NCBI GenBank assembly: GCA_017535725.1
Contig: JAFXTO010000066.1
Coordinates: 1-49,410 of the forward strand
Direction: 5' to 3'
Length of the DNA stretch: 49,410 bases
From: Bacteroidaceae bacterium
GTDB taxonomy: Bacteria; Bacteroidota; Bacteroidia; Bacteroidales; Bacteroidaceae
Under the pieces are notes generated by a model. It did not search any database. It had not been told where the DNA came from and worked only from the letters and a program-made list of their open reading frames with translations. Positions within the stretch are counted from its first letter, which is position 1. Each line of letters begins with the position of its first letter. Positions 1 to 49,410 of this stretch are shown here, piece after piece. The position numbers were made by a program, and so were the translations under genes.

Positions 1-130
1 AACTTAAACCAGCCCACATCAAGCAGCCGCAGATGGCAAACTGCCACCTGTATTCCTTTGTTTTGTCATACATGCAGAATTATTAACTTGAGATGCCCTC
101 AAGAGGGTGTTTCGCAATAAATATTTTCGA

Positions 131-337
131 ATGAAAAAGAAAGTTTATCAACAGCCCACGATGACCGTGGTGGCATTGAGAAGCAAGGCTTGTCTGCTGC
201 AGAACAGCGTACACAGCGTAAGTACCAACCTGACCGATGGCGACGCCATCATCTATAACGGCGAAGGCAGCAGTGTCGATGCCCGCGTGAAACAAGGTGG
301 TGACTACAACGTCTGGGACGACGACTGGAGCAATTAA
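131..337 (+). CDS. Small W-D-D-D-W tail protein, copy 1
   Basis: A 68-residue protein of unknown function. I start it at the ATG at 131 (MKKKVYQQPT) because copy 2 at 3567 starts at the equivalent place; the frame is open upstream to about 107. The N-terminus has the pattern K-x-Y-x-x-P-x-x-x-V-V-x-L. The second half reads STNLTDGDAI, then a Gly/Ser/Asp stretch, DARVKQGG, and ends YNVWDDDWSN. I see no clear signal peptide, although the middle is mildly hydrophobic. It lies just upstream of a C10 protease, and a second copy lies just downstream. Similar small proteins with acidic, Trp-containing tails are, to my recollection, common in Prevotella and Bacteroides genomes without an assigned role. 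A protease substrate, inhibitor or secreted-peptide role is only an inference from position. Confidence 0.7.
   Translation: MKKKVYQQPTMTVVALRSKACLLQNSVHSVSTNLTDGDAIIYNGEGSSVDARVKQGGDYNVWDDDWSN
206..337 (+). repeat. 132-bp direct repeat, copy 1 (matches 3636-3767)
   Basis: The 3' part of the first small gene matches 3636-3767 with 5 mismatches by my count (about 96% identity). The 5' parts of the two genes are much less alike. The match stops at the stop codon. Confidence 0.85.
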
Positions 338-399
338 ATTCTGGTTCGAGGACCAGAGAAATGGAAAATTAAAGAATGAAAAATGAAAAATATAAATAT

Positions 400-420
400 C
401 TCTCCGTGTCTCTGTGTCCT
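400..420. repeat. Low-complexity CTCTGTGTCC-type repeat, intergenic
   Basis: A short pyrimidine-rich stretch (ctctgtgtcc class) lies between small protein 1 and the C10 protease. The same composition recurs inside genes at 4095-4131, 6919-6955 and 11555-11593. Confidence 0.5.
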
Positions 421-425
421 AATTA

Positions 426-449
426 AAACTATTTTTGAATACCTACTTA
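426..449 (+). repeat. TAAGTAGG element, right end only (copy A)
   Basis: The stretch aactatttttgaatacctac followed by tta matches the right end of the element copies at 19069-19255, 36348-36425 and 41433-41487. No left end is visible here. It ends about 21 bp before the C10 protease ATG at 471. It contains TATTTTTG at 430-437, which fits the Bacteroidetes -7 box TAnnTTTG. Confidence 0.65.
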
Positions 450-470
450 TATCATAATGAACATTACTTT

Positions 471-3389
471 ATGAGAAAAAGACTATTATTTGTATTGGCG
501 CTGATGGCCTTCGGCCTGACGGGCGCCTGGGCCGACGAACTGACTGGGAAACAGGCGCTGGAACTGGCGCAGCAGTTCGTGGCGAGCCACAACCTCAGGA
601 AATCGACGCCTACCGTCAAGGAGGCGGGACAGGTGAGCGGCCTCTATGTGTTCAACGTGAGTAATGACGGCGGCTTCGTCATCGTGAGCAACGACGACCA
701 GACCGTGCCCATCCTCGGCTTCGGCCAGAGCGGCAACATCGACATCAACGACCTGCCCGATAACATGCGGGCGTGGCTCGAAGGCTATGCAGACCAGATA
801 GCCTGGCTGCAGAGGAATGAGAATGATGGGGCTAATGGGACCAATGGGACTCGTAGGACCAATAGGACGGCCAAGGCCGATGTCGGTCCGCTCATCACGA
901 CGCAGTGGAACCAGAACGCACCGTATAATAACCTGTGTCCTGAATATGAAACAGGTAAGCGTTGTGCAACGGGTTGTGTGGCAACGGCCTATGCTCAGGT
1001 GATGTATTATACGGAGATGGTAACCCACAATAACACAACTACCACAACGACTGCCGAGATACCCGGTTATACGACCCGTAACAAAAACCACACCTTGTCA
1101 GCCATTCCTACAGGAACTTCCATCAACTGGAGCGCCATGACAGCTGTATATAATGGGAATAGTACTTCTGAGGCGAAAGATGCCGTAGCCAACATGATGC
1201 TCATTTGTGGCTGTGCAGTGCAAATGAACTACGGCCAGGAGTCGGGAGCCTATACTAAGGACGTGGCCACTGCCCTCAAGACTTTCTTCGGCTATGCAGA
1301 GACCACGCAGTTTGTCAATCGCAGCTGCTACACATACGACAACTGGATCGACCTGATATACAACGAACTGCACCAGGGCCGTCCTGTAGTCTATGGTGGA
1401 CAGGGAACGGACGTCGGTCATGAGTTTGTATGCGACGGCTATATGTACGACAATGGTGACCTGTTCCACATCAACTGGGGCTGGGGCGGCATGAGCGATG
1501 GCTATTTCGTCCTGTCGGTGCTCAACCCCGACGAGCAGGGCATCGGCGGCAGCCCTTCGTCCAGCGCATTCACCTTAGGCCAGGAGGCCGTCATCGGTAT
1601 CCAAAAGACCGGTGATATAGGCACTGTGCTTGACGTGCCCACAACCGTGCCTATCGACCTCACCATTAACAGCGTCACTCTGTCGCACAGCACCATCGCC
1701 TTGGGCGAGAGTGTTGACGTGACCATCAACGTGACCAACAACAGCACAACGAATGTCTACGACGGCGAGATATACCTCTCTGGACTACGAGGCGGAAAGA
1801 TGTTTGAAATTCCAGCCGAAGGAACTCAGAACTGCGTCATCACCGTCACCCCGACAGCAGCCAAGTCATACACCGTGAAGGCATCGTATTATACAGGCAC
1901 AACAACCACTGCAACATCCAGCTGCTCCGCTTCGCTTAACGTGAAGAATCAGACGCCCACCAGCGTTACGGCATCAAATGTTGACTCAGAGTCGGCCACC
2001 ATCAGCTGGACGAATGTTGGCGAAGCCACGAAATGGAACCTACGCAGCATGCCTGTTGCTTTTATAACGGAAGACTTTAACGGCTCGGGAAATGGATGGG
2101 GGTTAACCCGTTCTTCAAAGGATGACACCAATGGCATCAGCGGTTCGCCATGTGTGAAGTTTGAGAAAAACGGAAGTAATCAATGGTTAGTGTCCCCACA
2201 GATAACCTTTGGCGGTATATTCTCTTTTTATGCTTGGAAGAGTGGTGAGACAGCAGAGAGTTTCTCTGTCTTGTATTCCAAGGATTCCCACACCTTCACT
2301 TATATCAAAAGAGATGTTGAAGCCACTACCACCCCGACGAAGTACACCATCAACGTCGGTGATCTTTCCGGCAATGGATGGTTAGCTATCATACACTTTG
2401 GCGGTACCGAAGGCTCATGCCTGTATGTGGACGATGCGACCATCGTAGAACCTGCCGGTGACTGGACAATGGTGAGCAATCTGACCGCAAACAGCTATAG
2501 CTTGACGGGACTTACCGCCACCCCACGCTACGAGGTGCAAGTACAGGCTGTAAATAATAATGGTGGTAATTGGAGCAATCCGTTCGTCTTTGCCACTTCC
2601 AAGAACACCTTGGCCCTGCTGAACAAAGACAACGAGGCAGCTACCAAGAATGTAGAACTCTTAAAGCAGTGGGATGGCATGGTTGCCAACGTGACGCTCA
2701 GCGACCGCACGCTTTACCGCGATGACCATTGGAACACACTGTGCCTGCCCTTCGATGTCAACAGTTTCACCGGCACCCCGCTCGAAGGTGCTACCGTGCT
2801 GGCGCTGGATGTCGAACATAAATGGATTTCGAATAATGGGCAATGGGCAATCGACAATGAGAATGGCGACCATCAGACAGGCTTTGATGCATCCACTGGC
2901 ACGCTCGACCTCTTCTTTAACGAGGTCAATGAGATTGAGGCCGGAACGCCGTATCTCATCAAATGGGCCAGAGCCTCAGATATCTCAAATCCCTCATTCT
3001 TCGATGTGACCATCGAAAATGGGGTGCATGATGTAGAGTTCCCCGGCGGATGGTTCAAGGGCAGCTACAACAGCCAGACGTTTGCCGACGATAACAAGCG
3101 CATCCTCTTCCTCGGCGCAAACAACACGCTCTACTGGCCCCAGCCCGGTGCTACCATCGGTGCCCAGCGTGCCTACTTCCAAATCGCAGACGATGTGAAT
3201 GTCAAGGCTTTCAACCTGAATTTCGGCGACAGCTCCGAGCTGACGACGGGAATCGGCCTCACCCCCGACCCCTCTCCGGATGGCGAGGGGAGTGATTACT
3301 GGTACTCACTGGACGGTCGCAAGCTGAATGGCAAACCATCGCGCGCGGGCGTGTATATATATAAAGGTAAGAAGGTTGCGATTAAGTGA
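471..3389 (+). CDS. C10 family (streptopain-type) cysteine protease, secreted
   Basis: A 972-residue secreted papain-fold protease. I chose the ATG at 471 because it gives a signal peptide (residues 1-21, ending GAWA); an upstream TTG at 435 is open but adds nothing. Residues about 22-113 form the pro-domain with the Spi-type pattern GGFVIVSNDDQT. The peptidase core follows from about 138. The likely catalytic Cys is C169 in ATGCVATA and the likely His is H317 in VGHEFVCDGY, followed by HINWGWGG at 333-340; these match streptopain motifs. FN3-like and jelly-roll-like regions follow (about 430-690). The tail (YSLDGRKL ... GVYIYKGKKVAIK) resembles a type 9 secretion or cell-surface sorting tail. 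Two repeat insertions lie in frame: a 9-nt array at the pro-domain junction (826-870) and a palindrome near the C-terminus (3258-3294). It is flanked by the two small W-D-D-x-W proteins. Confidence 0.9.
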   Translation: MRKRLLFVLALMAFGLTGAWADELTGKQALELAQQFVASHNLRKSTPTVKEAGQVSGLYVFNVSNDGGFVIVSNDDQTVPILGFGQSGNIDINDLPDNMRAWLEGYADQIAWLQRNENDGANGTNGTRRTNRTAKADVGPLITTQWNQNAPYNNLCPEYETGKRCATGCVATAYAQVMYYTEMVTHNNTTTTTTAEIPGYTTRNKNHTLSAIPTGTSINWSAMTAVYNGNSTSEAKDAVANMMLICGCAVQMNYGQESGAYTKDVATALKTFFGYAETTQFVNRSCYTYDNWIDLIYNELHQGRPVVYGGQGTDVGHEFVCDGYMYDNGDLFHINWGWGGMSDGYFVLSVLNPDEQGIGGSPSSSAFTLGQEAVIGIQKTGDIGTVLDVPTTVPIDLTINSVTLSHSTIALGESVDVTINVTNNSTTNVYDGEIYLSGLRGGKMFEIPAEGTQNCVITVTPTAAKSYTVKASYYTGTTTTATSSCSASLNVKNQTPTSVTASNVDSESATISWTNVGEATKWNLRSMPVAFITEDFNGSGNGWGLTRSSKDDTNGISGSPCVKFEKNGSNQWLVSPQITFGGIFSFYAWKSGETAESFSVLYSKDSHTFTYIKRDVEATTTPTKYTINVGDLSGNGWLAIIHFGGTEGSCLYVDDATIVEPAGDWTMVSNLTANSYSLTGLTATPRYEVQVQAVNNNGGNWSNPFVFATSKNTLALLNKDNEAATKNVELLKQWDGMVANVTLSDRTLYRDDHWNTLCLPFDVNSFTGTPLEGATVLALDVEHKWISNNGQWAIDNENGDHQTGFDASTGTLDLFFNEVNEIEAGTPYLIKWARASDISNPSFFDVTIENGVHDVEFPGGWFKGSYNSQTFADDNKRILFLGANNTLYWPQPGATIGAQRAYFQIADDVNVKAFNLNFGDSSELTTGIGLTPDPSPDGEGSDYWYSLDGRKLNGKPSRAGVYIYKGKKVAIK
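826..870 (+). repeat. Five 9-nt tandem units inside the C10 protease gene
   Basis: The units are atggggcta, atgggacca, atgggactc, gtaggacca and ataggacgg. Because 9 nt is three codons, the frame is kept. They encode the GANGTNGTRRTNRT stretch between pro-domain and catalytic domain. The intergenic array at 29683-29780 is built from the same unit. Confidence 0.85.
3258..3294 (+). repeat. GC-rich palindromic repeat in frame near the C10 protease C-terminus
   Basis: The stretch opens ctcacccccgacccctctcc and closes ggcgaggggagtg, an imperfect palindrome. It encodes LTPDPSPDGEGS just before the C-terminal sorting-like tail. Related stretches occur in GH94 (18131-18208) and in the S9 peptidase signal region (32048-32084). 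Confidence 0.7.
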
Positions 3390-3396
3390 GAGGACT

Positions 3397-3466
3397 GCCG
3401 AGCTCGCTCGGGCACTCCCGAACGGGAGCAAGCTCGAGCGAAGCTCAAGGTCGTGATAAATTGAAA
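3397..3466. other. Palindrome-rich intergenic stretch after the C10 protease
   Basis: Just after the C10 stop there is a perfect hairpin (ctcccg-aa-cgggag, 3415-3428) inside a larger GC-rich, self-complementary region with gagctcgctcggg and caagctcgagcg. No T-tract follows, so a terminator role is uncertain. It runs into the 73-bp repeat at 3472 and shares motifs such as gtcgtga and gcgaagct with it. Confidence 0.45.
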
Positions 3467-3471
3467 GATCG

Positions 3472-3544
3472 AACTTTTGGAGCAGCGAGCGCCATCAAGC
3501 TTGCTTGAAATGGCCGAGTCGTGACAAAAGTCAGCGAAGCTAAA
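3472..3544 (+). repeat. 73-bp repeat, copy 1 (inverted copy at 9744-9816)
   Basis: From aacttttggagcagcgagcg to gtcagcgaagctaaa, this stretch is identical, read in reverse complement, to 9744-9816. It contains the small palindrome tcaagcttgcttga. It lies 22 bp upstream of small protein copy 2. Confidence 0.9.
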
Positions 3545-3566
3545 TATTGAAAAGAATCATAGAATC

Positions 3567-3767
3567 ATGAAAAGAGATTATTTGAAACCCACCATGCGGG
3601 TGGTGAAGTTGCAGCATAGCAGCCTCATCTGTCAGAGCGTACACAGCCTAAGTACCAACCTGACCGATGGCGACGCCATCATCTATAACGGCGAAGGCAG
3701 CAATGTCGATGCCCGCGTGAAACAAGGTGGTGACTACAACGTCTGGGACGACAACTGGAGCGAGTAA
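3567..3767 (+). CDS. Small W-D-D-x-W tail protein, copy 2
   Basis: A 66-residue paralogue of the protein at 131-337. The leader (MKRDYLKPTMRVVKL) keeps the K-x-Y-x-x-P-x-x-x-V-V-x-L pattern but differs in most other residues. From SVHSLSTNL to the end it is almost identical to copy 1: DGDAIIYNGEGS, then VDARVKQGG, ending YNVWDDNWSE. Start and stop sit in the same relative places. No enzymatic motif is visible. It lies between the C10 protease and the Cthe_2159 lipoprotein, which has its own promoter at 3857-3887, so this gene probably belongs with the protease. Function unknown. Confidence 0.75.
   Translation: MKRDYLKPTMRVVKLQHSSLICQSVHSLSTNLTDGDAIIYNGEGSNVDARVKQGGDYNVWDDNWSE
3636..3767 (+). 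repeat. 132-bp direct repeat, copy 2 (matches 206-337)
   Basis: This is the 3' part of small gene 2. It differs from 206-337 at 5 positions by my count, while the preceding 60-70 bp of the gene is poorly conserved. Confidence 0.85.
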
Positions 3768-3856
3768 CAGTATGTCCTCTTAATAAGCCGAGGCAACACC
3801 GTCTATCTGTTTAAACGCCTTTTTGCAGAACGAAATGGCCAGTTCGCTGAATATTT

Positions 3857-3887
3857 TTTGCGGACTGGCCTTTTCCCGCTATCTTTG
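3857..3887 (+). promoter_or_regulatory. Bacteroidetes sigma-70-type promoter for the Cthe_2159 lipoprotein
   Basis: TTTG at 3857-3860, a 19-bp spacer, then TATCTTTG at 3880-3887 fit the TTTG / TAnnTTTG consensus. The likely transcription start is about 3893, giving a leader of about 27 nt. Confidence 0.75.
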
Positions 3888-3919
3888 CACCATCAAAACA
3901 ATAATTAAGGACAAACTGT

Positions 3920-5680
3920 ATGAAGAACTATTTGGCTTTTGGGATGCTCATGGCATCGGTAGTGACAATGACGTGCTGCTCGTCAGAAGACCCCATGGAG
4001 GAATTCTATAACGACGGGGGGAATAACAGCGGCAATATGAATAACGGCAGTTCTGGCACGACGGGTGAACTTGCCACATTTGACGTAGTTATAAACACGG
4101 AGGGCACGGAGCCGACAGAGAGCACAGAGGCGTATTTCCCCGATGAGGAGGACGTGATGGACGACAGCAAGTTCACGATGGAGGTGGTGATAGACCTCTC
4201 GAACCCCGTGACGAAGACAGGGAACGGCGTGGAGGTGTCGGCAAGCGGTGGTCACGTGACGGCAAACCACGGCGAGACAAAGGGCGTGTGCTACGTGGTG
4301 AGTGGCACGACGGCCAACGGCTCGCTGACCATCATGGGCGATAAGAAGTACGCCGTAAAGCTCAACGGCGCCAACATCACCAATCCCGACTCGGCTGCTC
4401 TGAACCTGCTTAGTAGCAAACGCGCCTTCGTCATCCTGGCCGACGGCACTACGAATACACTGGCCGACGGCACGGGTGGATCACATAAAGGTGCGCTTTA
4501 CTGCAAAGGCAAGTTGCTCTTCAACGGCACGGGTACACTCAGCGTGACGGGCAACTCGAACAACGGCATTCACTGCGCGGATTACATCGTGTTCAACCCG
4601 GGTAACAACATTTACGTGAAATCGACCGCCAATCATGGCGTCAAGGCCAACGACGGCGTGTTCGTCAACGGCGGCATCCTGAACATAGAGGTGACGGCGG
4701 CCGCGGCGAAGGGCATCAACTGCGAAAGCAACATCATCGTGAACGGTGGCCGCACCACGGTACTGACCACGGGCAACGGTACCTACGACAGCACAGAGGG
4801 CGAGGCAAAGGGCGCGGCAGGCATCAAGGCCGACTCCACGCTGACTGTCAATGGCGGTGAACTGTGGTTGAAGAGCTCCGGCTCGGGAGGAAAAGGCATC
4901 AATATTGACGGGGATGCGCATTTCAACGGCGGCAGCATCTATGTGGTCACGACGGGCAGTCAGTACCGGAGCAATAACGACACCTCGTCGCCCAAAGGCA
5001 TCAAGACAGATGGCAACATCAGTGTCGGCGGAGGCCGTATCTGGGTGCGCACCAGCGGCACCAACGGCGAGGGCATCGAGACGAAGAAGGAACTGAACAT
5101 CACGGGCGGCGAGATGGCCTCGTATGCCTACGACGATGCCATCAACTCCAAGAGCACGATGACCATCAGCGGCGGCTATGTCTATGCCCACGGCCGCAAC
5201 AACGACGGCCTGGACGCCAACGGCAACTGCTATATCAAAGGCGGTACGGTCTATGCTATCTGCTCTGGACAGCCGGAGGTGGCCATTGATGCCAACACGG
5301 AGGGCGGTTACAAGCTCTATGTCACGGGCGGCACCATCGTCGCCGTGGGCGGGTTGGAGAATGGTAGCAGTCTGTCGCAGTCATGCTATCAGTCCTCATC
5401 GTGGTCTCCCAATACGTGGTATACGCTGACTGACGGCACAAGTTCTTTCAGCTTCCAGACCCCGTCGAGCGGCGGTTCTGGACTTGTCGTTTCCACGGCC
5501 TCACAGCCCACCCTCATGTCGGGTGTCAGCGTCAGCGGCGGTACGACCTTTTTCGGCGGGCTCGGCATTTCCAATGGCACCGTCAGCGGCGGCATCTCCG
5601 TCAGCCTCTCGTCCTACACCAGCGGCAACGGCATGGGTGGTGGCCCTGGCGGTGGCGGTCCTGGCGGCTGGCGCTGGTAA
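3920..5680 (+). CDS. Cthe_2159-type beta-helix lipoprotein, putative carbohydrate-binding
   Basis: A 586-residue lipoprotein with the lipobox near residues 17-20 (VTMTCCSS). An acidic, Asn/Gly-rich linker runs to about residue 75. From about 75 to 520 there are short repeated beta-strand units of the kind (I/L)xVNGG, (G)IKxDG, NGExxISGG, typical of a right-handed parallel beta-helix. The opening DLSNPVTKTGNGVEVSASGGHVT and the ANGSLTI...KYAVKLNGANI region match the Cthe_2159 carbohydrate-binding domain family. The protein ends in a Gly-rich tail (GPGGGGPGGWRW). Family members bind acidic plant polysaccharides such as pectin; binding here is inferred. The linker contains a low-complexity insertion at 4095-4131. 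The gene converges on the GH3 gene across a terminator. Confidence 0.8.
   Translation: MKNYLAFGMLMASVVTMTCCSSEDPMEEFYNDGGNNSGNMNNGSSGTTGELATFDVVINTEGTEPTESTEAYFPDEEDVMDDSKFTMEVVIDLSNPVTKTGNGVEVSASGGHVTANHGETKGVCYVVSGTTANGSLTIMGDKKYAVKLNGANITNPDSAALNLLSSKRAFVILADGTTNTLADGTGGSHKGALYCKGKLLFNGTGTLSVTGNSNNGIHCADYIVFNPGNNIYVKSTANHGVKANDGVFVNGGILNIEVTAAAAKGINCESNIIVNGGRTTVLTTGNGTYDSTEGEAKGAAGIKADSTLTVNGGELWLKSSGSGGKGINIDGDAHFNGGSIYVVTTGSQYRSNNDTSSPKGIKTDGNISVGGGRIWVRTSGTNGEGIETKKELNITGGEMASYAYDDAINSKSTMTISGGYVYAHGRNNDGLDANGNCYIKGGTVYAICSGQPEVAIDANTEGGYKLYVTGGTIVAVGGLENGSSLSQSCYQSSSWSPNTWYTLTDGTSSFSFQTPSSGGSGLVVSTASQPTLMSGVSVSGGTTFFGGLGISNGTVSGGISVSLSSYTSGNGMGGGPGGGGPGGWRW
4095..4131 (+). repeat. Low-complexity CACGGAG/CACAGAGG stretch in frame in the linker
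   Basis: The sequence acacggagggcacggagccg followed by acagagagcacagaggcg encodes NTEGTEPTESTEA, in the linker between lipobox and beta-helix. It is the same composition class as the repeats at 400-420 and 11555-11593. Confidence 0.6.
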
Positions 5681-5706
5681 GGAATAACCATTTGGGGATA
5701 AAAAAA

Positions 5707-5733
5707 CGCCTGCATCGGGGTACGGTGCAGGCG
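5707..5733 (-). terminator. Rho-independent terminator at the end of the susC-GH3 operon
   Basis: Inverted repeat cgcctgca / tgcaggcg with an 11-nt loop. On the minus strand it is followed by a run of T (5700-5706 region), so it terminates the GH3 operon. It lies between converging genes and may also act on the plus strand. Confidence 0.8.
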
Positions 5734-5754
5734 GGAGAACTAAGGGGGATTCTG

Positions 5755-8301
5755 CTATCGGTTGGGAGAATCCCAGATGTAGGTGTCGTCGCAGGTGATG
5801 CTGATGGTCTGCAGTCCAATGGAGAGGAGGAAGTCACCTTCTTCGAGGGTCCATCGGCCATCATAGCCCACGAAGGCGAGGTCGCTGGCTGGGAGTCGGA
5901 AGCTGACGGTCTTGGTCTCGCCGGGTTGCAGGTCAATCTTCTCGAAGCCCCGCAGACGGCGTCCGTCGGGTACCAAGGATGCTACGAGGTCGCTGCTGAA
6001 GAGCAACACGCTCTCCTTGCCGGCACGGGCACCTTGGTTGGTGACGTCGATGCTGACGGTGAGGGTGTCGGTGTGGGTGAAGTGCAGTCTGGCGGGGGAG
6101 GCGTCAGATTCCTTCTTGGCGGGAGCAGCACCGAGCACGCTGACTTGCATGTTGCTATATGCGAAGGTGGTGTAGCTCAAGCCGTGGCCGAAGCCCCATT
6201 GCTGGGTGATGCGGGCGTTGTAGTCGTAGGCACCTTCCATGGTGGCTGACTGCTCGCTCTTCTTGAAGTCGTAGTTGGTGAGGGAGTTGATTTCGCTGGG
6301 GTAGGTGAAGGGAAGGCGTCCGGAGAAGTTGTAGCGTCCGGAGATGAGTCCTGCGAGTGCATCGCCTCCGTAGTTGCCGGGGATCATGATGTGTACCACG
6401 GCCTTGGCCAGTGGCTCGATATCGGCAAGGATGCGCGGACGGCCTTCGTTGAGGACGAGGATGATGGGCTTGCCGGTCTTGGCGAGAGCCTTGACGAGGT
6501 TGCGCTGGTTCTCGGAGAGGGTGAGGTCGGTGAGGTTGCCGGGGGTCTCGGTGTAGGAATTCTCGCCGATGCAGGCAACGATGACATCCACGCCCTGGGC
6601 GGCACGGACGGCGGCGGTGATGCCGTCGGAGGCGAGGGTGGGGGATGTGGAGGCGGCGGGAGATGTGGCGGGAGAACCGCCACACACCAACTCTTCCCAG
6701 TACTTGCCTTGCTCGTTGTAGGTCACGCCTTGGGAGAGGCGAACGTTGTCAGTGCCGAACTCATTGCAGAAGGCCTCGTAGATGGTGTTGTACTGGGTGG
6801 CGAACTCGTCGGTGCGGTCGCCTTGCCAGGTGTAGCTCCAACCTCCGTTGAGGCAGCGCATCTGGTTGGCGTTGGGGCCGGTGAGGAGGATTTTGAGTTG
6901 CGACTTAGTCGCAACAGACGGAACGGAGGGAGCAGAGGGAACAGAGGGAGAGGAGGAAGCAGAGGTGGTAGAGGCGGCGGAGAGAGCGGAGGCGGTGGAG
7001 ATCGCGGAGGAGGCAGGGGGGAGGAGGGGGAGGAGGTTACCTTCGTTCTTCAGAAGGACCATGCTTTCTATAGCTCCTTCGAGGGCGAGCTGTGCAAACT
7101 CGTCGCCACCGAACTTGGGATAGTCGGCCAGGTTCTGCGTGGGATGGTCGAAGAGGTCGAGACGGTACTTCATGCGGAGGACGCGGCGGACGGCATCATC
7201 GATGCGGCTCATGGGGATGGCTCCCTCGTCGACCAACTCCTTCAGCAGGAGGCAGGCATCGGCGTTGTAGGGTTCCATAATCATGTCAATGCCGGCGTTG
7301 ATGGCGATGCGCAGGGCGTCTTTCTTGTCGCGGGCCACCATCTCGCGGGTGTAGAGGTTGTTGATGTCAGCCCAGTCGGTGATGAGCACTCCATCCCATC
7401 CTGTCTGTTCCTTCAGCCAGGTGGTGAGCAGCTCGCGGTTGGCGTGTACGGGCATTCCGTTGATGGACGATGAGTTGACCATAATGGAATGGGCGCCCGC
7501 CTTGACGCAGGCGAGGAAGGGTGCGAAGAATTTCTCACGCAGCTGTGCGGGGGCGATGTAGGCGGGAGTACGGTCCTTGCCTGACCAGGGGACGCTGTAG
7601 CCCATGTAGTGTTTCAGCGAGACAGCCACATGATGCTGGTCTACGTGGTTGGGGTCTTCGCCTTGGAAACCAAGGGTTTGTGCCCTACCCATCTCGGCAT
7701 TGACGTAGCAGTCCTCGCCGAAGTTCTCATAGAAACGGGGCCAGCGGGCATCACGTGCCAGGTCGATGGTGGGGCTGAATGTCCAGGGTACGCTCACGGC
7801 ACGGGTCTCGTAGGCAGTAGCCTCGGCAGAACGGCGGGCTATGTCGCGGTTGAAGGTGGCAGCTACGTTGATGTTCTGCGGGAAGAGAGTGCCTCCCTGC
7901 GTGTAGGTGGAGCCGTGGTTCTGGTCGAGTCCGAAGAGGCACGGGATGCCGATATGCTTCATTGACAGCTCCTGGATGTCCGCAATAATCTCTTGCCATT
8001 GCTGGGCGGTGGGAGCGCAGGTGTTGGGGGCGTTGAGGATGGAGCCAATCTTGTACTTGGAGAAGAGGGTGTCTGCCTTGGCGGGGTCGATGTGGAACAC
8101 GCCCTGGGCATCGTTGGTGCCGAAGAGGTCTGTGACCAACTGCATCATCTGACCAATCTTCTCTTCTATGGTCAGCTTGTTCAGCGTCTCGGTCACCTTA
8201 GCCTCGATGACGGCATCTTGGCCCTGGCTGGTTCCCTGTTGGGTACAGGAAACCAGCATGGCCATGATGGCGACAATGGTAGAAAGAATTATTTTTCTCA
8301 T
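5755..8301 (-). CDS. GH3 beta-glucosidase (BglX-like), lipoprotein
   Basis: An 848-residue glycoside hydrolase family 3 enzyme, expected to release glucose from the non-reducing ends of beta-glucan oligosaccharides. The lipobox is near C19 (AMLVSC). The N-terminal barrel spans about 35-390, with substrate-site residues in SLKHYMGY and the likely nucleophile D309 in VLITDWAD. The second alpha/beta domain starts near 405 and resumes with ILLTGPNANQMRCLNGGW after a low-complexity insert. VACIGENSYTETPG near 575-588 is the second active-site region. A fibronectin-type domain closes the protein. A Ser/Ala/Pro-rich insert (about 431-465) and a shorter one (about 542-558) interrupt the usual GH3 sequence. 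It is the last gene of the susC operon, 6 bp after the binding lipoprotein. Confidence 0.92.
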   Translation of the reverse strand: MRKIILSTIVAIMAMLVSCTQQGTSQGQDAVIEAKVTETLNKLTIEEKIGQMMQLVTDLFGTNDAQGVFHIDPAKADTLFSKYKIGSILNAPNTCAPTAQQWQEIIADIQELSMKHIGIPCLFGLDQNHGSTYTQGGTLFPQNINVAATFNRDIARRSAEATAYETRAVSVPWTFSPTIDLARDARWPRFYENFGEDCYVNAEMGRAQTLGFQGEDPNHVDQHHVAVSLKHYMGYSVPWSGKDRTPAYIAPAQLREKFFAPFLACVKAGAHSIMVNSSSINGMPVHANRELLTTWLKEQTGWDGVLITDWADINNLYTREMVARDKKDALRIAINAGIDMIMEPYNADACLLLKELVDEGAIPMSRIDDAVRRVLRMKYRLDLFDHPTQNLADYPKFGGDEFAQLALEGAIESMVLLKNEGNLLPLLPPASSAISTASALSAASTTSASSSPSVPSAPSVPSVATKSQLKILLTGPNANQMRCLNGGWSYTWQGDRTDEFATQYNTIYEAFCNEFGTDNVRLSQGVTYNEQGKYWEELVCGGSPATSPAASTSPTLASDGITAAVRAAQGVDVIVACIGENSYTETPGNLTDLTLSENQRNLVKALAKTGKPIILVLNEGRPRILADIEPLAKAVVHIMIPGNYGGDALAGLISGRYNFSGRLPFTYPSEINSLTNYDFKKSEQSATMEGAYDYNARITQQWGFGHGLSYTTFAYSNMQVSVLGAAPAKKESDASPARLHFTHTDTLTVSIDVTNQGARAGKESVLLFSSDLVASLVPDGRRLRGFEKIDLQPGETKTVSFRLPASDLAFVGYDGRWTLEEGDFLLSIGLQTISITCDDTYIWDSPNR
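6919..6955. repeat. Low-complexity purine-rich stretch inside GH3
   Basis: On the plus strand this reads acggagggagcagagggaac and continues in the same style. It lies inside a longer biased segment (about 6905-7025) that encodes the Ser/Ala/Thr/Pro linker at residues about 431-465 of GH3. Confidence 0.55.
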
Positions 8302-8307
8302 TTTATA

Positions 8308-9660
8308 TTATTTATAGGTGATGCGCACTAACTTGTATCCAAAGCCGACGACGAGCATACCTTCGCGCTCATCCACGATGGCCTTGTTGGCTTCTGTGTA
8401 GGTGAACTCGAAGGGGTTGGGAGTTTCGTCGGTGAGGTCGAACTGAGCTACCACCTGATCTTCGTCATTATCACCCCACCAGGGAGTGGTAATGCGCATG
8501 GCATGGTATTCGGCTTCGATGATTTCGTAGTACATGCAAACCGTAGCACCTACGGGCACATCAGCCATTTCGTCTGGGGTGATTTGTACGTTGCTGTCAC
8601 CCCAATTGATGTCCACAGCGCCTTCCCAGACCGTTACCTCTGCCGGAGCAACATTCTCAACGGCCACGACCTTGGTCAGCTTGTAGCCGAAACCAACGAC
8701 GAGCATACCGCCGCGCTCATCCACGATGGCCTTGTTGGCTTCTGTGTAGGTGAACTCGAAGGGATTGGGGGTCTCGTCGGTGAGGTCGAACTGAGCGAGT
8801 ATCTGGTCTTCGGCATTATCACCCCACCAGGGAGTGGTGATGCGCATGGCATGGTATTCGGCTTCGATGATTTCGAAGTACATGCGTATCGTTGTGCCTA
8901 CGGGCACGTTTGCCAGATTATCAGGGGTGATGGTCACATTGCTGTCGCCCCAGTTGATGTCCACCGCGCCTTCCCAGAGCACCGTTTCCTTGATGCCAGG
9001 ATCCACGTATGCCTCGTTGCTTACGAGGAACATGCCGCAACCATAGCGAGTGCCCTCGGCATCCTCGATGAAGACCATGTATTCGCCTTCTTCCATAGCA
9101 GGGACGTCGAAGGTTATCTTGCCGTTGGCGTAGGAGACGTTGGTTGCCTCCTGATCGCCAACAATCACCTTGGACAGACTGGTGACATTCGTGCAGTCGA
9201 TGGTCTTAGTGGTGCCGGTGGTCAGCCAACGTGATTTCTCATCACCAGCCAGGACAGGGTCGCCTTCAGCCGGATTAACGGTGACGTTGATGGTGCGCGA
9301 GGTGCTCTTGCCCTTGGTGGTCGTGGCCACAATCTTCAGGACGTGGTTGCCTACGGGGAGTGTCTGGTCAAGGGTGGTTCCTTCGGCAATCTGGACATTA
9401 TCGAGGAGCCAGGTCACGGTAGTATATTCGATGGGAGTGACCTTGATTTCAATCTTCAGGTTGGTCTTGCGGTCAAGGACCTTGTCGCTCAGGTCAGTGT
9501 TCAGAATGCGGGGGTCGTCATTCTCTGATACGGTGAAGTAGGGGTCGTCGGAAGAACATGCCGACAGGGAAGCTGCACCGGCGGCAGCAAGACATACAGC
9601 AAACAGCACGGTCAATGCGTTCCAGCCCTTACGAAGATATTGTTTCATATATGTTTTCAT
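8308..9660 (-). CDS. Surface glycan-binding lipoprotein (SusE/SGBP-B position) with duplicated module
   Basis: A 450-residue lipoprotein with a long N-region and the lipobox at about 31-35 (SLSAC). Residues 50-130 look like an Ig/PKD-type domain (TVTWLLDNVQIAEG, ending INVTVNP). Residues about 135-215 may be an IPT/TIG-type domain. The C-terminal half is two copies of a module of about 104 residues (228-331 and 344-446) starting VWEGAVDINWGDSNV and containing ITTPWWGDN and FEFTYTEANKAIVDE. Trp-rich modules of this kind suggest a carbohydrate-binding module, but I cannot name the family. It lies between susD and GH3, where PULs usually carry a surface glycan-binding protein. MKQYL at 9648 is an alternative start. 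Confidence 0.75.
   Translation of the reverse strand: MKTYMKQYLRKGWNALTVLFAVCLAAAGAASLSACSSDDPYFTVSENDDPRILNTDLSDKVLDRKTNLKIEIKVTPIEYTTVTWLLDNVQIAEGTTLDQTLPVGNHVLKIVATTTKGKSTSRTINVTVNPAEGDPVLAGDEKSRWLTTGTTKTIDCTNVTSLSKVIVGDQEATNVSYANGKITFDVPAMEEGEYMVFIEDAEGTRYGCGMFLVSNEAYVDPGIKETVLWEGAVDINWGDSNVTITPDNLANVPVGTTIRMYFEIIEAEYHAMRITTPWWGDNAEDQILAQFDLTDETPNPFEFTYTEANKAIVDERGGMLVVGFGYKLTKVVAVENVAPAEVTVWEGAVDINWGDSNVQITPDEMADVPVGATVCMYYEIIEAEYHAMRITTPWWGDNDEDQVVAQFDLTDETPNPFEFTYTEANKAIVDEREGMLVVGFGYKLVRITYK
8323..8979 (-). repeat. Tandem duplication of a roughly 310-bp coding module
   Basis: The segments 8668-8979 and 8323-8631 are close DNA repeats that encode the two C-terminal modules of the binding lipoprotein. 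Long blocks match at the DNA level, for example catggcatggtattcggctt in both. A short linker (residues 332-343) separates them. Confidence 0.85.
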
Positions 9661-9743
9661 ATTGTTCGTAATAGTTATTGTTCTTGATGAAACCTTATAA
9701 TCAATGGATTAATTGGTTATTTCAACCTTTCATTTTTTCAATC

Positions 9744-9816
9744 TTTAGCTTCGCTGACTTTTGTCACGACTCGGCCATTTCAAGCAAGCTTGATGGCGCT
9801 CGCTGCTCCAAAAGTT
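9744..9816 (-). repeat. 73-bp repeat, copy 2 (inverted copy of 3472-3544)
   Basis: Reading tttagcttcgctgacttttg to gctgctccaaaagtt, this is the exact reverse complement of 3472-3544. It lies in the gap between the susD stop (9832) and the start of the binding lipoprotein (9660), so it is probably transcribed within the operon. Confidence 0.9.
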
Positions 9817-9831
9817 CAACATTTCAACATT

Positions 9832-11613
9832 TCAATCGACATATCCCTTGCCGAAAGGTGGTGTGAAGGTAGCTTGCACATTCAGAGTGCCGGTGTCCCA
9901 CCAGAGGCGGTGATGCCAATCGTCTTCTATCTCGCCCTTGGTGTTCTGCTTGCCATAGATTTCAAGTACGGCCTTGTAGTTGAAACTGTTGTACTGAGAT
10001 TCCAGTTCGGGGTATTTCAGTCGTGTGGGCATCGAGAGGTCAGGGTCGTCATAGACGAATCCGTCGCCGGGGAAGGTAGCCAGACGTGTGCGGTCGAGTA
10101 CGGCGGGATAGTCGGAGCGGCGCATGTTGGCCCATGCCTCTGAGGGATTCATCAGGTGAAGAATCCAAGCCTGGGTGTTGATGGTCTCCTTCGGATTGGC
10201 ACCTAAGGGGTTGCTCGCGAGGAACGCGTCGATTTCGGCAGAGGTAATCTTATCGGAGGTGAGGTAATAGTTGTTGAGCATCTCCATGGAAGCGCGCACG
10301 CCAGCCTCGTAGTGGCTCTTGGCATCGCCGCTGACGGCCCATCCTTTGGTCTGAGCCTCAGCCAGCAGGAATTCCACTTCTGCGGATGTAATCAGGATTC
10401 CAGGGCAAGAGGGCATCTCGAAGTCGATGTTCAGGCACGGGCGAGTGGCGCGTGCACGGTAGTCGCTGTTGTCGTAAATGTTGGCATCCATGGCTGCCCA
10501 TTTGGCCAGCGTTGGGATGTTGTCGATGGTGATAACGTCCATCCAGTTATCATACCAGGCAGCTCCCGGATTGCAAGGCTCTTCGCCCACACCCTTGCTT
10601 GCGAAGTAGGCCAGCACCTCGTCGGTCAGGTCGATGTTCTGGTCCTTGTCGGGCTTGATCTGGCTACGCTTGATGTTGTAGTAGTGTCGGCAGATGCGGT
10701 AGAGACGCGGGTCGCCCGTATTCTTCATCTGGTAGAACAGCATGGAGCTAATGAAGGTGGGCGAGGAGGGGTCTTGTCCGTAGAGAATCTCGCTGAGGGC
10801 GTTGGTGCGGAAGTCATAGTCGATGGCACCATCGTAGAAGGTATAGGGTGAATCCTGATAGACGATGTAGGCATCATCTGCAGCTGTGGCAATATATCCA
10901 GCGGGATGGTTCATGGCTTTCTCGAACTCCTGCTTGGCCTTGGCGGGGTCAACGTCAGAGATACGCATGGCATAGCGCATACGGAGGGAATTCGCATACT
11001 TCTGCCACTTGTTTACGTCGCGCTTCATGCTTGTCAGGTCGCCCGTGATGTTGTCGGTGCCGGTGCCTAACTGTGTGACACAAGAATCCAATTCGTTGAA
11101 GAACCAGTAGTAGAGTTCCTGTACGCTGTCGTACTTCGGTGTGGAGTTGTCAGAGATGAAGCCCAGTCCAGCCTCGGAGCAGGGTACGTCGCCATAGGTG
11201 TCGGCCAGTACTGCGGTGAGGAATACGCGATGGATGCGCAGGGCGGCATTCAGATTGGGTCTGTCTTCAGAATTGTGGATGGCATCGACGAGGTTCTTGA
11301 TGGATACCTCATAATAGCGGTCCCAGATGCGGCGGGAGATGTCGTTCTCGAAGTGTACGGCACCAGCATAGTTGGTCACATTCCAGCCGCCGGCCAGGTG
11401 CTGGGTGAAGCCAGTGATATAGTTACGATAGGTGTCCATTAGGCTGAAGTCACCGTAGGTCTGGAGCAGTGCTGTCGTCAATTGTGCATTGGGATCCAGC
11501 TTGGAGACTTTGGATTGGTCGGTGTTCAGCTCTTCCATGTGGCTGTCACTGCAAGAGACACAGAAGGCACAGAGAAGACAGAGGGCACAGAGGCTTTTAT
11601 ATATTGTTTTCAT
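9832..11613 (-). CDS. SusD/RagB family outer-membrane glycan-binding lipoprotein
   Basis: A 593-residue SusD-type lipoprotein. I chose the ATG at 11613 because MKTIYK starts a lipoprotein signal ending LLCAFCVSC; an upstream ATG at 11634 is in frame. The mature protein starts CSDSHMEELNTDQSKVSKLDPNAQL, followed by the TPR-like helical body (WQKYANSLRMRYAMRISD, NPSEAWANMRRSDYPAVL), typical of SusD-like proteins. SusD lids the SusC transporter and binds oligosaccharides at the cell surface. The gene follows susC on the same strand across about 110 bp of low-complexity sequence. The signal peptide is encoded by a low-complexity repeat (11555-11593). Confidence 0.95.
   Translation of the reverse strand: MKTIYKSLCALCLLCAFCVSCSDSHMEELNTDQSKVSKLDPNAQLTTALLQTYGDFSLMDTYRNYITGFTQHLAGGWNVTNYAGAVHFENDISRRIWDRYYEVSIKNLVDAIHNSEDRPNLNAALRIHRVFLTAVLADTYGDVPCSEAGLGFISDNSTPKYDSVQELYYWFFNELDSCVTQLGTGTDNITGDLTSMKRDVNKWQKYANSLRMRYAMRISDVDPAKAKQEFEKAMNHPAGYIATAADDAYIVYQDSPYTFYDGAIDYDFRTNALSEILYGQDPSSPTFISSMLFYQMKNTGDPRLYRICRHYYNIKRSQIKPDKDQNIDLTDEVLAYFASKGVGEEPCNPGAAWYDNWMDVITIDNIPTLAKWAAMDANIYDNSDYRARATRPCLNIDFEMPSCPGILITSAEVEFLLAEAQTKGWAVSGDAKSHYEAGVRASMEMLNNYYLTSDKITSAEIDAFLASNPLGANPKETINTQAWILHLMNPSEAWANMRRSDYPAVLDRTRLATFPGDGFVYDDPDLSMPTRLKYPELESQYNSFNYKAVLEIYGKQNTKGEIEDDWHHRLWWDTGTLNVQATFTPPFGKGYVD
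11555..11593 (-). repeat. Low-complexity CTCTGTGCC repeat encoding the SusD signal peptide
   Basis: On the plus strand this reads gagacacagaaggcacagag and continues in the same way. On the coding strand, repeats of ctctgtgcc/ctctgtctt encode the hydrophobic LCALCLLCAFCVS core of the SusD lipoprotein signal. Confidence 0.75.
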
Positions 11614-11624
11614 ATTTATTTTAT

Positions 11625-11715
11625 TTTTTATCACGTTATGACGTTATGTCGAGTTCTCGATATTTCGTCGTTTCGTTATGGGATTATTTCGTTATCTCGT
11701 TGTTACGATATGGAT
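11625..11715. repeat. Low-complexity CGTTATG/CGATAT stretch between susC and susD
   Basis: The gap between susC and susD consists of degenerate short units such as cacgttatgacgttatgtcg. No promoter or hairpin stands out. A related ACGATTT array occupies the yidC-engB gap. Confidence 0.5.
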
Positions 11716-11722
11716 GTCTTCC

Positions 11723-14700
11723 TTAGAACTTCAGGTTCACGTTCAAACCGTAGCTGCGGCGTGAGGGCAGTGAACCATATTCCAGGCCGAGTCCGGAGGT
11801 GTTGTAGCCGGAGTCGGGGTCAATGTTCGGAATGTTCTTCCAGACGATGAACGGGTTGCGGGCCACGAAGCTGACGCTGAGAGCCTTGACAGCCTTGCCC
11901 AGCATTTTCTCGGGGAAGTTGTAGCCGAAGGTGATTTCGCGGCATTTCACGTAGGAGTTGTCATAGACGAAGGCACTCTGCACATTGTTGGCAACAGCCT
12001 TCCAGTACGTCTCGGGGTTGACGGGAATATCATTTTCCCGATAGGTGCCGTCGCCATTGTCGATGACGCCGGGAGCTATGAATCCCTGGCAGTTGTTGGC
12101 TTCCCGCCATGCTTTCTCTGTCATGCCTGCGGCCTCGCGGGCTTCCTCGGAGGAGTACCATAGGTCGCGTCCCTCCAAGGTCTGGATAGCCTTACCCGTC
12201 TTGTAGGCCGAGTTCATGGACATGGAATAGAGGTCGGCACCCACCTTCACGTCGAAGCCTGCTGAGAGGCGGAAGTTCTTGTAGGTGAAAGTCGTGTAGA
12301 AACCGCCTGTCCAGTCCCATGACGAATTACCAATCGTCTTCACTGTCTGATCCACTTCGGGCAGACCCGTCTCTGCATTGATAATCACCTTACCTTCGGG
12401 ATTGCGCAGGAAGTCCTTGCCACGGATGGCACCGTAGTCCTCGCCAACCTTGGCACCCACGCTGACGCCGCACCAGGAAGCGTTGGCCAGTTCGAAATAG
12501 TCCATGCCTTCGACGAGGGATTTAACCTTGTTGCTGTTCTTTGAGAAGTTCACACCGGCATCCCATGCAAAGTCGCCAGCCTGGATGACACGGCCGTTGA
12601 GGGCAAGCTCTATACCCTTGTTCTCTATTTCACCAGCATTAATCAGGCGGTAGCTGTAGCCTGACGTGGTGGTAGTCTTCAGTCCGAGAATTTGGTCTTT
12701 GGACAATTGGTTATAGTAGGTGAAGTCCAAGCTCAGACGTCCCTGGAAGAACTTCATTTCCAAACCGATTTCGAAGGAGTTGGTGCGGGTGGGCTTAAGG
12801 TCCTTGTTGGGCTGTGTGCTGTTGTTGATCATGCCGATGGTATAGCCGGAATAGCTGTACTTGCCTGTGGCATAGTTCAATGCCAGCTGGTAGGGGTCGG
12901 TATCGCTACCTACCTGTGCCCATGATGCGCGAACCTTACCATAGTTGATGATCTTCTGGCTCTTGATGAACTCCGAGAACACGACGCTACCGGACACAGA
13001 AGGATATACATATATATTATTACTGACGGGCAGCGTGGAAGACTTGTCGCCGCGGACGGTGCCTTCCAGGTAGTAGGTGTGCTTGTAACCTACGCTGGCA
13101 CTTCCGAAGATGGAGTTGATTTGCTTCTGGTAGGTGTCCTCGCGCACGTTCTGCTCCTCATAGTTCATGATGTTGATGACTCCGTCCATCTGCTGGGTCA
13201 GACCTTCGTTGTTGGTCGTGCGGTTGTTGACCTTGAAGATATTGCCGCCGAGGGTGGCATTGAGGTCGAAGTCGCCGAATTGGTTGTTGTACAGGGCCAG
13301 CAACTCAGCGTTCAGAGTACGGTTGTTGAAAATCTGGTCTGTGAGCTTACCGGCAGGAGTGCCAGGTGTGGTGCGGGCGATGTAATCTTGGAAATTCATG
13401 AAGTTCATGTCCGTACCAATCGTTCCCTGCAGCTTCAGGTGGCTGTCGATGTTCCAGATGGCCTTTCCCGTGAGGCGGAAGACATCTTTCTTCGATGTGT
13501 TCTGGTTCTTGTAGAGGTCCCAGTAGGGGTTCTTGTTGTACTGGTCGTTGCCATTCCAGTTGGAGTAGTTGCCGTCGGCATCCTCGTAGGTCTTCAGCCA
13601 CTCGTGGTTGTAGGTTCCGGCCAGCGTCATCAGGTTCTTGCCGACGTTGCTCTGCGAGTCACCCAGGGCGGGACGATTCTTCACGTCCTCGCGCGTGTAA
13701 TTGGCCGTGAAGTCCAGGTCAACGGGGCCTGCAGAGGTGTTCACACGCAGGTTGAAGTTGTCGCGGCTCATGTTGGTATTGGGCAGGATGTCGCTGTTGC
13801 GCATGTCAGTCACGGAGAAACGCATACCTGTCTTGCCGGAGTTCACGGAGAGGATAGCTGTGTTCTGGGTGGTGAAGCCGGTGCGGAAGAAACCGTTGGC
13901 ATTATTGGGGTACATCTTGAACTCGCGTTCCTCGCCGTCGAAGTATTTGTAGATGAAACCGTCGGCCTTGGGTCCCCAGCTGGAGTTGGTGCCGGAGGTA
14001 CTGGAGGTGGGGAGTTTGCCACCATAGCCCATACCATAGACTTGCTGGATGTCGCCCCACTTGGCCAGCTGAGAGTCAATGGTGAACGAACCGTTGTATT
14101 CGGCGCTGATGCGGTCTTTCTCGGCTTTCTTTGTGGTGATGAGGATGACACCGTGGGAGGCACGGCTACCATAGAGGGCTGAAGCGGCAGGGCCTTTCAG
14201 TACAGTCATGTTCTCGATGTCGTCGGGGTTAATGGCTGAGATACCATCGCCCAGGTCATAACCGCCAGACTCGCCGGCACTTCCGAAGTTGGTGTTGTCG
14301 AGGGGTACACCGTCGATAACATAGAGCGGTTGGTTGTTGCCTGCCATTTCCGTGTTACCACGCAGCAACACACGTGTGGAACCCGAAGCGCCACCGGCGG
14401 TATTCTGAACGATGAGGCCGGCCACCTTACCCGAAAGTGAATTGATTACATTGGTCTCCTTGGCTTTCGTCAGTTCTTCGCCCTTCACCTCGGCAACGCC
14501 GTAGCCCAGGGCCTTGCGCTCGCGCTTGATGCCTAAAGCCGTCACCACCACTTCGCTCATGGCGGTGCTCTCTTCCTCCAACACAATTCTCATGTTGGCA
14601 GTGGCTTTCACCGTCACGGTCTTATAGCCGATGAAGCTAATAATCAGTTCCGTGCCGGGAGCCACGTTCAGGGTGAACTTGCCATCCATATCGGTCACGG

Positions 14701-14899
14701 TGCCCTGATTGGTTCCTTTTACTTTCACGCTGGCGCCGATAATGGTCTCCGTGCCATCGGTGACCGTACCGACTACCGTGCCATCATCCTGAGCAGCAGC
14801 GCTGGAGGGCACTGCCGCCATTGCCTTCAAGGGCAAGGAAGCCGTCAGCATACAGAAGCCGAGGGCTGCCACAAAGATAATACTTCGATTGTTTCTCAT
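11723..14899 (-). CDS. SusC/RagA family TonB-dependent outer-membrane transporter
   Basis: A 1058-residue TonB-dependent transporter for oligosaccharides. The signal peptide covers about residues 1-35. A CarboxypepD_reg-like/CNA-B domain follows (about 41-108, GTVTDGTETIIGASVKVKG, ending RIVLEEES). The TonB-box region is MSEVVVTALG. The plug contains VINSLSGKVAGLIV and PLYVIDGVPLDN. The rest is beta-barrel, ending with a C-terminal Phe (VNLKF). Length and order match the SusC family. It pairs with SusD and the binding lipoprotein downstream. A promoter box lies 57-64 bp upstream of the start, and an operator-like inverted repeat lies further upstream. Confidence 0.96.
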   Translation of the reverse strand: MRNNRSIIFVAALGFCMLTASLPLKAMAAVPSSAAAQDDGTVVGTVTDGTETIIGASVKVKGTNQGTVTDMDGKFTLNVAPGTELIISFIGYKTVTVKATANMRIVLEEESTAMSEVVVTALGIKRERKALGYGVAEVKGEELTKAKETNVINSLSGKVAGLIVQNTAGGASGSTRVLLRGNTEMAGNNQPLYVIDGVPLDNTNFGSAGESGGYDLGDGISAINPDDIENMTVLKGPAASALYGSRASHGVILITTKKAEKDRISAEYNGSFTIDSQLAKWGDIQQVYGMGYGGKLPTSSTSGTNSSWGPKADGFIYKYFDGEEREFKMYPNNANGFFRTGFTTQNTAILSVNSGKTGMRFSVTDMRNSDILPNTNMSRDNFNLRVNTSAGPVDLDFTANYTREDVKNRPALGDSQSNVGKNLMTLAGTYNHEWLKTYEDADGNYSNWNGNDQYNKNPYWDLYKNQNTSKKDVFRLTGKAIWNIDSHLKLQGTIGTDMNFMNFQDYIARTTPGTPAGKLTDQIFNNRTLNAELLALYNNQFGDFDLNATLGGNIFKVNNRTTNNEGLTQQMDGVINIMNYEEQNVREDTYQKQINSIFGSASVGYKHTYYLEGTVRGDKSSTLPVSNNIYVYPSVSGSVVFSEFIKSQKIINYGKVRASWAQVGSDTDPYQLALNYATGKYSYSGYTIGMINNSTQPNKDLKPTRTNSFEIGLEMKFFQGRLSLDFTYYNQLSKDQILGLKTTTTSGYSYRLINAGEIENKGIELALNGRVIQAGDFAWDAGVNFSKNSNKVKSLVEGMDYFELANASWCGVSVGAKVGEDYGAIRGKDFLRNPEGKVIINAETGLPEVDQTVKTIGNSSWDWTGGFYTTFTYKNFRLSAGFDVKVGADLYSMSMNSAYKTGKAIQTLEGRDLWYSSEEAREAAGMTEKAWREANNCQGFIAPGVIDNGDGTYRENDIPVNPETYWKAVANNVQSAFVYDNSYVKCREITFGYNFPEKMLGKAVKALSVSFVARNPFIVWKNIPNIDPDSGYNTSGLGLEYGSLPSRRSYGLNVNLKF

Positions 14900-14955
14900 A
14901 CAAAAATTATTTATTAGAAATGTTTATAAAATGCAAATCTTCGCTTTTCGTGGTG

Positions 14956-14963
14956 CAAAAGTA
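14956..14963 (-). promoter_or_regulatory. susC promoter -7 box (TACTTTTG)
   Basis: TACTTTTG followed by CACC on the minus strand fits TAnnTTTG. No TTTG is seen about 20 bp upstream, which fits a promoter that needs an activator. The predicted start is about 14949, giving a leader of about 50 nt. Confidence 0.65.
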
Positions 14964-15000
14964 CACTAGAATACCTTATTAGAGGGTTTGATTCTGTGCA

Positions 15001-15045
15001 GAAAAGGGTTTGAAAACTCTCAATCGTCAGTTTTCAGACCTTTTC
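15001..15045. promoter_or_regulatory. Inverted-repeat operator upstream of susC
   Basis: The arms gaaaagggtttgaaaact (15001-15018) and agttttcagaccttttc (15029-15045) form an imperfect inverted repeat; TTTGAA and TTCAGA are 18 bp apart. The site begins about 38 bp upstream of the susC -7 box. The same architecture occurs upstream of GH5 (20656-20698). A terminator role for the preceding symporter gene is possible but less likely given the conserved pairing. Confidence 0.6.
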
Positions 15046-15069
15046 TGACAGCCATTATACAGATGTCTT

Positions 15070-16449
15070 TTAGTCAATGTGTTCAATCTCCTTTAACTCG
15101 TTTGTAATTGCTTGCATTCTGCTGGTCGTGAGGGGATATATCCAGATGACTAAAGCCATAATAATGGCAATGGCAGCGGGGATATAACTCATGGTGAGGC
15201 GCATGCCCAGAAGAGCTGTGTCTGTCTGGCTGGCAGCATTGGGTACGAGGCCGAAGGCGTCGAAGAGCAGCAGTACGGCAGAACCGGCAATGGCGCCGCC
15301 GAACTTCTGGGCCATAGAGCCACTGGAGAAGATGAGAGCGGTTGAGGAAGTGCCATTCTGGACGGTGGAATAGTCGGCCACGTCGGCATACATGCTCCAC
15401 ACCAGCGGGCTTACAATGCCTGTGAAGAGACTGATGAGAATCTGAAGCAGCAGCATGGTCATGAAACCTCCGTTGCTCACAGGTACGTAGAAGAACAGCA
15501 CACTGAGAACCGCCATCGCAAGAGCCGAGACGATGAAAGTCGTCTTCTTGCCGAAACGCTTGCTCAAAGGAACGGCACTCACCACGCCTACCATGTTGCA
15601 CACCTCGCCCACGGCCAGGAACAAGCCTGCAAAGAACAGGAACTCCAGTGTGCCGAGACTGATGTGGGCGTTCTCACCGATATAGTATTTGAAGTAATAG
15701 GCCACCGTGGCACCACGGACGGTATTGAATAGGTTGGTGCACAGGGCGCCAGCCGTGATGATCCACCAAGGTGCGTTCTTCAGCAGATGCTTGAAATCAT
15801 TGCCAAGCCCAGCACCTCCCTTCACCTTCACATGTTCCCGCGTCAGCAGGAAGCTGCCGATGAAGAGGCAGAAGCACACGATTGCTATTACAATCATTGC
15901 TCCTTGCCAAGAGTCGGGAGTAGAAAGTGAAAAACTGGAGCTGAACAGATTTACCAGCGGTTCCCACGCGAAGAGAGCGATGAACGAGCCGCCGTAGGCA
16001 AAGAACATACGATAGCTGCTGAAGACCGTCTTCTCCTGTGAGTCCGCTGTCATCACACCGAGCATGGAGGCGTAGGGCACGTTGATGCCGGTATAGACGG
16101 TCATCATTAAAATATAGGTAATGTATGCGTAGATGAGTCGGCCCTGATTGTCCCAATCGGGCGTGGTGAAGAGCAGCACGCCGGCGATGGCAAAAGGGGC
16201 TGCAAACCACAACAAGTAAGGACGATACTTGCCCCAGCGCGTCTCGGTACGGTCGGCAACCACACCCATCATGGGGTCGCTCACAGTGTCCCAAAAACGG
16301 GTGACGAACATCAGCGTGGCGGTCTGGGCCAACGTCAACTGGAAGATATCACTATAGAAGATAGGAAGATAGTAGGAAAAAATCTTCCAAAACATGGAGC
16401 TGGACATGTCGCCCATTCCATAGCCAATTTTTTCTCTTAACCGAGCCAT
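15070..16449 (-). CDS. GPH-family (MFS) sugar:cation symporter
   Basis: A 459-residue inner-membrane protein with about 12 hydrophobic segments. I start it at the ATG at 16449 (MARLREKIGYGMGDM), because this opening is typical of the glycoside-pentoside-hexuronide:cation symporter family; the upstream extension runs into GH94. Family motifs seen are RFWDTVSDPMMGVVADRTETRWGKYRPY and VPYASMLGVMTADSQEKTVFSSYR. The likely substrate is cellobiose or short cello-/beta-glucan oligosaccharides, inferred from the cellobiose phosphorylase 40 bp upstream in the same operon. Confidence 0.92.
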   Translation of the reverse strand: MARLREKIGYGMGDMSSSMFWKIFSYYLPIFYSDIFQLTLAQTATLMFVTRFWDTVSDPMMGVVADRTETRWGKYRPYLLWFAAPFAIAGVLLFTTPDWDNQGRLIYAYITYILMMTVYTGINVPYASMLGVMTADSQEKTVFSSYRMFFAYGGSFIALFAWEPLVNLFSSSFSLSTPDSWQGAMIVIAIVCFCLFIGSFLLTREHVKVKGGAGLGNDFKHLLKNAPWWIITAGALCTNLFNTVRGATVAYYFKYYIGENAHISLGTLEFLFFAGLFLAVGEVCNMVGVVSAVPLSKRFGKKTTFIVSALAMAVLSVLFFYVPVSNGGFMTMLLLQILISLFTGIVSPLVWSMYADVADYSTVQNGTSSTALIFSSGSMAQKFGGAIAGSAVLLLFDAFGLVPNAASQTDTALLGMRLTMSYIPAAIAIIMALVIWIYPLTTSRMQAITNELKEIEHID

Positions 16450-16489
16450 TGATGAAATAATTGTTAGTTGTCTGATTGAACCGAATAAA

Positions 16490-19039
16490 TTACATTGTGA
16501 CTTCCACGACATGGTGTCCAGGCGTCGCAGCAATGGGCTGGTGCTCGACAGCTTTTCCATCGAGAATCACCTTGCTTACGCCGCTCTGCTTCCCGTCGGG
16601 GTTCTTAACAGTAATGTCAAATGTGGCATCGCGGAGTACGCGGTGAACCGTGTATTCCTTGAGCGAAGAGGGGATGCAGGGAATAATCTCCAGGCCGTCG
16701 TAGGTGGGACGGATGCCTAAGATATATTGTGTGATAGTCAGCCAGTTCCACGCGGCCGTACCGGTTAGCCATGAGTTCTTGCCTTCGCCTGGACGGGCGG
16801 CATCTTTGCCTGCCACCATCTGACAATAGACGTACGGCTCTACCTTATGGAGCTGCTGGTCCTCAATCCAGGCAGGACAGATCTTTGTATAGTGCTCCCA
16901 GGCATCGTTGCCGCGACGGGCTATCGTCTCGCCGATGATGACCCATGGATTGTTGTGGCAGAAGATACCAGCGTTCTCTTTGTATCCAGCAGGGTAGGAA
17001 CTGATTTCACCCATCTCGACGTAGTAGCGGGTGAAAGCTGGGTGATTGAGAACCATACCATGTTCGCTGTCAAGATATCGTTTGCATGAATCAAGTGCCT
17101 TATCCACCATTCCCTCTTCCAATCCGATGCCGGCCATCGTGCAGAAGCCCTGGCTCTCGATGAAGATTTTGCCTTCCTCATTTTCTTTGGAACCAATCTT
17201 GTTGCCATAGTAGTCATAAGCACGTAGATACCATTCTCCATCCCAGCCATGCTTCTTCACAGCCTCGACCATTGCATCGATGCAATGCTGGGCGCGGTCG
17301 CCCTCTGCAGAGTACTCAGTGTTCTCTGTAAGTTCTGCAAGTTTTCTACAGAGCTCCACATATTGCTTTCCCGTGAGTACAAAGAGTCCTGCAATCATCA
17401 GACTCTCTGCCTTCGAGCCCTCGCTGTTATTCTCGGTTGTCTGGAAACTCTCGTTGGGATCCCATGAGAAGCAGTTCAGGTTCAGGCAGTCGTTCCAGTC
17501 GGCACGGCCAATGAGGGGTAACATGTGGGGACCGAGGTTTTCAACGACATGATTGAAGGAGATGCGCAGGTGCTCGAAGAGGCTGACCTCAGTGCCTGGC
17601 TGATTGTCAAAAGGCACCATCTCATTGAGGATAGAGAAGTCGCCAGTCTCCTTCACGTAGGCCACTGTTCCGAAGATAAGCCAACAAGGGTCATCGTTGA
17701 AGCCTCCGCCGATATCGTTGTTGCCGCGCTTGGTGAGGGGCTGGTATTGATGGTAGCAACCGCCATCGGCAAACTGTGTGGAGGCGATGTCTATAATACG
17801 CTGGCGGGCGCGGCTTGGCACTTGGTGAACGAAGCCCACGAGGTCCTGATTCGAGTCCCGGAAACCCATGCCACGTCCCACACCACTCTCGAAGAAAGAG
17901 GCTGAGCGCGAGAAGTTGAACGTAATCATGCACTGATATTGGTTCCAGATGTTCACCATGCGGTTCATGCGTTCATCATCACTCTGAACTGTGAATTTGC
18001 ATAGCAACTCATCCCACATCCGATGCAGTTCATCGAAGGCAGCGTCCACGGCTTCAACGGTAGAGAAGCGCTGAATCACCTCGTGTGCCTTCACCTTATT
18101 AATAATAGTACGGTCCAGCGCGCCAAGGGAGGTGATCACTCCCTTTCCTTCATGGGAGAGGCAACGGGTAGGCGAACTTTGCTCGGAAATGGAGTCGGGG
18201 GTGGGGCAGAACTTCTGCTCCCGCTCGTTTTCTGCATATCCAAGCAGGAAGATAAAGTCTTTCGACTCGCCTGGCTGAAGCGTAACCTCCAAATAATGTG
18301 AAGCGATAGGACTCCAACCATGAGCCACAGAGTTTGCGGGTGCTCCAGCAGCAACACATTGCGGCATAGATAGTTCGTTATAGAGACCAATAAATGACTC
18401 GCGGTCAGTGTCGTAGCCATTCACTGGGGCATTGGTCAGAGCATAATAGGCATAGTGGTTGCGCCGCTCTTTATATTCTGTTTTGTGGTAGATGGCTGCA
18501 CCATCGTTCTCTATCTCCACTTCACCCGTTGAGAGATTGCGCTGGAAGTTCTCGCCGTCGGTAGCAGCATTCCACAGACACCATTCGGCATAGCTGAACA
18601 ACTTCAGGTGCTTCACTTGGTTGGAAGTATTCTTAAGTGTTACTTTCTGCACCTCTGCCCATGTCTTCAGCGGAACAAAGAAGAGCATAGAGGCCTCGAC
18701 TCCGTTCTTAACGCCCGTGATGCGCGTGTAGTTCATGCCGTGGCGGCACTCGTAGCTGTCAAGAGGTGTCTTGCAGGGCTTCCATCCTGGATTCCAGATG
18801 CAACCTTGGTCGTTGATATAAAAATACCTACCGCCATTGTCCATCGGTACACTGTTGTAGCGATAGCGCGTGATGCGGCGAAATTTGGCATCTTTGTAGA
18901 AATCATAGCCACCTGCTGTGTTGGAAATCAGTCCGAAGAAATCCTCGTTACCCAGATAATTAATCCAAGGGAATGGTGTGGCTGGCTCCGTGATGACGTA
19001 TTCACGTTTCTTATCGTCGAAATATCCAAAAGTTTTCAT
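16490..19039 (-). CDS. GH94 cellobiose phosphorylase
   Basis: An 849-residue cytosolic enzyme with no signal peptide (starts [16 protein letters not shown]). It should split cellobiose with phosphate into glucose 1-phosphate and glucose. The N-terminal beta-sandwich contains [11 protein letters not shown] and CIWNPGWKP. The (alpha/alpha)6 catalytic domain contains [10 protein letters not shown] with the likely general acid D395, [29 protein letters not shown] and [19 protein letters not shown], as in characterised cellobiose phosphorylases. It is longer than the usual roughly 810-820 residues because of an in-frame insertion at about 278-303. A cellodextrin phosphorylase activity is not excluded. 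The symporter follows 40 bp downstream. Confidence 0.93.
18131..18208 (-). repeat. Palindromic GC-rich repeat inserted in frame in GH94
   Basis: On the coding strand the insert begins tgccccacccccgactcc and ends cctctcccatgaaggaaagg then gagtgatcacc. It encodes [12 protein letters not shown]...HEGKGVIT, which is not expected in GH94 between YAENEREQ and the [10 protein letters not shown] helix. The ends resemble the palindrome at 3258-3294. Confidence 0.7.
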
Positions 19040-19068
19040 GATTTACGCTTTGCAAGTTCACAATTTAT

Positions 19069-19255
19069 TAAGTAGGTATTTAAAATTAGTTTACTTGATA
19101 ATTAGTAGGAGCATTTCATGTCTTTTAGCTTCTCTTTAGCGCATATTTTCCTCTTATCCTCAGTCACATAGCCCGCTATGCTCCTTCGGTTAAAAGAAAA
19201 ATCTGCATCCAAATAGAAACTAAAATACATAAAACTAATTTTGAACACCTACTTA
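19069..19255. repeat. TAAGTAGG element, full-length copy B (187 bp)
   Basis: Terminal inverted repeats of about 23 bp: aagtaggtatttaaaattag at the left, and aactaattttgaacacctac with tt at the right, differing at two positions. No ORF lies inside; the interior has small hairpins. It ends 30 bp upstream of the GH94 start and fills most of the GH94-GH5 gap. I see no transposase, so it looks like a MITE or similar non-autonomous repeat. Confidence 0.8.
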
Positions 19256-19289
19256 CCTTATGTGGTAACAAATATTCAACTTTCAATTC

Positions 19290-20555
19290 TCAATTACCCT
19301 TTCCCTCCATGATGCCTTTCAATACACATTCGTATTTCACTTTCATGGCGTGCTCGCGGTCGAAAATGCCAAACTTCTCCTGTCCGTTTCCGAAAGAATT
19401 GTTGTCCCAGACAAAGGTGGAGAAGCCGCGCTTACGGGCTTCGCTCACGAGGAAGCGGCTGTAGTAGGTGGCATTTTCGTGCTGCACGTCAGCTTGACCA
19501 CCCTTGGTGTGATCGGTCACACCCCACTCGCCGATGACGATACCCAGGCCCTTGTTGGACCACGTGTTAACCACACGGTCGAAAAAGTCTGTCATGGTTT
19601 TCTCGTTCTCTTGAGTTGTCTCACCATACTGCTTGTACTGGTCGCCCCAGAAGTAATACTTGCAACTGCCTGCGTAGTCCCACGGTGTATAGTAGTGGAA
19701 TTCAACGCTCATGTAGTTGTTGCCGTTGCTCTCGACGTCCGTCGGAATGATGAAGTCTCCGTTGTAAAGGCCGAAGTCGGGGTTACACACATAGGTCTGG
19801 ACAATGAGATGGCGCTTCTCGTTATTGCCACCCGTAGCTCGCACCACATCAATAAAGGTCTGATTATAGGAGTTTTGCACAGCCAGATTCTCTGCCGTCG
19901 GCTTGCCCCAGTTGTCCTTGACGTGTACCTCATTTGTGCCAGCAAACGCTACTCGATAGTCGTAGTTGGCAAACTCACTGGCGATGTTCATCCACAGCAG
20001 TGCGAGTTTCTGGTTGTTCTCCTCTTTATATTGATTTGTAGGGCGTCCCTCGAGCCATTTGTCGTGGTGGGTGTTGATAATCACTTTCAGGTCATTGCTC
20101 AGGCACCAGTCAACGACCTCCTTGATACGGGCTATCCATGCCTTATCAATGCTCATTGCCATGGGATTCGTGATGTGGCATTGCCATCGGATAGGAATAC
20201 GAATGGCATTGAAGCCTGCCTCCTTAATGGCTTTAATAACCTTCTTTGTCACTACGGGATTGCCCCATGCCGTCTCGGCCTTGATGCTGTTGTCTGGCAT
20301 CCCAATGGCCATCGACTCTCCATCCTGGCCTGGTGCCGAGCATTCAAACTGGTTGCCCAAATTCCAGCCTACTACGTCCTTATTCCATTCCTTGGCGGTT
20401 ACAACACCATCATTGACCGCGGGACTTTGTTCATCACTCGTTGTCTCTTGTTTCTTGTCCGTTAAGGACGGTTCTGCAGAACAGCTCAGGCTGGCTGCCA
20501 GCATGAAGCCCATAGCAACAGCCCCACGCATCGTTGGAAAAAATGTCTTCTTCAT
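19290..20555 (-). CDS. GH5 endo-beta-glucanase (GH5_4-like), lipoprotein
   Basis: A 421-residue glycoside hydrolase family 5 enzyme, expected to cut beta-1,4-linked glucans at the cell surface. I chose the ATG at 20555 because it gives a lipoprotein signal with the lipobox at about C25 (ASLSC). Motifs are VVGWNLGNQFE, ETAWGNPVVTKKVIKAIKEAGFN, IRIPIRW, INTHHDKWLEG, the likely acid/base E209 in AGTNEVH, VEFHYYTPWDY and the likely nucleophile E343 in VIGEWGV. The usual NEP is NEV here. The pattern suggests subfamily 4 (cellulase, lichenase or xyloglucanase); the exact substrate is not readable. It has its own promoter and shares an operator with susC. Confidence 0.88.
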   Translation of the reverse strand: MKKTFFPTMRGAVAMGFMLAASLSCSAEPSLTDKKQETTSDEQSPAVNDGVVTAKEWNKDVVGWNLGNQFECSAPGQDGESMAIGMPDNSIKAETAWGNPVVTKKVIKAIKEAGFNAIRIPIRWQCHITNPMAMSIDKAWIARIKEVVDWCLSNDLKVIINTHHDKWLEGRPTNQYKEENNQKLALLWMNIASEFANYDYRVAFAGTNEVHVKDNWGKPTAENLAVQNSYNQTFIDVVRATGGNNEKRHLIVQTYVCNPDFGLYNGDFIIPTDVESNGNNYMSVEFHYYTPWDYAGSCKYYFWGDQYKQYGETTQENEKTMTDFFDRVVNTWSNKGLGIVIGEWGVTDHTKGGQADVQHENATYYSRFLVSEARKRGFSTFVWDNNSFGNGQEKFGIFDREHAMKVKYECVLKGIMEGKGN

Positions 20556-20612
20556 TTTGGTAGAATTATGAATTGTGATACCTATAATTGTGCATTGATT
20601 AAAAACTCGCTG

Positions 20613-20620
20613 CAAAAGTA
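20613..20620 (-). promoter_or_regulatory. GH5 promoter -7 box (TACTTTTG)
   Basis: TACTTTTG followed by CAGC on the minus strand, 58-65 bp upstream of the GH5 start. No TTTG lies at the expected -33 distance, as for susC. Confidence 0.65.
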
Positions 20621-20655
20621 CAAATAAAGTCCCATTTTTCCGTTTGTTTTCTCAC

Positions 20656-20698
20656 AAAAAAGGTTTGAATACCGATTATGGAATATATTCAAACTTTT
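20656..20698. promoter_or_regulatory. Inverted-repeat operator upstream of GH5
   Basis: The arms aaaaaggtttgaat and attcaaactttt place TTTGAA (20664-20669) and TTCAAA (20688-20693) 18 bp apart. The near arm starts 44 bp from the -7 box, compared with 46 bp for susC. Outer flanks also match (CAGA...AAA on the minus strand). Confidence 0.62.
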
Positions 20699-20753
20699 AT
20701 CTGAAAGAATTGAAACCAACTTTGTATTTATTCTGCAATGTTGTTCATAAAAA

Positions 20754-20784
20754 AGAAGGGCGTGCATTGCACGCCCTTCAGTTG
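20754..20784 (-). terminator. Terminator after the Thr-rich lipoprotein gene
   Basis: A strong hairpin, gaagggcgtgca / tgcacgcccttc, is followed on the minus strand by a run of T. It lies about 20 bp beyond the stop at 20805 and separates this operon from GH5. Confidence 0.88.
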
Positions 20785-20804
20785 ATGAGAATTTGATAAG
20801 TGTA

Positions 20805-21623
20805 TTATCTGATAGCACCACCAGAGTGCTGGTTCGTACCTCCAGTAGGAACGATGGTTACAGAAACGGTTGCATCTGAGAGGGAGACACCATTGTTGTC
20901 AACTGCGATAGTAGTCGGGTACTTGATGATGGCAGTTGTGGTCTGTGTGCCCTGAGGAACCTCAATAACAGAGGTCTGGGTTGATACACGGGTCGTAGTG
21001 GTGACCTTGCCGTCAAATCCAACGGTCGTAGTGGTTTCAACCAGTGTGATGACAACCGTAGCAGTGGTGGTCTTGCCCTTGAGGGCGTTCAACATTTCGG
21101 CCTCAGTCTTGTACTCAACACCATCCACGCTGAAGGTGTAGGAGTAAGTAGTGGTGGTGGTAGAGGTCTTGGTGTCGGTGACATTACCATTAGCATCCTT
21201 TGTCTCGACAACGGTGGTAGCCGTTGTGGTAGGCAGAGCATCGGCGTTTGCTGTCGTTGTGATGGTTGTTGTAGAGGTCTCAGTCGAAACGGTGTTACCA
21301 GACGTATCGGTAGTGGTTGCGGTCTGAGTCACCACGGTGTTGTCACCTACGGTTGTCGTAGCAGCCTCGCCAGTGGTCGTTGTTGTACCATCGCCATTGT
21401 CTTTTGTACCAGCCTGAGTAACAGCAGCAGCAGCAGCAGCAGCTTGGGATTCGGTGGTCAGATTCGTGCTTGCCTGGTTCTTGGCTTGGTTCACTTCTGA
21501 CTGATCAATGGTAGCATCAGCCACGGCAGTGGGGACAGCGGGGACGTCAGCATCCTTGCAGGAAGTGAACAATCCAAGCGTTGCAAAGGCGAGAACGCCT
21601 GCGGTTAAAAAAAGCTTTTTCAT
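20805..21623 (-). CDS. Thr-rich lipoprotein of unknown function
   Basis: A 272-residue lipoprotein with the lipobox near C22 (LGLFTSC). I start it at the ATG at 21623 (MKKLFLTAGVL). The mature part is dominated by Thr runs (TTTTTGEAATTTVGDN, TSTTTTTYSYTF). A poly-Ala stretch is encoded by a GCA-type triplet repeat (about 21422-21442). A short folded-looking part reads FSVDGVEYKTEAEMLNAL. I do not recognise the family. The gene follows the predicted YjbH-like gene by 55 bp and ends at a strong terminator. Dense Thr suggests an extended, perhaps O-glycosylated surface stalk; that is an inference. Confidence 0.8.
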   Translation of the reverse strand: MKKLFLTAGVLAFATLGLFTSCKDADVPAVPTAVADATIDQSEVNQAKNQASTNLTTESQAAAAAAAVTQAGTKDNGDGTTTTTGEAATTTVGDNTVVTQTATTTDTSGNTVSTETSTTTITTTANADALPTTTATTVVETKDANGNVTDTKTSTTTTTYSYTFSVDGVEYKTEAEMLNALKGKTTTATVVITLVETTTTVGFDGKVTTTTRVSTQTSVIEVPQGTQTTTAIIKYPTTIAVDNNGVSLSDATVSVTIVPTGGTNQHSGGAIR

Positions 21624-21678
21624 TTTGTTTTGTAAATTTTTAATTAAAAATTGGTTTAAGTTATTTGTTATTATTCTC

Positions 21679-22899
21679 TTATTTGAATGTCCCGTTGAGG
21701 ATACGTGAGATGTATTCTTGGATGAAATCAGGTTCCCAGTAATGAGCAGACCTGTTCTCATCGGGTTGGGTGGTGTAGCCTTGTCCCATCTTTTCTTCCC
21801 AGTACCTGAAGTAGGACTGCATGGAATATTCCAAGTTGTAGTACTCTGGGATTCTGACTCTGACGAAAGTTTTGCGCTTCTGTCGCTTGCCTCCCATAGG
21901 AATTGCAAAGTGGAATCCGGCATTGTCTTCGCCTCCTGTGAGGATACCATAGACACCTATGGCGTATTCACCGAAATGGCGTGTGACATCCAATCTTGCT
22001 CCGTAGTCACCATAGAGGAATCGTCCTCCTTGCAGTTCAATCTGGAGTTTGGTGTGGCGTTCGTAGTAGTCTGCCTTAGCCATGAAGTCCACCTGTCCAG
22101 AATTTTTTGTAAATCCGAATCCGTTTTGCTTGGTGTTGTTGGCTTCCACGGTGTATCCTCCGTCCAGATAGAAATCTAGTCCTCTGGCAGCATGTAGCCC
22201 CACTCTTGCGTGTACGCCAGCCCGTTCAGGATTAAAGAATCCTCCTACTGCAGAGAGCTGCCAGTGCTTTGTGGAGATGATTTGTTGGCTCAGTGTGGCG
22301 TTGCCGATTTGAATGTATCGTTCGTGTTCGCCTACCTGAAGGTTGTGGAGGAAGGGGAAGATGGGTTGCAGCGTCAATCGTGCTCCTTTCCAGAGGGTGG
22401 TGGCAATGGCTGGTGCTACGCGCACGCAATAATCAAATAGGTGGTCGAGTTTGTTGTTCACCAGACTGATCATGGGCACGAAAGTGATGTCAATCTTTCC
22501 CGTGGATGCAGCTTGTGGCTTCTCAGTCTTCAGCAGCTGCTGTGCCTCTTGCATTTCCCTGTCCACTCTCACGTCCCATATTCCTCCTCGCCTGGAGGCG
22601 TGGACGATGAGTTGTGGCATTTTGTAGTCTGTCAGGAGAATCTCGAATTGTTGTATTTCGGGATATCCCTCAGCTACCTTTTTTATGGCTACTGCTGCTC
22701 CCCTGAAAGTGCCTCTGTGTGCACGATCTTCTATGGAAGCGAAGAGGGTGTCTTGGATGACTATACTTCGAATATCTTCGAATCCTTCTTCTTGCAGCAT
22801 GTCAGAGACTTCCACTGTCAGCGGTTTCTGTCCCCGGACTACGTGGGCAGCTAGGAGAAGCACACATGTTAGGGCTATAATTTTCCTTATTCTGCTCAT
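21679..22899 (-). CDS. Secreted outer-membrane-type protein, possibly YjbH-like
   Basis: A protein of 406 residues if started at the ATG at 22899 (MSRIRKIIALTCVLLLAAHVVRGQ); an ATG at 22908 adds MNG. A signal peptide ends around VRGQ. The body contains alternating hydrophobic and polar strands (GARLDVTRHFGEYAIGVYGIL, GFHFAIPM) and the tail YSMQSYFRYWEEKMGQGY, which recall YjbH-type exopolysaccharide-associated outer-membrane proteins of Bacteroidota. The assignment is tentative; it may simply be an uncharacterised outer-membrane beta-barrel. The promoter lies just upstream and the Thr-rich lipoprotein follows. Confidence 0.6.
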   Translation of the reverse strand: MSRIRKIIALTCVLLLAAHVVRGQKPLTVEVSDMLQEEGFEDIRSIVIQDTLFASIEDRAHRGTFRGAAVAIKKVAEGYPEIQQFEILLTDYKMPQLIVHASRRGGIWDVRVDREMQEAQQLLKTEKPQAASTGKIDITFVPMISLVNNKLDHLFDYCVRVAPAIATTLWKGARLTLQPIFPFLHNLQVGEHERYIQIGNATLSQQIISTKHWQLSAVGGFFNPERAGVHARVGLHAARGLDFYLDGGYTVEANNTKQNGFGFTKNSGQVDFMAKADYYERHTKLQIELQGGRFLYGDYGARLDVTRHFGEYAIGVYGILTGGEDNAGFHFAIPMGGKRQKRKTFVRVRIPEYYNLEYSMQSYFRYWEEKMGQGYTTQPDENRSAHYWEPDFIQEYISRILNGTFK

Positions 22900-22919
22900 G
22901 CCATTCATATAATCACGCG

Positions 22920-22927
22920 CAAAGATA
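22920..22927 (-). promoter_or_regulatory. Promoter -7 box (TATCTTTG) of the YjbH-like operon
   Basis: TATCTTTGCG on the minus strand fits TAnnTTTG. A clear -33 TTTG is not seen. The leader would be only about 6-15 nt depending on the start codon used. Confidence 0.55.
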
Positions 22928-23060
22928 CGCCAAATCTTCCAAACGAGCATTGTTTTTTACGGATTTTAACACATCTTTTGAAAAAAAACATGTTTTCTCT
23001 TGACTTAAATCGCCTTTTTGACCTTTTTTCGATAAATCTCTTTACTAAAATACGACATAA

Positions 23061-23651
23061 TTATATTTCGAGAAGTTGGTGGATAAGTGGTAGAACAACA
23101 TGATGCAAAATCTCGTCGTTGAGGTAGTGGTCTCCATCGAAGAGCTGAAAGTGTTCTCGCCCAAAATTCTTGATGAACTGGGGCTGGCAGTTGACTCGTT
23201 TGTCGTGGTCGCCGAAGAGTCCGTAGACCAATTGGCGATCTTCTGGTGTGATACCTTCGAAGCTATGTTTCTCGACCTCGCGGAACTGTGCAATCATCTC
23301 CTTGTCAACCTTGAAATCCTTAGAGCCATCCTGACGGGGATTGCGGAATGGCTTTCGCCCCATTCCCATAAAGGTGAGCAGACGGGCCATGAAGAATGAT
23401 GGGTTGACGAGAATACGGAGTTGGCCGCGCAACTGTTCGGCGTACATGGCACCCATGGAGGTAGCGACGACGAGGTCGGGGTGCAGGTCGGTGATTTGCT
23501 GGCGGAGGAAAGGCATGGCCTCGGCTGGCATGACGGGAATGTCAGGGGCCACGACCTGAACGCCGTGGGGATAGAGGGCGTTGCGCATGCTGGTGGCAGT
23601 GCCGGTGGCACCGCTGCTGGCGAATCCGTGCAGGTATAGAACTGTGGGCAT
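23061..23651 (-). CDS. YqiA/YcfP-like alpha/beta hydrolase (putative esterase)
   Basis: A 196-residue small alpha/beta-fold hydrolase. The opening TVLYLHGFASSG is the family signature. The nucleophile elbow is ATSMGAMYA (Ser about 65). The likely acid and base are in GDHDKRVN and DGDHYLNDE. Length matches the UPF0227/YqiA family. The substrate is unknown. It lies 16 bp downstream of the CotH gene and may be cotranscribed with it. The small size and lack of a signal peptide suggest a cytosolic enzyme. Confidence 0.85.
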   Translation of the reverse strand: MPTVLYLHGFASSGATGTATSMRNALYPHGVQVVAPDIPVMPAEAMPFLRQQITDLHPDLVVATSMGAMYAEQLRGQLRILVNPSFFMARLLTFMGMGRKPFRNPRQDGSKDFKVDKEMIAQFREVEKHSFEGITPEDRQLVYGLFGDHDKRVNCQPQFIKNFGREHFQLFDGDHYLNDEILHHVVLPLIHQLLEI

Positions 23652-23667
23652 ATATGGGTCGGAAAGA

Positions 23668-26600
23668 TTAATGGATGGTGAACTTCAGCGTGGTCTGCTC
23701 TTCACCAAGAGAGGAACGAGCTATGTAGATACCATGCTGGAGCATGGAGAGAGTGTGGGGTATGGACGGTTGGATACGTGCCGTGTGTACGAGCTGACCC
23801 GATGGGGTGTAGATGTCGAGGCGTGCAGCAGCGGGGGCATGGAGAGTAATGGCCTGACCATCGAAGGTGAGGGCAAGACTATGGTCATCTGCAACAGACG
23901 GGACACGGTCTTCGATGATATGTATCTTGGGCTCGTTCCAGACCACAGCTGCAGTGGTGAGTACGTTGGTCTGTCCAATGGTGGGACGCTCCATGACATA
24001 GAGGTCAGAACCGCCATCAGGGAAAAGACCCACGGTGTGGTAGCCATCGTGGCGGCAGTAGACAAGGGTATCTGCCCAGCTCTTGTCCGCAGCAGTGAGC
24101 AGGACGAGGCAGCTGTCTTCATTGTTAAGCTTGAAATCCGCATGGAGTTGGTTGACGCCGGCGTTCTTGTCTGCCCAGATGACCATGTGCCCATGGGCGG
24201 GAATGATGGTACTGATGTCTTCCGTGCCTGCTGAAATCTGCCACTTCTCAGGTTCTTCGAGGTGGTCGGAGAGGTACATCCCCTCGATGTCAATGTCGGA
24301 GTCGGTGGTGTTGTAGAGTTCTATCCAGTCGCTTTTCTTGAAGAGTTCGCTGACGTAGATGTCATTGGCGGCACTAACTTCGTTGATTTTTACTGGGTGT
24401 GAATCGCTGATCGGCAGTTCAGAAACTGAAAGCGGCTCGTAGGTTGCAACGAGGTTGTACTTTCCACTGCTGGGAAGTATGAACGTCTCGTCGGTAGCGA
24501 TGAAGTCACCTGTCACCTGAGTTGACTGTGTAAGTGAGGCATCCCAGTAAATATCGGTAGAGTTGCCTGAATTGTTGTGTACTTCCACGGCGATGACGTT
24601 AGTTCCTTTCTTGAAATACGTAGAGCGCAAGGTCATTGTTCCACTTTCCGGATTGGCATTTGCATAGGTATCTGCATAGCTGTTGAAGGTGGGGGTTGGC
24701 GAGTTGTCCATGAGGAAACGTCCTGCCTCGTTGCCATTGACATATATCACGAAGCCATCGTCAGCCACCCAATCCAGGGTAAAGGTGTCGGTCGTCTTAG
24801 GTGTCGAGCTGAGGTTAAATTGCTTGCGGAAGTAATAGGTGGGGTACTTGCTGTTATCGTTGCCTCCGTAGTCAAGGAAGGTCTGATAGCCGCGGCCGTT
24901 GTTGCCGTCGCTGGTGAAATATCCGAGGGGAGCTTTGCCCGTCTTCCATGTGCTGGTGGAGTAGGAGGAACTGGTCCATTCCTGTCCATCGAGCGAGCCT
25001 TGGTCATAGTAAGTCCATGAGGTGCCTTTCGCGAAGAGGTCTGTCTGTTTGCCGCCTTCAGCATTGCGCCAACCTACGAACTTGTAGCCCGCTGGTGCGG
25101 AAACCTGAATAGTGGCTGGTGGGAAGAGTGGTCCGGAGAATTTGCCCGTGGGAACCTGAAGTCCATTGATGAGGATGATGGCTTCATCGATGTTGGCGCT
25201 AATCTGTGGTGACAAATAGGAACCAAGTCCCAAGAAGTTCCTCATTGCCGAGATGAGTGTTCCGGGGCGGCTGGAACTGAAGTTATTTCGTACAGAGTTC
25301 GCACTACTCGTAGCAGAACGTCCTTCGAGCGACATTGCAGGATTTACGTGAGCTACCATCGCATTGATGACTTCTGCCGCACGGGTTGACTCGAACACGC
25401 TACCTGCAACGATGCAGAACTGGTCTACAAACTGTTTCTTGAATTCCTCGTTCTGGAGCATGTTCAGGAAAATGGTGGTGAATTCAATCTCATCGTAGAT
25501 GCGGCCAGAGGGATAGAGGTCGCTGACGCCGTAGAGCTGGTCGAAAGTCCAGTACTGCGTACCCTTGAACCAGTCGAAAGGATTGTTGGTAGCAAAGGCA
25601 TGGTCTGTATCGAAGAGTACAAAGCGGAAGCGGCTGTTGGAACTGCCTTCGGAACGCTCGCGGAAGCTTTTGATGTTGTTCTTGGGCCAGTCTGTTCCAG
25701 CAATGTAGAACTCGACAGCCATGTAGTTGATGTATTCTTCGATATCCACAATCTGCTTGATGCGTTCGTAGGTGAGGGCATCGCTGGCGTTCTGGGTGAG
25801 GGTGTACCATTCTTCCCAGATATCGCGTGTTCCTTCCTGCTGGACGTAGCCGCTGTCTGGCGACATCTTCCACTGGTCCATCGCGTCGGTGTCAATGCCG
25901 TAGTTTGCGTAGCCGTAGTTTTTGTTATTGGGCTCGCGCAGGTTCTCGACACCGATATATTTTCCGTTGTGGAAGATGTGTACGGGCTTGTAGCATTGTG
26001 TCTCGACGTAAAGTCCAGAAGTGCGTACGACTTCCTGAATGGCTGGATCTTTGATGCGGTCGTTGTTGTCGTTGCCGCCGTTGCGTACCTTTAGGGCCTT
26101 GTGGCGGAGGAACGGCTTGTCCTCGAAGAACTGGAAGTCCATGCGGTTTAGTCCTTCGTAGACCTTGTTGGCCTTGATGTTGAAAGAGTGTGGGGTCCAG
26201 GCACGGCTCCATCCACCGGAAGCCTCTATGCCCACTTCCTGAGTGAAGACTGCATGTCCTTGTTCGTCGAAGTATTCAATGTTGGCTTCGCGATCCCAGT
26301 CCATGTTCCAGTTGCATTTGCCGGATTGTCCGTTGCCGGGTCGGCCATTGCCGTTGCCTTGCACGAAGATGCCATAGTCGCTACCATAGAGGTTGGCGTT
26401 GTCCGAGACCAGTGAGATGACGGGGAGCGTATAGTTGCGGTCCTTATATATATAGGAACGCGTGAGGACGGAGCTTGCGAGCTGTCCTTCCTGGTAAAGG
26501 CGCAGTCGCAGGATGGTGGTCTCTGAGATACTGAAACTACCGTCGCGGCTGGTCTCTCCGTTGTCAAGGGTGGGCGTGCTGCCGTCGGTCGTATAGCGGA

Positions 26601-27972
26601 GTGTGGCACCCGCAGGGATGGTGGCCTTGGCGGTGAACGGGGTTGTGAAGAACCCACCGTCTGCATCAATCACAGGGGGAGCCAGACGGGTGGCTGCAAA
26701 ACTGGATGTGGTGTTGGTCGCGGAAGGCGTCGGCTGGTCGGTGTAGTTCCAGGTGTTGCCGCCATCCGTAGTACGTGCATAGGACGTACGGGTGATGGCT
26801 GGAGGATAGGCAAATTCTGAGAGAATGGTTCCAGACTCATTGGAAATGTACAGGTTGCCGCCGTCGCTGTCGAGCTTGAACGTTATCATCTTGGGAGACC
26901 AGCGAGAATAGTGGTCGAACCAGAGGGTGAGGAAGCCCTTGGCTGGTACCACGCCGTGGCGGCTGCTGAGTAGTGGCATCTTCTTCAGGTCGGAGGCATC
27001 GTCACTGAGGTATAGACCATCGAGGCTGGCTGAACGATCGGTGGCGTTGTAAAGCTCCACCCATCCTCCGAAGTTGAAGGACGGGTCGAGGAACATGTCG
27101 AGGTTCGACTGTTGTATCTCATTAAAGATTACGGATTGGGGACCAACCTCGTTGGCCTCTACAGTTATAATGCAGCGTGCCGTAACGTCGGGGTAGTGAT
27201 CAGCGGTGGCGGTGATGGTGGTGATACCTGGGTGGCGGGCCGTGACCACGCCGTTGGCATCTACAGTAGCTGCATTCTCGTTGCTGCTGGAGAAGTTGAC
27301 GCCCTTGTAAGTGGCATTTTCCGGGGCGGTCGTGACTTGTAGCGCCACTTGCTCCCCCTGCGTGACTTTAAGGGAGGTTTCGTCGAACGTGATACTTGTG
27401 AGTTTCACTTCCTGACCATACCAATAGAGTCTGACATTGTCAAACGCCAACCAGTTGGCTGAAGTGCTCTCTGTTCTGACGCCAATGGTGATGTCTGGCT
27501 TCTGGGAGGTTATCTCTACCGTGAAATGTTGAGGTTTCTCGTTGTCCGTAGACATAGCGGTCACGGCCTCGTTGCCCTCTTCTGCGATGAAGAGGAGCAC
27601 TCCAGTCGTGGTATTCTGAGCATTACTTTGATTGACGGCTATACCATCAACTTCCAGACGCAGTTTGCCTTTAGGCACACTCTTCAATTGCTGATAGATG
27701 GCGGCATCACCCAGAGTTCCGCCCCATCCCCACCAGGAAGATTGAATCCAGGCTTCAGCAAAGTGCTGGATGCGTACATCTCCGTTGCGATACGACGAAC
27801 TCTGGTAGCCGTGGTTGTTCGCGGCATTGTCGAAATCGTCGGTCCATCCGTCGATGCTTCCATCGAAGTTGGGATTCTGCACGAAGTCTTCCGTGATGTC
27901 GATCCATGTCTGTGCGCCCGCTGTTGTCGCAACAGCGAGGAGCAGAGCTGTGAGTATAGCTGTCTTTTTCAT
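23668..27972 (-). CDS. Giant secreted CotH-kinase / lamin-tail domain protein
   Basis: A 1434-residue secreted protein with a signal peptide (1-20, ATTAGAQ). The predicted order is: N-terminal carbohydrate-binding-like domain (about 25-190), BIG2-type Ig domain (about 195-280, ITFDETSLKVTQGEQ), lamin-tail domain (about 283-420, VIFNEIQQSNLD), chitobiase/hexosaminidase-C-type domain (about 435-510, LRYTTDGSTPT), CotH domain (about 520-890) with FDTDHAF at about 787-793, a galactose-binding-like region (about 975-1150), a second lamin-tail domain (about 1165-1310, VKINEVSAANDIYV) and a T9SS-type C-terminal tail (LDIYTPSGQLV ... GIYIARS). CotH proteins are atypical kinases, known in spore-coat phosphorylation; the substrate here is unknown. 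Confidence 0.85.
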   Translation of the reverse strand: MKKTAILTALLLAVATTAGAQTWIDITEDFVQNPNFDGSIDGWTDDFDNAANNHGYQSSSYRNGDVRIQHFAEAWIQSSWWGWGGTLGDAAIYQQLKSVPKGKLRLEVDGIAVNQSNAQNTTTGVLLFIAEEGNEAVTAMSTDNEKPQHFTVEITSQKPDITIGVRTESTSANWLAFDNVRLYWYGQEVKLTSITFDETSLKVTQGEQVALQVTTAPENATYKGVNFSSSNENAATVDANGVVTARHPGITTITATADHYPDVTARCIITVEANEVGPQSVIFNEIQQSNLDMFLDPSFNFGGWVELYNATDRSASLDGLYLSDDASDLKKMPLLSSRHGVVPAKGFLTLWFDHYSRWSPKMITFKLDSDGGNLYISNESGTILSEFAYPPAITRTSYARTTDGGNTWNYTDQPTPSATNTTSSFAATRLAPPVIDADGGFFTTPFTAKATIPAGATLRYTTDGSTPTLDNGETSRDGSFSISETTILRLRLYQEGQLASSVLTRSYIYKDRNYTLPVISLVSDNANLYGSDYGIFVQGNGNGRPGNGQSGKCNWNMDWDREANIEYFDEQGHAVFTQEVGIEASGGWSRAWTPHSFNIKANKVYEGLNRMDFQFFEDKPFLRHKALKVRNGGNDNNDRIKDPAIQEVVRTSGLYVETQCYKPVHIFHNGKYIGVENLREPNNKNYGYANYGIDTDAMDQWKMSPDSGYVQQEGTRDIWEEWYTLTQNASDALTYERIKQIVDIEEYINYMAVEFYIAGTDWPKNNIKSFRERSEGSSNSRFRFVLFDTDHAFATNNPFDWFKGTQYWTFDQLYGVSDLYPSGRIYDEIEFTTIFLNMLQNEEFKKQFVDQFCIVAGSVFESTRAAEVINAMVAHVNPAMSLEGRSATSSANSVRNNFSSSRPGTLISAMRNFLGLGSYLSPQISANIDEAIILINGLQVPTGKFSGPLFPPATIQVSAPAGYKFVGWRNAEGGKQTDLFAKGTSWTYYDQGSLDGQEWTSSSYSTSTWKTGKAPLGYFTSDGNNGRGYQTFLDYGGNDNSKYPTYYFRKQFNLSSTPKTTDTFTLDWVADDGFVIYVNGNEAGRFLMDNSPTPTFNSYADTYANANPESGTMTLRSTYFKKGTNVIAVEVHNNSGNSTDIYWDASLTQSTQVTGDFIATDETFILPSSGKYNLVATYEPLSVSELPISDSHPVKINEVSAANDIYVSELFKKSDWIELYNTTDSDIDIEGMYLSDHLEEPEKWQISAGTEDISTIIPAHGHMVIWADKNAGVNQLHADFKLNNEDSCLVLLTAADKSWADTLVYCRHDGYHTVGLFPDGGSDLYVMERPTIGQTNVLTTAAVVWNEPKIHIIEDRVPSVADDHSLALTFDGQAITLHAPAAARLDIYTPSGQLVHTARIQPSIPHTLSMLQHGIYIARSSLGEEQTTLKFTIH

Positions 27973-28044
27973 TCTTGTGTAGCTTTAGCTTTTAGTTTTT
28001 TCTTCTATTGAGTATGTTGAAGTGTTTCCGGATACGGATTCGAT

Positions 28045-29667
28045 TTAAGCTTTGATGTTAGGTTCTTCGAGGCCCAATCCTTTCTTCTTATCGACCGCTT
28101 TCAATACCAGTCCAAGCAGCAAGGCTGCAACGCCGAGACCAGCAAGCATTACAAGAGGTGCGGTATAGTTGAATTGCGTGGGGTCTGTGACGCCTGGGTT
28201 GGTGTTATCCAGGACTTTGCCGATGAGCAGCGGGAAAAGCCAGAGGCCGATGTTCTGAATCCAGAAGATGAGGGCGTAGGCAGAGCCGATAACCTTTGCA
28301 TCTACGAGCTTGGGCACGCTGGGCCACAGCGAAGCCGGAACGAGGGAGAAGGAAGCTCCGAGCACGAGGATCGTCAGATAGGCAATAGCGATGCCGCCGA
28401 TAGCATTACCCTTGAAAGCAGGTAGCACGAAGGCAAAGGTCAGGTGACAAGCGATGAGCAGCAAGGAGCCGAGAACGAGCATCGAAGCGGCCTTGCCCTT
28501 GTGGTCTACATAGCTGCCGAGAATAGGAGTGATGAGCACAGCCAACAGGGGGAAGACAGCGAAGACGGTCTCAGCGGACTGACGCATGTAGCCCATATAG
28601 CAGTAGGCTATGGGGGCAATGACGGAAAGGGCGAGCAGACTGAACTTGGTGCTGCTCTTCTTCTGGAAATTGCTGGCGAAGCCGGCGGCAGCTACGATGA
28701 GCATGATGATATACTGAACAATGGTCACGCTGGAACCTGCCCAGAAGGAATCAGCCTCGGGAGCAGTAAGCGTGAGGTTGCATTGCAACATATTGACGGC
28801 GTACTTCTGGAAGGGGAAGATGGCGCTGTAGTAGAGCACGCAGAGCAGAGCCACAAGCCAGAAACCGCTGGAGGTGAGAATCTGCTTGAGATCGCTGATG
28901 CGGAAGGGATCGTCCTTTTCCTCTGCCTCGCCTGTTTGGGAATCGAGCTTGCGGTCCATGAAGAAGTAGACGATGGTCATCATCAGGGCGATGCACATCA
29001 GAACAACACCGAAGGCAACGCTACGGGAAACGCTCACGGAGCCGCCCAGACGAGCAAAGAACGGAGAGAATATCATGCAGGTAGCCACTCCAAGACGGGC
29101 AAGAGCCATCTCACTGCCCATAGCCAGCGCCATCTCACGGCCTTTGAACCACTTGACGATACCACGGGAGACGGTGATACCACACATCTCACAGCCGCAG
29201 CCGAATATCATGAAGCCGCAAGCCGCAAACTTGGCGGAGGCGGGCATTCCAGCGTAAAAGGGCGAGACGCCCAGTTCGTCGAAGAGGGGGATGTAGTTGA
29301 GGTTGTTGGTGAACCAAGTCTCGAGTTCGCTACCGAAGAAAGCCTCGCTGATGGCGTACCATTTGATAACGGCGCCGACAAGCATCACGACAGCAGAGAG
29401 GATAGCAGTGAAGCGGACACCCATCTTGTCGAGGATGATGCCGGCAAAGATGAGGAAGAAGGCGAAGACGTTGAGGAATACCTCTGAGCCTTGCATGGTT
29501 CCGAAGGCGGTGCTATCCCAGCCGCGGGTTTCCTGCATCAGGTCCTTGATGGGTGAGAGGATGTCCATGAAGATGTAGCTGCAGAACATGGCCAGCGCCA
29601 ATAGCAGCAGGGCTGTCCAGCGCATGGCTGCGCTGTCTCGAAGGGTCTTTTGAATTGCTTGAGTCAT
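28045..29667 (-). CDS. MFS transporter
   Basis: A 540-residue inner-membrane protein with about 12 hydrophobic segments and a charged central loop (DSQTGEAEEKDDPFR). It belongs to the major facilitator superfamily by topology, with MFS-like loops such as AGIILDKMGVRF and SRGIVKWFKGREMALAMG. The substrate is unknown; similar Bacteroidota proteins are annotated only as nitrate/nitrite- or sugar-type MFS without proof. It follows the S9 peptidase gene across a 9-nt repeat array, and the CotH gene follows 72 bp later. Confidence 0.85.
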   Translation of the reverse strand: MTQAIQKTLRDSAAMRWTALLLLALAMFCSYIFMDILSPIKDLMQETRGWDSTAFGTMQGSEVFLNVFAFFLIFAGIILDKMGVRFTAILSAVVMLVGAVIKWYAISEAFFGSELETWFTNNLNYIPLFDELGVSPFYAGMPASAKFAACGFMIFGCGCEMCGITVSRGIVKWFKGREMALAMGSEMALARLGVATCMIFSPFFARLGGSVSVSRSVAFGVVLMCIALMMTIVYFFMDRKLDSQTGEAEEKDDPFRISDLKQILTSSGFWLVALLCVLYYSAIFPFQKYAVNMLQCNLTLTAPEADSFWAGSSVTIVQYIIMLIVAAAGFASNFQKKSSTKFSLLALSVIAPIAYCYMGYMRQSAETVFAVFPLLAVLITPILGSYVDHKGKAASMLVLGSLLLIACHLTFAFVLPAFKGNAIGGIAIAYLTILVLGASFSLVPASLWPSVPKLVDAKVIGSAYALIFWIQNIGLWLFPLLIGKVLDNTNPGVTDPTQFNYTAPLVMLAGLGVAALLLGLVLKAVDKKKGLGLEEPNIKA

Positions 29668-29682
29668 TATTTGAAGGATTTT

Positions 29683-29780
29683 ATAGGGCTAATAGGGCTA
29701 ATAGGGCTAATGGGGTTTATGGGGCTAATGGGGTAATGGGTCTAATGGGGTTTATGGGGTTAATGGGGCCAATAGGATTT
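29683..29780. repeat. Array of eleven 9-nt units (atagggcta / atggggttt)
   Basis: The units run atagggcta three times, atggggttt, atggggcta, an 8-nt unit, then atgggtcta, atggggttt, atggggtta, atggggcca and ataggattt. The array fills almost the whole gap between the MFS start and the S9 peptidase stop and touches the stop codon. The same unit is in frame in the C10 protease (826-870). Confidence 0.9.
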
Positions 29781-32118
29781 ACTTGAGCCAGCGGGCGAGC
29801 CAATTAAAGTACGTGCGCTGCCATAATATACCATTCTGCGGTTTCAGTACCCAGTGGTTCTCGTCGGGATAAAGGAGGAGTTCTGCTTCGATACCTTTCA
29901 TACGGGCTGCATTGAAGGCGCTCATACCCTGAGTGGCGTTGATGCGGTAGTCCTTCTCGCCATGGATGCAGAGAATGGGGGTGTCCCACTGGTCGACAAA
30001 GAGGTGGGGCGAGTTGCGGTAGGTGCGGTCAGCATTGGCGGTGCGGTCTTTGTTCCAGTAGGCATCGTCGTACTCCCAGTTGGAGAACCAGTTCTCTTCG
30101 GTCTCGGTGTACATAGCCTCAAGGTTGAAGGCGCCGTCGTGGGAGATGAAGCACTTGAAGCGCTTGTCGTGATGACCTGCGAGGTAATAGACGCTGAAGC
30201 CGCCGAAGGAAGCGCCTACACAGCCGAGGCGGTCGCGGTCGACGTAAGGCAGGTTATCGCATGCATCATCGATAGCGGAGAGGTAGTCGTTCATGCACTG
30301 ACCGGTCCAGTCACCCGAGATTTCTTCCAGCCATTCTTGTCCGAAGCCAGGCAGGCCGCGGCGGTTGGGGGCGATGATGACGTAGCCTTGTGAAGCCATG
30401 ATGTAGAAATTCCAGCGGTACGACCAGAACTGCGATACGGGTGATTGTGGGCCGCCTTCGCAGAAGAGTAGGGTGGGATATTTCTTCGTGGGATCGAAGT
30501 GAGGGGGCTTGATGACCCAGTAGAGTAGGTCTTGCTGGTCGGTGGTCTTGCACCAGCGGGGCTCGCAGCTGCCGGGAGCCAGCTGGGAGAGGATGTGGTC
30601 GTTCTCGTGGGTGAGTTGGATTTTCTCGACGGGGGAACCGTCGAGCACCGACACTAAGTAGAGGTCGGCGGGGTGGAAGAAGTCGTGGCGCTCCATGAGG
30701 AGGCGGGTGGTAGCATCCTCTGCTGATGCAGAGGAAACTGTGGCGCGAGGTGCACCGACGGACGAACCGTCGTTCACGGGGGACTGCGGAATGAGCTGCA
30801 GGGCGCCCCAGTCAGCTTGCTCGTCTGTGAGCTGGGTGACTTCTCCTTCGAGGTTGGTGCGGTAGAGGTTGACGGTAGCGTGCCAGACTCCTATATAATA
30901 TAAGGTGTAGCTGTCGGCGCCCCAGACGAAGTCATCGACATTGCTGTCGAAGGATTCGGTAATGTATTGTTTGGTGCCTTGTCCGAAGAAATATACGCAG
31001 AGGCGCTGGCGGTCGGCTTCGTAGCCGTCGCGTTCCATAGAGAGCCAGGCGACGTACTTGCCGTCGGGCGAGAACTTGGGGTTCGTGTCGTATCCCACTT
31101 GTTGCTCAATGTAGAATCCTCCATCTTCGGCTATGTCCTGTTCCGTAGTCATGCCGTTCCCCTTCGCGTTCACGGTCTGGTCCTTGAGCGTGTGCGTGGG
31201 GTTAACTTCAGGAGCCACATAATCGAGTGTCTTGCACAGGTTCTGCACTTCGCCGCTTTCCATGTCATAGAGGAAGATATCGGAGTCGGTGCTGATGCTA
31301 TAGGCCAGTCCGGTCTTAGTGCGGCAGGTGTAGGCTATCTTCTTGGAATCAGGCGACCAGGCGAGTTGCTCGATGCCGCCAAAGGGCTCCATGGGACATT
31401 CATAGGGCTGTCCTTCGAGGATATCGAACTCCTCTGTAATGGTACCATCACCACTCACGGAGCAGACGAAGGGATGTGGGATGCTCTCTACGTAGTGATC
31501 CCAATGGCGATACATGAGGTCGGTGATGACGCGGCCGGTACTCTGCGGCAGGTCGGCAGGGCGCTCCTGAATGATATCGTGATAGGGCACTTGCTTGATG
31601 ATAATGACTTTTTTCTGATCCGGAGAGAACAGGAAGCCTTCGACGGCACCGTCGGTCTTTGTCAGTTGCTTGCGCGACTTGCCCTTGGCGTTCATCGTCC
31701 AAATCTCACCTTTGCTGGCGAAGGCCAGTTTGTTGTTGTCGAGCCAGACGGGGTCGCTACCAGGGCCGAGGAAGGTCTCTGCGTCCTTGTTGGTTGCGAG
31801 GGAGTCGCAACATACGGGACGGACGTAGATGACGGTGTTGCTCCGGTTCTCTTTCACGCTGTAGTAGGTGACCTGATAGGCCACACGCTTGCCGTCGGGG
31901 CTGACGGCGTAGGAACCGATACGCCCCATGGCCCAAAGGGCTTCGGGGGTGAGGGTGTCACTCTCAAGCTGGATGCTACTGCGTGTGATAACTGGCTTTT
32001 GATCTTTCGTGCAGGCAGTCATGATGAAAAGGATGAAGAGGATAAAAGACCCACCCCTCACCCTCCCTGTGAGGGAGGGAGTGGTTACCTTTGCGATGAG
32101 TTGATGGAGGCGGAACAT
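29779..32118 (-). CDS. S9 family peptidase, DPP5-like, lipoprotein
   Basis: A 779-residue serine peptidase of the prolyl oligopeptidase family, likely periplasmic or surface-exposed and active on oligopeptides. A beta-propeller with WD/TolB-like repeats (SYAVSPDGKRVAY, FSPDGKYVAWLS) spans about 55-480. The alpha/beta-hydrolase domain follows, with likely nucleophile S637 in GASFGGFS, D723 in HGEKD and H755 in DENHWV. The lipobox is ILFIMTAC at about C36. The N-terminal signal is unusually long and holds a DNA palindrome (32048-32084). A short linker near residues 445-465 (SSVGAPRATVSSASAED) is also of biased composition. It follows yidC by 32 bp, a common Bacteroidota arrangement. Confidence 0.93.
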   Translation of the reverse strand: MFRLHQLIAKVTTPSLTGRVRGGSFILFILFIMTACTKDQKPVITRSSIQLESDTLTPEALWAMGRIGSYAVSPDGKRVAYQVTYYSVKENRSNTVIYVRPVCCDSLATNKDAETFLGPGSDPVWLDNNKLAFASKGEIWTMNAKGKSRKQLTKTDGAVEGFLFSPDQKKVIIIKQVPYHDIIQERPADLPQSTGRVITDLMYRHWDHYVESIPHPFVCSVSGDGTITEEFDILEGQPYECPMEPFGGIEQLAWSPDSKKIAYTCRTKTGLAYSISTDSDIFLYDMESGEVQNLCKTLDYVAPEVNPTHTLKDQTVNAKGNGMTTEQDIAEDGGFYIEQQVGYDTNPKFSPDGKYVAWLSMERDGYEADRQRLCVYFFGQGTKQYITESFDSNVDDFVWGADSYTLYYIGVWHATVNLYRTNLEGEVTQLTDEQADWGALQLIPQSPVNDGSSVGAPRATVSSASAEDATTRLLMERHDFFHPADLYLVSVLDGSPVEKIQLTHENDHILSQLAPGSCEPRWCKTTDQQDLLYWVIKPPHFDPTKKYPTLLFCEGGPQSPVSQFWSYRWNFYIMASQGYVIIAPNRRGLPGFGQEWLEEISGDWTGQCMNDYLSAIDDACDNLPYVDRDRLGCVGASFGGFSVYYLAGHHDKRFKCFISHDGAFNLEAMYTETEENWFSNWEYDDAYWNKDRTANADRTYRNSPHLFVDQWDTPILCIHGEKDYRINATQGMSAFNAARMKGIEAELLLYPDENHWVLKPQNGILWQRTYFNWLARWLK
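32048..32084 (-). repeat. GC-rich palindrome in the S9 peptidase signal-peptide region
   Basis: The perfect hairpin ccctccct-gtg-agggaggg (32061-32079), with flanking cacccctca and gagtgg, encodes TTPSLTGRVRGG in the N-region of the signal peptide. It resembles the palindromes at 3258-3294 and 18131-18208. Confidence 0.75.
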
Positions 32119-32150
32119 AATGAAATTTTTTTTGATTCCTGATGAGGCGG

Positions 32151-34034
32151 TTATTTCTTTTGCTGGCGCTGCTGCTCAGCCATTTTCTGTAGGGCTTCGA
32201 GTCGGGCGGCCATGCCGGATTGTTTCTTGGGATTATTCGCGTTCTTGGCCCTGTAGGCTTCGAGTTGTGCAAGCAGTTTCTCGTCGTTGGTGGTCTTGCG
32301 GAGGAACCACATGATGAGGATGCTGGTCAGACCGGAGAGGAAGTAGTAGTAGTTCAGGCCGGAGCTGTAGGTGTTGAACATGAAGAAGAACATGAGCGGC
32401 ATGAGGTACATCATCCAGCGCATCATCTTCATGGACTGTTCCTGCTCGGGCGACATGACGGCGTTCTGTTGCTGTTTCATGCTGATCCAGGTGTTGGCGA
32501 TCTGCATCACACAGAAGAGTACGCAGAAGATGCTGAGGTGGTCGCCGATGAGCCAGATGTCCTTACCCCAGTGGATGACGTCGTCGTAAGCCGAGAGGTC
32601 ATCAGCCCAGAGGAAGCTCTGTCCACGCAGCTCGATGGCGTTGGGGACGAAGTTGAAGAGGGCAATCCAGATAGGCATCTGTATGATCATGGGCAGACAG
32701 CCTCCCATGGGCGAGACGCCGTACTGGGAGTAGAGCTGCATCATCTCCTGCTGTTTCTTCATGGCGTCCTCCTGCTTGGGATATTTCTTGTTGAGCTCGT
32801 CGATTTTGGGCTTGAGGACTCTCATGCGGGCGCTGGCCATGTAGCTCTTCTTGGTGGCGGGATAGACGAGTGCCTTCACGATGATGGTCAGCAGCAGGAG
32901 CACGAGACCCATGTGGAGCCCGAAGCCTTTGAGCCAGTCGAAGAGGTAGATGATGAACCAGCGGTTAATCCATCGGACGATAGGCCATCCGAGATAGACG
33001 AGGTCTTCGAGTTCGAGGTCCTTATCTTGCACCAGACTGAGGTCGTTGTGGGCTTTCAGCGTGTGGAAGTCATTTGGTCCGAGGTACATCTGCAGCTGTG
33101 TGGGCTGTGCACCCGTGGGGTCGAAGGCGGTTTGCAGCGTAGCCTCGTAGTTCTTCAGGTAGCCCTGTCCTTTCTTGTAGAGTTGGGACTTGAGGTGGGC
33201 GTTGTGGAACTGCTGCTGGCTGATGAGTACGGCGCTGAAGAACTGGTTCTTGAAGGCCACCCAGTCGAGGGCTTCCTCCACGTCCTCTTCCTTGTCGCTG
33301 GTCTCGCTGAGGTAGTCGGTGCCGCCGTCAGCCTCGTGGTAGCGGATGCAGGCGTAGCGCTGTTCGAAGTCGAAGCCTTTCTCAAGCTGGCGTGCGCGGT
33401 CGTTCCACTGGATGTCCAGCGTCCGCATGGAAGGGGCAAAGTGGTTGGAGATACCACGTGCGGTGATAATCATGTCCAGCATGTAGGAGTCGGGATGCAG
33501 ACGGTAGTCGATGTCGAGGGAGCCGCCATCGGAGAGGGGGAGGCGGAGGGTGAGTTGGTCGTTGGGTTGCTGCGATGCAGCATCCTCGACGGGCTGGAAG
33601 AAGAGGTCGCTGGTGACGATGTTCTCATGCTTACCTGCGAGGGAGAGGACGAGGCTTGCGTCTTCCTTGGTGAGGAGACGGATAGGCTGCTTCTGTTGGT
33701 CGAGGTGGTTCTTGATAATGGCTTCCTCGATGACTCCACCATGTGTGTTGATGGTCAGTCGGACGAGGTCGTTCTCGAGGGTGATGAGCTGATCCTGACC
33801 CGAGCGAGCCTCGAAGAGGGCAGAGGTGCTGTCTTGCTGGAGTGCTTGTGCTTGCTGTGCCTGGATGGCTTTCTGTTGTGCTTCAGCTTCCTGTGCTTGC
33901 TGAAGCTGAACGGCAGCGATGGAGTCGCGCTCACGCGCTGCTCTGAGTTGTTCCTCGCTGGGGCGGCTGTACCAGCTGAATGCGATAAGTACGGCAGCCA
34001 TGAGGACGAATCCTGTTACGGTGTTTTTATCCAT
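32151..34034 (-). CDS. yidC: Membrane protein insertase YidC
   Basis: A 627-residue inner-membrane insertase. It begins MDKNTVTGFVLMAAVLIAF (first transmembrane segment), then a Gln/Ala-rich linker (about 30-70) and the large periplasmic P1 domain (about 75-370). The conserved YidC core has five membrane segments (about 375-590), including WLKGFGLHMGLVLLLLTIIVK, KYPKQEDAMKKQQEMMQLYSQYGVSPMGGCLPMIIQMPIWIALF and MMRWMMYLMPLMFFFMFN, ending in a basic, Gln-rich tail. YidC inserts and folds inner-membrane proteins, with or without SecYEG. Length and order are normal for Bacteroidota. Confidence 0.98.
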   Translation of the reverse strand: MDKNTVTGFVLMAAVLIAFSWYSRPSEEQLRAARERDSIAAVQLQQAQEAEAQQKAIQAQQAQALQQDSTSALFEARSGQDQLITLENDLVRLTINTHGGVIEEAIIKNHLDQQKQPIRLLTKEDASLVLSLAGKHENIVTSDLFFQPVEDAASQQPNDQLTLRLPLSDGGSLDIDYRLHPDSYMLDMIITARGISNHFAPSMRTLDIQWNDRARQLEKGFDFEQRYACIRYHEADGGTDYLSETSDKEEDVEEALDWVAFKNQFFSAVLISQQQFHNAHLKSQLYKKGQGYLKNYEATLQTAFDPTGAQPTQLQMYLGPNDFHTLKAHNDLSLVQDKDLELEDLVYLGWPIVRWINRWFIIYLFDWLKGFGLHMGLVLLLLTIIVKALVYPATKKSYMASARMRVLKPKIDELNKKYPKQEDAMKKQQEMMQLYSQYGVSPMGGCLPMIIQMPIWIALFNFVPNAIELRGQSFLWADDLSAYDDVIHWGKDIWLIGDHLSIFCVLFCVMQIANTWISMKQQQNAVMSPEQEQSMKMMRWMMYLMPLMFFFMFNTYSSGLNYYYFLSGLTSILIMWFLRKTTNDEKLLAQLEAYRAKNANNPKKQSGMAARLEALQKMAEQQRQQKK

Positions 34035-34043
34035 ATATTTATT

Positions 34044-34105
34044 TAACGATTTTACGATTTAATGATTTTACGATTTTCGATTATTCGATTAAACGATTAT
34101 TCGAT
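34044..34105. repeat. Low-complexity ACGATTT/CGATTA array between engB and yidC
   Basis: Degenerate units (acgattttacgatttaatga and cgattattcgattaaacg) fill the engB-yidC gap. No terminator or promoter is apparent. Confidence 0.7.
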
Positions 34106-34121
34106 TTAGCGAAATTATGAT

Positions 34122-34727
34122 TTATGCCTGAGCAATCTCTTTATTGATTTCCTCGATGTAGTTGAGGAGTTCCTCGCGACCAAGACGTGTTTCAGCAGAG
34201 GTGATGAAATGGGGTGGGAGAGGTTCCCATTGTTCGCTGAGGCGCTGGAGGTATGAGTTGATGTTTGTTGTGAGCTGTAAGCGGCTGAGTTTGTCTGCCT
34301 TGGTGAAGACGATGCTGAAAGGTACGTTGCTCTCTCCTAACCACTGCATGAACTCGAGGTCTATCTGCTGGGGCTCGTGGCGGCAGTCGATAAGAACGAA
34401 GAGGTTCGATAGTTGCTGGCGAGTGAGGATGTAGCTCGAAATCATCTGTTCGAGCTTGGTGCGCTGGCTCTTGCTGCGCTGGGCAAAGCCATAGCCGGGC
34501 AGGTCTACTAGATACCAGTTCTCGTTGATGAGGAAATGGTTGATGAGCAATGTTTTGCCTGGAGTGGCGGAAGTCTTGGCCAGTTTCTTTTGGGCGGTCA
34601 GCATGTTGATGAGGCTGGACTTGCCTACATTGCTACGCCCGATGAAAGCATATTCTGGCAGCTGGTGCGCCGGACACTGGTAGGCGAAGGCGCTGCTGAC
34701 GACGAAGGAGGCTGATTTGATTTCCAT
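34122..34727 (-). CDS. engB: Ribosome biogenesis GTPase YihA/YsxC (EngB)
   Basis: A 201-residue GTPase needed for large-subunit assembly. G1 is [12 protein letters not shown] (about 31-42), G3 is DLPGYGFA (about 75-82), G4 is TKADK (about 142-146) and G5 lies in ITSAET (about 176-181). Length and motif spacing match the EngB family. It is 70 bp downstream of the DUF3078 gene. Confidence 0.97.
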
Positions 34728-34797
34728 TTTATGGGATGAGTATTATTCGATGGACAAGGCCGTCGGAATGCATAGGGAAAGGAATTATCTGGAGGCG

Positions 34798-36186
34798 TTA
34801 GAAGTCGTAGTTCAGTCCGAACGAGAGGAATTCCTTGAACATCCAGTGGGTCTCGCGTGCGCTCTCGTCGGCAAGTGAGCCGTCTTCGTTGCGCTTGAGG
34901 TTATAGTATTTTGTATCCTCGTATCGAGGGTTCATGAACAGCTTGGCCGAAAGGTACTTGTTGATGGAAAAGTTGAACGTGTTTTCGTTCTCTATACGGG
35001 TCATCTGGAAATTGGAGAACCAGTAAAGCCGCGATTGCCACGAGATGTTCTTAGCCATCTTCCAGGTGAACTTCATTTCGATGTTGGGACCCCACTCGTG
35101 TTTGCTATGATGTCCTTCGTTGATGCCATAGCGCTGAATAAGTCCCTTTCGTTCGACGTAGGTAATGACGTAGGAAAGTGGTGCCAGAAGCAGTGTTCCG
35201 TTGAAGTTCTTCTTGTCGAGCTTAAAGTCCATACCGATAGAGGACCGGACATAGAGCGGCGATACAAAGTCTCCGGTTACGTTATCTGAACTTCCTTGGT
35301 AGCTCATGTATGGCTGTGTCTGGAGTTGGAGCTGTGCAGAATAGTTCCACTTGCCGATGGCTTTGATGCCGAGTTTGGACGTAATGCGAAGGAGATTGCT
35401 GGTGGGTCGGAATTTGGGGTCGCTGCTCTCGGAGGTCTGGAATCCCAGCTGTGCTTCGAGGCGGTTGTCGAGCTGTACCTTGCGTTGGTTGTTGAAATTG
35501 GCGTCCAGGGTGAGCAGGCCCAACATGGAGTAGTTGTTCTCACCGCCCTGATACCAGTTCCTGGAGAAATAGTTCTGTGTGAACTGCAGGCCGCCGTTTC
35601 CTTTGAAAGTCCAGAAATTCGGACGTTTCACATCGGGCTCTACCGCTTCGATTTGCACGTCGGGAACTTCCTCTATGACTTTCTCCGCGATTTTCTTTTC
35701 CTCTTCCATCTTCTGAGAAAGGTCAGAGCGCAACTTAGAGGTATTCATGAGGTCATCCTGTGTTGTCGCAAAGAGTCCCGGTCGCAGGACGTAGGCCTTG
35801 TTGAGCTGCTCGTTGAGCAGTTCGTTGAGGACCAACTGGCGGTCGTTGTCTTCTCCCAAAGAGGGTAGCGTATTTGCATATTGTGAAAGCGTCGTGTCGG
35901 GGAGGCTGGTGTCTGTGTCGTCGTTCGCGAGGCTCATGGATTGTTGCAGGGCACTGCGATAAAGCGTGCCGGGCGCAAAGAGTCGGAACAGGTAGGGATT
36001 CAGTCTGGAAGAACTTTGCTTGGTGCCTTGGATCGACTGATTCGCCACAAGGTCTTCCAGATATTGTGTGTAAACCGCAAGAATAGAATCGGTGTTATTC
36101 ACGGGCTCATTGCGGCGTCCTTCGGCGCGGGGAACTGCAAGGGTAGTAAGGACGAAACAAAGAATGATAATATATAGTATGCGCAT
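34798..36186 (-). CDS. DUF3078 family outer-membrane protein
   Basis: A 462-residue protein with a signal peptide; I start it at the ATG at 36186 (MRILYIIILCFVLTTLAVPRAEG) rather than the longer open frame upstream. An N-terminal helical region covers about 25-170. The DUF3078 region starts at WTFKGNGGLQFTQNYFSRNWYQGGENN and has many amphipathic strands ending in the C-terminal Phe (SFGLNYDF), as in outer-membrane beta-barrels. Function unknown; the family is restricted to Bacteroidota as far as I know. A possible -7 box TACCTTTG lies at 36210-36217, without a clear -33. Confidence 0.85.
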   Translation of the reverse strand: MRILYIIILCFVLTTLAVPRAEGRRNEPVNNTDSILAVYTQYLEDLVANQSIQGTKQSSSRLNPYLFRLFAPGTLYRSALQQSMSLANDDTDTSLPDTTLSQYANTLPSLGEDNDRQLVLNELLNEQLNKAYVLRPGLFATTQDDLMNTSKLRSDLSQKMEEEKKIAEKVIEEVPDVQIEAVEPDVKRPNFWTFKGNGGLQFTQNYFSRNWYQGGENNYSMLGLLTLDANFNNQRKVQLDNRLEAQLGFQTSESSDPKFRPTSNLLRITSKLGIKAIGKWNYSAQLQLQTQPYMSYQGSSDNVTGDFVSPLYVRSSIGMDFKLDKKNFNGTLLLAPLSYVITYVERKGLIQRYGINEGHHSKHEWGPNIEMKFTWKMAKNISWQSRLYWFSNFQMTRIENENTFNFSINKYLSAKLFMNPRYEDTKYYNLKRNEDGSLADESARETHWMFKEFLSFGLNYDF

Positions 36187-36295
36187 GTGCGGGTATTTAT
36201 AATGTGGTGCAAAGGTACAAAAAATAAATGAAACGGCCATATTTTTTAGCTCTATACTCCCGATTTTTTGCAAGAAAGCAGAAAAACGATGATTT

Positions 36296-36329
36296 TTTGC
36301 AGTGGATTGGAGTTTTTTCTGTACTTTTG
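36296..36329 (+). promoter_or_regulatory. Promoter for the BadF-type ATPase
   Basis: TTTG at 36296-36299, a 22-bp spacer, then TACTTTTG at 36322-36329 fit the Bacteroidetes consensus. The start is predicted near 36335, so the whole TAAGTAGG element (36348-36425) lies in the leader. Confidence 0.6.
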
Positions 36330-36347
36330 TCGTCGAAAAAAGACAAA

Positions 36348-36425
36348 TAAGTAGGTGTTCATAAGAAGCTAAAAGGCATGAAACGCACCTACGAATAATT
36401 ATATAAACTAATTTTGAATACCTAC
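36348..36425 (+). repeat. TAAGTAGG element, internally deleted copy C (78 bp)
   Basis: It keeps both ends (taagtaggtgttc and aactaattttgaatacctac). The interior aagctaaaaggcatgaaacg matches the reverse complement of one half of copy B (19069-19255) and lacks roughly 108 bp of it. It ends 2 bp before the ATG at 36428. TAATTTTG at 36409-36416 fits a -7 box. Confidence 0.8.
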
Positions 36426-36427
36426 AA

Positions 36428-37294
36428 ATGAAGCTGATTGTAGATAGTGGGTCTACGAAGGCTGCCTGGTATGTAGCTTCCTCATCGTTCATGGGGGGGG
36501 GATTTCAGACCCGCGGAATCAATCCCGTTCGTGACGATGAGGCCAGCATCCGTAGTGTTGTTTCCGAAGCTCGTTCTCTCATCGAGGCAGAGCTGTTGTA
36601 CGGCAGGGCATCTTCCCTCGGCGGTGACTTCCATATTGGTGAAGTCTATTTCTATGGTGCTGGCTGTTTGCCTGAATTCATCGCTCCTTTGGTGAAGGCC
36701 CTGGAAGAATTCTTTCCTGAAGCGTCGCTTTCGGTAGAGAATGATTTGCTGGGTGCAGCGCGTGCTCTTTTCGGAAATCAGGAAGGTATCGCTTGCATTC
36801 TTGGGACGGGTTCCAATTCCGGCCTGTATGATGGTCGTTCCATCGTTCGTCAGACTCCAGCGTTGGGTTGGATTCTGGGTGATGAAGGCAGCGGTGCCGT
36901 GCTTGGTCGTCTGCTGGTGGGGGATGTCCTGAAGAGGCAGCTTCCCTCCCATCTTTGTGAGGCGTTCTTCCAGCGCTTCGGTCTTACTCAGGCGTCAATT
37001 ATTGAGCGAGTCTATCGTCAGCAGCTACCGAATCGTTTCCTCGCTTCCTTGGTTCCGTTCTTATCTGAACACATAGATGATAGTTCCATTCATGATTTTG
37101 TTGTCCGGGAGTTCCGCCGTTTCCTCTGCCGGAATGTGGCTGCTTATGGGCGTCCAGATCTCCCTGTGTCTTTTGTGGGTGGAGTCGCTTCGCAATTTTC
37201 TGATTTGTTGCGTGAATCGGTGGAGGCAGAGGGGTGTCGTTTTGGAAAAGTACTTCGCAATCCTGTTCAGGCGATGGCCGACTATCATCGATAA
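36428..37294 (+). CDS. BadF/BadG-type ATPase, N-acetylglucosamine-kinase-like
   Basis: A 288-residue sugar kinase/ATPase of the ASKHA fold. It starts MKLIVDSGSTKAAW (phosphate-1 motif). The second phosphate region is ACILGTGSNSG (about 120-130), followed by GWILGDEGSGAVLGR (about 145-159). An adenosine-type motif is near VSFVGGVASQF (about 249-259). The family includes GlcNAc/glucosamine kinases, so a role in amino-sugar recycling is plausible but unproven. A run of nine G (36493-36501, in SFMGGGFQ) lies near the N-terminus. This is one of the few plus-strand genes here. Confidence 0.85.
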   Translation: MKLIVDSGSTKAAWYVASSSFMGGGFQTRGINPVRDDEASIRSVVSEARSLIEAELLYGRASSLGGDFHIGEVYFYGAGCLPEFIAPLVKALEEFFPEASLSVENDLLGAARALFGNQEGIACILGTGSNSGLYDGRSIVRQTPALGWILGDEGSGAVLGRLLVGDVLKRQLPSHLCEAFFQRFGLTQASIIERVYRQQLPNRFLASLVPFLSEHIDDSSIHDFVVREFRRFLCRNVAAYGRPDLPVSFVGGVASQFSDLLRESVEAEGCRFGKVLRNPVQAMADYHR

Positions 37295-37394
37295 TCTGAT
37301 TTAAGTCCAACCATACAGGTCGTTCAGGTCTCGGGAGCCCTGTTATGCGACATAGCATACTTTATCCTGCTCATGTCCTTACGTGAGTCCGGTG

Positions 37395-37484
37395 TAAACC
37401 ACAGCCAATGAAAGCATCAAAGCCGATGCTGGTCACGCTCTCTGGGATGGTGATGGATGTCAGGCTGCTGCAATCACGATTCCC
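37395..37484 (-). pseudogene. Remnant of a BspA-type leucine-rich-repeat gene
   Basis: On the minus strand a short open stretch reads GNRDCSSLTSITIPESVTSI followed by GFDAFIGCGL. This matches the LRR_5 / BspA repeat consensus (CSSLTSITIPESVTSIG.AF.GC). It covers about one and a quarter repeats and no flanking repeats are readable, so it is a gene fragment. Confidence 0.7.
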
Positions 37485-37493
37485 TCTCTGCCC

Positions 37494-37685
37494 CCCCCTG
37501 CTAAAAGTCTTCAGATTCAGTCTTCAGTTAATTCTGTGTATGGGCGACAACCTCATTTTCAGGATGGATAAGAAATTTAAGTATATTATTATATATATAA
37601 TAATATACTTACATATCCAACTCCCGCCTTTCACCTATTCATAATTAATTGAAGAATTGAGGAACTGAGGACTTTTTGAGGATCC
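37494..37685 (+). repeat. Roughly 192-bp direct repeat, copy 1, with a 32-bp palindrome
   Basis: Matches 37919-38115 over its length, from ccccctgctaaaagtcttca to gactttttgaggatcc, with scattered substitutions and small indels. It holds a perfect 32-bp palindrome (37579-37610, aagtatattattatat and its complement). No ORF. Confidence 0.85.
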
Positions 37686-37780
37686 TTTGAAGATTTAAGG
37701 ATTTTAAGATTTAAGGATTTAAAGATTTTAAGATTTGAGGATCGCCCTCCGTCACCGTGCCCGTGGCGTCAGCCGCGGGT

Positions 37781-37843
37781 CTCCATCCACCCCATACTAC
37801 CCTCCATCCACCCCATACTACCCTCCATCCACCCCATACTACC
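37781..37843 (+). repeat. Three perfect 21-bp tandem repeats
   Basis: The unit ctccatccaccccatactac + c occurs three times without change, then decays into C-rich sequence up to 37918. It lies between the two 192-bp repeats. There are no unique spacers, so this is not a CRISPR array. Confidence 0.9.
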
Positions 37844-37918
37844 CGCCCTATATCCCCACCATCCCCACCATCCCCTCCAATCCCCCCCTCCGATTCCTCC
37901 TCCATCACCCCTCCGCCG

Positions 37919-38115
37919 CCCCCTGCTAAAAGTCTTCAGATTCAGTCTTCAGTTAATTCTGTGTATGGGCGACAACCTCATTTTTAGGATGGGTAAGAAA
38001 TTAAAGTATATTATTATATATATTATATAATAATATACTTACCTATCAACCCGTCGCCTTTCACCCATTCATCTTTAATTGAAGAATTGAGGAACTGAAG
38101 ACTTTTTGAGGATCC
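37919..38115 (+). repeat. Roughly 197-bp direct repeat, copy 2, with a longer hairpin
   Basis: Second copy of 37494-37685. Its hairpin (38004-38040) has a 17-bp stem and 3-nt loop, so both sides changed together and pairing is kept. A third, inverted fragment of the distal end is at 38177-38212. Confidence 0.85.
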
Positions 38116-38176
38116 ACAATCACTATTAAAAACCTTAAATCCTAAAATTCCTTAAATCTTTAAATCCTCCAGGTCT

Positions 38177-38212
38177 TCAAAAAGTCTTCAGTTCCTCAAT
38201 TCTTCAATTAAA
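38177..38212 (-). repeat. Inverted fragment of the 192-bp repeat
   Basis: tcaaaaagtcttcagttcct followed by caattcttcaattaa is the reverse complement of the distal end of the repeats at 37494 and 37919. The sequence before it (38120-38176) mirrors the aaggatttaaagattttaag stretch at 37690-37740. Confidence 0.75.
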
Positions 38213-38288
38213 TATGCATACCCCTACCCGCCGAAGCCCCGTCCCTCCCTGTTTTTGCAGAAAATAGCCCTTAAGTCCCCCCTTCGGA

Positions 38289-38320
38289 TTTGGTGGGGTT
38301 GTGGAAAAGCAGTACCTTTG
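38289..38320 (+). promoter_or_regulatory. Orphan promoter with no credible downstream gene
   Basis: TTTG at 38289-38292, a 20-bp spacer, then TACCTTTG at 38313-38320 followed by CAGC. This is a near-ideal Bacteroidetes promoter. The predicted transcript would run through a tandem repeat and a long hairpin to the terminator at 39003-39043. Confidence 0.6.
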
Positions 38321-38394
38321 CAGCGTCGAAAGGATAAACCCGACGACAGAGCGCTCTAAACAACATCGGCCAACGAACTATAGTTCATCGGGCG

Positions 38395-38556
38395 AGGAAC
38401 TATACTTCCTCCGCCAACCGACTCTACTTTCCCCGCGCAGCCGGCTCTACTTCCTCCGCCAACCGACTCTACTTTCCCCGCGCAACCGACTCTACTTCCT
38501 CCGCCAGCCAGCTACTTCCTCCGCCAATCGACTCTACTTCCCCACCAACCGACTCC
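38395..38556 (+). repeat. Imperfect 22-23 bp tandem repeats (ctctacttcctccgccaacc)
   Basis: Units alternate between ctctacttcctccgccaacc-ga and ctctactttccccgcgcagc-cgg, giving a higher-order unit of about 45 bp, with decay at the 3' end. The start (cgggcgaggaactatac) resembles cgggcgacaaactatagagg at 49249-49268. The ORF it opens has only repeat-derived sequence. Confidence 0.8.
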
Positions 38557-38603
38557 CAGGCAATCTCCCGGGACGTGAAAATCAACTCTATCAACTAATT
38601 AGT

Positions 38604-38874
38604 TAATTCAAGTTTCGGAAGTTATGCTACAGCAGTTTATAAGCGGCCTGAAAGGCCATCAAGCACATAGCCCAGGGCATCGCCCTGGGGATAAATGCAG
38701 CGGTATATGCGCCCTGAAAGGGCAAAAGCTTCCTGGCGTCAGCGCTTTTGCCCTTACAAGGCGAAGCTTCCATGACGTTCCACAATACCCAGGGCGATGC
38801 CCTGGGCTATGTGCTTGATGGCCTTTCGGGCTATTCTACACACGTGTTTCATGAGCTTCCGAAGCTTGAATTAG
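38604..38874. repeat. 271-bp nested inverted repeat element
   Basis: Outer arms of 18 bp (taattcaagtttcggaag at 38604-38621 and its complement at 38857-38874) differ at one position. Inner arms of 40 bp (38650-38689 and 38788-38827) are perfect complements and contain cccagggcatcgccctggg. A further hairpin in the loop pairs gggcaaaagc with gcttttgccc. No ORF of note. Confidence 0.88.
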
Positions 38875-39002
38875 TAAAAGATGTCTGTGAGTTTGGTGTT
38901 GTCATCAACTACAGCGAGCAGATGCTGTAAACTTGATGTCGCAGCGTACTGTACTGCTGTGGACAAATTCCATGAACTTGAAGCGATGAACAGGGGTCAA
39001 AT

Positions 39003-39043
39003 AAAAAGGGAGTCTCGCCCTCCCGGGTTTGAGCTCCCTTTTT
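39003..39043. terminator. Bidirectional rho-independent terminator
   Basis: aaaaagggag / ctcccttttt with GC-rich pairing inside (ccctcccggg). T-tracts occur on both strands. It could end the HTH regulator transcript (minus) and the orphan unit starting near 38326 (plus). Confidence 0.75.
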
Positions 39044-39170
39044 GGCCGCTAAAGAAAATAAGGAGTAGAAACGGAAATGATGCGGCCAGCATTCTTGGGT
39101 AAAAGTGATATATGATATATTTTTGAGTCAGCCCTCGTTGGGGCAGCTTGTCGTCTGTTTGAACCAGTCT

Positions 39171-39653
39171 TTAATTGTTCGGCTTGGGCAGGAATGTCTC
39201 AATCGTGTTGTCGTCATAGATGACTTGAATCTCGCGAACCCGTCGTGCTGGTTTGTCTATAATTTTTACCAAGCCTCTGACGGCAGACTGGTTTGTTGTC
39301 GCTCCTTCTAAATGAGGAGCTGCTTCTGGGTTGTCTTGGTGGGCATCGAAAGGTAGGAGGGGTGTGTTCCCTTGGCGAACTCTTTCGCCGTTGATGCCGC
39401 TGTTCGAGGCGCCTGCCTGAGTGTTGTCCCCAGTCTCCGCTGTTTGTGCGATCATCTCGCCTTGTCCGAACATGAGCCATGAGAGGCTGATTTCGGGGAA
39501 GCGTTTGTATATTGCTTCCACGTGGCGGTTGGTTGCCTGAGAGTGCCCGTTCAAAATGCTCGATAGGGAGGACTGTTTGATTCCTGTTGCTTCGGAGAAT
39601 TCTTTCTGACTCATGTTTTCTCTCTCCATTATTTTGCGAATTCTTTCTTTCAT
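39171..39653 (-). CDS. HTH (XRE-type) transcriptional regulator
   Basis: A 160-residue DNA-binding protein. The N-terminal helix-turn-helix (about 5-60) reads MSQKEFSEATGIKQSSLSSILNGHSQATNRHVEAI, followed by ISLSWLMFGQGEM, as in Bacteroidota XRE-type regulators. The middle (about 70-120) is low complexity and the end (DKPARRVREIQVIYDDNTIETFLP) is a short conserved tail. It stands alone between repeats. Targets are unknown; autoregulation is possible. Confidence 0.85.
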   Translation of the reverse strand: MKERIRKIMERENMSQKEFSEATGIKQSSLSSILNGHSQATNRHVEAIYKRFPEISLSWLMFGQGEMIAQTAETGDNTQAGASNSGINGERVRQGNTPLLPFDAHQDNPEAAPHLEGATTNQSAVRGLVKIIDKPARRVREIQVIYDDNTIETFLPKPNN

Positions 39654-39715
39654 CGTACCTGTTCCTTTCTCATTTATTATGGGCGTTAAATGGCATTTAC
39701 CTCGGTTTTGCGGTG

Positions 39716-39747
39716 CAAAGTAAGGAAAAAGATTTCAAACCACCAAA
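39716..39747 (-). promoter_or_regulatory. Promoter of the HTH regulator
   Basis: On the minus strand TTTG (39744-39747), a 20-bp spacer, then TTACTTTGCACC (-7 region 39716-39723), one base off the TAnnTTTG consensus. The leader is about 55 nt. Confidence 0.5.
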
Positions 39748-40286
39748 AATTTTTGATTAAAAAATTGAATTTTTCTTCTTGAATTGTTTCTTTTTCAGAA
39801 TTCAGAATTCTAAACCCGAGCGATTCGGGATTTTAATATCATGAATCTAAATCCAAAAGTTTCCATTTTCAGAAACCTGAATCATTCACTTTTATTATAA
39901 TACTTAAACAATTGGTTTTCCGATAGCTATCAAGTAGTTTAAGGGGTTTATGCAAACCCGAAATACTCATTTTCTGAAAAACGAACAAATTCAGCACAGT
40001 CAAGAAATGATATTCATAATTTAACAGCACAAAATCAGCGTATTATCACATTGTATTCATGATTAAATATCCATCCATTCATCTATTCAATATTATAAAT
40101 TCATAATTCAAAACCGTGAATTTATGAAGATGAAGGTAGAGTTTAAGGGATTAAAACTTTTTGAATTCATGAATCTGAAATCAGAATTCCGAATCGATAA
40201 TTTGAAGATAAATTCTTAATGAATGTAAAGTCTGAATGCCCTATCCATAAAAATTGTGAGAATCTCTTTCACCTGTAAAGTTGGAC
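39748..40286. other. AT-rich non-coding stretch
   Basis: Between the HTH promoter and the holA terminator there is no ORF with coding character on either strand. The sequence is markedly AT-rich, with recurrent gaattc/attcatga motifs (for example ttcagaattcagaattctaa at 39795). No tRNA, hairpin array or origin-like motif set was recognised. Confidence 0.6.
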
Positions 40287-40289
40287 AAA

Positions 40290-40322
40290 AATAAAAAACC
40301 GCGTAAATCTCACGCGGTCTTA
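40290..40322 (-). terminator. Terminator downstream of holA
   Basis: accgcg-taaatctca-cgcggt, followed on the minus strand by TTTTTTATTTTT. It lies about 80 bp beyond the holA stop. Confidence 0.8.
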
Positions 40323-40401
40323 TTGATGCCTAAAAGGCTTGAATCAAGGGAAATAAGGCCTTTTTTTTCTGTTTACAGATTGAGGCAAAATAGCTACAGA
40401 A

Positions 40402-41430
40402 TCAGTGTAGGATTCGAAATACAAGCTCCTTCAGGAGGTCTCCATCGGTCGTTTTCAGGCCTCCTACACCCTTGGAAGCTGCATCAGTTTGGCGTATTTC
40501 ATCCAGAATGTTGAACACATGCATCGCCGTGTAGTTTCTCATCGCGGGCAATACGTCCCTTCTCGCTTGCCATAAAGAGAGTTCCAGCCAGGCCGCGATG
40601 CCCTCATCTGTCTTGACTGGTGAGTAGTATGCGAGCATGAGTTGTGTGAAGAATTTGAACAGTGTGGCGAGCACAGGTTGTAGAGCAAAGTTCTTTGGAT
40701 TACTGTCAAAGTATTTTACTATCCTATATGCCTTCATGACATCCTTCATGGCTAATGCAGCCACCAGTTCGAAGGCGTTGTAGTCCTTGCTGATTCCGAT
40801 ATTGTCTTGTATGAGTTGTGGGTCTATGGTTCTCTTTCCTTCCCCATTGCTTAGCGCTACAATGAGCTTGTCGAGTTCACCCGCCAGTCGGTTGAGGTCT
40901 GCTCCCACGTTTTCGCAGATGATCATGCAGGCCTCGGGCGTAATCGCAAATTGCTTTCTTCGTACGTAGGAGCTTACGAATGCTGGGAGTTCCCTATCGT
41001 ACAGTTTGCGTGATTCGAATAGTATTCCAACTTTCTGTATCTCGTTTGCGAGCTTTGTTCTTCGATCCAGGGTGCCGTTTTTGTGGCAGATGATGAGTAT
41101 GGTGGACATGAGTGGCTTCTGCATGTAGAAACCCAGTGCCTCGCGGTGTTCCAGAGTCTGTGCCTCCCGTACAAGTACCACTTGCCGTTCAGCCATCATA
41201 GGGTATCTCTTCGCTGCATTGACGACTTCCTCTCCGTTGGTTTGAGGTCCATAAAGGATGGTGAGGTTGAAGTCCTTCTCGTCCTCTGTGAGGGCTTTTG
41301 AGACGATGTAATCGGAAACTCGGTCGATGTAGTATGATTCGTCACCCATCAGGTAGTAAACGGGCTTGAAGTCCCCCGCCTGCACCTGTCGGACGATGTC
41401 CTCATAGCTGATACCTGTTTTCTTTGCCAT
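40402..41430 (-). CDS. holA: DNA polymerase III delta subunit
   Basis: A 342-residue clamp-loader subunit. I start it at the ATG at 41430 (MAKKTGISYEDIV); the open frame upstream runs through a repeat element. Family features are KPVYYLMGDESYYIDRVSDYIV, RYPMMAERQVVLVREAQ, ENVGADLNRLAGELDKLIV and NIGISKDYNAFELVAALAMKD. Delta opens the sliding clamp within the replicase. The start codon is 3 bp from a TAAGTAGG element that fills the whole gap to the AMP nucleosidase gene. Confidence 0.95.
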   Translation of the reverse strand: MAKKTGISYEDIVRQVQAGDFKPVYYLMGDESYYIDRVSDYIVSKALTEDEKDFNLTILYGPQTNGEEVVNAAKRYPMMAERQVVLVREAQTLEHREALGFYMQKPLMSTILIICHKNGTLDRRTKLANEIQKVGILFESRKLYDRELPAFVSSYVRRKQFAITPEACMIICENVGADLNRLAGELDKLIVALSNGEGKRTIDPQLIQDNIGISKDYNAFELVAALAMKDVMKAYRIVKYFDSNPKNFALQPVLATLFKFFTQLMLAYYSPVKTDEGIAAWLELSLWQARRDVLPAMRNYTAMHVFNILDEIRQTDAASKGVGGLKTTDGDLLKELVFRILH

Positions 41431-41432
41431 CT

Positions 41433-41487
41433 TAAGTAGGTATTTTAAGTAGGTATTCAAATAAAACTAATTTTGAACACCTACTTA
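41433..41487. repeat. TAAGTAGG element, short copy D (55 bp)
   Basis: From taagtaggtattttaagtag (left end, with the end motif duplicated) to aactaattttgaacacctac + tta. The gap between the AMP nucleosidase and holA genes is entirely this element. The AMP nucleosidase stop codon TAA is its first three bases on the minus strand. Confidence 0.8.
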
Positions 41488-42261
41488 CCAGTCGAATTTG
41501 AGGTGCTTTACGGTCTTGTCCTCCTGCTTGATTTTCTCCAGGGATTGTATTCCGATGATGACGTGGTCGTGGACGAAATCCGAGGTGACCTTATGGTCGC
41601 TTTCGGCCGTTTTCACGCCCTCTGGAGTCATCGGGTTGTCCGATACGAGGAGGAGCGCTCCGGTGGGGATATGGTTGGCGAAACCGGTGGTGAACAGTGT
41701 TGCCGTCTCCATATCTACCGCCATCGCGCGCGTAGAACGCAGGTATTCCTTGAAAGCCTCGTCGTGCTCCCAGATGCGGCGGTTGGTGGTATAGACCGTT
41801 CCCGTCCAGTAGTCGTGTCCTGCGTCGCGTATAGCCGAACTGACGGCTCGCTGAAGCATGAATGCCGGCAGTGCAGGCACTTCTGGCGGGTAGTAGTCAT
41901 TGCTGGTTCCTTCGCCGCGTATACCAGCCAGCGGGAGAATGAGGTCACCCATTCTGACCTTGGCTGGGATGCCTCCGCACTTTCCGAGGAAGAGGCATGC
42001 GCGCGGGTGGATGGCGCTGAGGAGATCCATGATGATGGCGGCGTTGGGAGAGCCCATTCCGAAGTTTATCATCGTGATGCCGTCGGCGTAAGCCATTCGC
42101 ATGTTGGCGTCGTAGGCGGGTGGCTGGATGTCGAAGTGCTCGCAGAAGATGTCTACGTAGTTGTTGAAATTGGTCAGAAGGACGAGGTTCGAGAAGTCCT
42201 CGAGCGGGTGTTTGGTGTATCTTGGTAACCAGTTTTCAACGATTTCCTGTTTTGTTTTCAT
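41485..42261 (-). CDS. amn: AMP nucleosidase
   Basis: A 258-residue nucleoside-phosphorylase-fold enzyme, expected to cleave AMP to adenine and ribose 5-phosphate. Motifs are MINFGMGSPNAAIIMDLLSA, ACLFLGKCGGIP, MAVDMETATLF (active-site Glu) and LLLVSDNPMTPEGVKTAES. It is the short Bacteroidota form, lacking the N-terminal domain of the E. coli enzyme. A -7-like TAACTTTG lies at 42286-42293. It is followed by holA across element D. Confidence 0.92.
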   Translation of the reverse strand: MKTKQEIVENWLPRYTKHPLEDFSNLVLLTNFNNYVDIFCEHFDIQPPAYDANMRMAYADGITMINFGMGSPNAAIIMDLLSAIHPRACLFLGKCGGIPAKVRMGDLILPLAGIRGEGTSNDYYPPEVPALPAFMLQRAVSSAIRDAGHDYWTGTVYTTNRRIWEHDEAFKEYLRSTRAMAVDMETATLFTTGFANHIPTGALLLVSDNPMTPEGVKTAESDHKVTSDFVHDHVIIGIQSLEKIKQEDKTVKHLKFDW

Positions 42262-42369
42262 TGCTTAAATAGGTTATTTCGTGCGCAAAGTTAGTACTTT
42301 TCGGTCGAAAAACGCGGATTCTTGTGGTATTTATTCGTCGAAGTGGCTAATAAATCGTATTTTTGCGGC

Positions 42370-42843
42370 ATGAAAACAGATTTCGAGCAGAGATTTCCCC
42401 CTTTGAACCTCCCAGCTGCGCCACTTCAATTTGGCGAGAAGGGTGGTTGGCCTACTGTTTTCGATTCTTTGCGCCGCCGCTTCGTTCGTCTGACTCCAGA
42501 GGAGTGGGTTCGCCAGCATTTTACTTCGTATCTTATCCGCGAGAAAGGCTACCCTGCTGGACTTCTCGGCAATGAAGTGTCGTTGACGCTGAATGGTATG
42601 GCCCGTCGCTGTGATTCCGTTCTCTATGGGCTCGACGGCCAGCCCAGGATGATTGTCGAGTACAAGGCTCCCACGGTTCCCCTTACCCAGAAAGTCTTCG
42701 ACCAAATTTACCGCTATAACCTCGTTATGCGTGTGGAATGGCTTGTTATCAGCAATGGCCTACAACACGTCTGCTGTCATCTGGATATAGCAGCAGGCAC
42801 CTATGAGTTTGTCCCACAGGTGCCTGCTTATGAGGATTTGTAA
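42370..42843 (+). CDS. HsdR N-terminal-domain (HSDR_N_2) protein
   Basis: A 157-residue protein consisting of one nuclease-like domain related to the N-terminus of type I restriction HsdR subunits. The PD-(D/E)xK-like residues are RRCDSVLYG and MIVEYKAP (EYK). I start at the ATG at 42370 (MKTDFEQRFPPLNLP); the upstream open frame has no support. There are no hsdM/hsdS genes nearby, and single-domain forms of this kind are common in Bacteroidota with no assigned role. TATTTTTG at 42358-42365 lies so near the ATG that the mRNA might be leaderless. Confidence 0.8.
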   Translation: MKTDFEQRFPPLNLPAAPLQFGEKGGWPTVFDSLRRRFVRLTPEEWVRQHFTSYLIREKGYPAGLLGNEVSLTLNGMARRCDSVLYGLDGQPRMIVEYKAPTVPLTQKVFDQIYRYNLVMRVEWLVISNGLQHVCCHLDIAAGTYEFVPQVPAYEDL

Positions 42844-42881
42844 CCTCTGGAATCCTCGGTTGAGGATTCCAGGGCTCTTTC

Positions 42882-45800
42882 TTACTTCACAACGACCTTC
42901 TTACCATTGCTGACGTAGACACCAGTCTTGGCCGGGCGCTGGATGCGCTGTCCGTTGATGGTGTACCACTCTGCTGCCTGCTTGTTGGTCTCAGAAGCGA
43001 TACTGGCCACGCCCACGTTCACAGTGCTGCTGATGAGTGCGGAGGTGAAGTCCTCTGCTAAAGCCGTCTTAGTGACATATCCGCGGAAGGCTTCCACCTT
43101 GCCGTCGGCCTTCACAAATGCCGTACCAGCGGCATTCAGCGTCAGAGCATCGTCAACGGTCTGTTGATACATCGATGGACGGAGCACGAAGTTTGCTCCC
43201 GTGTATTCGTTCGGCTGAAGAGCAGTCTTGCTAACGTTCGTGTCCGTTCCGTAGAAGGTCACAGCCTTCTGCTCAGTACCTCCTGCTACGGGGAATCCAA
43301 TCAGGTAGGCGGTGGCGGCCTTCATCTCGCTTGCAGGCTTGAAGATGAGGTTCTGGCCGTCCTCTTCGTCAAATTCAACCAGACGGAACTTGTTGGTGTC
43401 CTCTGCATCCTCGGTGCGATACCATTCCAGAGCCTGTCCGTTGGACTCTATGCGCTGCACGTCGAAGGGCAGTGCGATGGTCTCCCAGCCAGCTCCTTCC
43501 TTGGTCAGACGCGGGGTGAACGTACGGGTGTAGCTGATAGCCTTGGCCTTAAACTCATAAGGTGTGTTGAAGGGATAGCCGTCTGTGATTTCCAGGCTGG
43601 TAGCCTCCGTGCCGCACACGACGTTCTTCGTGAATGCTGCAGGCACTGCCGTATTGGCGTCGAAGAAGAACAGCATGTTGGGGTTCTTTGCATCAACGCT
43701 CTTTATGGCGGTCGTGCTGAACTCAGCTGCGATGACATTGGCTTCGAAAGTCATATCCTCTTCAACAGGAACAGACTTCACATTGCCGATTGCATCGTAC
43801 GTAACGATTCCAGGAATTACCTTTGCGATAAGGCGATAATTCAAGAACTCCTGAGGATTCGTCAGTAATGCGCCTTGTCCATACAAAATGGGGATATAAT
43901 ACCAATTCATGGGTAGCACGCCAGGAAGAACAAAGGGCACATCCTTTTCTGAGTTAGCCTCAATGCGTGCATACAGAGGTATCTCGACTCCTTGTAGTTG
44001 ACCAATTCCGCCTCCATCGACAAACGAATAACCCAGGTCGTCGGTAGCTAAGAAAAGAATCGAGAGGAATCCATCGAAGGGGGAGCTACCGTTATTCTTG
44101 ATATGGAACTTACCGGATAACATACCACTCATGACGTAGTGGGAGAAAGAATACGTAGCTTCGTTATATTCAAACGTTTCACAGATGCTGTCGGTATCAA
44201 AGGCAAAATCCGTCACTTCCAGCTCTGCGGCTCCGGCTTTCTCGGCGACCGTGATTTCATACGTACCAATCACCTTGTCCTGTTCAATGATGATGCCACC
44301 CTGTTCTGTAGTTGTAAAAGATGTCGAAATCAGAAGAGTGTAAGTGCTGGCGAGGGTCGGGATGTAGCTGAATGTTACGGTGCTAGTGCGTGCTGCCGGC
44401 AGACTTGCACCCTGAATGCCTACGAGGAGGACATCTCCCGATCCGGTACGAGCGTAGAGGTACAGCGGGCCATAGAACTCGTCGGCAAGGTTCTCTACAT
44501 CAGCCTCTAACCAGAGCTGCGAACCTACCATGGGAGCTGTGAGGTAGTGGATGTCCTTGACGTTCAGGTACACTTGTGGGCGTATGATGTTTGCCTTGAT
44601 ATCTGATCCATTGACGGTCACTTCCAGATATGTGCGGGTGTAATCTAAGTAGCAACGCCACTTTGTTTCTGTGGACTGCTTGCAGATGGGAACTACGCGG
44701 TAGGTGCCATCGGCAAGTCCTTCATCAGGAATCTGGGTTGCCGTGTAGACGGGGAATCCAATTTCGCCATAACCAGCTTGGCGTACCAGTGAACCCGTCC
44801 TGAATGCCTCGCCGATAAGCTTGAACGTGCCATCTTGTTGAATGATGCCGATACCGGTATCGAAGGTGTTGTTACCTTCCAGCTGGCTGTAGTAGCTGCA
44901 GGTAATCCGCAGGACGTCGTTGTTGTCGCCGGCCATTCCAGTCTTGACGATATCACCCGTCATGGGCAGCATCGCCACTTCCATGGGTTGGCTTGATTTG
45001 GGCTGGATGCCGATGAGTGCATCCTGGTCGAAGTTGTAGCCACCTGCCATGGTGGGTCCTTCTTCATCCGTAGGATTGCAGATGGAAAGCAGGTAGTAGC
45101 CGTCGCAATAGCCTTCCCAACCCCAGTTGATATGGAAGTAGTTATCGCTGCTATATCCGTCGATGAGGAAAGCGTGGCCACCTTCCGACGAGTTACCACC
45201 TATCATCACGGGGCGCTTTGCTTGCAGTTCCTGGTATACCATCTCGTTCCAGGCTTCCGACGTGTAGTTTTTGCGCTGTACGTAGGCAAGGCTTTCGGCA
45301 TAGCCGAAATAGTGCTGCAGGGCATAGACGGCGCGCAAGTTCGATGTCGATGATCCTCCATTGGTAGCATCCCGGTATTCCATTCCGACAGAAGCACCAG
45401 CTGCATGCATAAGTGTAGCAACAGCAGCATTGGCGGTTGCATTCTCACTATCGGAATAGACTAACAGCATATTTGCCCAATCCAAGGTGGTTCCAGCAGG
45501 AACGCCATCGACTTGAACGAAAATGGGGTCAGCACCAAATTCCATCGTATAACCTGTCGTACAGCTGTAGGCAGGAAGCTCATCCAGAGTAGCAGCAGGC
45601 CATTCATAATACTTCATGACCTGAGACATACACGTAGCCACACAGCCCGTCAGACTGCGTACGTCTGTCACGAACATGGGGCACTTGTCGTTGAAAGGTT
45701 CTGCCTGTCCCCAGGTGCTCTTCAAGAGGGGGGCAATGGAGCGCTTCACATTGATTTTACGCATGGCTACGGCCGAAGGATTCCTCTTGATATAGCTGAT

Positions 45801-46142
45801 TTGCTCTGAATATCCGGCGAACCAAGCCTTCATTTGGGCAGGCATTTTGTCAAGGTCGAAGGAACCTTGGTCTGCATAGCCAAGAATCGAGGGTGTCCTG
45901 TCGTCACCACTGACCAGCACAAAGCCGTCTTCCGCACCGATGTTGAAAGCATAGAAGCCTTCGAGGGCGGGAACAGCAGTCAGCATCTGGCGGGCAGGGG
46001 CCTGCTTCATTGAGGACTGCGTGCTATTCTTCTGGAACAGGAATGCCCGGGCTGTGCTCATGGCAGTTTCCTGATCCACGGGAGCTGCCATAGCCACGAG
46101 GGTTGTCAGCATCATCCCAATAAAGGAGTAGAACTTTCTCAT
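42882..46142 (-). CDS. Second C10 family cysteine protease, secreted
   Basis: A 1086-residue secreted protease with a signal peptide (1-20, LVAMAAP). The pro-domain covers about 21-120 (DGFVLVSGDDRTPSILGYA). The catalytic core runs from about 135, with likely C167 in SLTGCVATCMSQVM and H323 in EGGHAFLIDGYSSDNYFHINWGW. A long region of Ig-like and beta-rich domains follows. The tail (WYTINGQRI ... TGVYVSNGKKVVVK) resembles that of the first C10 protease. No small W-D-D-x-W gene lies next to it, and the repeat inserts of the first gene are absent. It has a near-ideal promoter. Confidence 0.92.
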   Translation of the reverse strand: MRKFYSFIGMMLTTLVAMAAPVDQETAMSTARAFLFQKNSTQSSMKQAPARQMLTAVPALEGFYAFNIGAEDGFVLVSGDDRTPSILGYADQGSFDLDKMPAQMKAWFAGYSEQISYIKRNPSAVAMRKINVKRSIAPLLKSTWGQAEPFNDKCPMFVTDVRSLTGCVATCMSQVMKYYEWPAATLDELPAYSCTTGYTMEFGADPIFVQVDGVPAGTTLDWANMLLVYSDSENATANAAVATLMHAAGASVGMEYRDATNGGSSTSNLRAVYALQHYFGYAESLAYVQRKNYTSEAWNEMVYQELQAKRPVMIGGNSSEGGHAFLIDGYSSDNYFHINWGWEGYCDGYYLLSICNPTDEEGPTMAGGYNFDQDALIGIQPKSSQPMEVAMLPMTGDIVKTGMAGDNNDVLRITCSYYSQLEGNNTFDTGIGIIQQDGTFKLIGEAFRTGSLVRQAGYGEIGFPVYTATQIPDEGLADGTYRVVPICKQSTETKWRCYLDYTRTYLEVTVNGSDIKANIIRPQVYLNVKDIHYLTAPMVGSQLWLEADVENLADEFYGPLYLYARTGSGDVLLVGIQGASLPAARTSTVTFSYIPTLASTYTLLISTSFTTTEQGGIIIEQDKVIGTYEITVAEKAGAAELEVTDFAFDTDSICETFEYNEATYSFSHYVMSGMLSGKFHIKNNGSSPFDGFLSILFLATDDLGYSFVDGGGIGQLQGVEIPLYARIEANSEKDVPFVLPGVLPMNWYYIPILYGQGALLTNPQEFLNYRLIAKVIPGIVTYDAIGNVKSVPVEEDMTFEANVIAAEFSTTAIKSVDAKNPNMLFFFDANTAVPAAFTKNVVCGTEATSLEITDGYPFNTPYEFKAKAISYTRTFTPRLTKEGAGWETIALPFDVQRIESNGQALEWYRTEDAEDTNKFRLVEFDEEDGQNLIFKPASEMKAATAYLIGFPVAGGTEQKAVTFYGTDTNVSKTALQPNEYTGANFVLRPSMYQQTVDDALTLNAAGTAFVKADGKVEAFRGYVTKTALAEDFTSALISSTVNVGVASIASETNKQAAEWYTINGQRIQRPAKTGVYVSNGKKVVVK

Positions 46143-46194
46143 AATGATAAAGATAAAATGGTAATTAAAAAGTTATAGATACAATTTTGGGTGA

Positions 46195-46225
46195 CAAAGG
46201 TACGGCATTTTGCTTCTACTGCAAA
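46195..46225 (-). promoter_or_regulatory. Promoter of the second C10 protease
   Basis: TTTG (46222-46225), 19-bp spacer, TACCTTTG (46195-46202) on the minus strand. The leader is about 46 nt. Confidence 0.8.
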
Positions 46226-46228
46226 AAA

Positions 46229-46256
46229 AATCCGCAACTCTTTTGCGTTGCGGATT
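46229..46256 (-). terminator. Terminator downstream of the FadL-type porin
   Basis: aatccgcaac / gttgcggatt with an 8-nt loop; on the minus strand it is followed by a run of T (46223-46230). It abuts the -33 box of the C10 protease promoter. Confidence 0.85.
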
Positions 46257-46280
46257 GTTTTTAGCCAATTTTTAACATTT

Positions 46281-47771
46281 TCAGAAAGAAACGTTCACTC
46301 CCACTCCGAAAACATCGTTCGTGCGGTAGAAGTCGTTATAGCCTAGAATGGCTGTGCCGAAGGTCTTGCTCAGGTTGTTGTAATCCTCGTAGTCCACGCG
46401 GTAGTGCTTGTAGAGTGTCTTGAAGTAGGAGACATCCAAGGATACCTGTTTCGAGATGTTGAAGCGGGCTCCCACCCCCACGGTGTTGCTGTTCGTGACG
46501 AAGCTCATATCGCTGATATACTTGCTGTTTTCTCCCAACCCGTAGTTCGTGGTCTGCCATCCTGCGGAGACTGTCACCCAGTCCTCTATGTCCCATTCTA
46601 TACCAGCCAGGATTTCCCAAGTCGGTCCGTCGAGCAGTTCCTGACGGTCGTCTTCCTGCTTGGCTTGCTTATCGAAGTAGAGGTGTCCGCCTACGTTCAG
46701 GTGCAGTTTTTTTATGGGGTTGTACTGTGCACCTATGGTTAGCAGGGCGGGAATGTCAGCCTCATGTTTCACACCGTCGGCATATGAGGGTAGGCCTCCG
46801 TCCTTGTTGTCCTTGACGGAGTTCTTCAGGTTCAGCTTGGTTTTGAACTCGTACTTGGCCGCCACGTTCCACTGGTCGTTGATGCGCCAGTCTACGCTAA
46901 TAATAGGTGTCAGTCCGAAGTCCGACTGGGTGACATCCACTTCGCGGTCGGCAGCCATCGCTCCCTTTTCGCCCAGTAAGGTTGCTGCCGGAAGATACTG
47001 ATCTGCAGGGATTCCCAAGGCCGTCTGCACGGCCGCAGGCAGGTCGGCAGCGGTGTGTACCTTTAGGTTACCGACAAAGCCCTCGTAGGCTGCTGTCGCA
47101 ATGACACCTCGCAGGCCAGCGCTGATATTCAGGTTATCAAGCACTTTGTAGCCAGCTTGCAGTTGTAGTCCGTAGTAGTACTGACGCCCCTTCATCCACA
47201 TGTCCATCGAGTAGCCGTCCACCGCGGTAATGGGAGAAGTTGCACCCATTGCTGCAAGTTTGTCGTTGATACCTGAATTGATGGCTATCGGAAGCATAGC
47301 AGCCAGGCTCTCAAACGATCCCAGACCATCGTCAAAGTCGCATTTTCCACCTCCACCCGTGAAGGCAAAGTGAAACATGGCGCTCCAGCGGTCATGCACG
47401 TAGGCCACGTCCAAAGCGGGAATTACAGGAGCCTGAGCGTATCCCTTGAATGTTTTCTCGCCTGCTCCGTTGGGGGTTCCATTGACGGTTCCCATGGCAT
47501 AAAGACCGTAAGGGGTGAGGTTCTGTCCGAAGGTGCTGCTGACATCGCGGTGCTGGTAGGCACTCTGCACGTTGAAAGCCAAGTGCCATCCCTTATTGAG
47601 GAAACCGATACCGGCGGGATTCGAGTATAGCGCGTTGATGTCGATTTTGCCGTCCAGCGCAGGGTTGCGCCCGAAGGCAGCATTGTGGTTCGTGTTGGTA
47701 ACATAGCCGCCAGCCAGAGCTGTGTGAGCCAAGGTGAGTGCGGCAGTAAGCATAAGTAATGTTTTCTTCAT
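46281..47771 (-). CDS. OmpP1/FadL/TodX family outer-membrane porin
   Basis: A 496-residue beta-barrel of the FadL family, which carries long-chain fatty acids or other hydrophobic compounds across the outer membrane. I start it at the ATG at 47771 (MKKTLLMLTAALTLAHTALA, signal peptide). The mature start GGYVTNTNHNAAFGRNPAL with LYSNPAGIGFL is typical of the family's N-terminal hatch region. Strands run to a C-terminal Phe (GVGVNVSF). A good promoter lies at 47823-47854 and a terminator follows. Confidence 0.93.
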   Translation of the reverse strand: MKKTLLMLTAALTLAHTALAGGYVTNTNHNAAFGRNPALDGKIDINALYSNPAGIGFLNKGWHLAFNVQSAYQHRDVSSTFGQNLTPYGLYAMGTVNGTPNGAGEKTFKGYAQAPVIPALDVAYVHDRWSAMFHFAFTGGGGKCDFDDGLGSFESLAAMLPIAINSGINDKLAAMGATSPITAVDGYSMDMWMKGRQYYYGLQLQAGYKVLDNLNISAGLRGVIATAAYEGFVGNLKVHTAADLPAAVQTALGIPADQYLPAATLLGEKGAMAADREVDVTQSDFGLTPIISVDWRINDQWNVAAKYEFKTKLNLKNSVKDNKDGGLPSYADGVKHEADIPALLTIGAQYNPIKKLHLNVGGHLYFDKQAKQEDDRQELLDGPTWEILAGIEWDIEDWVTVSAGWQTTNYGLGENSKYISDMSFVTNSNTVGVGARFNISKQVSLDVSYFKTLYKHYRVDYEDYNNLSKTFGTAILGYNDFYRTNDVFGVGVNVSF

Positions 47772-47822
47772 TTTTGCTTTCTGATTTTCAAGTTTTGTGG
47801 TTGTCTTCTTTAAAATCGGGTG

Positions 47823-47854
47823 CAAAGGTAGGTGAAAACATTGAAATATGCAAA
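47823..47854 (-). promoter_or_regulatory. Promoter of the FadL-type porin
   Basis: TTTG (47851-47854), 20-bp spacer, TACCTTTG (47823-47830) on the minus strand. Predicted leader about 45 nt. Confidence 0.8.
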
Positions 47855-47959
47855 CAAATTGCACAAAAAGTTGTTCATTGTGTTGCACAAAAGGCTTTTT
47901 CTTGTGCAATCTGTAAATTCCTTGTTTGTGCTCAGGCGTATGGCTTCTTGCAAGTCTTC

Positions 47960-49069
47960 TCATTTGAAAGTCCAGAGAGCGGCTTCCATTTGGCGCATGA
48001 TATCACGCTTGGGAGAATGGGGAGAGTAGACGAATGCTTCTGTGACAATGACCCTGTGAGCTGCAGAGTCCACACGTTCCAGAGCTACGAAGGGGCCTCC
48101 CAGGGCACCGTTGCGCATCTCCCAGAGTCCGTGGACTTGGAGGACTTTTATATTATTTATGGTACGCGTGCGCGCGATAACAAGTGGCCGTTTCTCTGTT
48201 GGAGTGGAAGAGGCATTGGTTGAAGGCGCGGTGGCTGTCTGCATCCATTGGTCAGGCCGTGAGCCAGGGATGTTGGCTTGCAGGATGCTGTCGTGCTTGG
48301 CTACGAACTGTTGCATGGATAGTGGTTGTCCATTCCAAGGATAGGAGTAGTACACGAAGTTCTGGTCCTTGTCGTTCAGGTTGGTGCCCGTCCAGAGGAA
48401 GTCGATTCCTCGCTTACTTGCTCGGAATGAGGACGGTACGCAGATGGTGTGGCCACAGAGTGCTCGTAGGGAGTCGTAGGTCATGCGGTCGTGTTTACGG
48501 CGCAGACAGGAAGCCTCGTAGTTCAGCTCGTGGTTCACAAATAAGTCCGTGATGCGCGTGCGGTGGGTGCCGAGGTAGAGGGCGAGGTCGTGAGGAGAGG
48601 GAGCCGTAAGGCGTATTTCCACTTGCGGGCGAGCCACGGGGTCGTAGGCTATCTGCAACTGGCTACGGGTCAGGTTACGGTCGATGTCCACCACCAGGCG
48701 GTTGCGCATCGTGCGCCAGGGGGTGAGGTTAGCGTCCGTGTACACCACATCCAGTCGGAACAGCGGTTCGTGCTGCGGCAGCAGGGGGGTGCTGCCCAGC
48801 AGAACGGCCTCCAGCGAGTCTTTCAGCTCGCCGGTATAGGCGGCGCGGGGGATGATGAGCACCAGTTCGTAGGGCAGACCGCGCGAGGCCGGACGGTTGA
48901 CGGCCGCAGCTTCGGTGGCTCCCAAAGGGGTGTCGGTAGTACTGGCGCTCCTACTATTGCTGGTGTTTTCAGCGTCTTGCTTGCTGCTCCCGTTCTTGGA
49001 GGGGGATGAACAGCAGTTCAGTAGCAGTACCAAACCTGCACATAGAATCAGACGTGTTTTTGTCTTCAT
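47960..49069 (-). CDS. DUF4837 family lipoprotein
   Basis: A 369-residue lipoprotein with the lipobox near C19-C20 (LLLNCCSS). A Ser/Thr/Asn-rich linker runs to about residue 60. The DUF4837 core has GLPYELVLIIPRAAYTG, LLPQHEPLFRLDVVY, RTMRNRLVVDIDRNLT, VPSSFRASKRGIDFLWTG and IARTRTINNIKVLQVHGLWEMRNGALGGPFV. Function unknown; the family is found in Bacteroidota. A second biased segment (TATAPSTNASSTPTEKRP) lies near residue 290. Promoter at 49099-49131. Confidence 0.88.
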   Translation of the reverse strand: MKTKTRLILCAGLVLLLNCCSSPSKNGSSKQDAENTSNSRSASTTDTPLGATEAAAVNRPASRGLPYELVLIIPRAAYTGELKDSLEAVLLGSTPLLPQHEPLFRLDVVYTDANLTPWRTMRNRLVVDIDRNLTRSQLQIAYDPVARPQVEIRLTAPSPHDLALYLGTHRTRITDLFVNHELNYEASCLRRKHDRMTYDSLRALCGHTICVPSSFRASKRGIDFLWTGTNLNDKDQNFVYYSYPWNGQPLSMQQFVAKHDSILQANIPGSRPDQWMQTATAPSTNASSTPTEKRPLVIARTRTINNIKVLQVHGLWEMRNGALGGPFVALERVDSAAHRVIVTEAFVYSPHSPKRDIMRQMEAALWTFK

Positions 49070-49098
49070 ATCTTTGGCTTTTTGCCTTTTGCTGGGCG

Positions 49099-49131
49099 CA
49101 AAAGTACTACTATTCCTTCCATTTTACCAAA
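49099..49131 (-). promoter_or_regulatory. Promoter of the DUF4837 gene
   Basis: TTTG (49128-49131), 21-bp spacer, TACTTTTG (49099-49106) on the minus strand. Predicted leader about 23 nt. Confidence 0.7.
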
Positions 49132-49410
49132 TTTTTCCACCACTTTCTGAGCCTTTTTTTCCGCCCTTCGGCCTTTTTTACCTCTTTTCGCACCGCCCGA
49201 TTCCCTCTTCCTGACACATTCTCTGTACCTCAATGGGCGATAAACTAAAGTTCAACGGGCGACAAACTATAGAGGACTCCTCCACCAGAAAAAATATATG
49301 TGACGTGCTGCGTGCTCTCGGCCTCACGTGCTGCTTCCTCGAAGCTCTCAGCCGATACAGTGTATTCCTGTGACTCTCCGTCGAGAAAACAAAAAGCACA
49401 TTAGCATACA
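49132..49410. other. Non-coding end of the window
   Basis: No credible gene. The stretch 49232-49270 (gggcgataaactaaagttca then cgggcgacaaactatagagg) resembles 38361-38400 upstream of the tandem repeat, so it may be another member of that repeat class. Confidence 0.5.

What the first reader, a model, noticed from the sequence alone, without database searches (positions are those of the whole stretch)
131..3767. Two small W-D-D-x-W tail proteins flank a secreted C10 protease
Two paralogous 66-68 residue proteins with a conserved C-terminal block (STNLTDGDAI to YNVWDD-x-WS) sit on both sides of a C10 protease, all on one strand. Seen directly: the pairing, the near-identical tails and the divergent leaders. 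Known: streptopain-type systems can be linked to small inhibitors (Spi) that resemble the pro-domain. These proteins do not resemble the pro-domain, so a peptide substrate, secreted signal or export-marked peptide is equally possible. This is the best candidate for an undescribed small-protein system in the window.
Basis: partly seen in the sequence, partly recalled or inferred. Interest (0 to 1): 0.75.

Follow-up and report, generated by a model that had tools for sequence, protein, structure and literature searches.

The report
Peptide genes trailing secreted-protein genes
The two small proteins belong to a family of short peptides, each usually encoded just behind a gene for a protein exported by the type IX secretion system, and they look like precursors that a kinase, a protease and a carrier protein encoded elsewhere in the genome would process, which would tie protein export in Prevotella-like gut bacteria to a modified-peptide pathway.

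Summary
The small genes (131-337, 3567-3767) belong to a multi-copy family (up to 19 per genome). Of 73 members with an upstream gene in view, all lie on its strand and 68 follow a gene ending in a type IX secretion (T9SS) short sorting domain. Five of 67 such cargo are C10 proteases. All 64 testable partner cargo (26 held out) share an uncatalogued penultimate domain; 15 of 61 unpartnered ones do.

The N-terminus (Y-x-x-P, then A/C-x-S) resembles leaders read by PqqD-type proteins. The genome carries a PqqD gene beside HprK-like kinase and signal-peptidase-like genes, the core of the 'linear polyphosphorylated peptide' pathway published for Bacillota in 2026. Family presence tracks that peptidase (31 of 32 positive, 15 of 29 negative genomes). 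In one relative without detected T9SS translocon, a protein with the same start (not itself a profile hit) lies by the operon and a radical SAM gene.

Best reading: an LPP-like modified-peptide system whose scattered precursors are paired with T9SS cargo. Modification and function are untested.

The parts
131..337 (+). Small precursor-like peptide gene 1 (68 aa, MKKKVYQQP...YNVWDDDWSN); its own cargo gene would lie beyond the contig start
131..208 (+). Leader-like segment of gene 1 (Y-x-x-P to the conserved Ser, residues 1-26)
   Evidence: sequence read directly
206..337 (+). Post-leader block, 96% identical in DNA to 3636-3767
471..3389 (+). T9SS cargo: secreted C10 protease (972 aa)
531..800 (+). 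Inhibitor_I69 (Spi-like) prodomain inside the protease
   Evidence: residues 21-110
906..1508 (+). Peptidase_C10 catalytic domain
2694..3234 (+). Penultimate beta-rich domain (WNTLCLPF...AGTPYLIK...VKAFNLNF) shared by the testable partner cargo (bounds approximate)
3249..3386 (+). T9SS short sorting domain (46 aa from an inferred cleavage at TT/GI): motif B YSLDGRK, motif D GVYI, motif E KK
   Evidence: motifs as in PMC11969387
3567..3767 (+). Small precursor-like peptide gene 2 (66 aa), directly downstream of the protease gene: the protease's partner
3567..3638 (+). Leader-like segment of gene 2 (Y5-x-x-P8 ... C22-x-S24)
3636..3767 (+). Post-leader block of gene 2, low-confidence (probably disordered) in the AlphaFold model, ending YNVWDDNWSE

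Best explanation
The two ORFs are precursor peptides of a modified-peptide (RiPP) system that works like the linear polyphosphorylated peptides (LPPs) of Bacillota, dispersed over the chromosome as downstream satellites of T9SS cargo genes. Proposed working: (1) a cargo gene and its peptide gene are expressed together (inferred from same-strand placement and short gaps); (2) the peptide's N-terminal leader (Y-x-x-P-x-L/M-x-V-V-x-L ... I/L-A/C/L-x-S) is bound by the genome's PqqD-type recognition protein (inferred); (3) the HprK-like kinase encoded beside it phosphorylates the precursor, most likely on the conserved Ser (inferred by analogy); (4) the signal-peptidase-like protease of the same operon removes the leader near that A/C-x-S site (inferred); (5) the acidic product with its Trp-Asp tail leaves the cell and acts with, or on, the surface protein encoded upstream, perhaps through the shared penultimate domain (inferred, weakest step). 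Shown here: gene order, shared cargo module, leader conservation, the intact operon, and co-occurrence.
For: Placement: 68 of 73 members behind short-CTD cargo (67 distinct cargo genes; in L126 two small genes share one), 73 of 73 same strand, gaps -90 to 232 nt; short-CTD genes are 99 of 682 and 35 of 143 ORFs in the two sets. Outside the genus 13 of 16 fetched loci show it by eye. In G035, not used to build the profiles, 16 of 19. Partner module: 64 of 64 partner cargo carry the penultimate domain (38 were the training set, 26 of 26 held out), against 15 of 61 unpartnered; held-out Fisher 6e-12. Peptide and sorting-domain distances correlate beyond within-genome shuffles: leader p=0.001, whole peptide p=0.02, tail p=0.09, after dropping 5 near-duplicate cargo. 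Leader: in a 45-row alignment P is invariant and Y over 90%; 77 of 78 members fit M-x(1-5)-[YFW]-x-x-P, and among these Y is used in 76, A/C/L at Y+17 in 70, S at Y+19 in 52. AlphaFold: residues 1-20 pLDDT about 85, the rest 50-61, no helix or strand of note, pTM 0.20. Machinery: own genome has HprK-like, SpI-like and PqqD genes in a row; SGTGKST, SMxPF and HR are intact in the 9 copies aligned; SpI lies beside PqqD in 55 of 59 genomes that have SpI. Co-occurrence: SpI in 31 of 32 family-positive and 15 of 29 family-negative genomes, p=4e-5; in genomes at least 90% complete 25/25 and 10/20. A leader DNA pattern exceeds its reversed control only where SpI exists: 131 against 14 hits in 46 genomes; 19 against 14 in 15 genomes without (the hits were not checked one by one to start small ORFs). 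In cis: G056 has PqqD-HprK-SpI, a 148-aa protein starting MKKIYEKP and a radical SAM enzyme in one locus; G079 has a 33-aa family member behind an HprK-SpI fusion; G042 has HprK-SpI-PqqD followed by an ABC exporter. Published parallel: PMC13381572.
Against: No biochemistry: phosphorylation, cleavage and export are inferred. HprK-like and SpI-like matches to curated models are weak and below cut-offs. The LPP consensus beyond Y-x-x-P (HQxIxFET) is absent, and Ser sits one residue later. In this genome the operon is on another contig from these precursors, and no NTP transferase or MsbA-like transporter was seen by eye beside it. The G056 protein is not a hit of the small-family profile (0 matches); it shares only the start, and an opposite-strand ORF lies between it and SpI. 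Association with SpI and SprA is phylogenetically structured; within SprA-positive genomes alone SpI is not significant (25/26 against 9/12, p=0.08), nor SprA within SpI-positive genomes (25/31 against 9/15, p=0.16). G069 (87% complete) has the family but no SpI hit. 15 of 29 family-negative genomes have SpI and 22 of 29 have PqqD. G035, nearly complete with 19 small genes, has no SprA hit at 1e-10, which I cannot explain. Some members sit next to fimbrillin-like or other lipoproteins.
Confidence: 0.7

Rival explanations
1. Cargo-specific helper: the small protein is an unmodified, mostly disordered protein that assists or regulates export of the cargo encoded upstream (pilot, chaperone or translational coupler). 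The Y-x-x-P N-terminus would bind some other partner.
For: Tight pairing with cargo carrying the penultimate domain and short CTD; peptide-CTD covariation; no hydrophobic stretch by a crude test in 74 of 78 members; linkage to SprA presence; one member lies directly behind the SprA gene itself.
Against: Does not explain the co-occurrence with the SpI/PqqD/HprK operon, the leader-pattern excess only in SpI-positive genomes, family members near that operon in genomes without SprA hits (G079; also G038 and G061 within about 7 kb of PqqD), or members beside lipoproteins.
Confidence: 0.18
2. Protease inhibitor or substrate specific to the neighbouring C10 protease.
For: Adjacency in this window and behind 5 of 57 C10 genes.
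Against: 62 of 67 partner cargo have no C10 match; the five C10 cargo go with five I69 prodomain matches; no similarity of the small proteins to I69 in Pfam.
Confidence: 0.03
3. The peptides are lasso-peptide or bacteriocin precursors exported to kill competitors, and cargo adjacency is a side effect of insertion into expressed operons.
For: Leader resembles the lasso Y-x-x-P motif (passages of PMC12710340 and PMC13381572); the best NCBIfam hits of this genome's PqqD include lasso PqqD models, below cut-off; 2 of 45 members hit a lasso precursor model, only at E 0.28.
Against: The consistent cargo-then-peptide order and the shared cargo domain argue against random insertion; no lasso cyclase was noticed in the PqqD loci read (not searched genome-wide); many dispersed copies per genome would be unusual for bacteriocins (recalled).
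Confidence: 0.07
4. Chance or annotation artefact: untranslated ORFs or a repeated non-coding element.
For: Short ORFs; the 132-nt block is nearly identical in DNA.
Against: Protein motifs conserved across genera, pN/pS 0.48, strict strand and order.
Confidence: 0.02

Closest known systems
Linear polyphosphorylated peptides (LPPs), Paenibacillus and other Bacillota (PMC13381572, Nat Commun 2026; section 6 and passages seen)
   Same: Discrete PqqD-type recognition protein, HprK-like kinase, signal-peptidase-like (archaeal-type) leader peptidase; precursors of 35-200 aa with conserved N-terminus containing Y-x-x-P and a Ser near the leader end, variable C-termini
   Different: Bacteroidaceae, not Bacillota; precursors dispersed and paired with T9SS cargo, processing operon in trans (near an RpoD-like gene, recognised from memory); leader lacks HQxIxFET; no NTP transferase or transporter seen beside the operon in this genome (ABC exporter in G042; NTP transferase with PqqD and HprK-like in G038)
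T9SS short-CTD cargo of Prevotella intermedia (PMC11969387; passages and section 3.5 seen)
   Same: Cargo tails: PT/GI-like cleavage region, motif B with invariant Gly, motif D GxY or GxN, basic motif E; window tail 46 aa against 43-55 published
   Different: No hit for 'downstream' or 'operon' in the paper's main text; the penultimate domain defined here is extra
Paeninodin-type lasso peptides (passages of PMC5067487 and PMC13381572)
   Same: Split PqqD-like B1 protein binding the leader, HprK-like kinase
   Different: No lasso cyclase or B2 peptidase noticed in the loci read; leader residue is Tyr, not Trp
Streptopain/Spi-type inhibitors (I69)
   Same: Small gene beside a C10 protease
   Different: No sequence relation found; the I69 domain is the protease's own prodomain; the family accompanies mostly non-proteases

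Membership tests
LPP (linear polyphosphorylated peptide) RiPP | Discrete RRE (PqqD-type) gene | tested here: met
   L196:8998-9261(-), PF05402 8e-16; PqqD in 67 of 76 genomes
LPP (linear polyphosphorylated peptide) RiPP | HprK-like kinase beside it | tested here: met
   Weak model match (TIGR04352 1e-4, below cut-off) but SGTGKST invariant in 9 aligned copies and conserved placement
LPP (linear polyphosphorylated peptide) RiPP | Archaeal/SipW-type signal peptidase beside the RRE | tested here: met
   TIGR02228 1.5e-4 and 2.7e-6, below cut-off; SMxPF and HR conserved; beside PqqD in 55 of 59 genomes with SpI
LPP (linear polyphosphorylated peptide) RiPP | NTP transferase and MsbA-like transporter in the cluster | tested here: inconclusive
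   None seen by eye beside the operon in this genome; ABC exporter follows it in G042, NTP_transf_5 with PqqD and HprK-like in G038
LPP (linear polyphosphorylated peptide) RiPP | Leader YxxPxVLxHQxIxFETxxS | tested here: not met
   Y-x-x-P and hydrophobic positions present, HQ and FET absent; Ser at Y+19 instead of Y+18
LPP (linear polyphosphorylated peptide) RiPP | Precursor gene inside the cluster | tested here: not met
   Trans in this genome; in cis in G079 (33-aa member) and possibly G056
LPP (linear polyphosphorylated peptide) RiPP | Polyphosphorylation of the core Ser and RRE-dependent leader cleavage | not testable with these tools
   needs mass spectrometry
T9SS short-CTD cargo (the protease) | Cleavage motif, motifs B, D, E, length 43-55 aa | tested here: met
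   Window tail is 46 aa from TT/GI with YSLDGRK, GVYI, KK; over 67 partner cargo motif B 64, D 64, KK/RK 63, T-x-[IV] 52
T9SS short-CTD cargo (the protease) | T9SS present in the genome | tested here: met
   SprA (TIGR04189) in this genome on C45, two pieces; other components not searched
Spi / I69 inhibitors (the small proteins) | Match to Inhibitor_I69 | tested here: not met
Lasso peptides | Macrolactam cyclase and B2 peptidase | not tested
   None noticed in the PqqD loci read; no search was made for them

The most novel reading that the evidence does not exclude
Bacteroidaceae run a T9SS-coupled RiPP system: several to about twenty surface-protein genes per genome each have their own leader-bearing peptide, matured by one trans-acting recognition protein-kinase-peptidase operon, and the processed, probably phosphorylated peptide is a dedicated partner of its cargo's penultimate domain or sorting domain, in export, surface assembly or regulation.
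Probability: 0.4. Interest if true: 0.92.

Novelty: new variant of a known kind. Interest (0 to 1): 0.8.

Why it matters
If right, it extends the newly described LPP-type peptide pathway, whose biological role its authors call unknown (PMC13381572, passage), to common gut bacteria and attaches it to a concrete physiological context: surface proteins exported by the type IX secretion system. It defines an uncatalogued cargo module (penultimate domain, short sorting domain, trailing peptide gene) and makes both the role of LPP-like peptides and the handling of short-CTD cargo directly testable by mass spectrometry and simple deletions.

Tried and rejected
C10-specific pairing: tested on 57 C10 genes (58 domain hits; two in G009 are one gene) in 16 genomes and rejected as the organising rule.

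Known families for the small proteins: only chance-level hits in Pfam, none in NCBIfam for the two window proteins; 45 members against NCBIfam gave three models, best E 0.11. The sorting tails of six cargo hit no Pfam or NCBIfam model with the limit set at E 10, so they were assigned by motif comparison with PMC11969387. Wider spread: 0 of 117 other genomes sampled across the phylum have the small family at 1e-5 (stricter than the 1e-3 used within the family) and 1 of 117 has the SpI-like protein at 1e-8. Divergent small genes behind other CTD genes: four of 63 unpartnered CTD genes had an ORF passing a loose pattern, one of them plausible (L047); the same pattern hits 38 of 569 non-CTD genes, some of which are true members. 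Literature: eight searches; among the rows listed I saw no paper describing small genes behind T9SS cargo or this operon in Bacteroidota. The library holds open-licence PMC papers only, and some searches matched more papers than were listed. Rows dropped: of 117 rows and 58, context was read only for loci fetched; 5 of 48 members there had no upstream gene because of contig or locus ends. In one search, L147 and L165 were not resolved; L152 and L156 were judged. A fold search of the penultimate domain could not be run.

Full report
1. What is there. The window holds two ORFs of 68 aa (131-337) and 66 aa (3567-3767) around a 972-aa secreted C10 protease gene (471-3389), all on the + strand. Their last 132 nt are 96% identical, the 5' parts are not; the shared block starts at the conserved Ser codon that ends the leader-like segment. 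Neither protein has more than chance-level matches in Pfam (E 0.08, 0.12) or any in NCBIfam. A profile of eight copies from this genome finds 11 in the genome and copies in 14 of 15 other same-genus genomes; a 45-row profile finds it in 32 of 61 genomes of the family and 19 of 30 genera at 1e-3, with 6-19 copies in the four same-genus genomes, but in 0 of 117 other genomes sampled across the phylum at 1e-5.

2. The rule of placement. I fetched C10 loci and the neighbourhoods of family members and 26 loci found by sequence alone, whose titles are mostly ruminant-gut Bacteroidaceae or Prevotellaceae MAGs. Of 78 members, 73 had an upstream gene (ORF of 100 aa or more) in view; all 73 lay on its strand and 68 lay behind an ORF ending in a tail like YDLSGRK...KGIYIVNGKKVxxK (39 of 43 and 29 of 30 in the two sets; 67 distinct cargo). 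Such ORFs are 99 of 682 and 35 of 143 ORFs in these loci, and the downstream neighbour is a same-strand tail ORF in only 11 of 46 and 5 of 29. Outside the genus 13 of 16 loci show the same by eye, 2 do not and 1 was unresolved. The tail matches the short sorting domain studied by mass spectrometry in P. intermedia (PMC11969387, passages and section 3.5 seen): motif B 64, motif D 64, basic end 63, T-x-[IV] 52 of 67 cargo; the window protease's tail is 46 aa from an inferred TT/GI cut, inside the published 43-55. SprA is present in this genome; G035 gave no SprA hit, which is unexplained.

3. The cargo module. The 67 partner cargo are diverse: 5 match C10, and one to a few each match adhesin, LRR, fn3, phosphatase, endonuclease, sulfatase, M6 and S41 families. 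What they share is a domain of about 190 aa just before the sorting tail: 64 of 64 testable cargo (38 of them the training set, 26 of 26 held out), against 15 of 61 unpartnered short-CTD genes (held-out Fisher 6e-12). In loci chosen by C10 alone, 7 of 18 domain-positive cargo with known status had a small gene and 0 of 26 domain-negative did (the 7 were in the training set). An AlphaFold model of the window's version is beta-rich, mean pLDDT 75, with a confident tail after a low-confidence linker. Peptide and tail sequences covary beyond within-genome reshuffling, mainly in the leader half (p=0.001; whole peptide 0.02, tail 0.09).

4. The leader. In the 45-row alignment P is invariant and Y nearly so; 77 of 78 members fit M-x(1-5)-[YFW]-x-x-P, and among these Y is used in 76, A/C/L at Y+17 in 70 and Ser at Y+19 in 52. 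The post-leader part is acidic (median net charge -5), 72 of 78 end in an aromatic-acidic tail by a loose pattern, and 4 of 78 have a hydrophobic stretch by a crude test. AlphaFold gives the first 20 residues pLDDT about 85 without helix or strand, and 50-61 for the rest. Y-x-x-P is the characterised recognition motif of lasso-type RREs (PMC12710340, passage) and of LPP RREs (PMC13381572, passages and section 6).

5. The machinery. One PqqD gene was found in this genome (the assembly is 76% complete). It lies in a row with an HprK-like gene and a signal-peptidase-like gene, near an RpoD-like gene (recognised from memory); matches are PF05402 8e-16, TIGR04352 1.4e-4 and TIGR02228 1.5e-4, the last two below cut-off. 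P-loop and SMxPF/HR motifs are intact in 9 aligned copies. SpI lies beside PqqD on the same strand in 55 of 59 genomes that have SpI. That set, with a transporter and an NTP transferase, is the LPP core published for Bacillota; there HprK phosphorylates a core Ser and SpI cuts the leader with the RRE's help. The paper's main text has no occurrence of 'Bacteroid'.

6. Linking peptides and machinery. SpI is present in 31 of 32 genomes with the family and 15 of 29 without (p=4e-5); at completeness 90% or more 25 of 25 and 10 of 20. PqqD: 32 of 32 and 22 of 29 (p=0.004). SprA: 26 of 32 and 12 of 29 (p=0.0017). Within SprA-positive genomes the SpI association is 25/26 against 9/12 (p=0.08), within SprA-negative 6/6 against 6/17 (p=0.014); SprA within SpI-positive genomes is 25/31 against 9/15 (p=0.16) (all). 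These tests ignore phylogeny. A leader DNA pattern, counted in 61 genomes, exceeds its reversed control in 46 SpI-positive genomes (131 against 14) but not in 15 SpI-negative ones (19 against 14); hits were not checked singly and include some unrelated genes. In cis: G079 has a 33-aa family member behind an HprK-SpI fusion; G056 (no SprA hit) has PqqD, HprK-like, SpI-like, a 148-aa protein starting MKKIYEKP, found by the DNA pattern and not by the family profile, and a radical SAM gene in one locus, with an opposite-strand ORF in between; G042 has HprK-like, SpI, PqqD and an ABC exporter in a row. SpI occurs in 1 of 117 other genomes sampled across the phylum, similar to the narrow range of the peptides.

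7. Judgement. Very likely: the small genes are satellites of short-CTD, penultimate-domain cargo, not of C10 proteases. Likely: they are leader-bearing precursors handled by the trans-acting operon, so the system works like LPPs. It is not filed as an LPP, because defining features are not met (leader consensus, in-cluster precursor) or unsettled (transporter, NTP transferase) and the chemistry is untested. Open: what the product does. I favour a cargo-paired surface or envelope role; the evidence for that is only genetic pairing and covariation.

Noticed in passing
window 42882-46142 (-): A second C10 protease with a short T9SS sorting tail and a diverged penultimate domain but no small gene found behind it.
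   Followed up: partly
window 23668-27972 (-): 1434-aa protein with a long-type T9SS tail (TIGR04183 E 1.9e-4, 21.3 bits against a cut-off of 23).
   Followed up: no
L233 (G056:C7) 2270-6164: PqqD, HprK-like, SpI-like, a 148-aa protein starting MKKIYEKP and a radical SAM gene: a further RiPP-type cluster in a Bacteroidaceae genome without an SprA hit.
   Followed up: partly
L197 (G079:C24) about 7890-9634: HprK-like and SpI-like domains fused in one 403-aa protein between a PqqD gene and a 33-aa leader-like peptide.
   Followed up: partly
L094 (G013:C8) 8001-8189: A family member directly behind the SprA translocon gene itself.
   Followed up: no
L104 7075-8189; L226; L227: Family members next to a Mfa-like fimbrillin gene (L104) or lipoprotein-like genes judged by eye (L226, L227) instead of T9SS cargo.
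   Followed up: partly
window 206-337 and 3636-3767: The near-identical block differs at four codons, all non-synonymous, as if recently converted or duplicated and then diverging.
   Followed up: partly
G000:C45 10546-18492: This genome's SprA matches in two pieces within one 2802-aa frame, suggesting an in-frame insertion.
   Followed up: no
G035: A genome rated 100% complete with 19 small genes and 93 short-CTD hits but no SprA hit at 1e-10.
   Followed up: no
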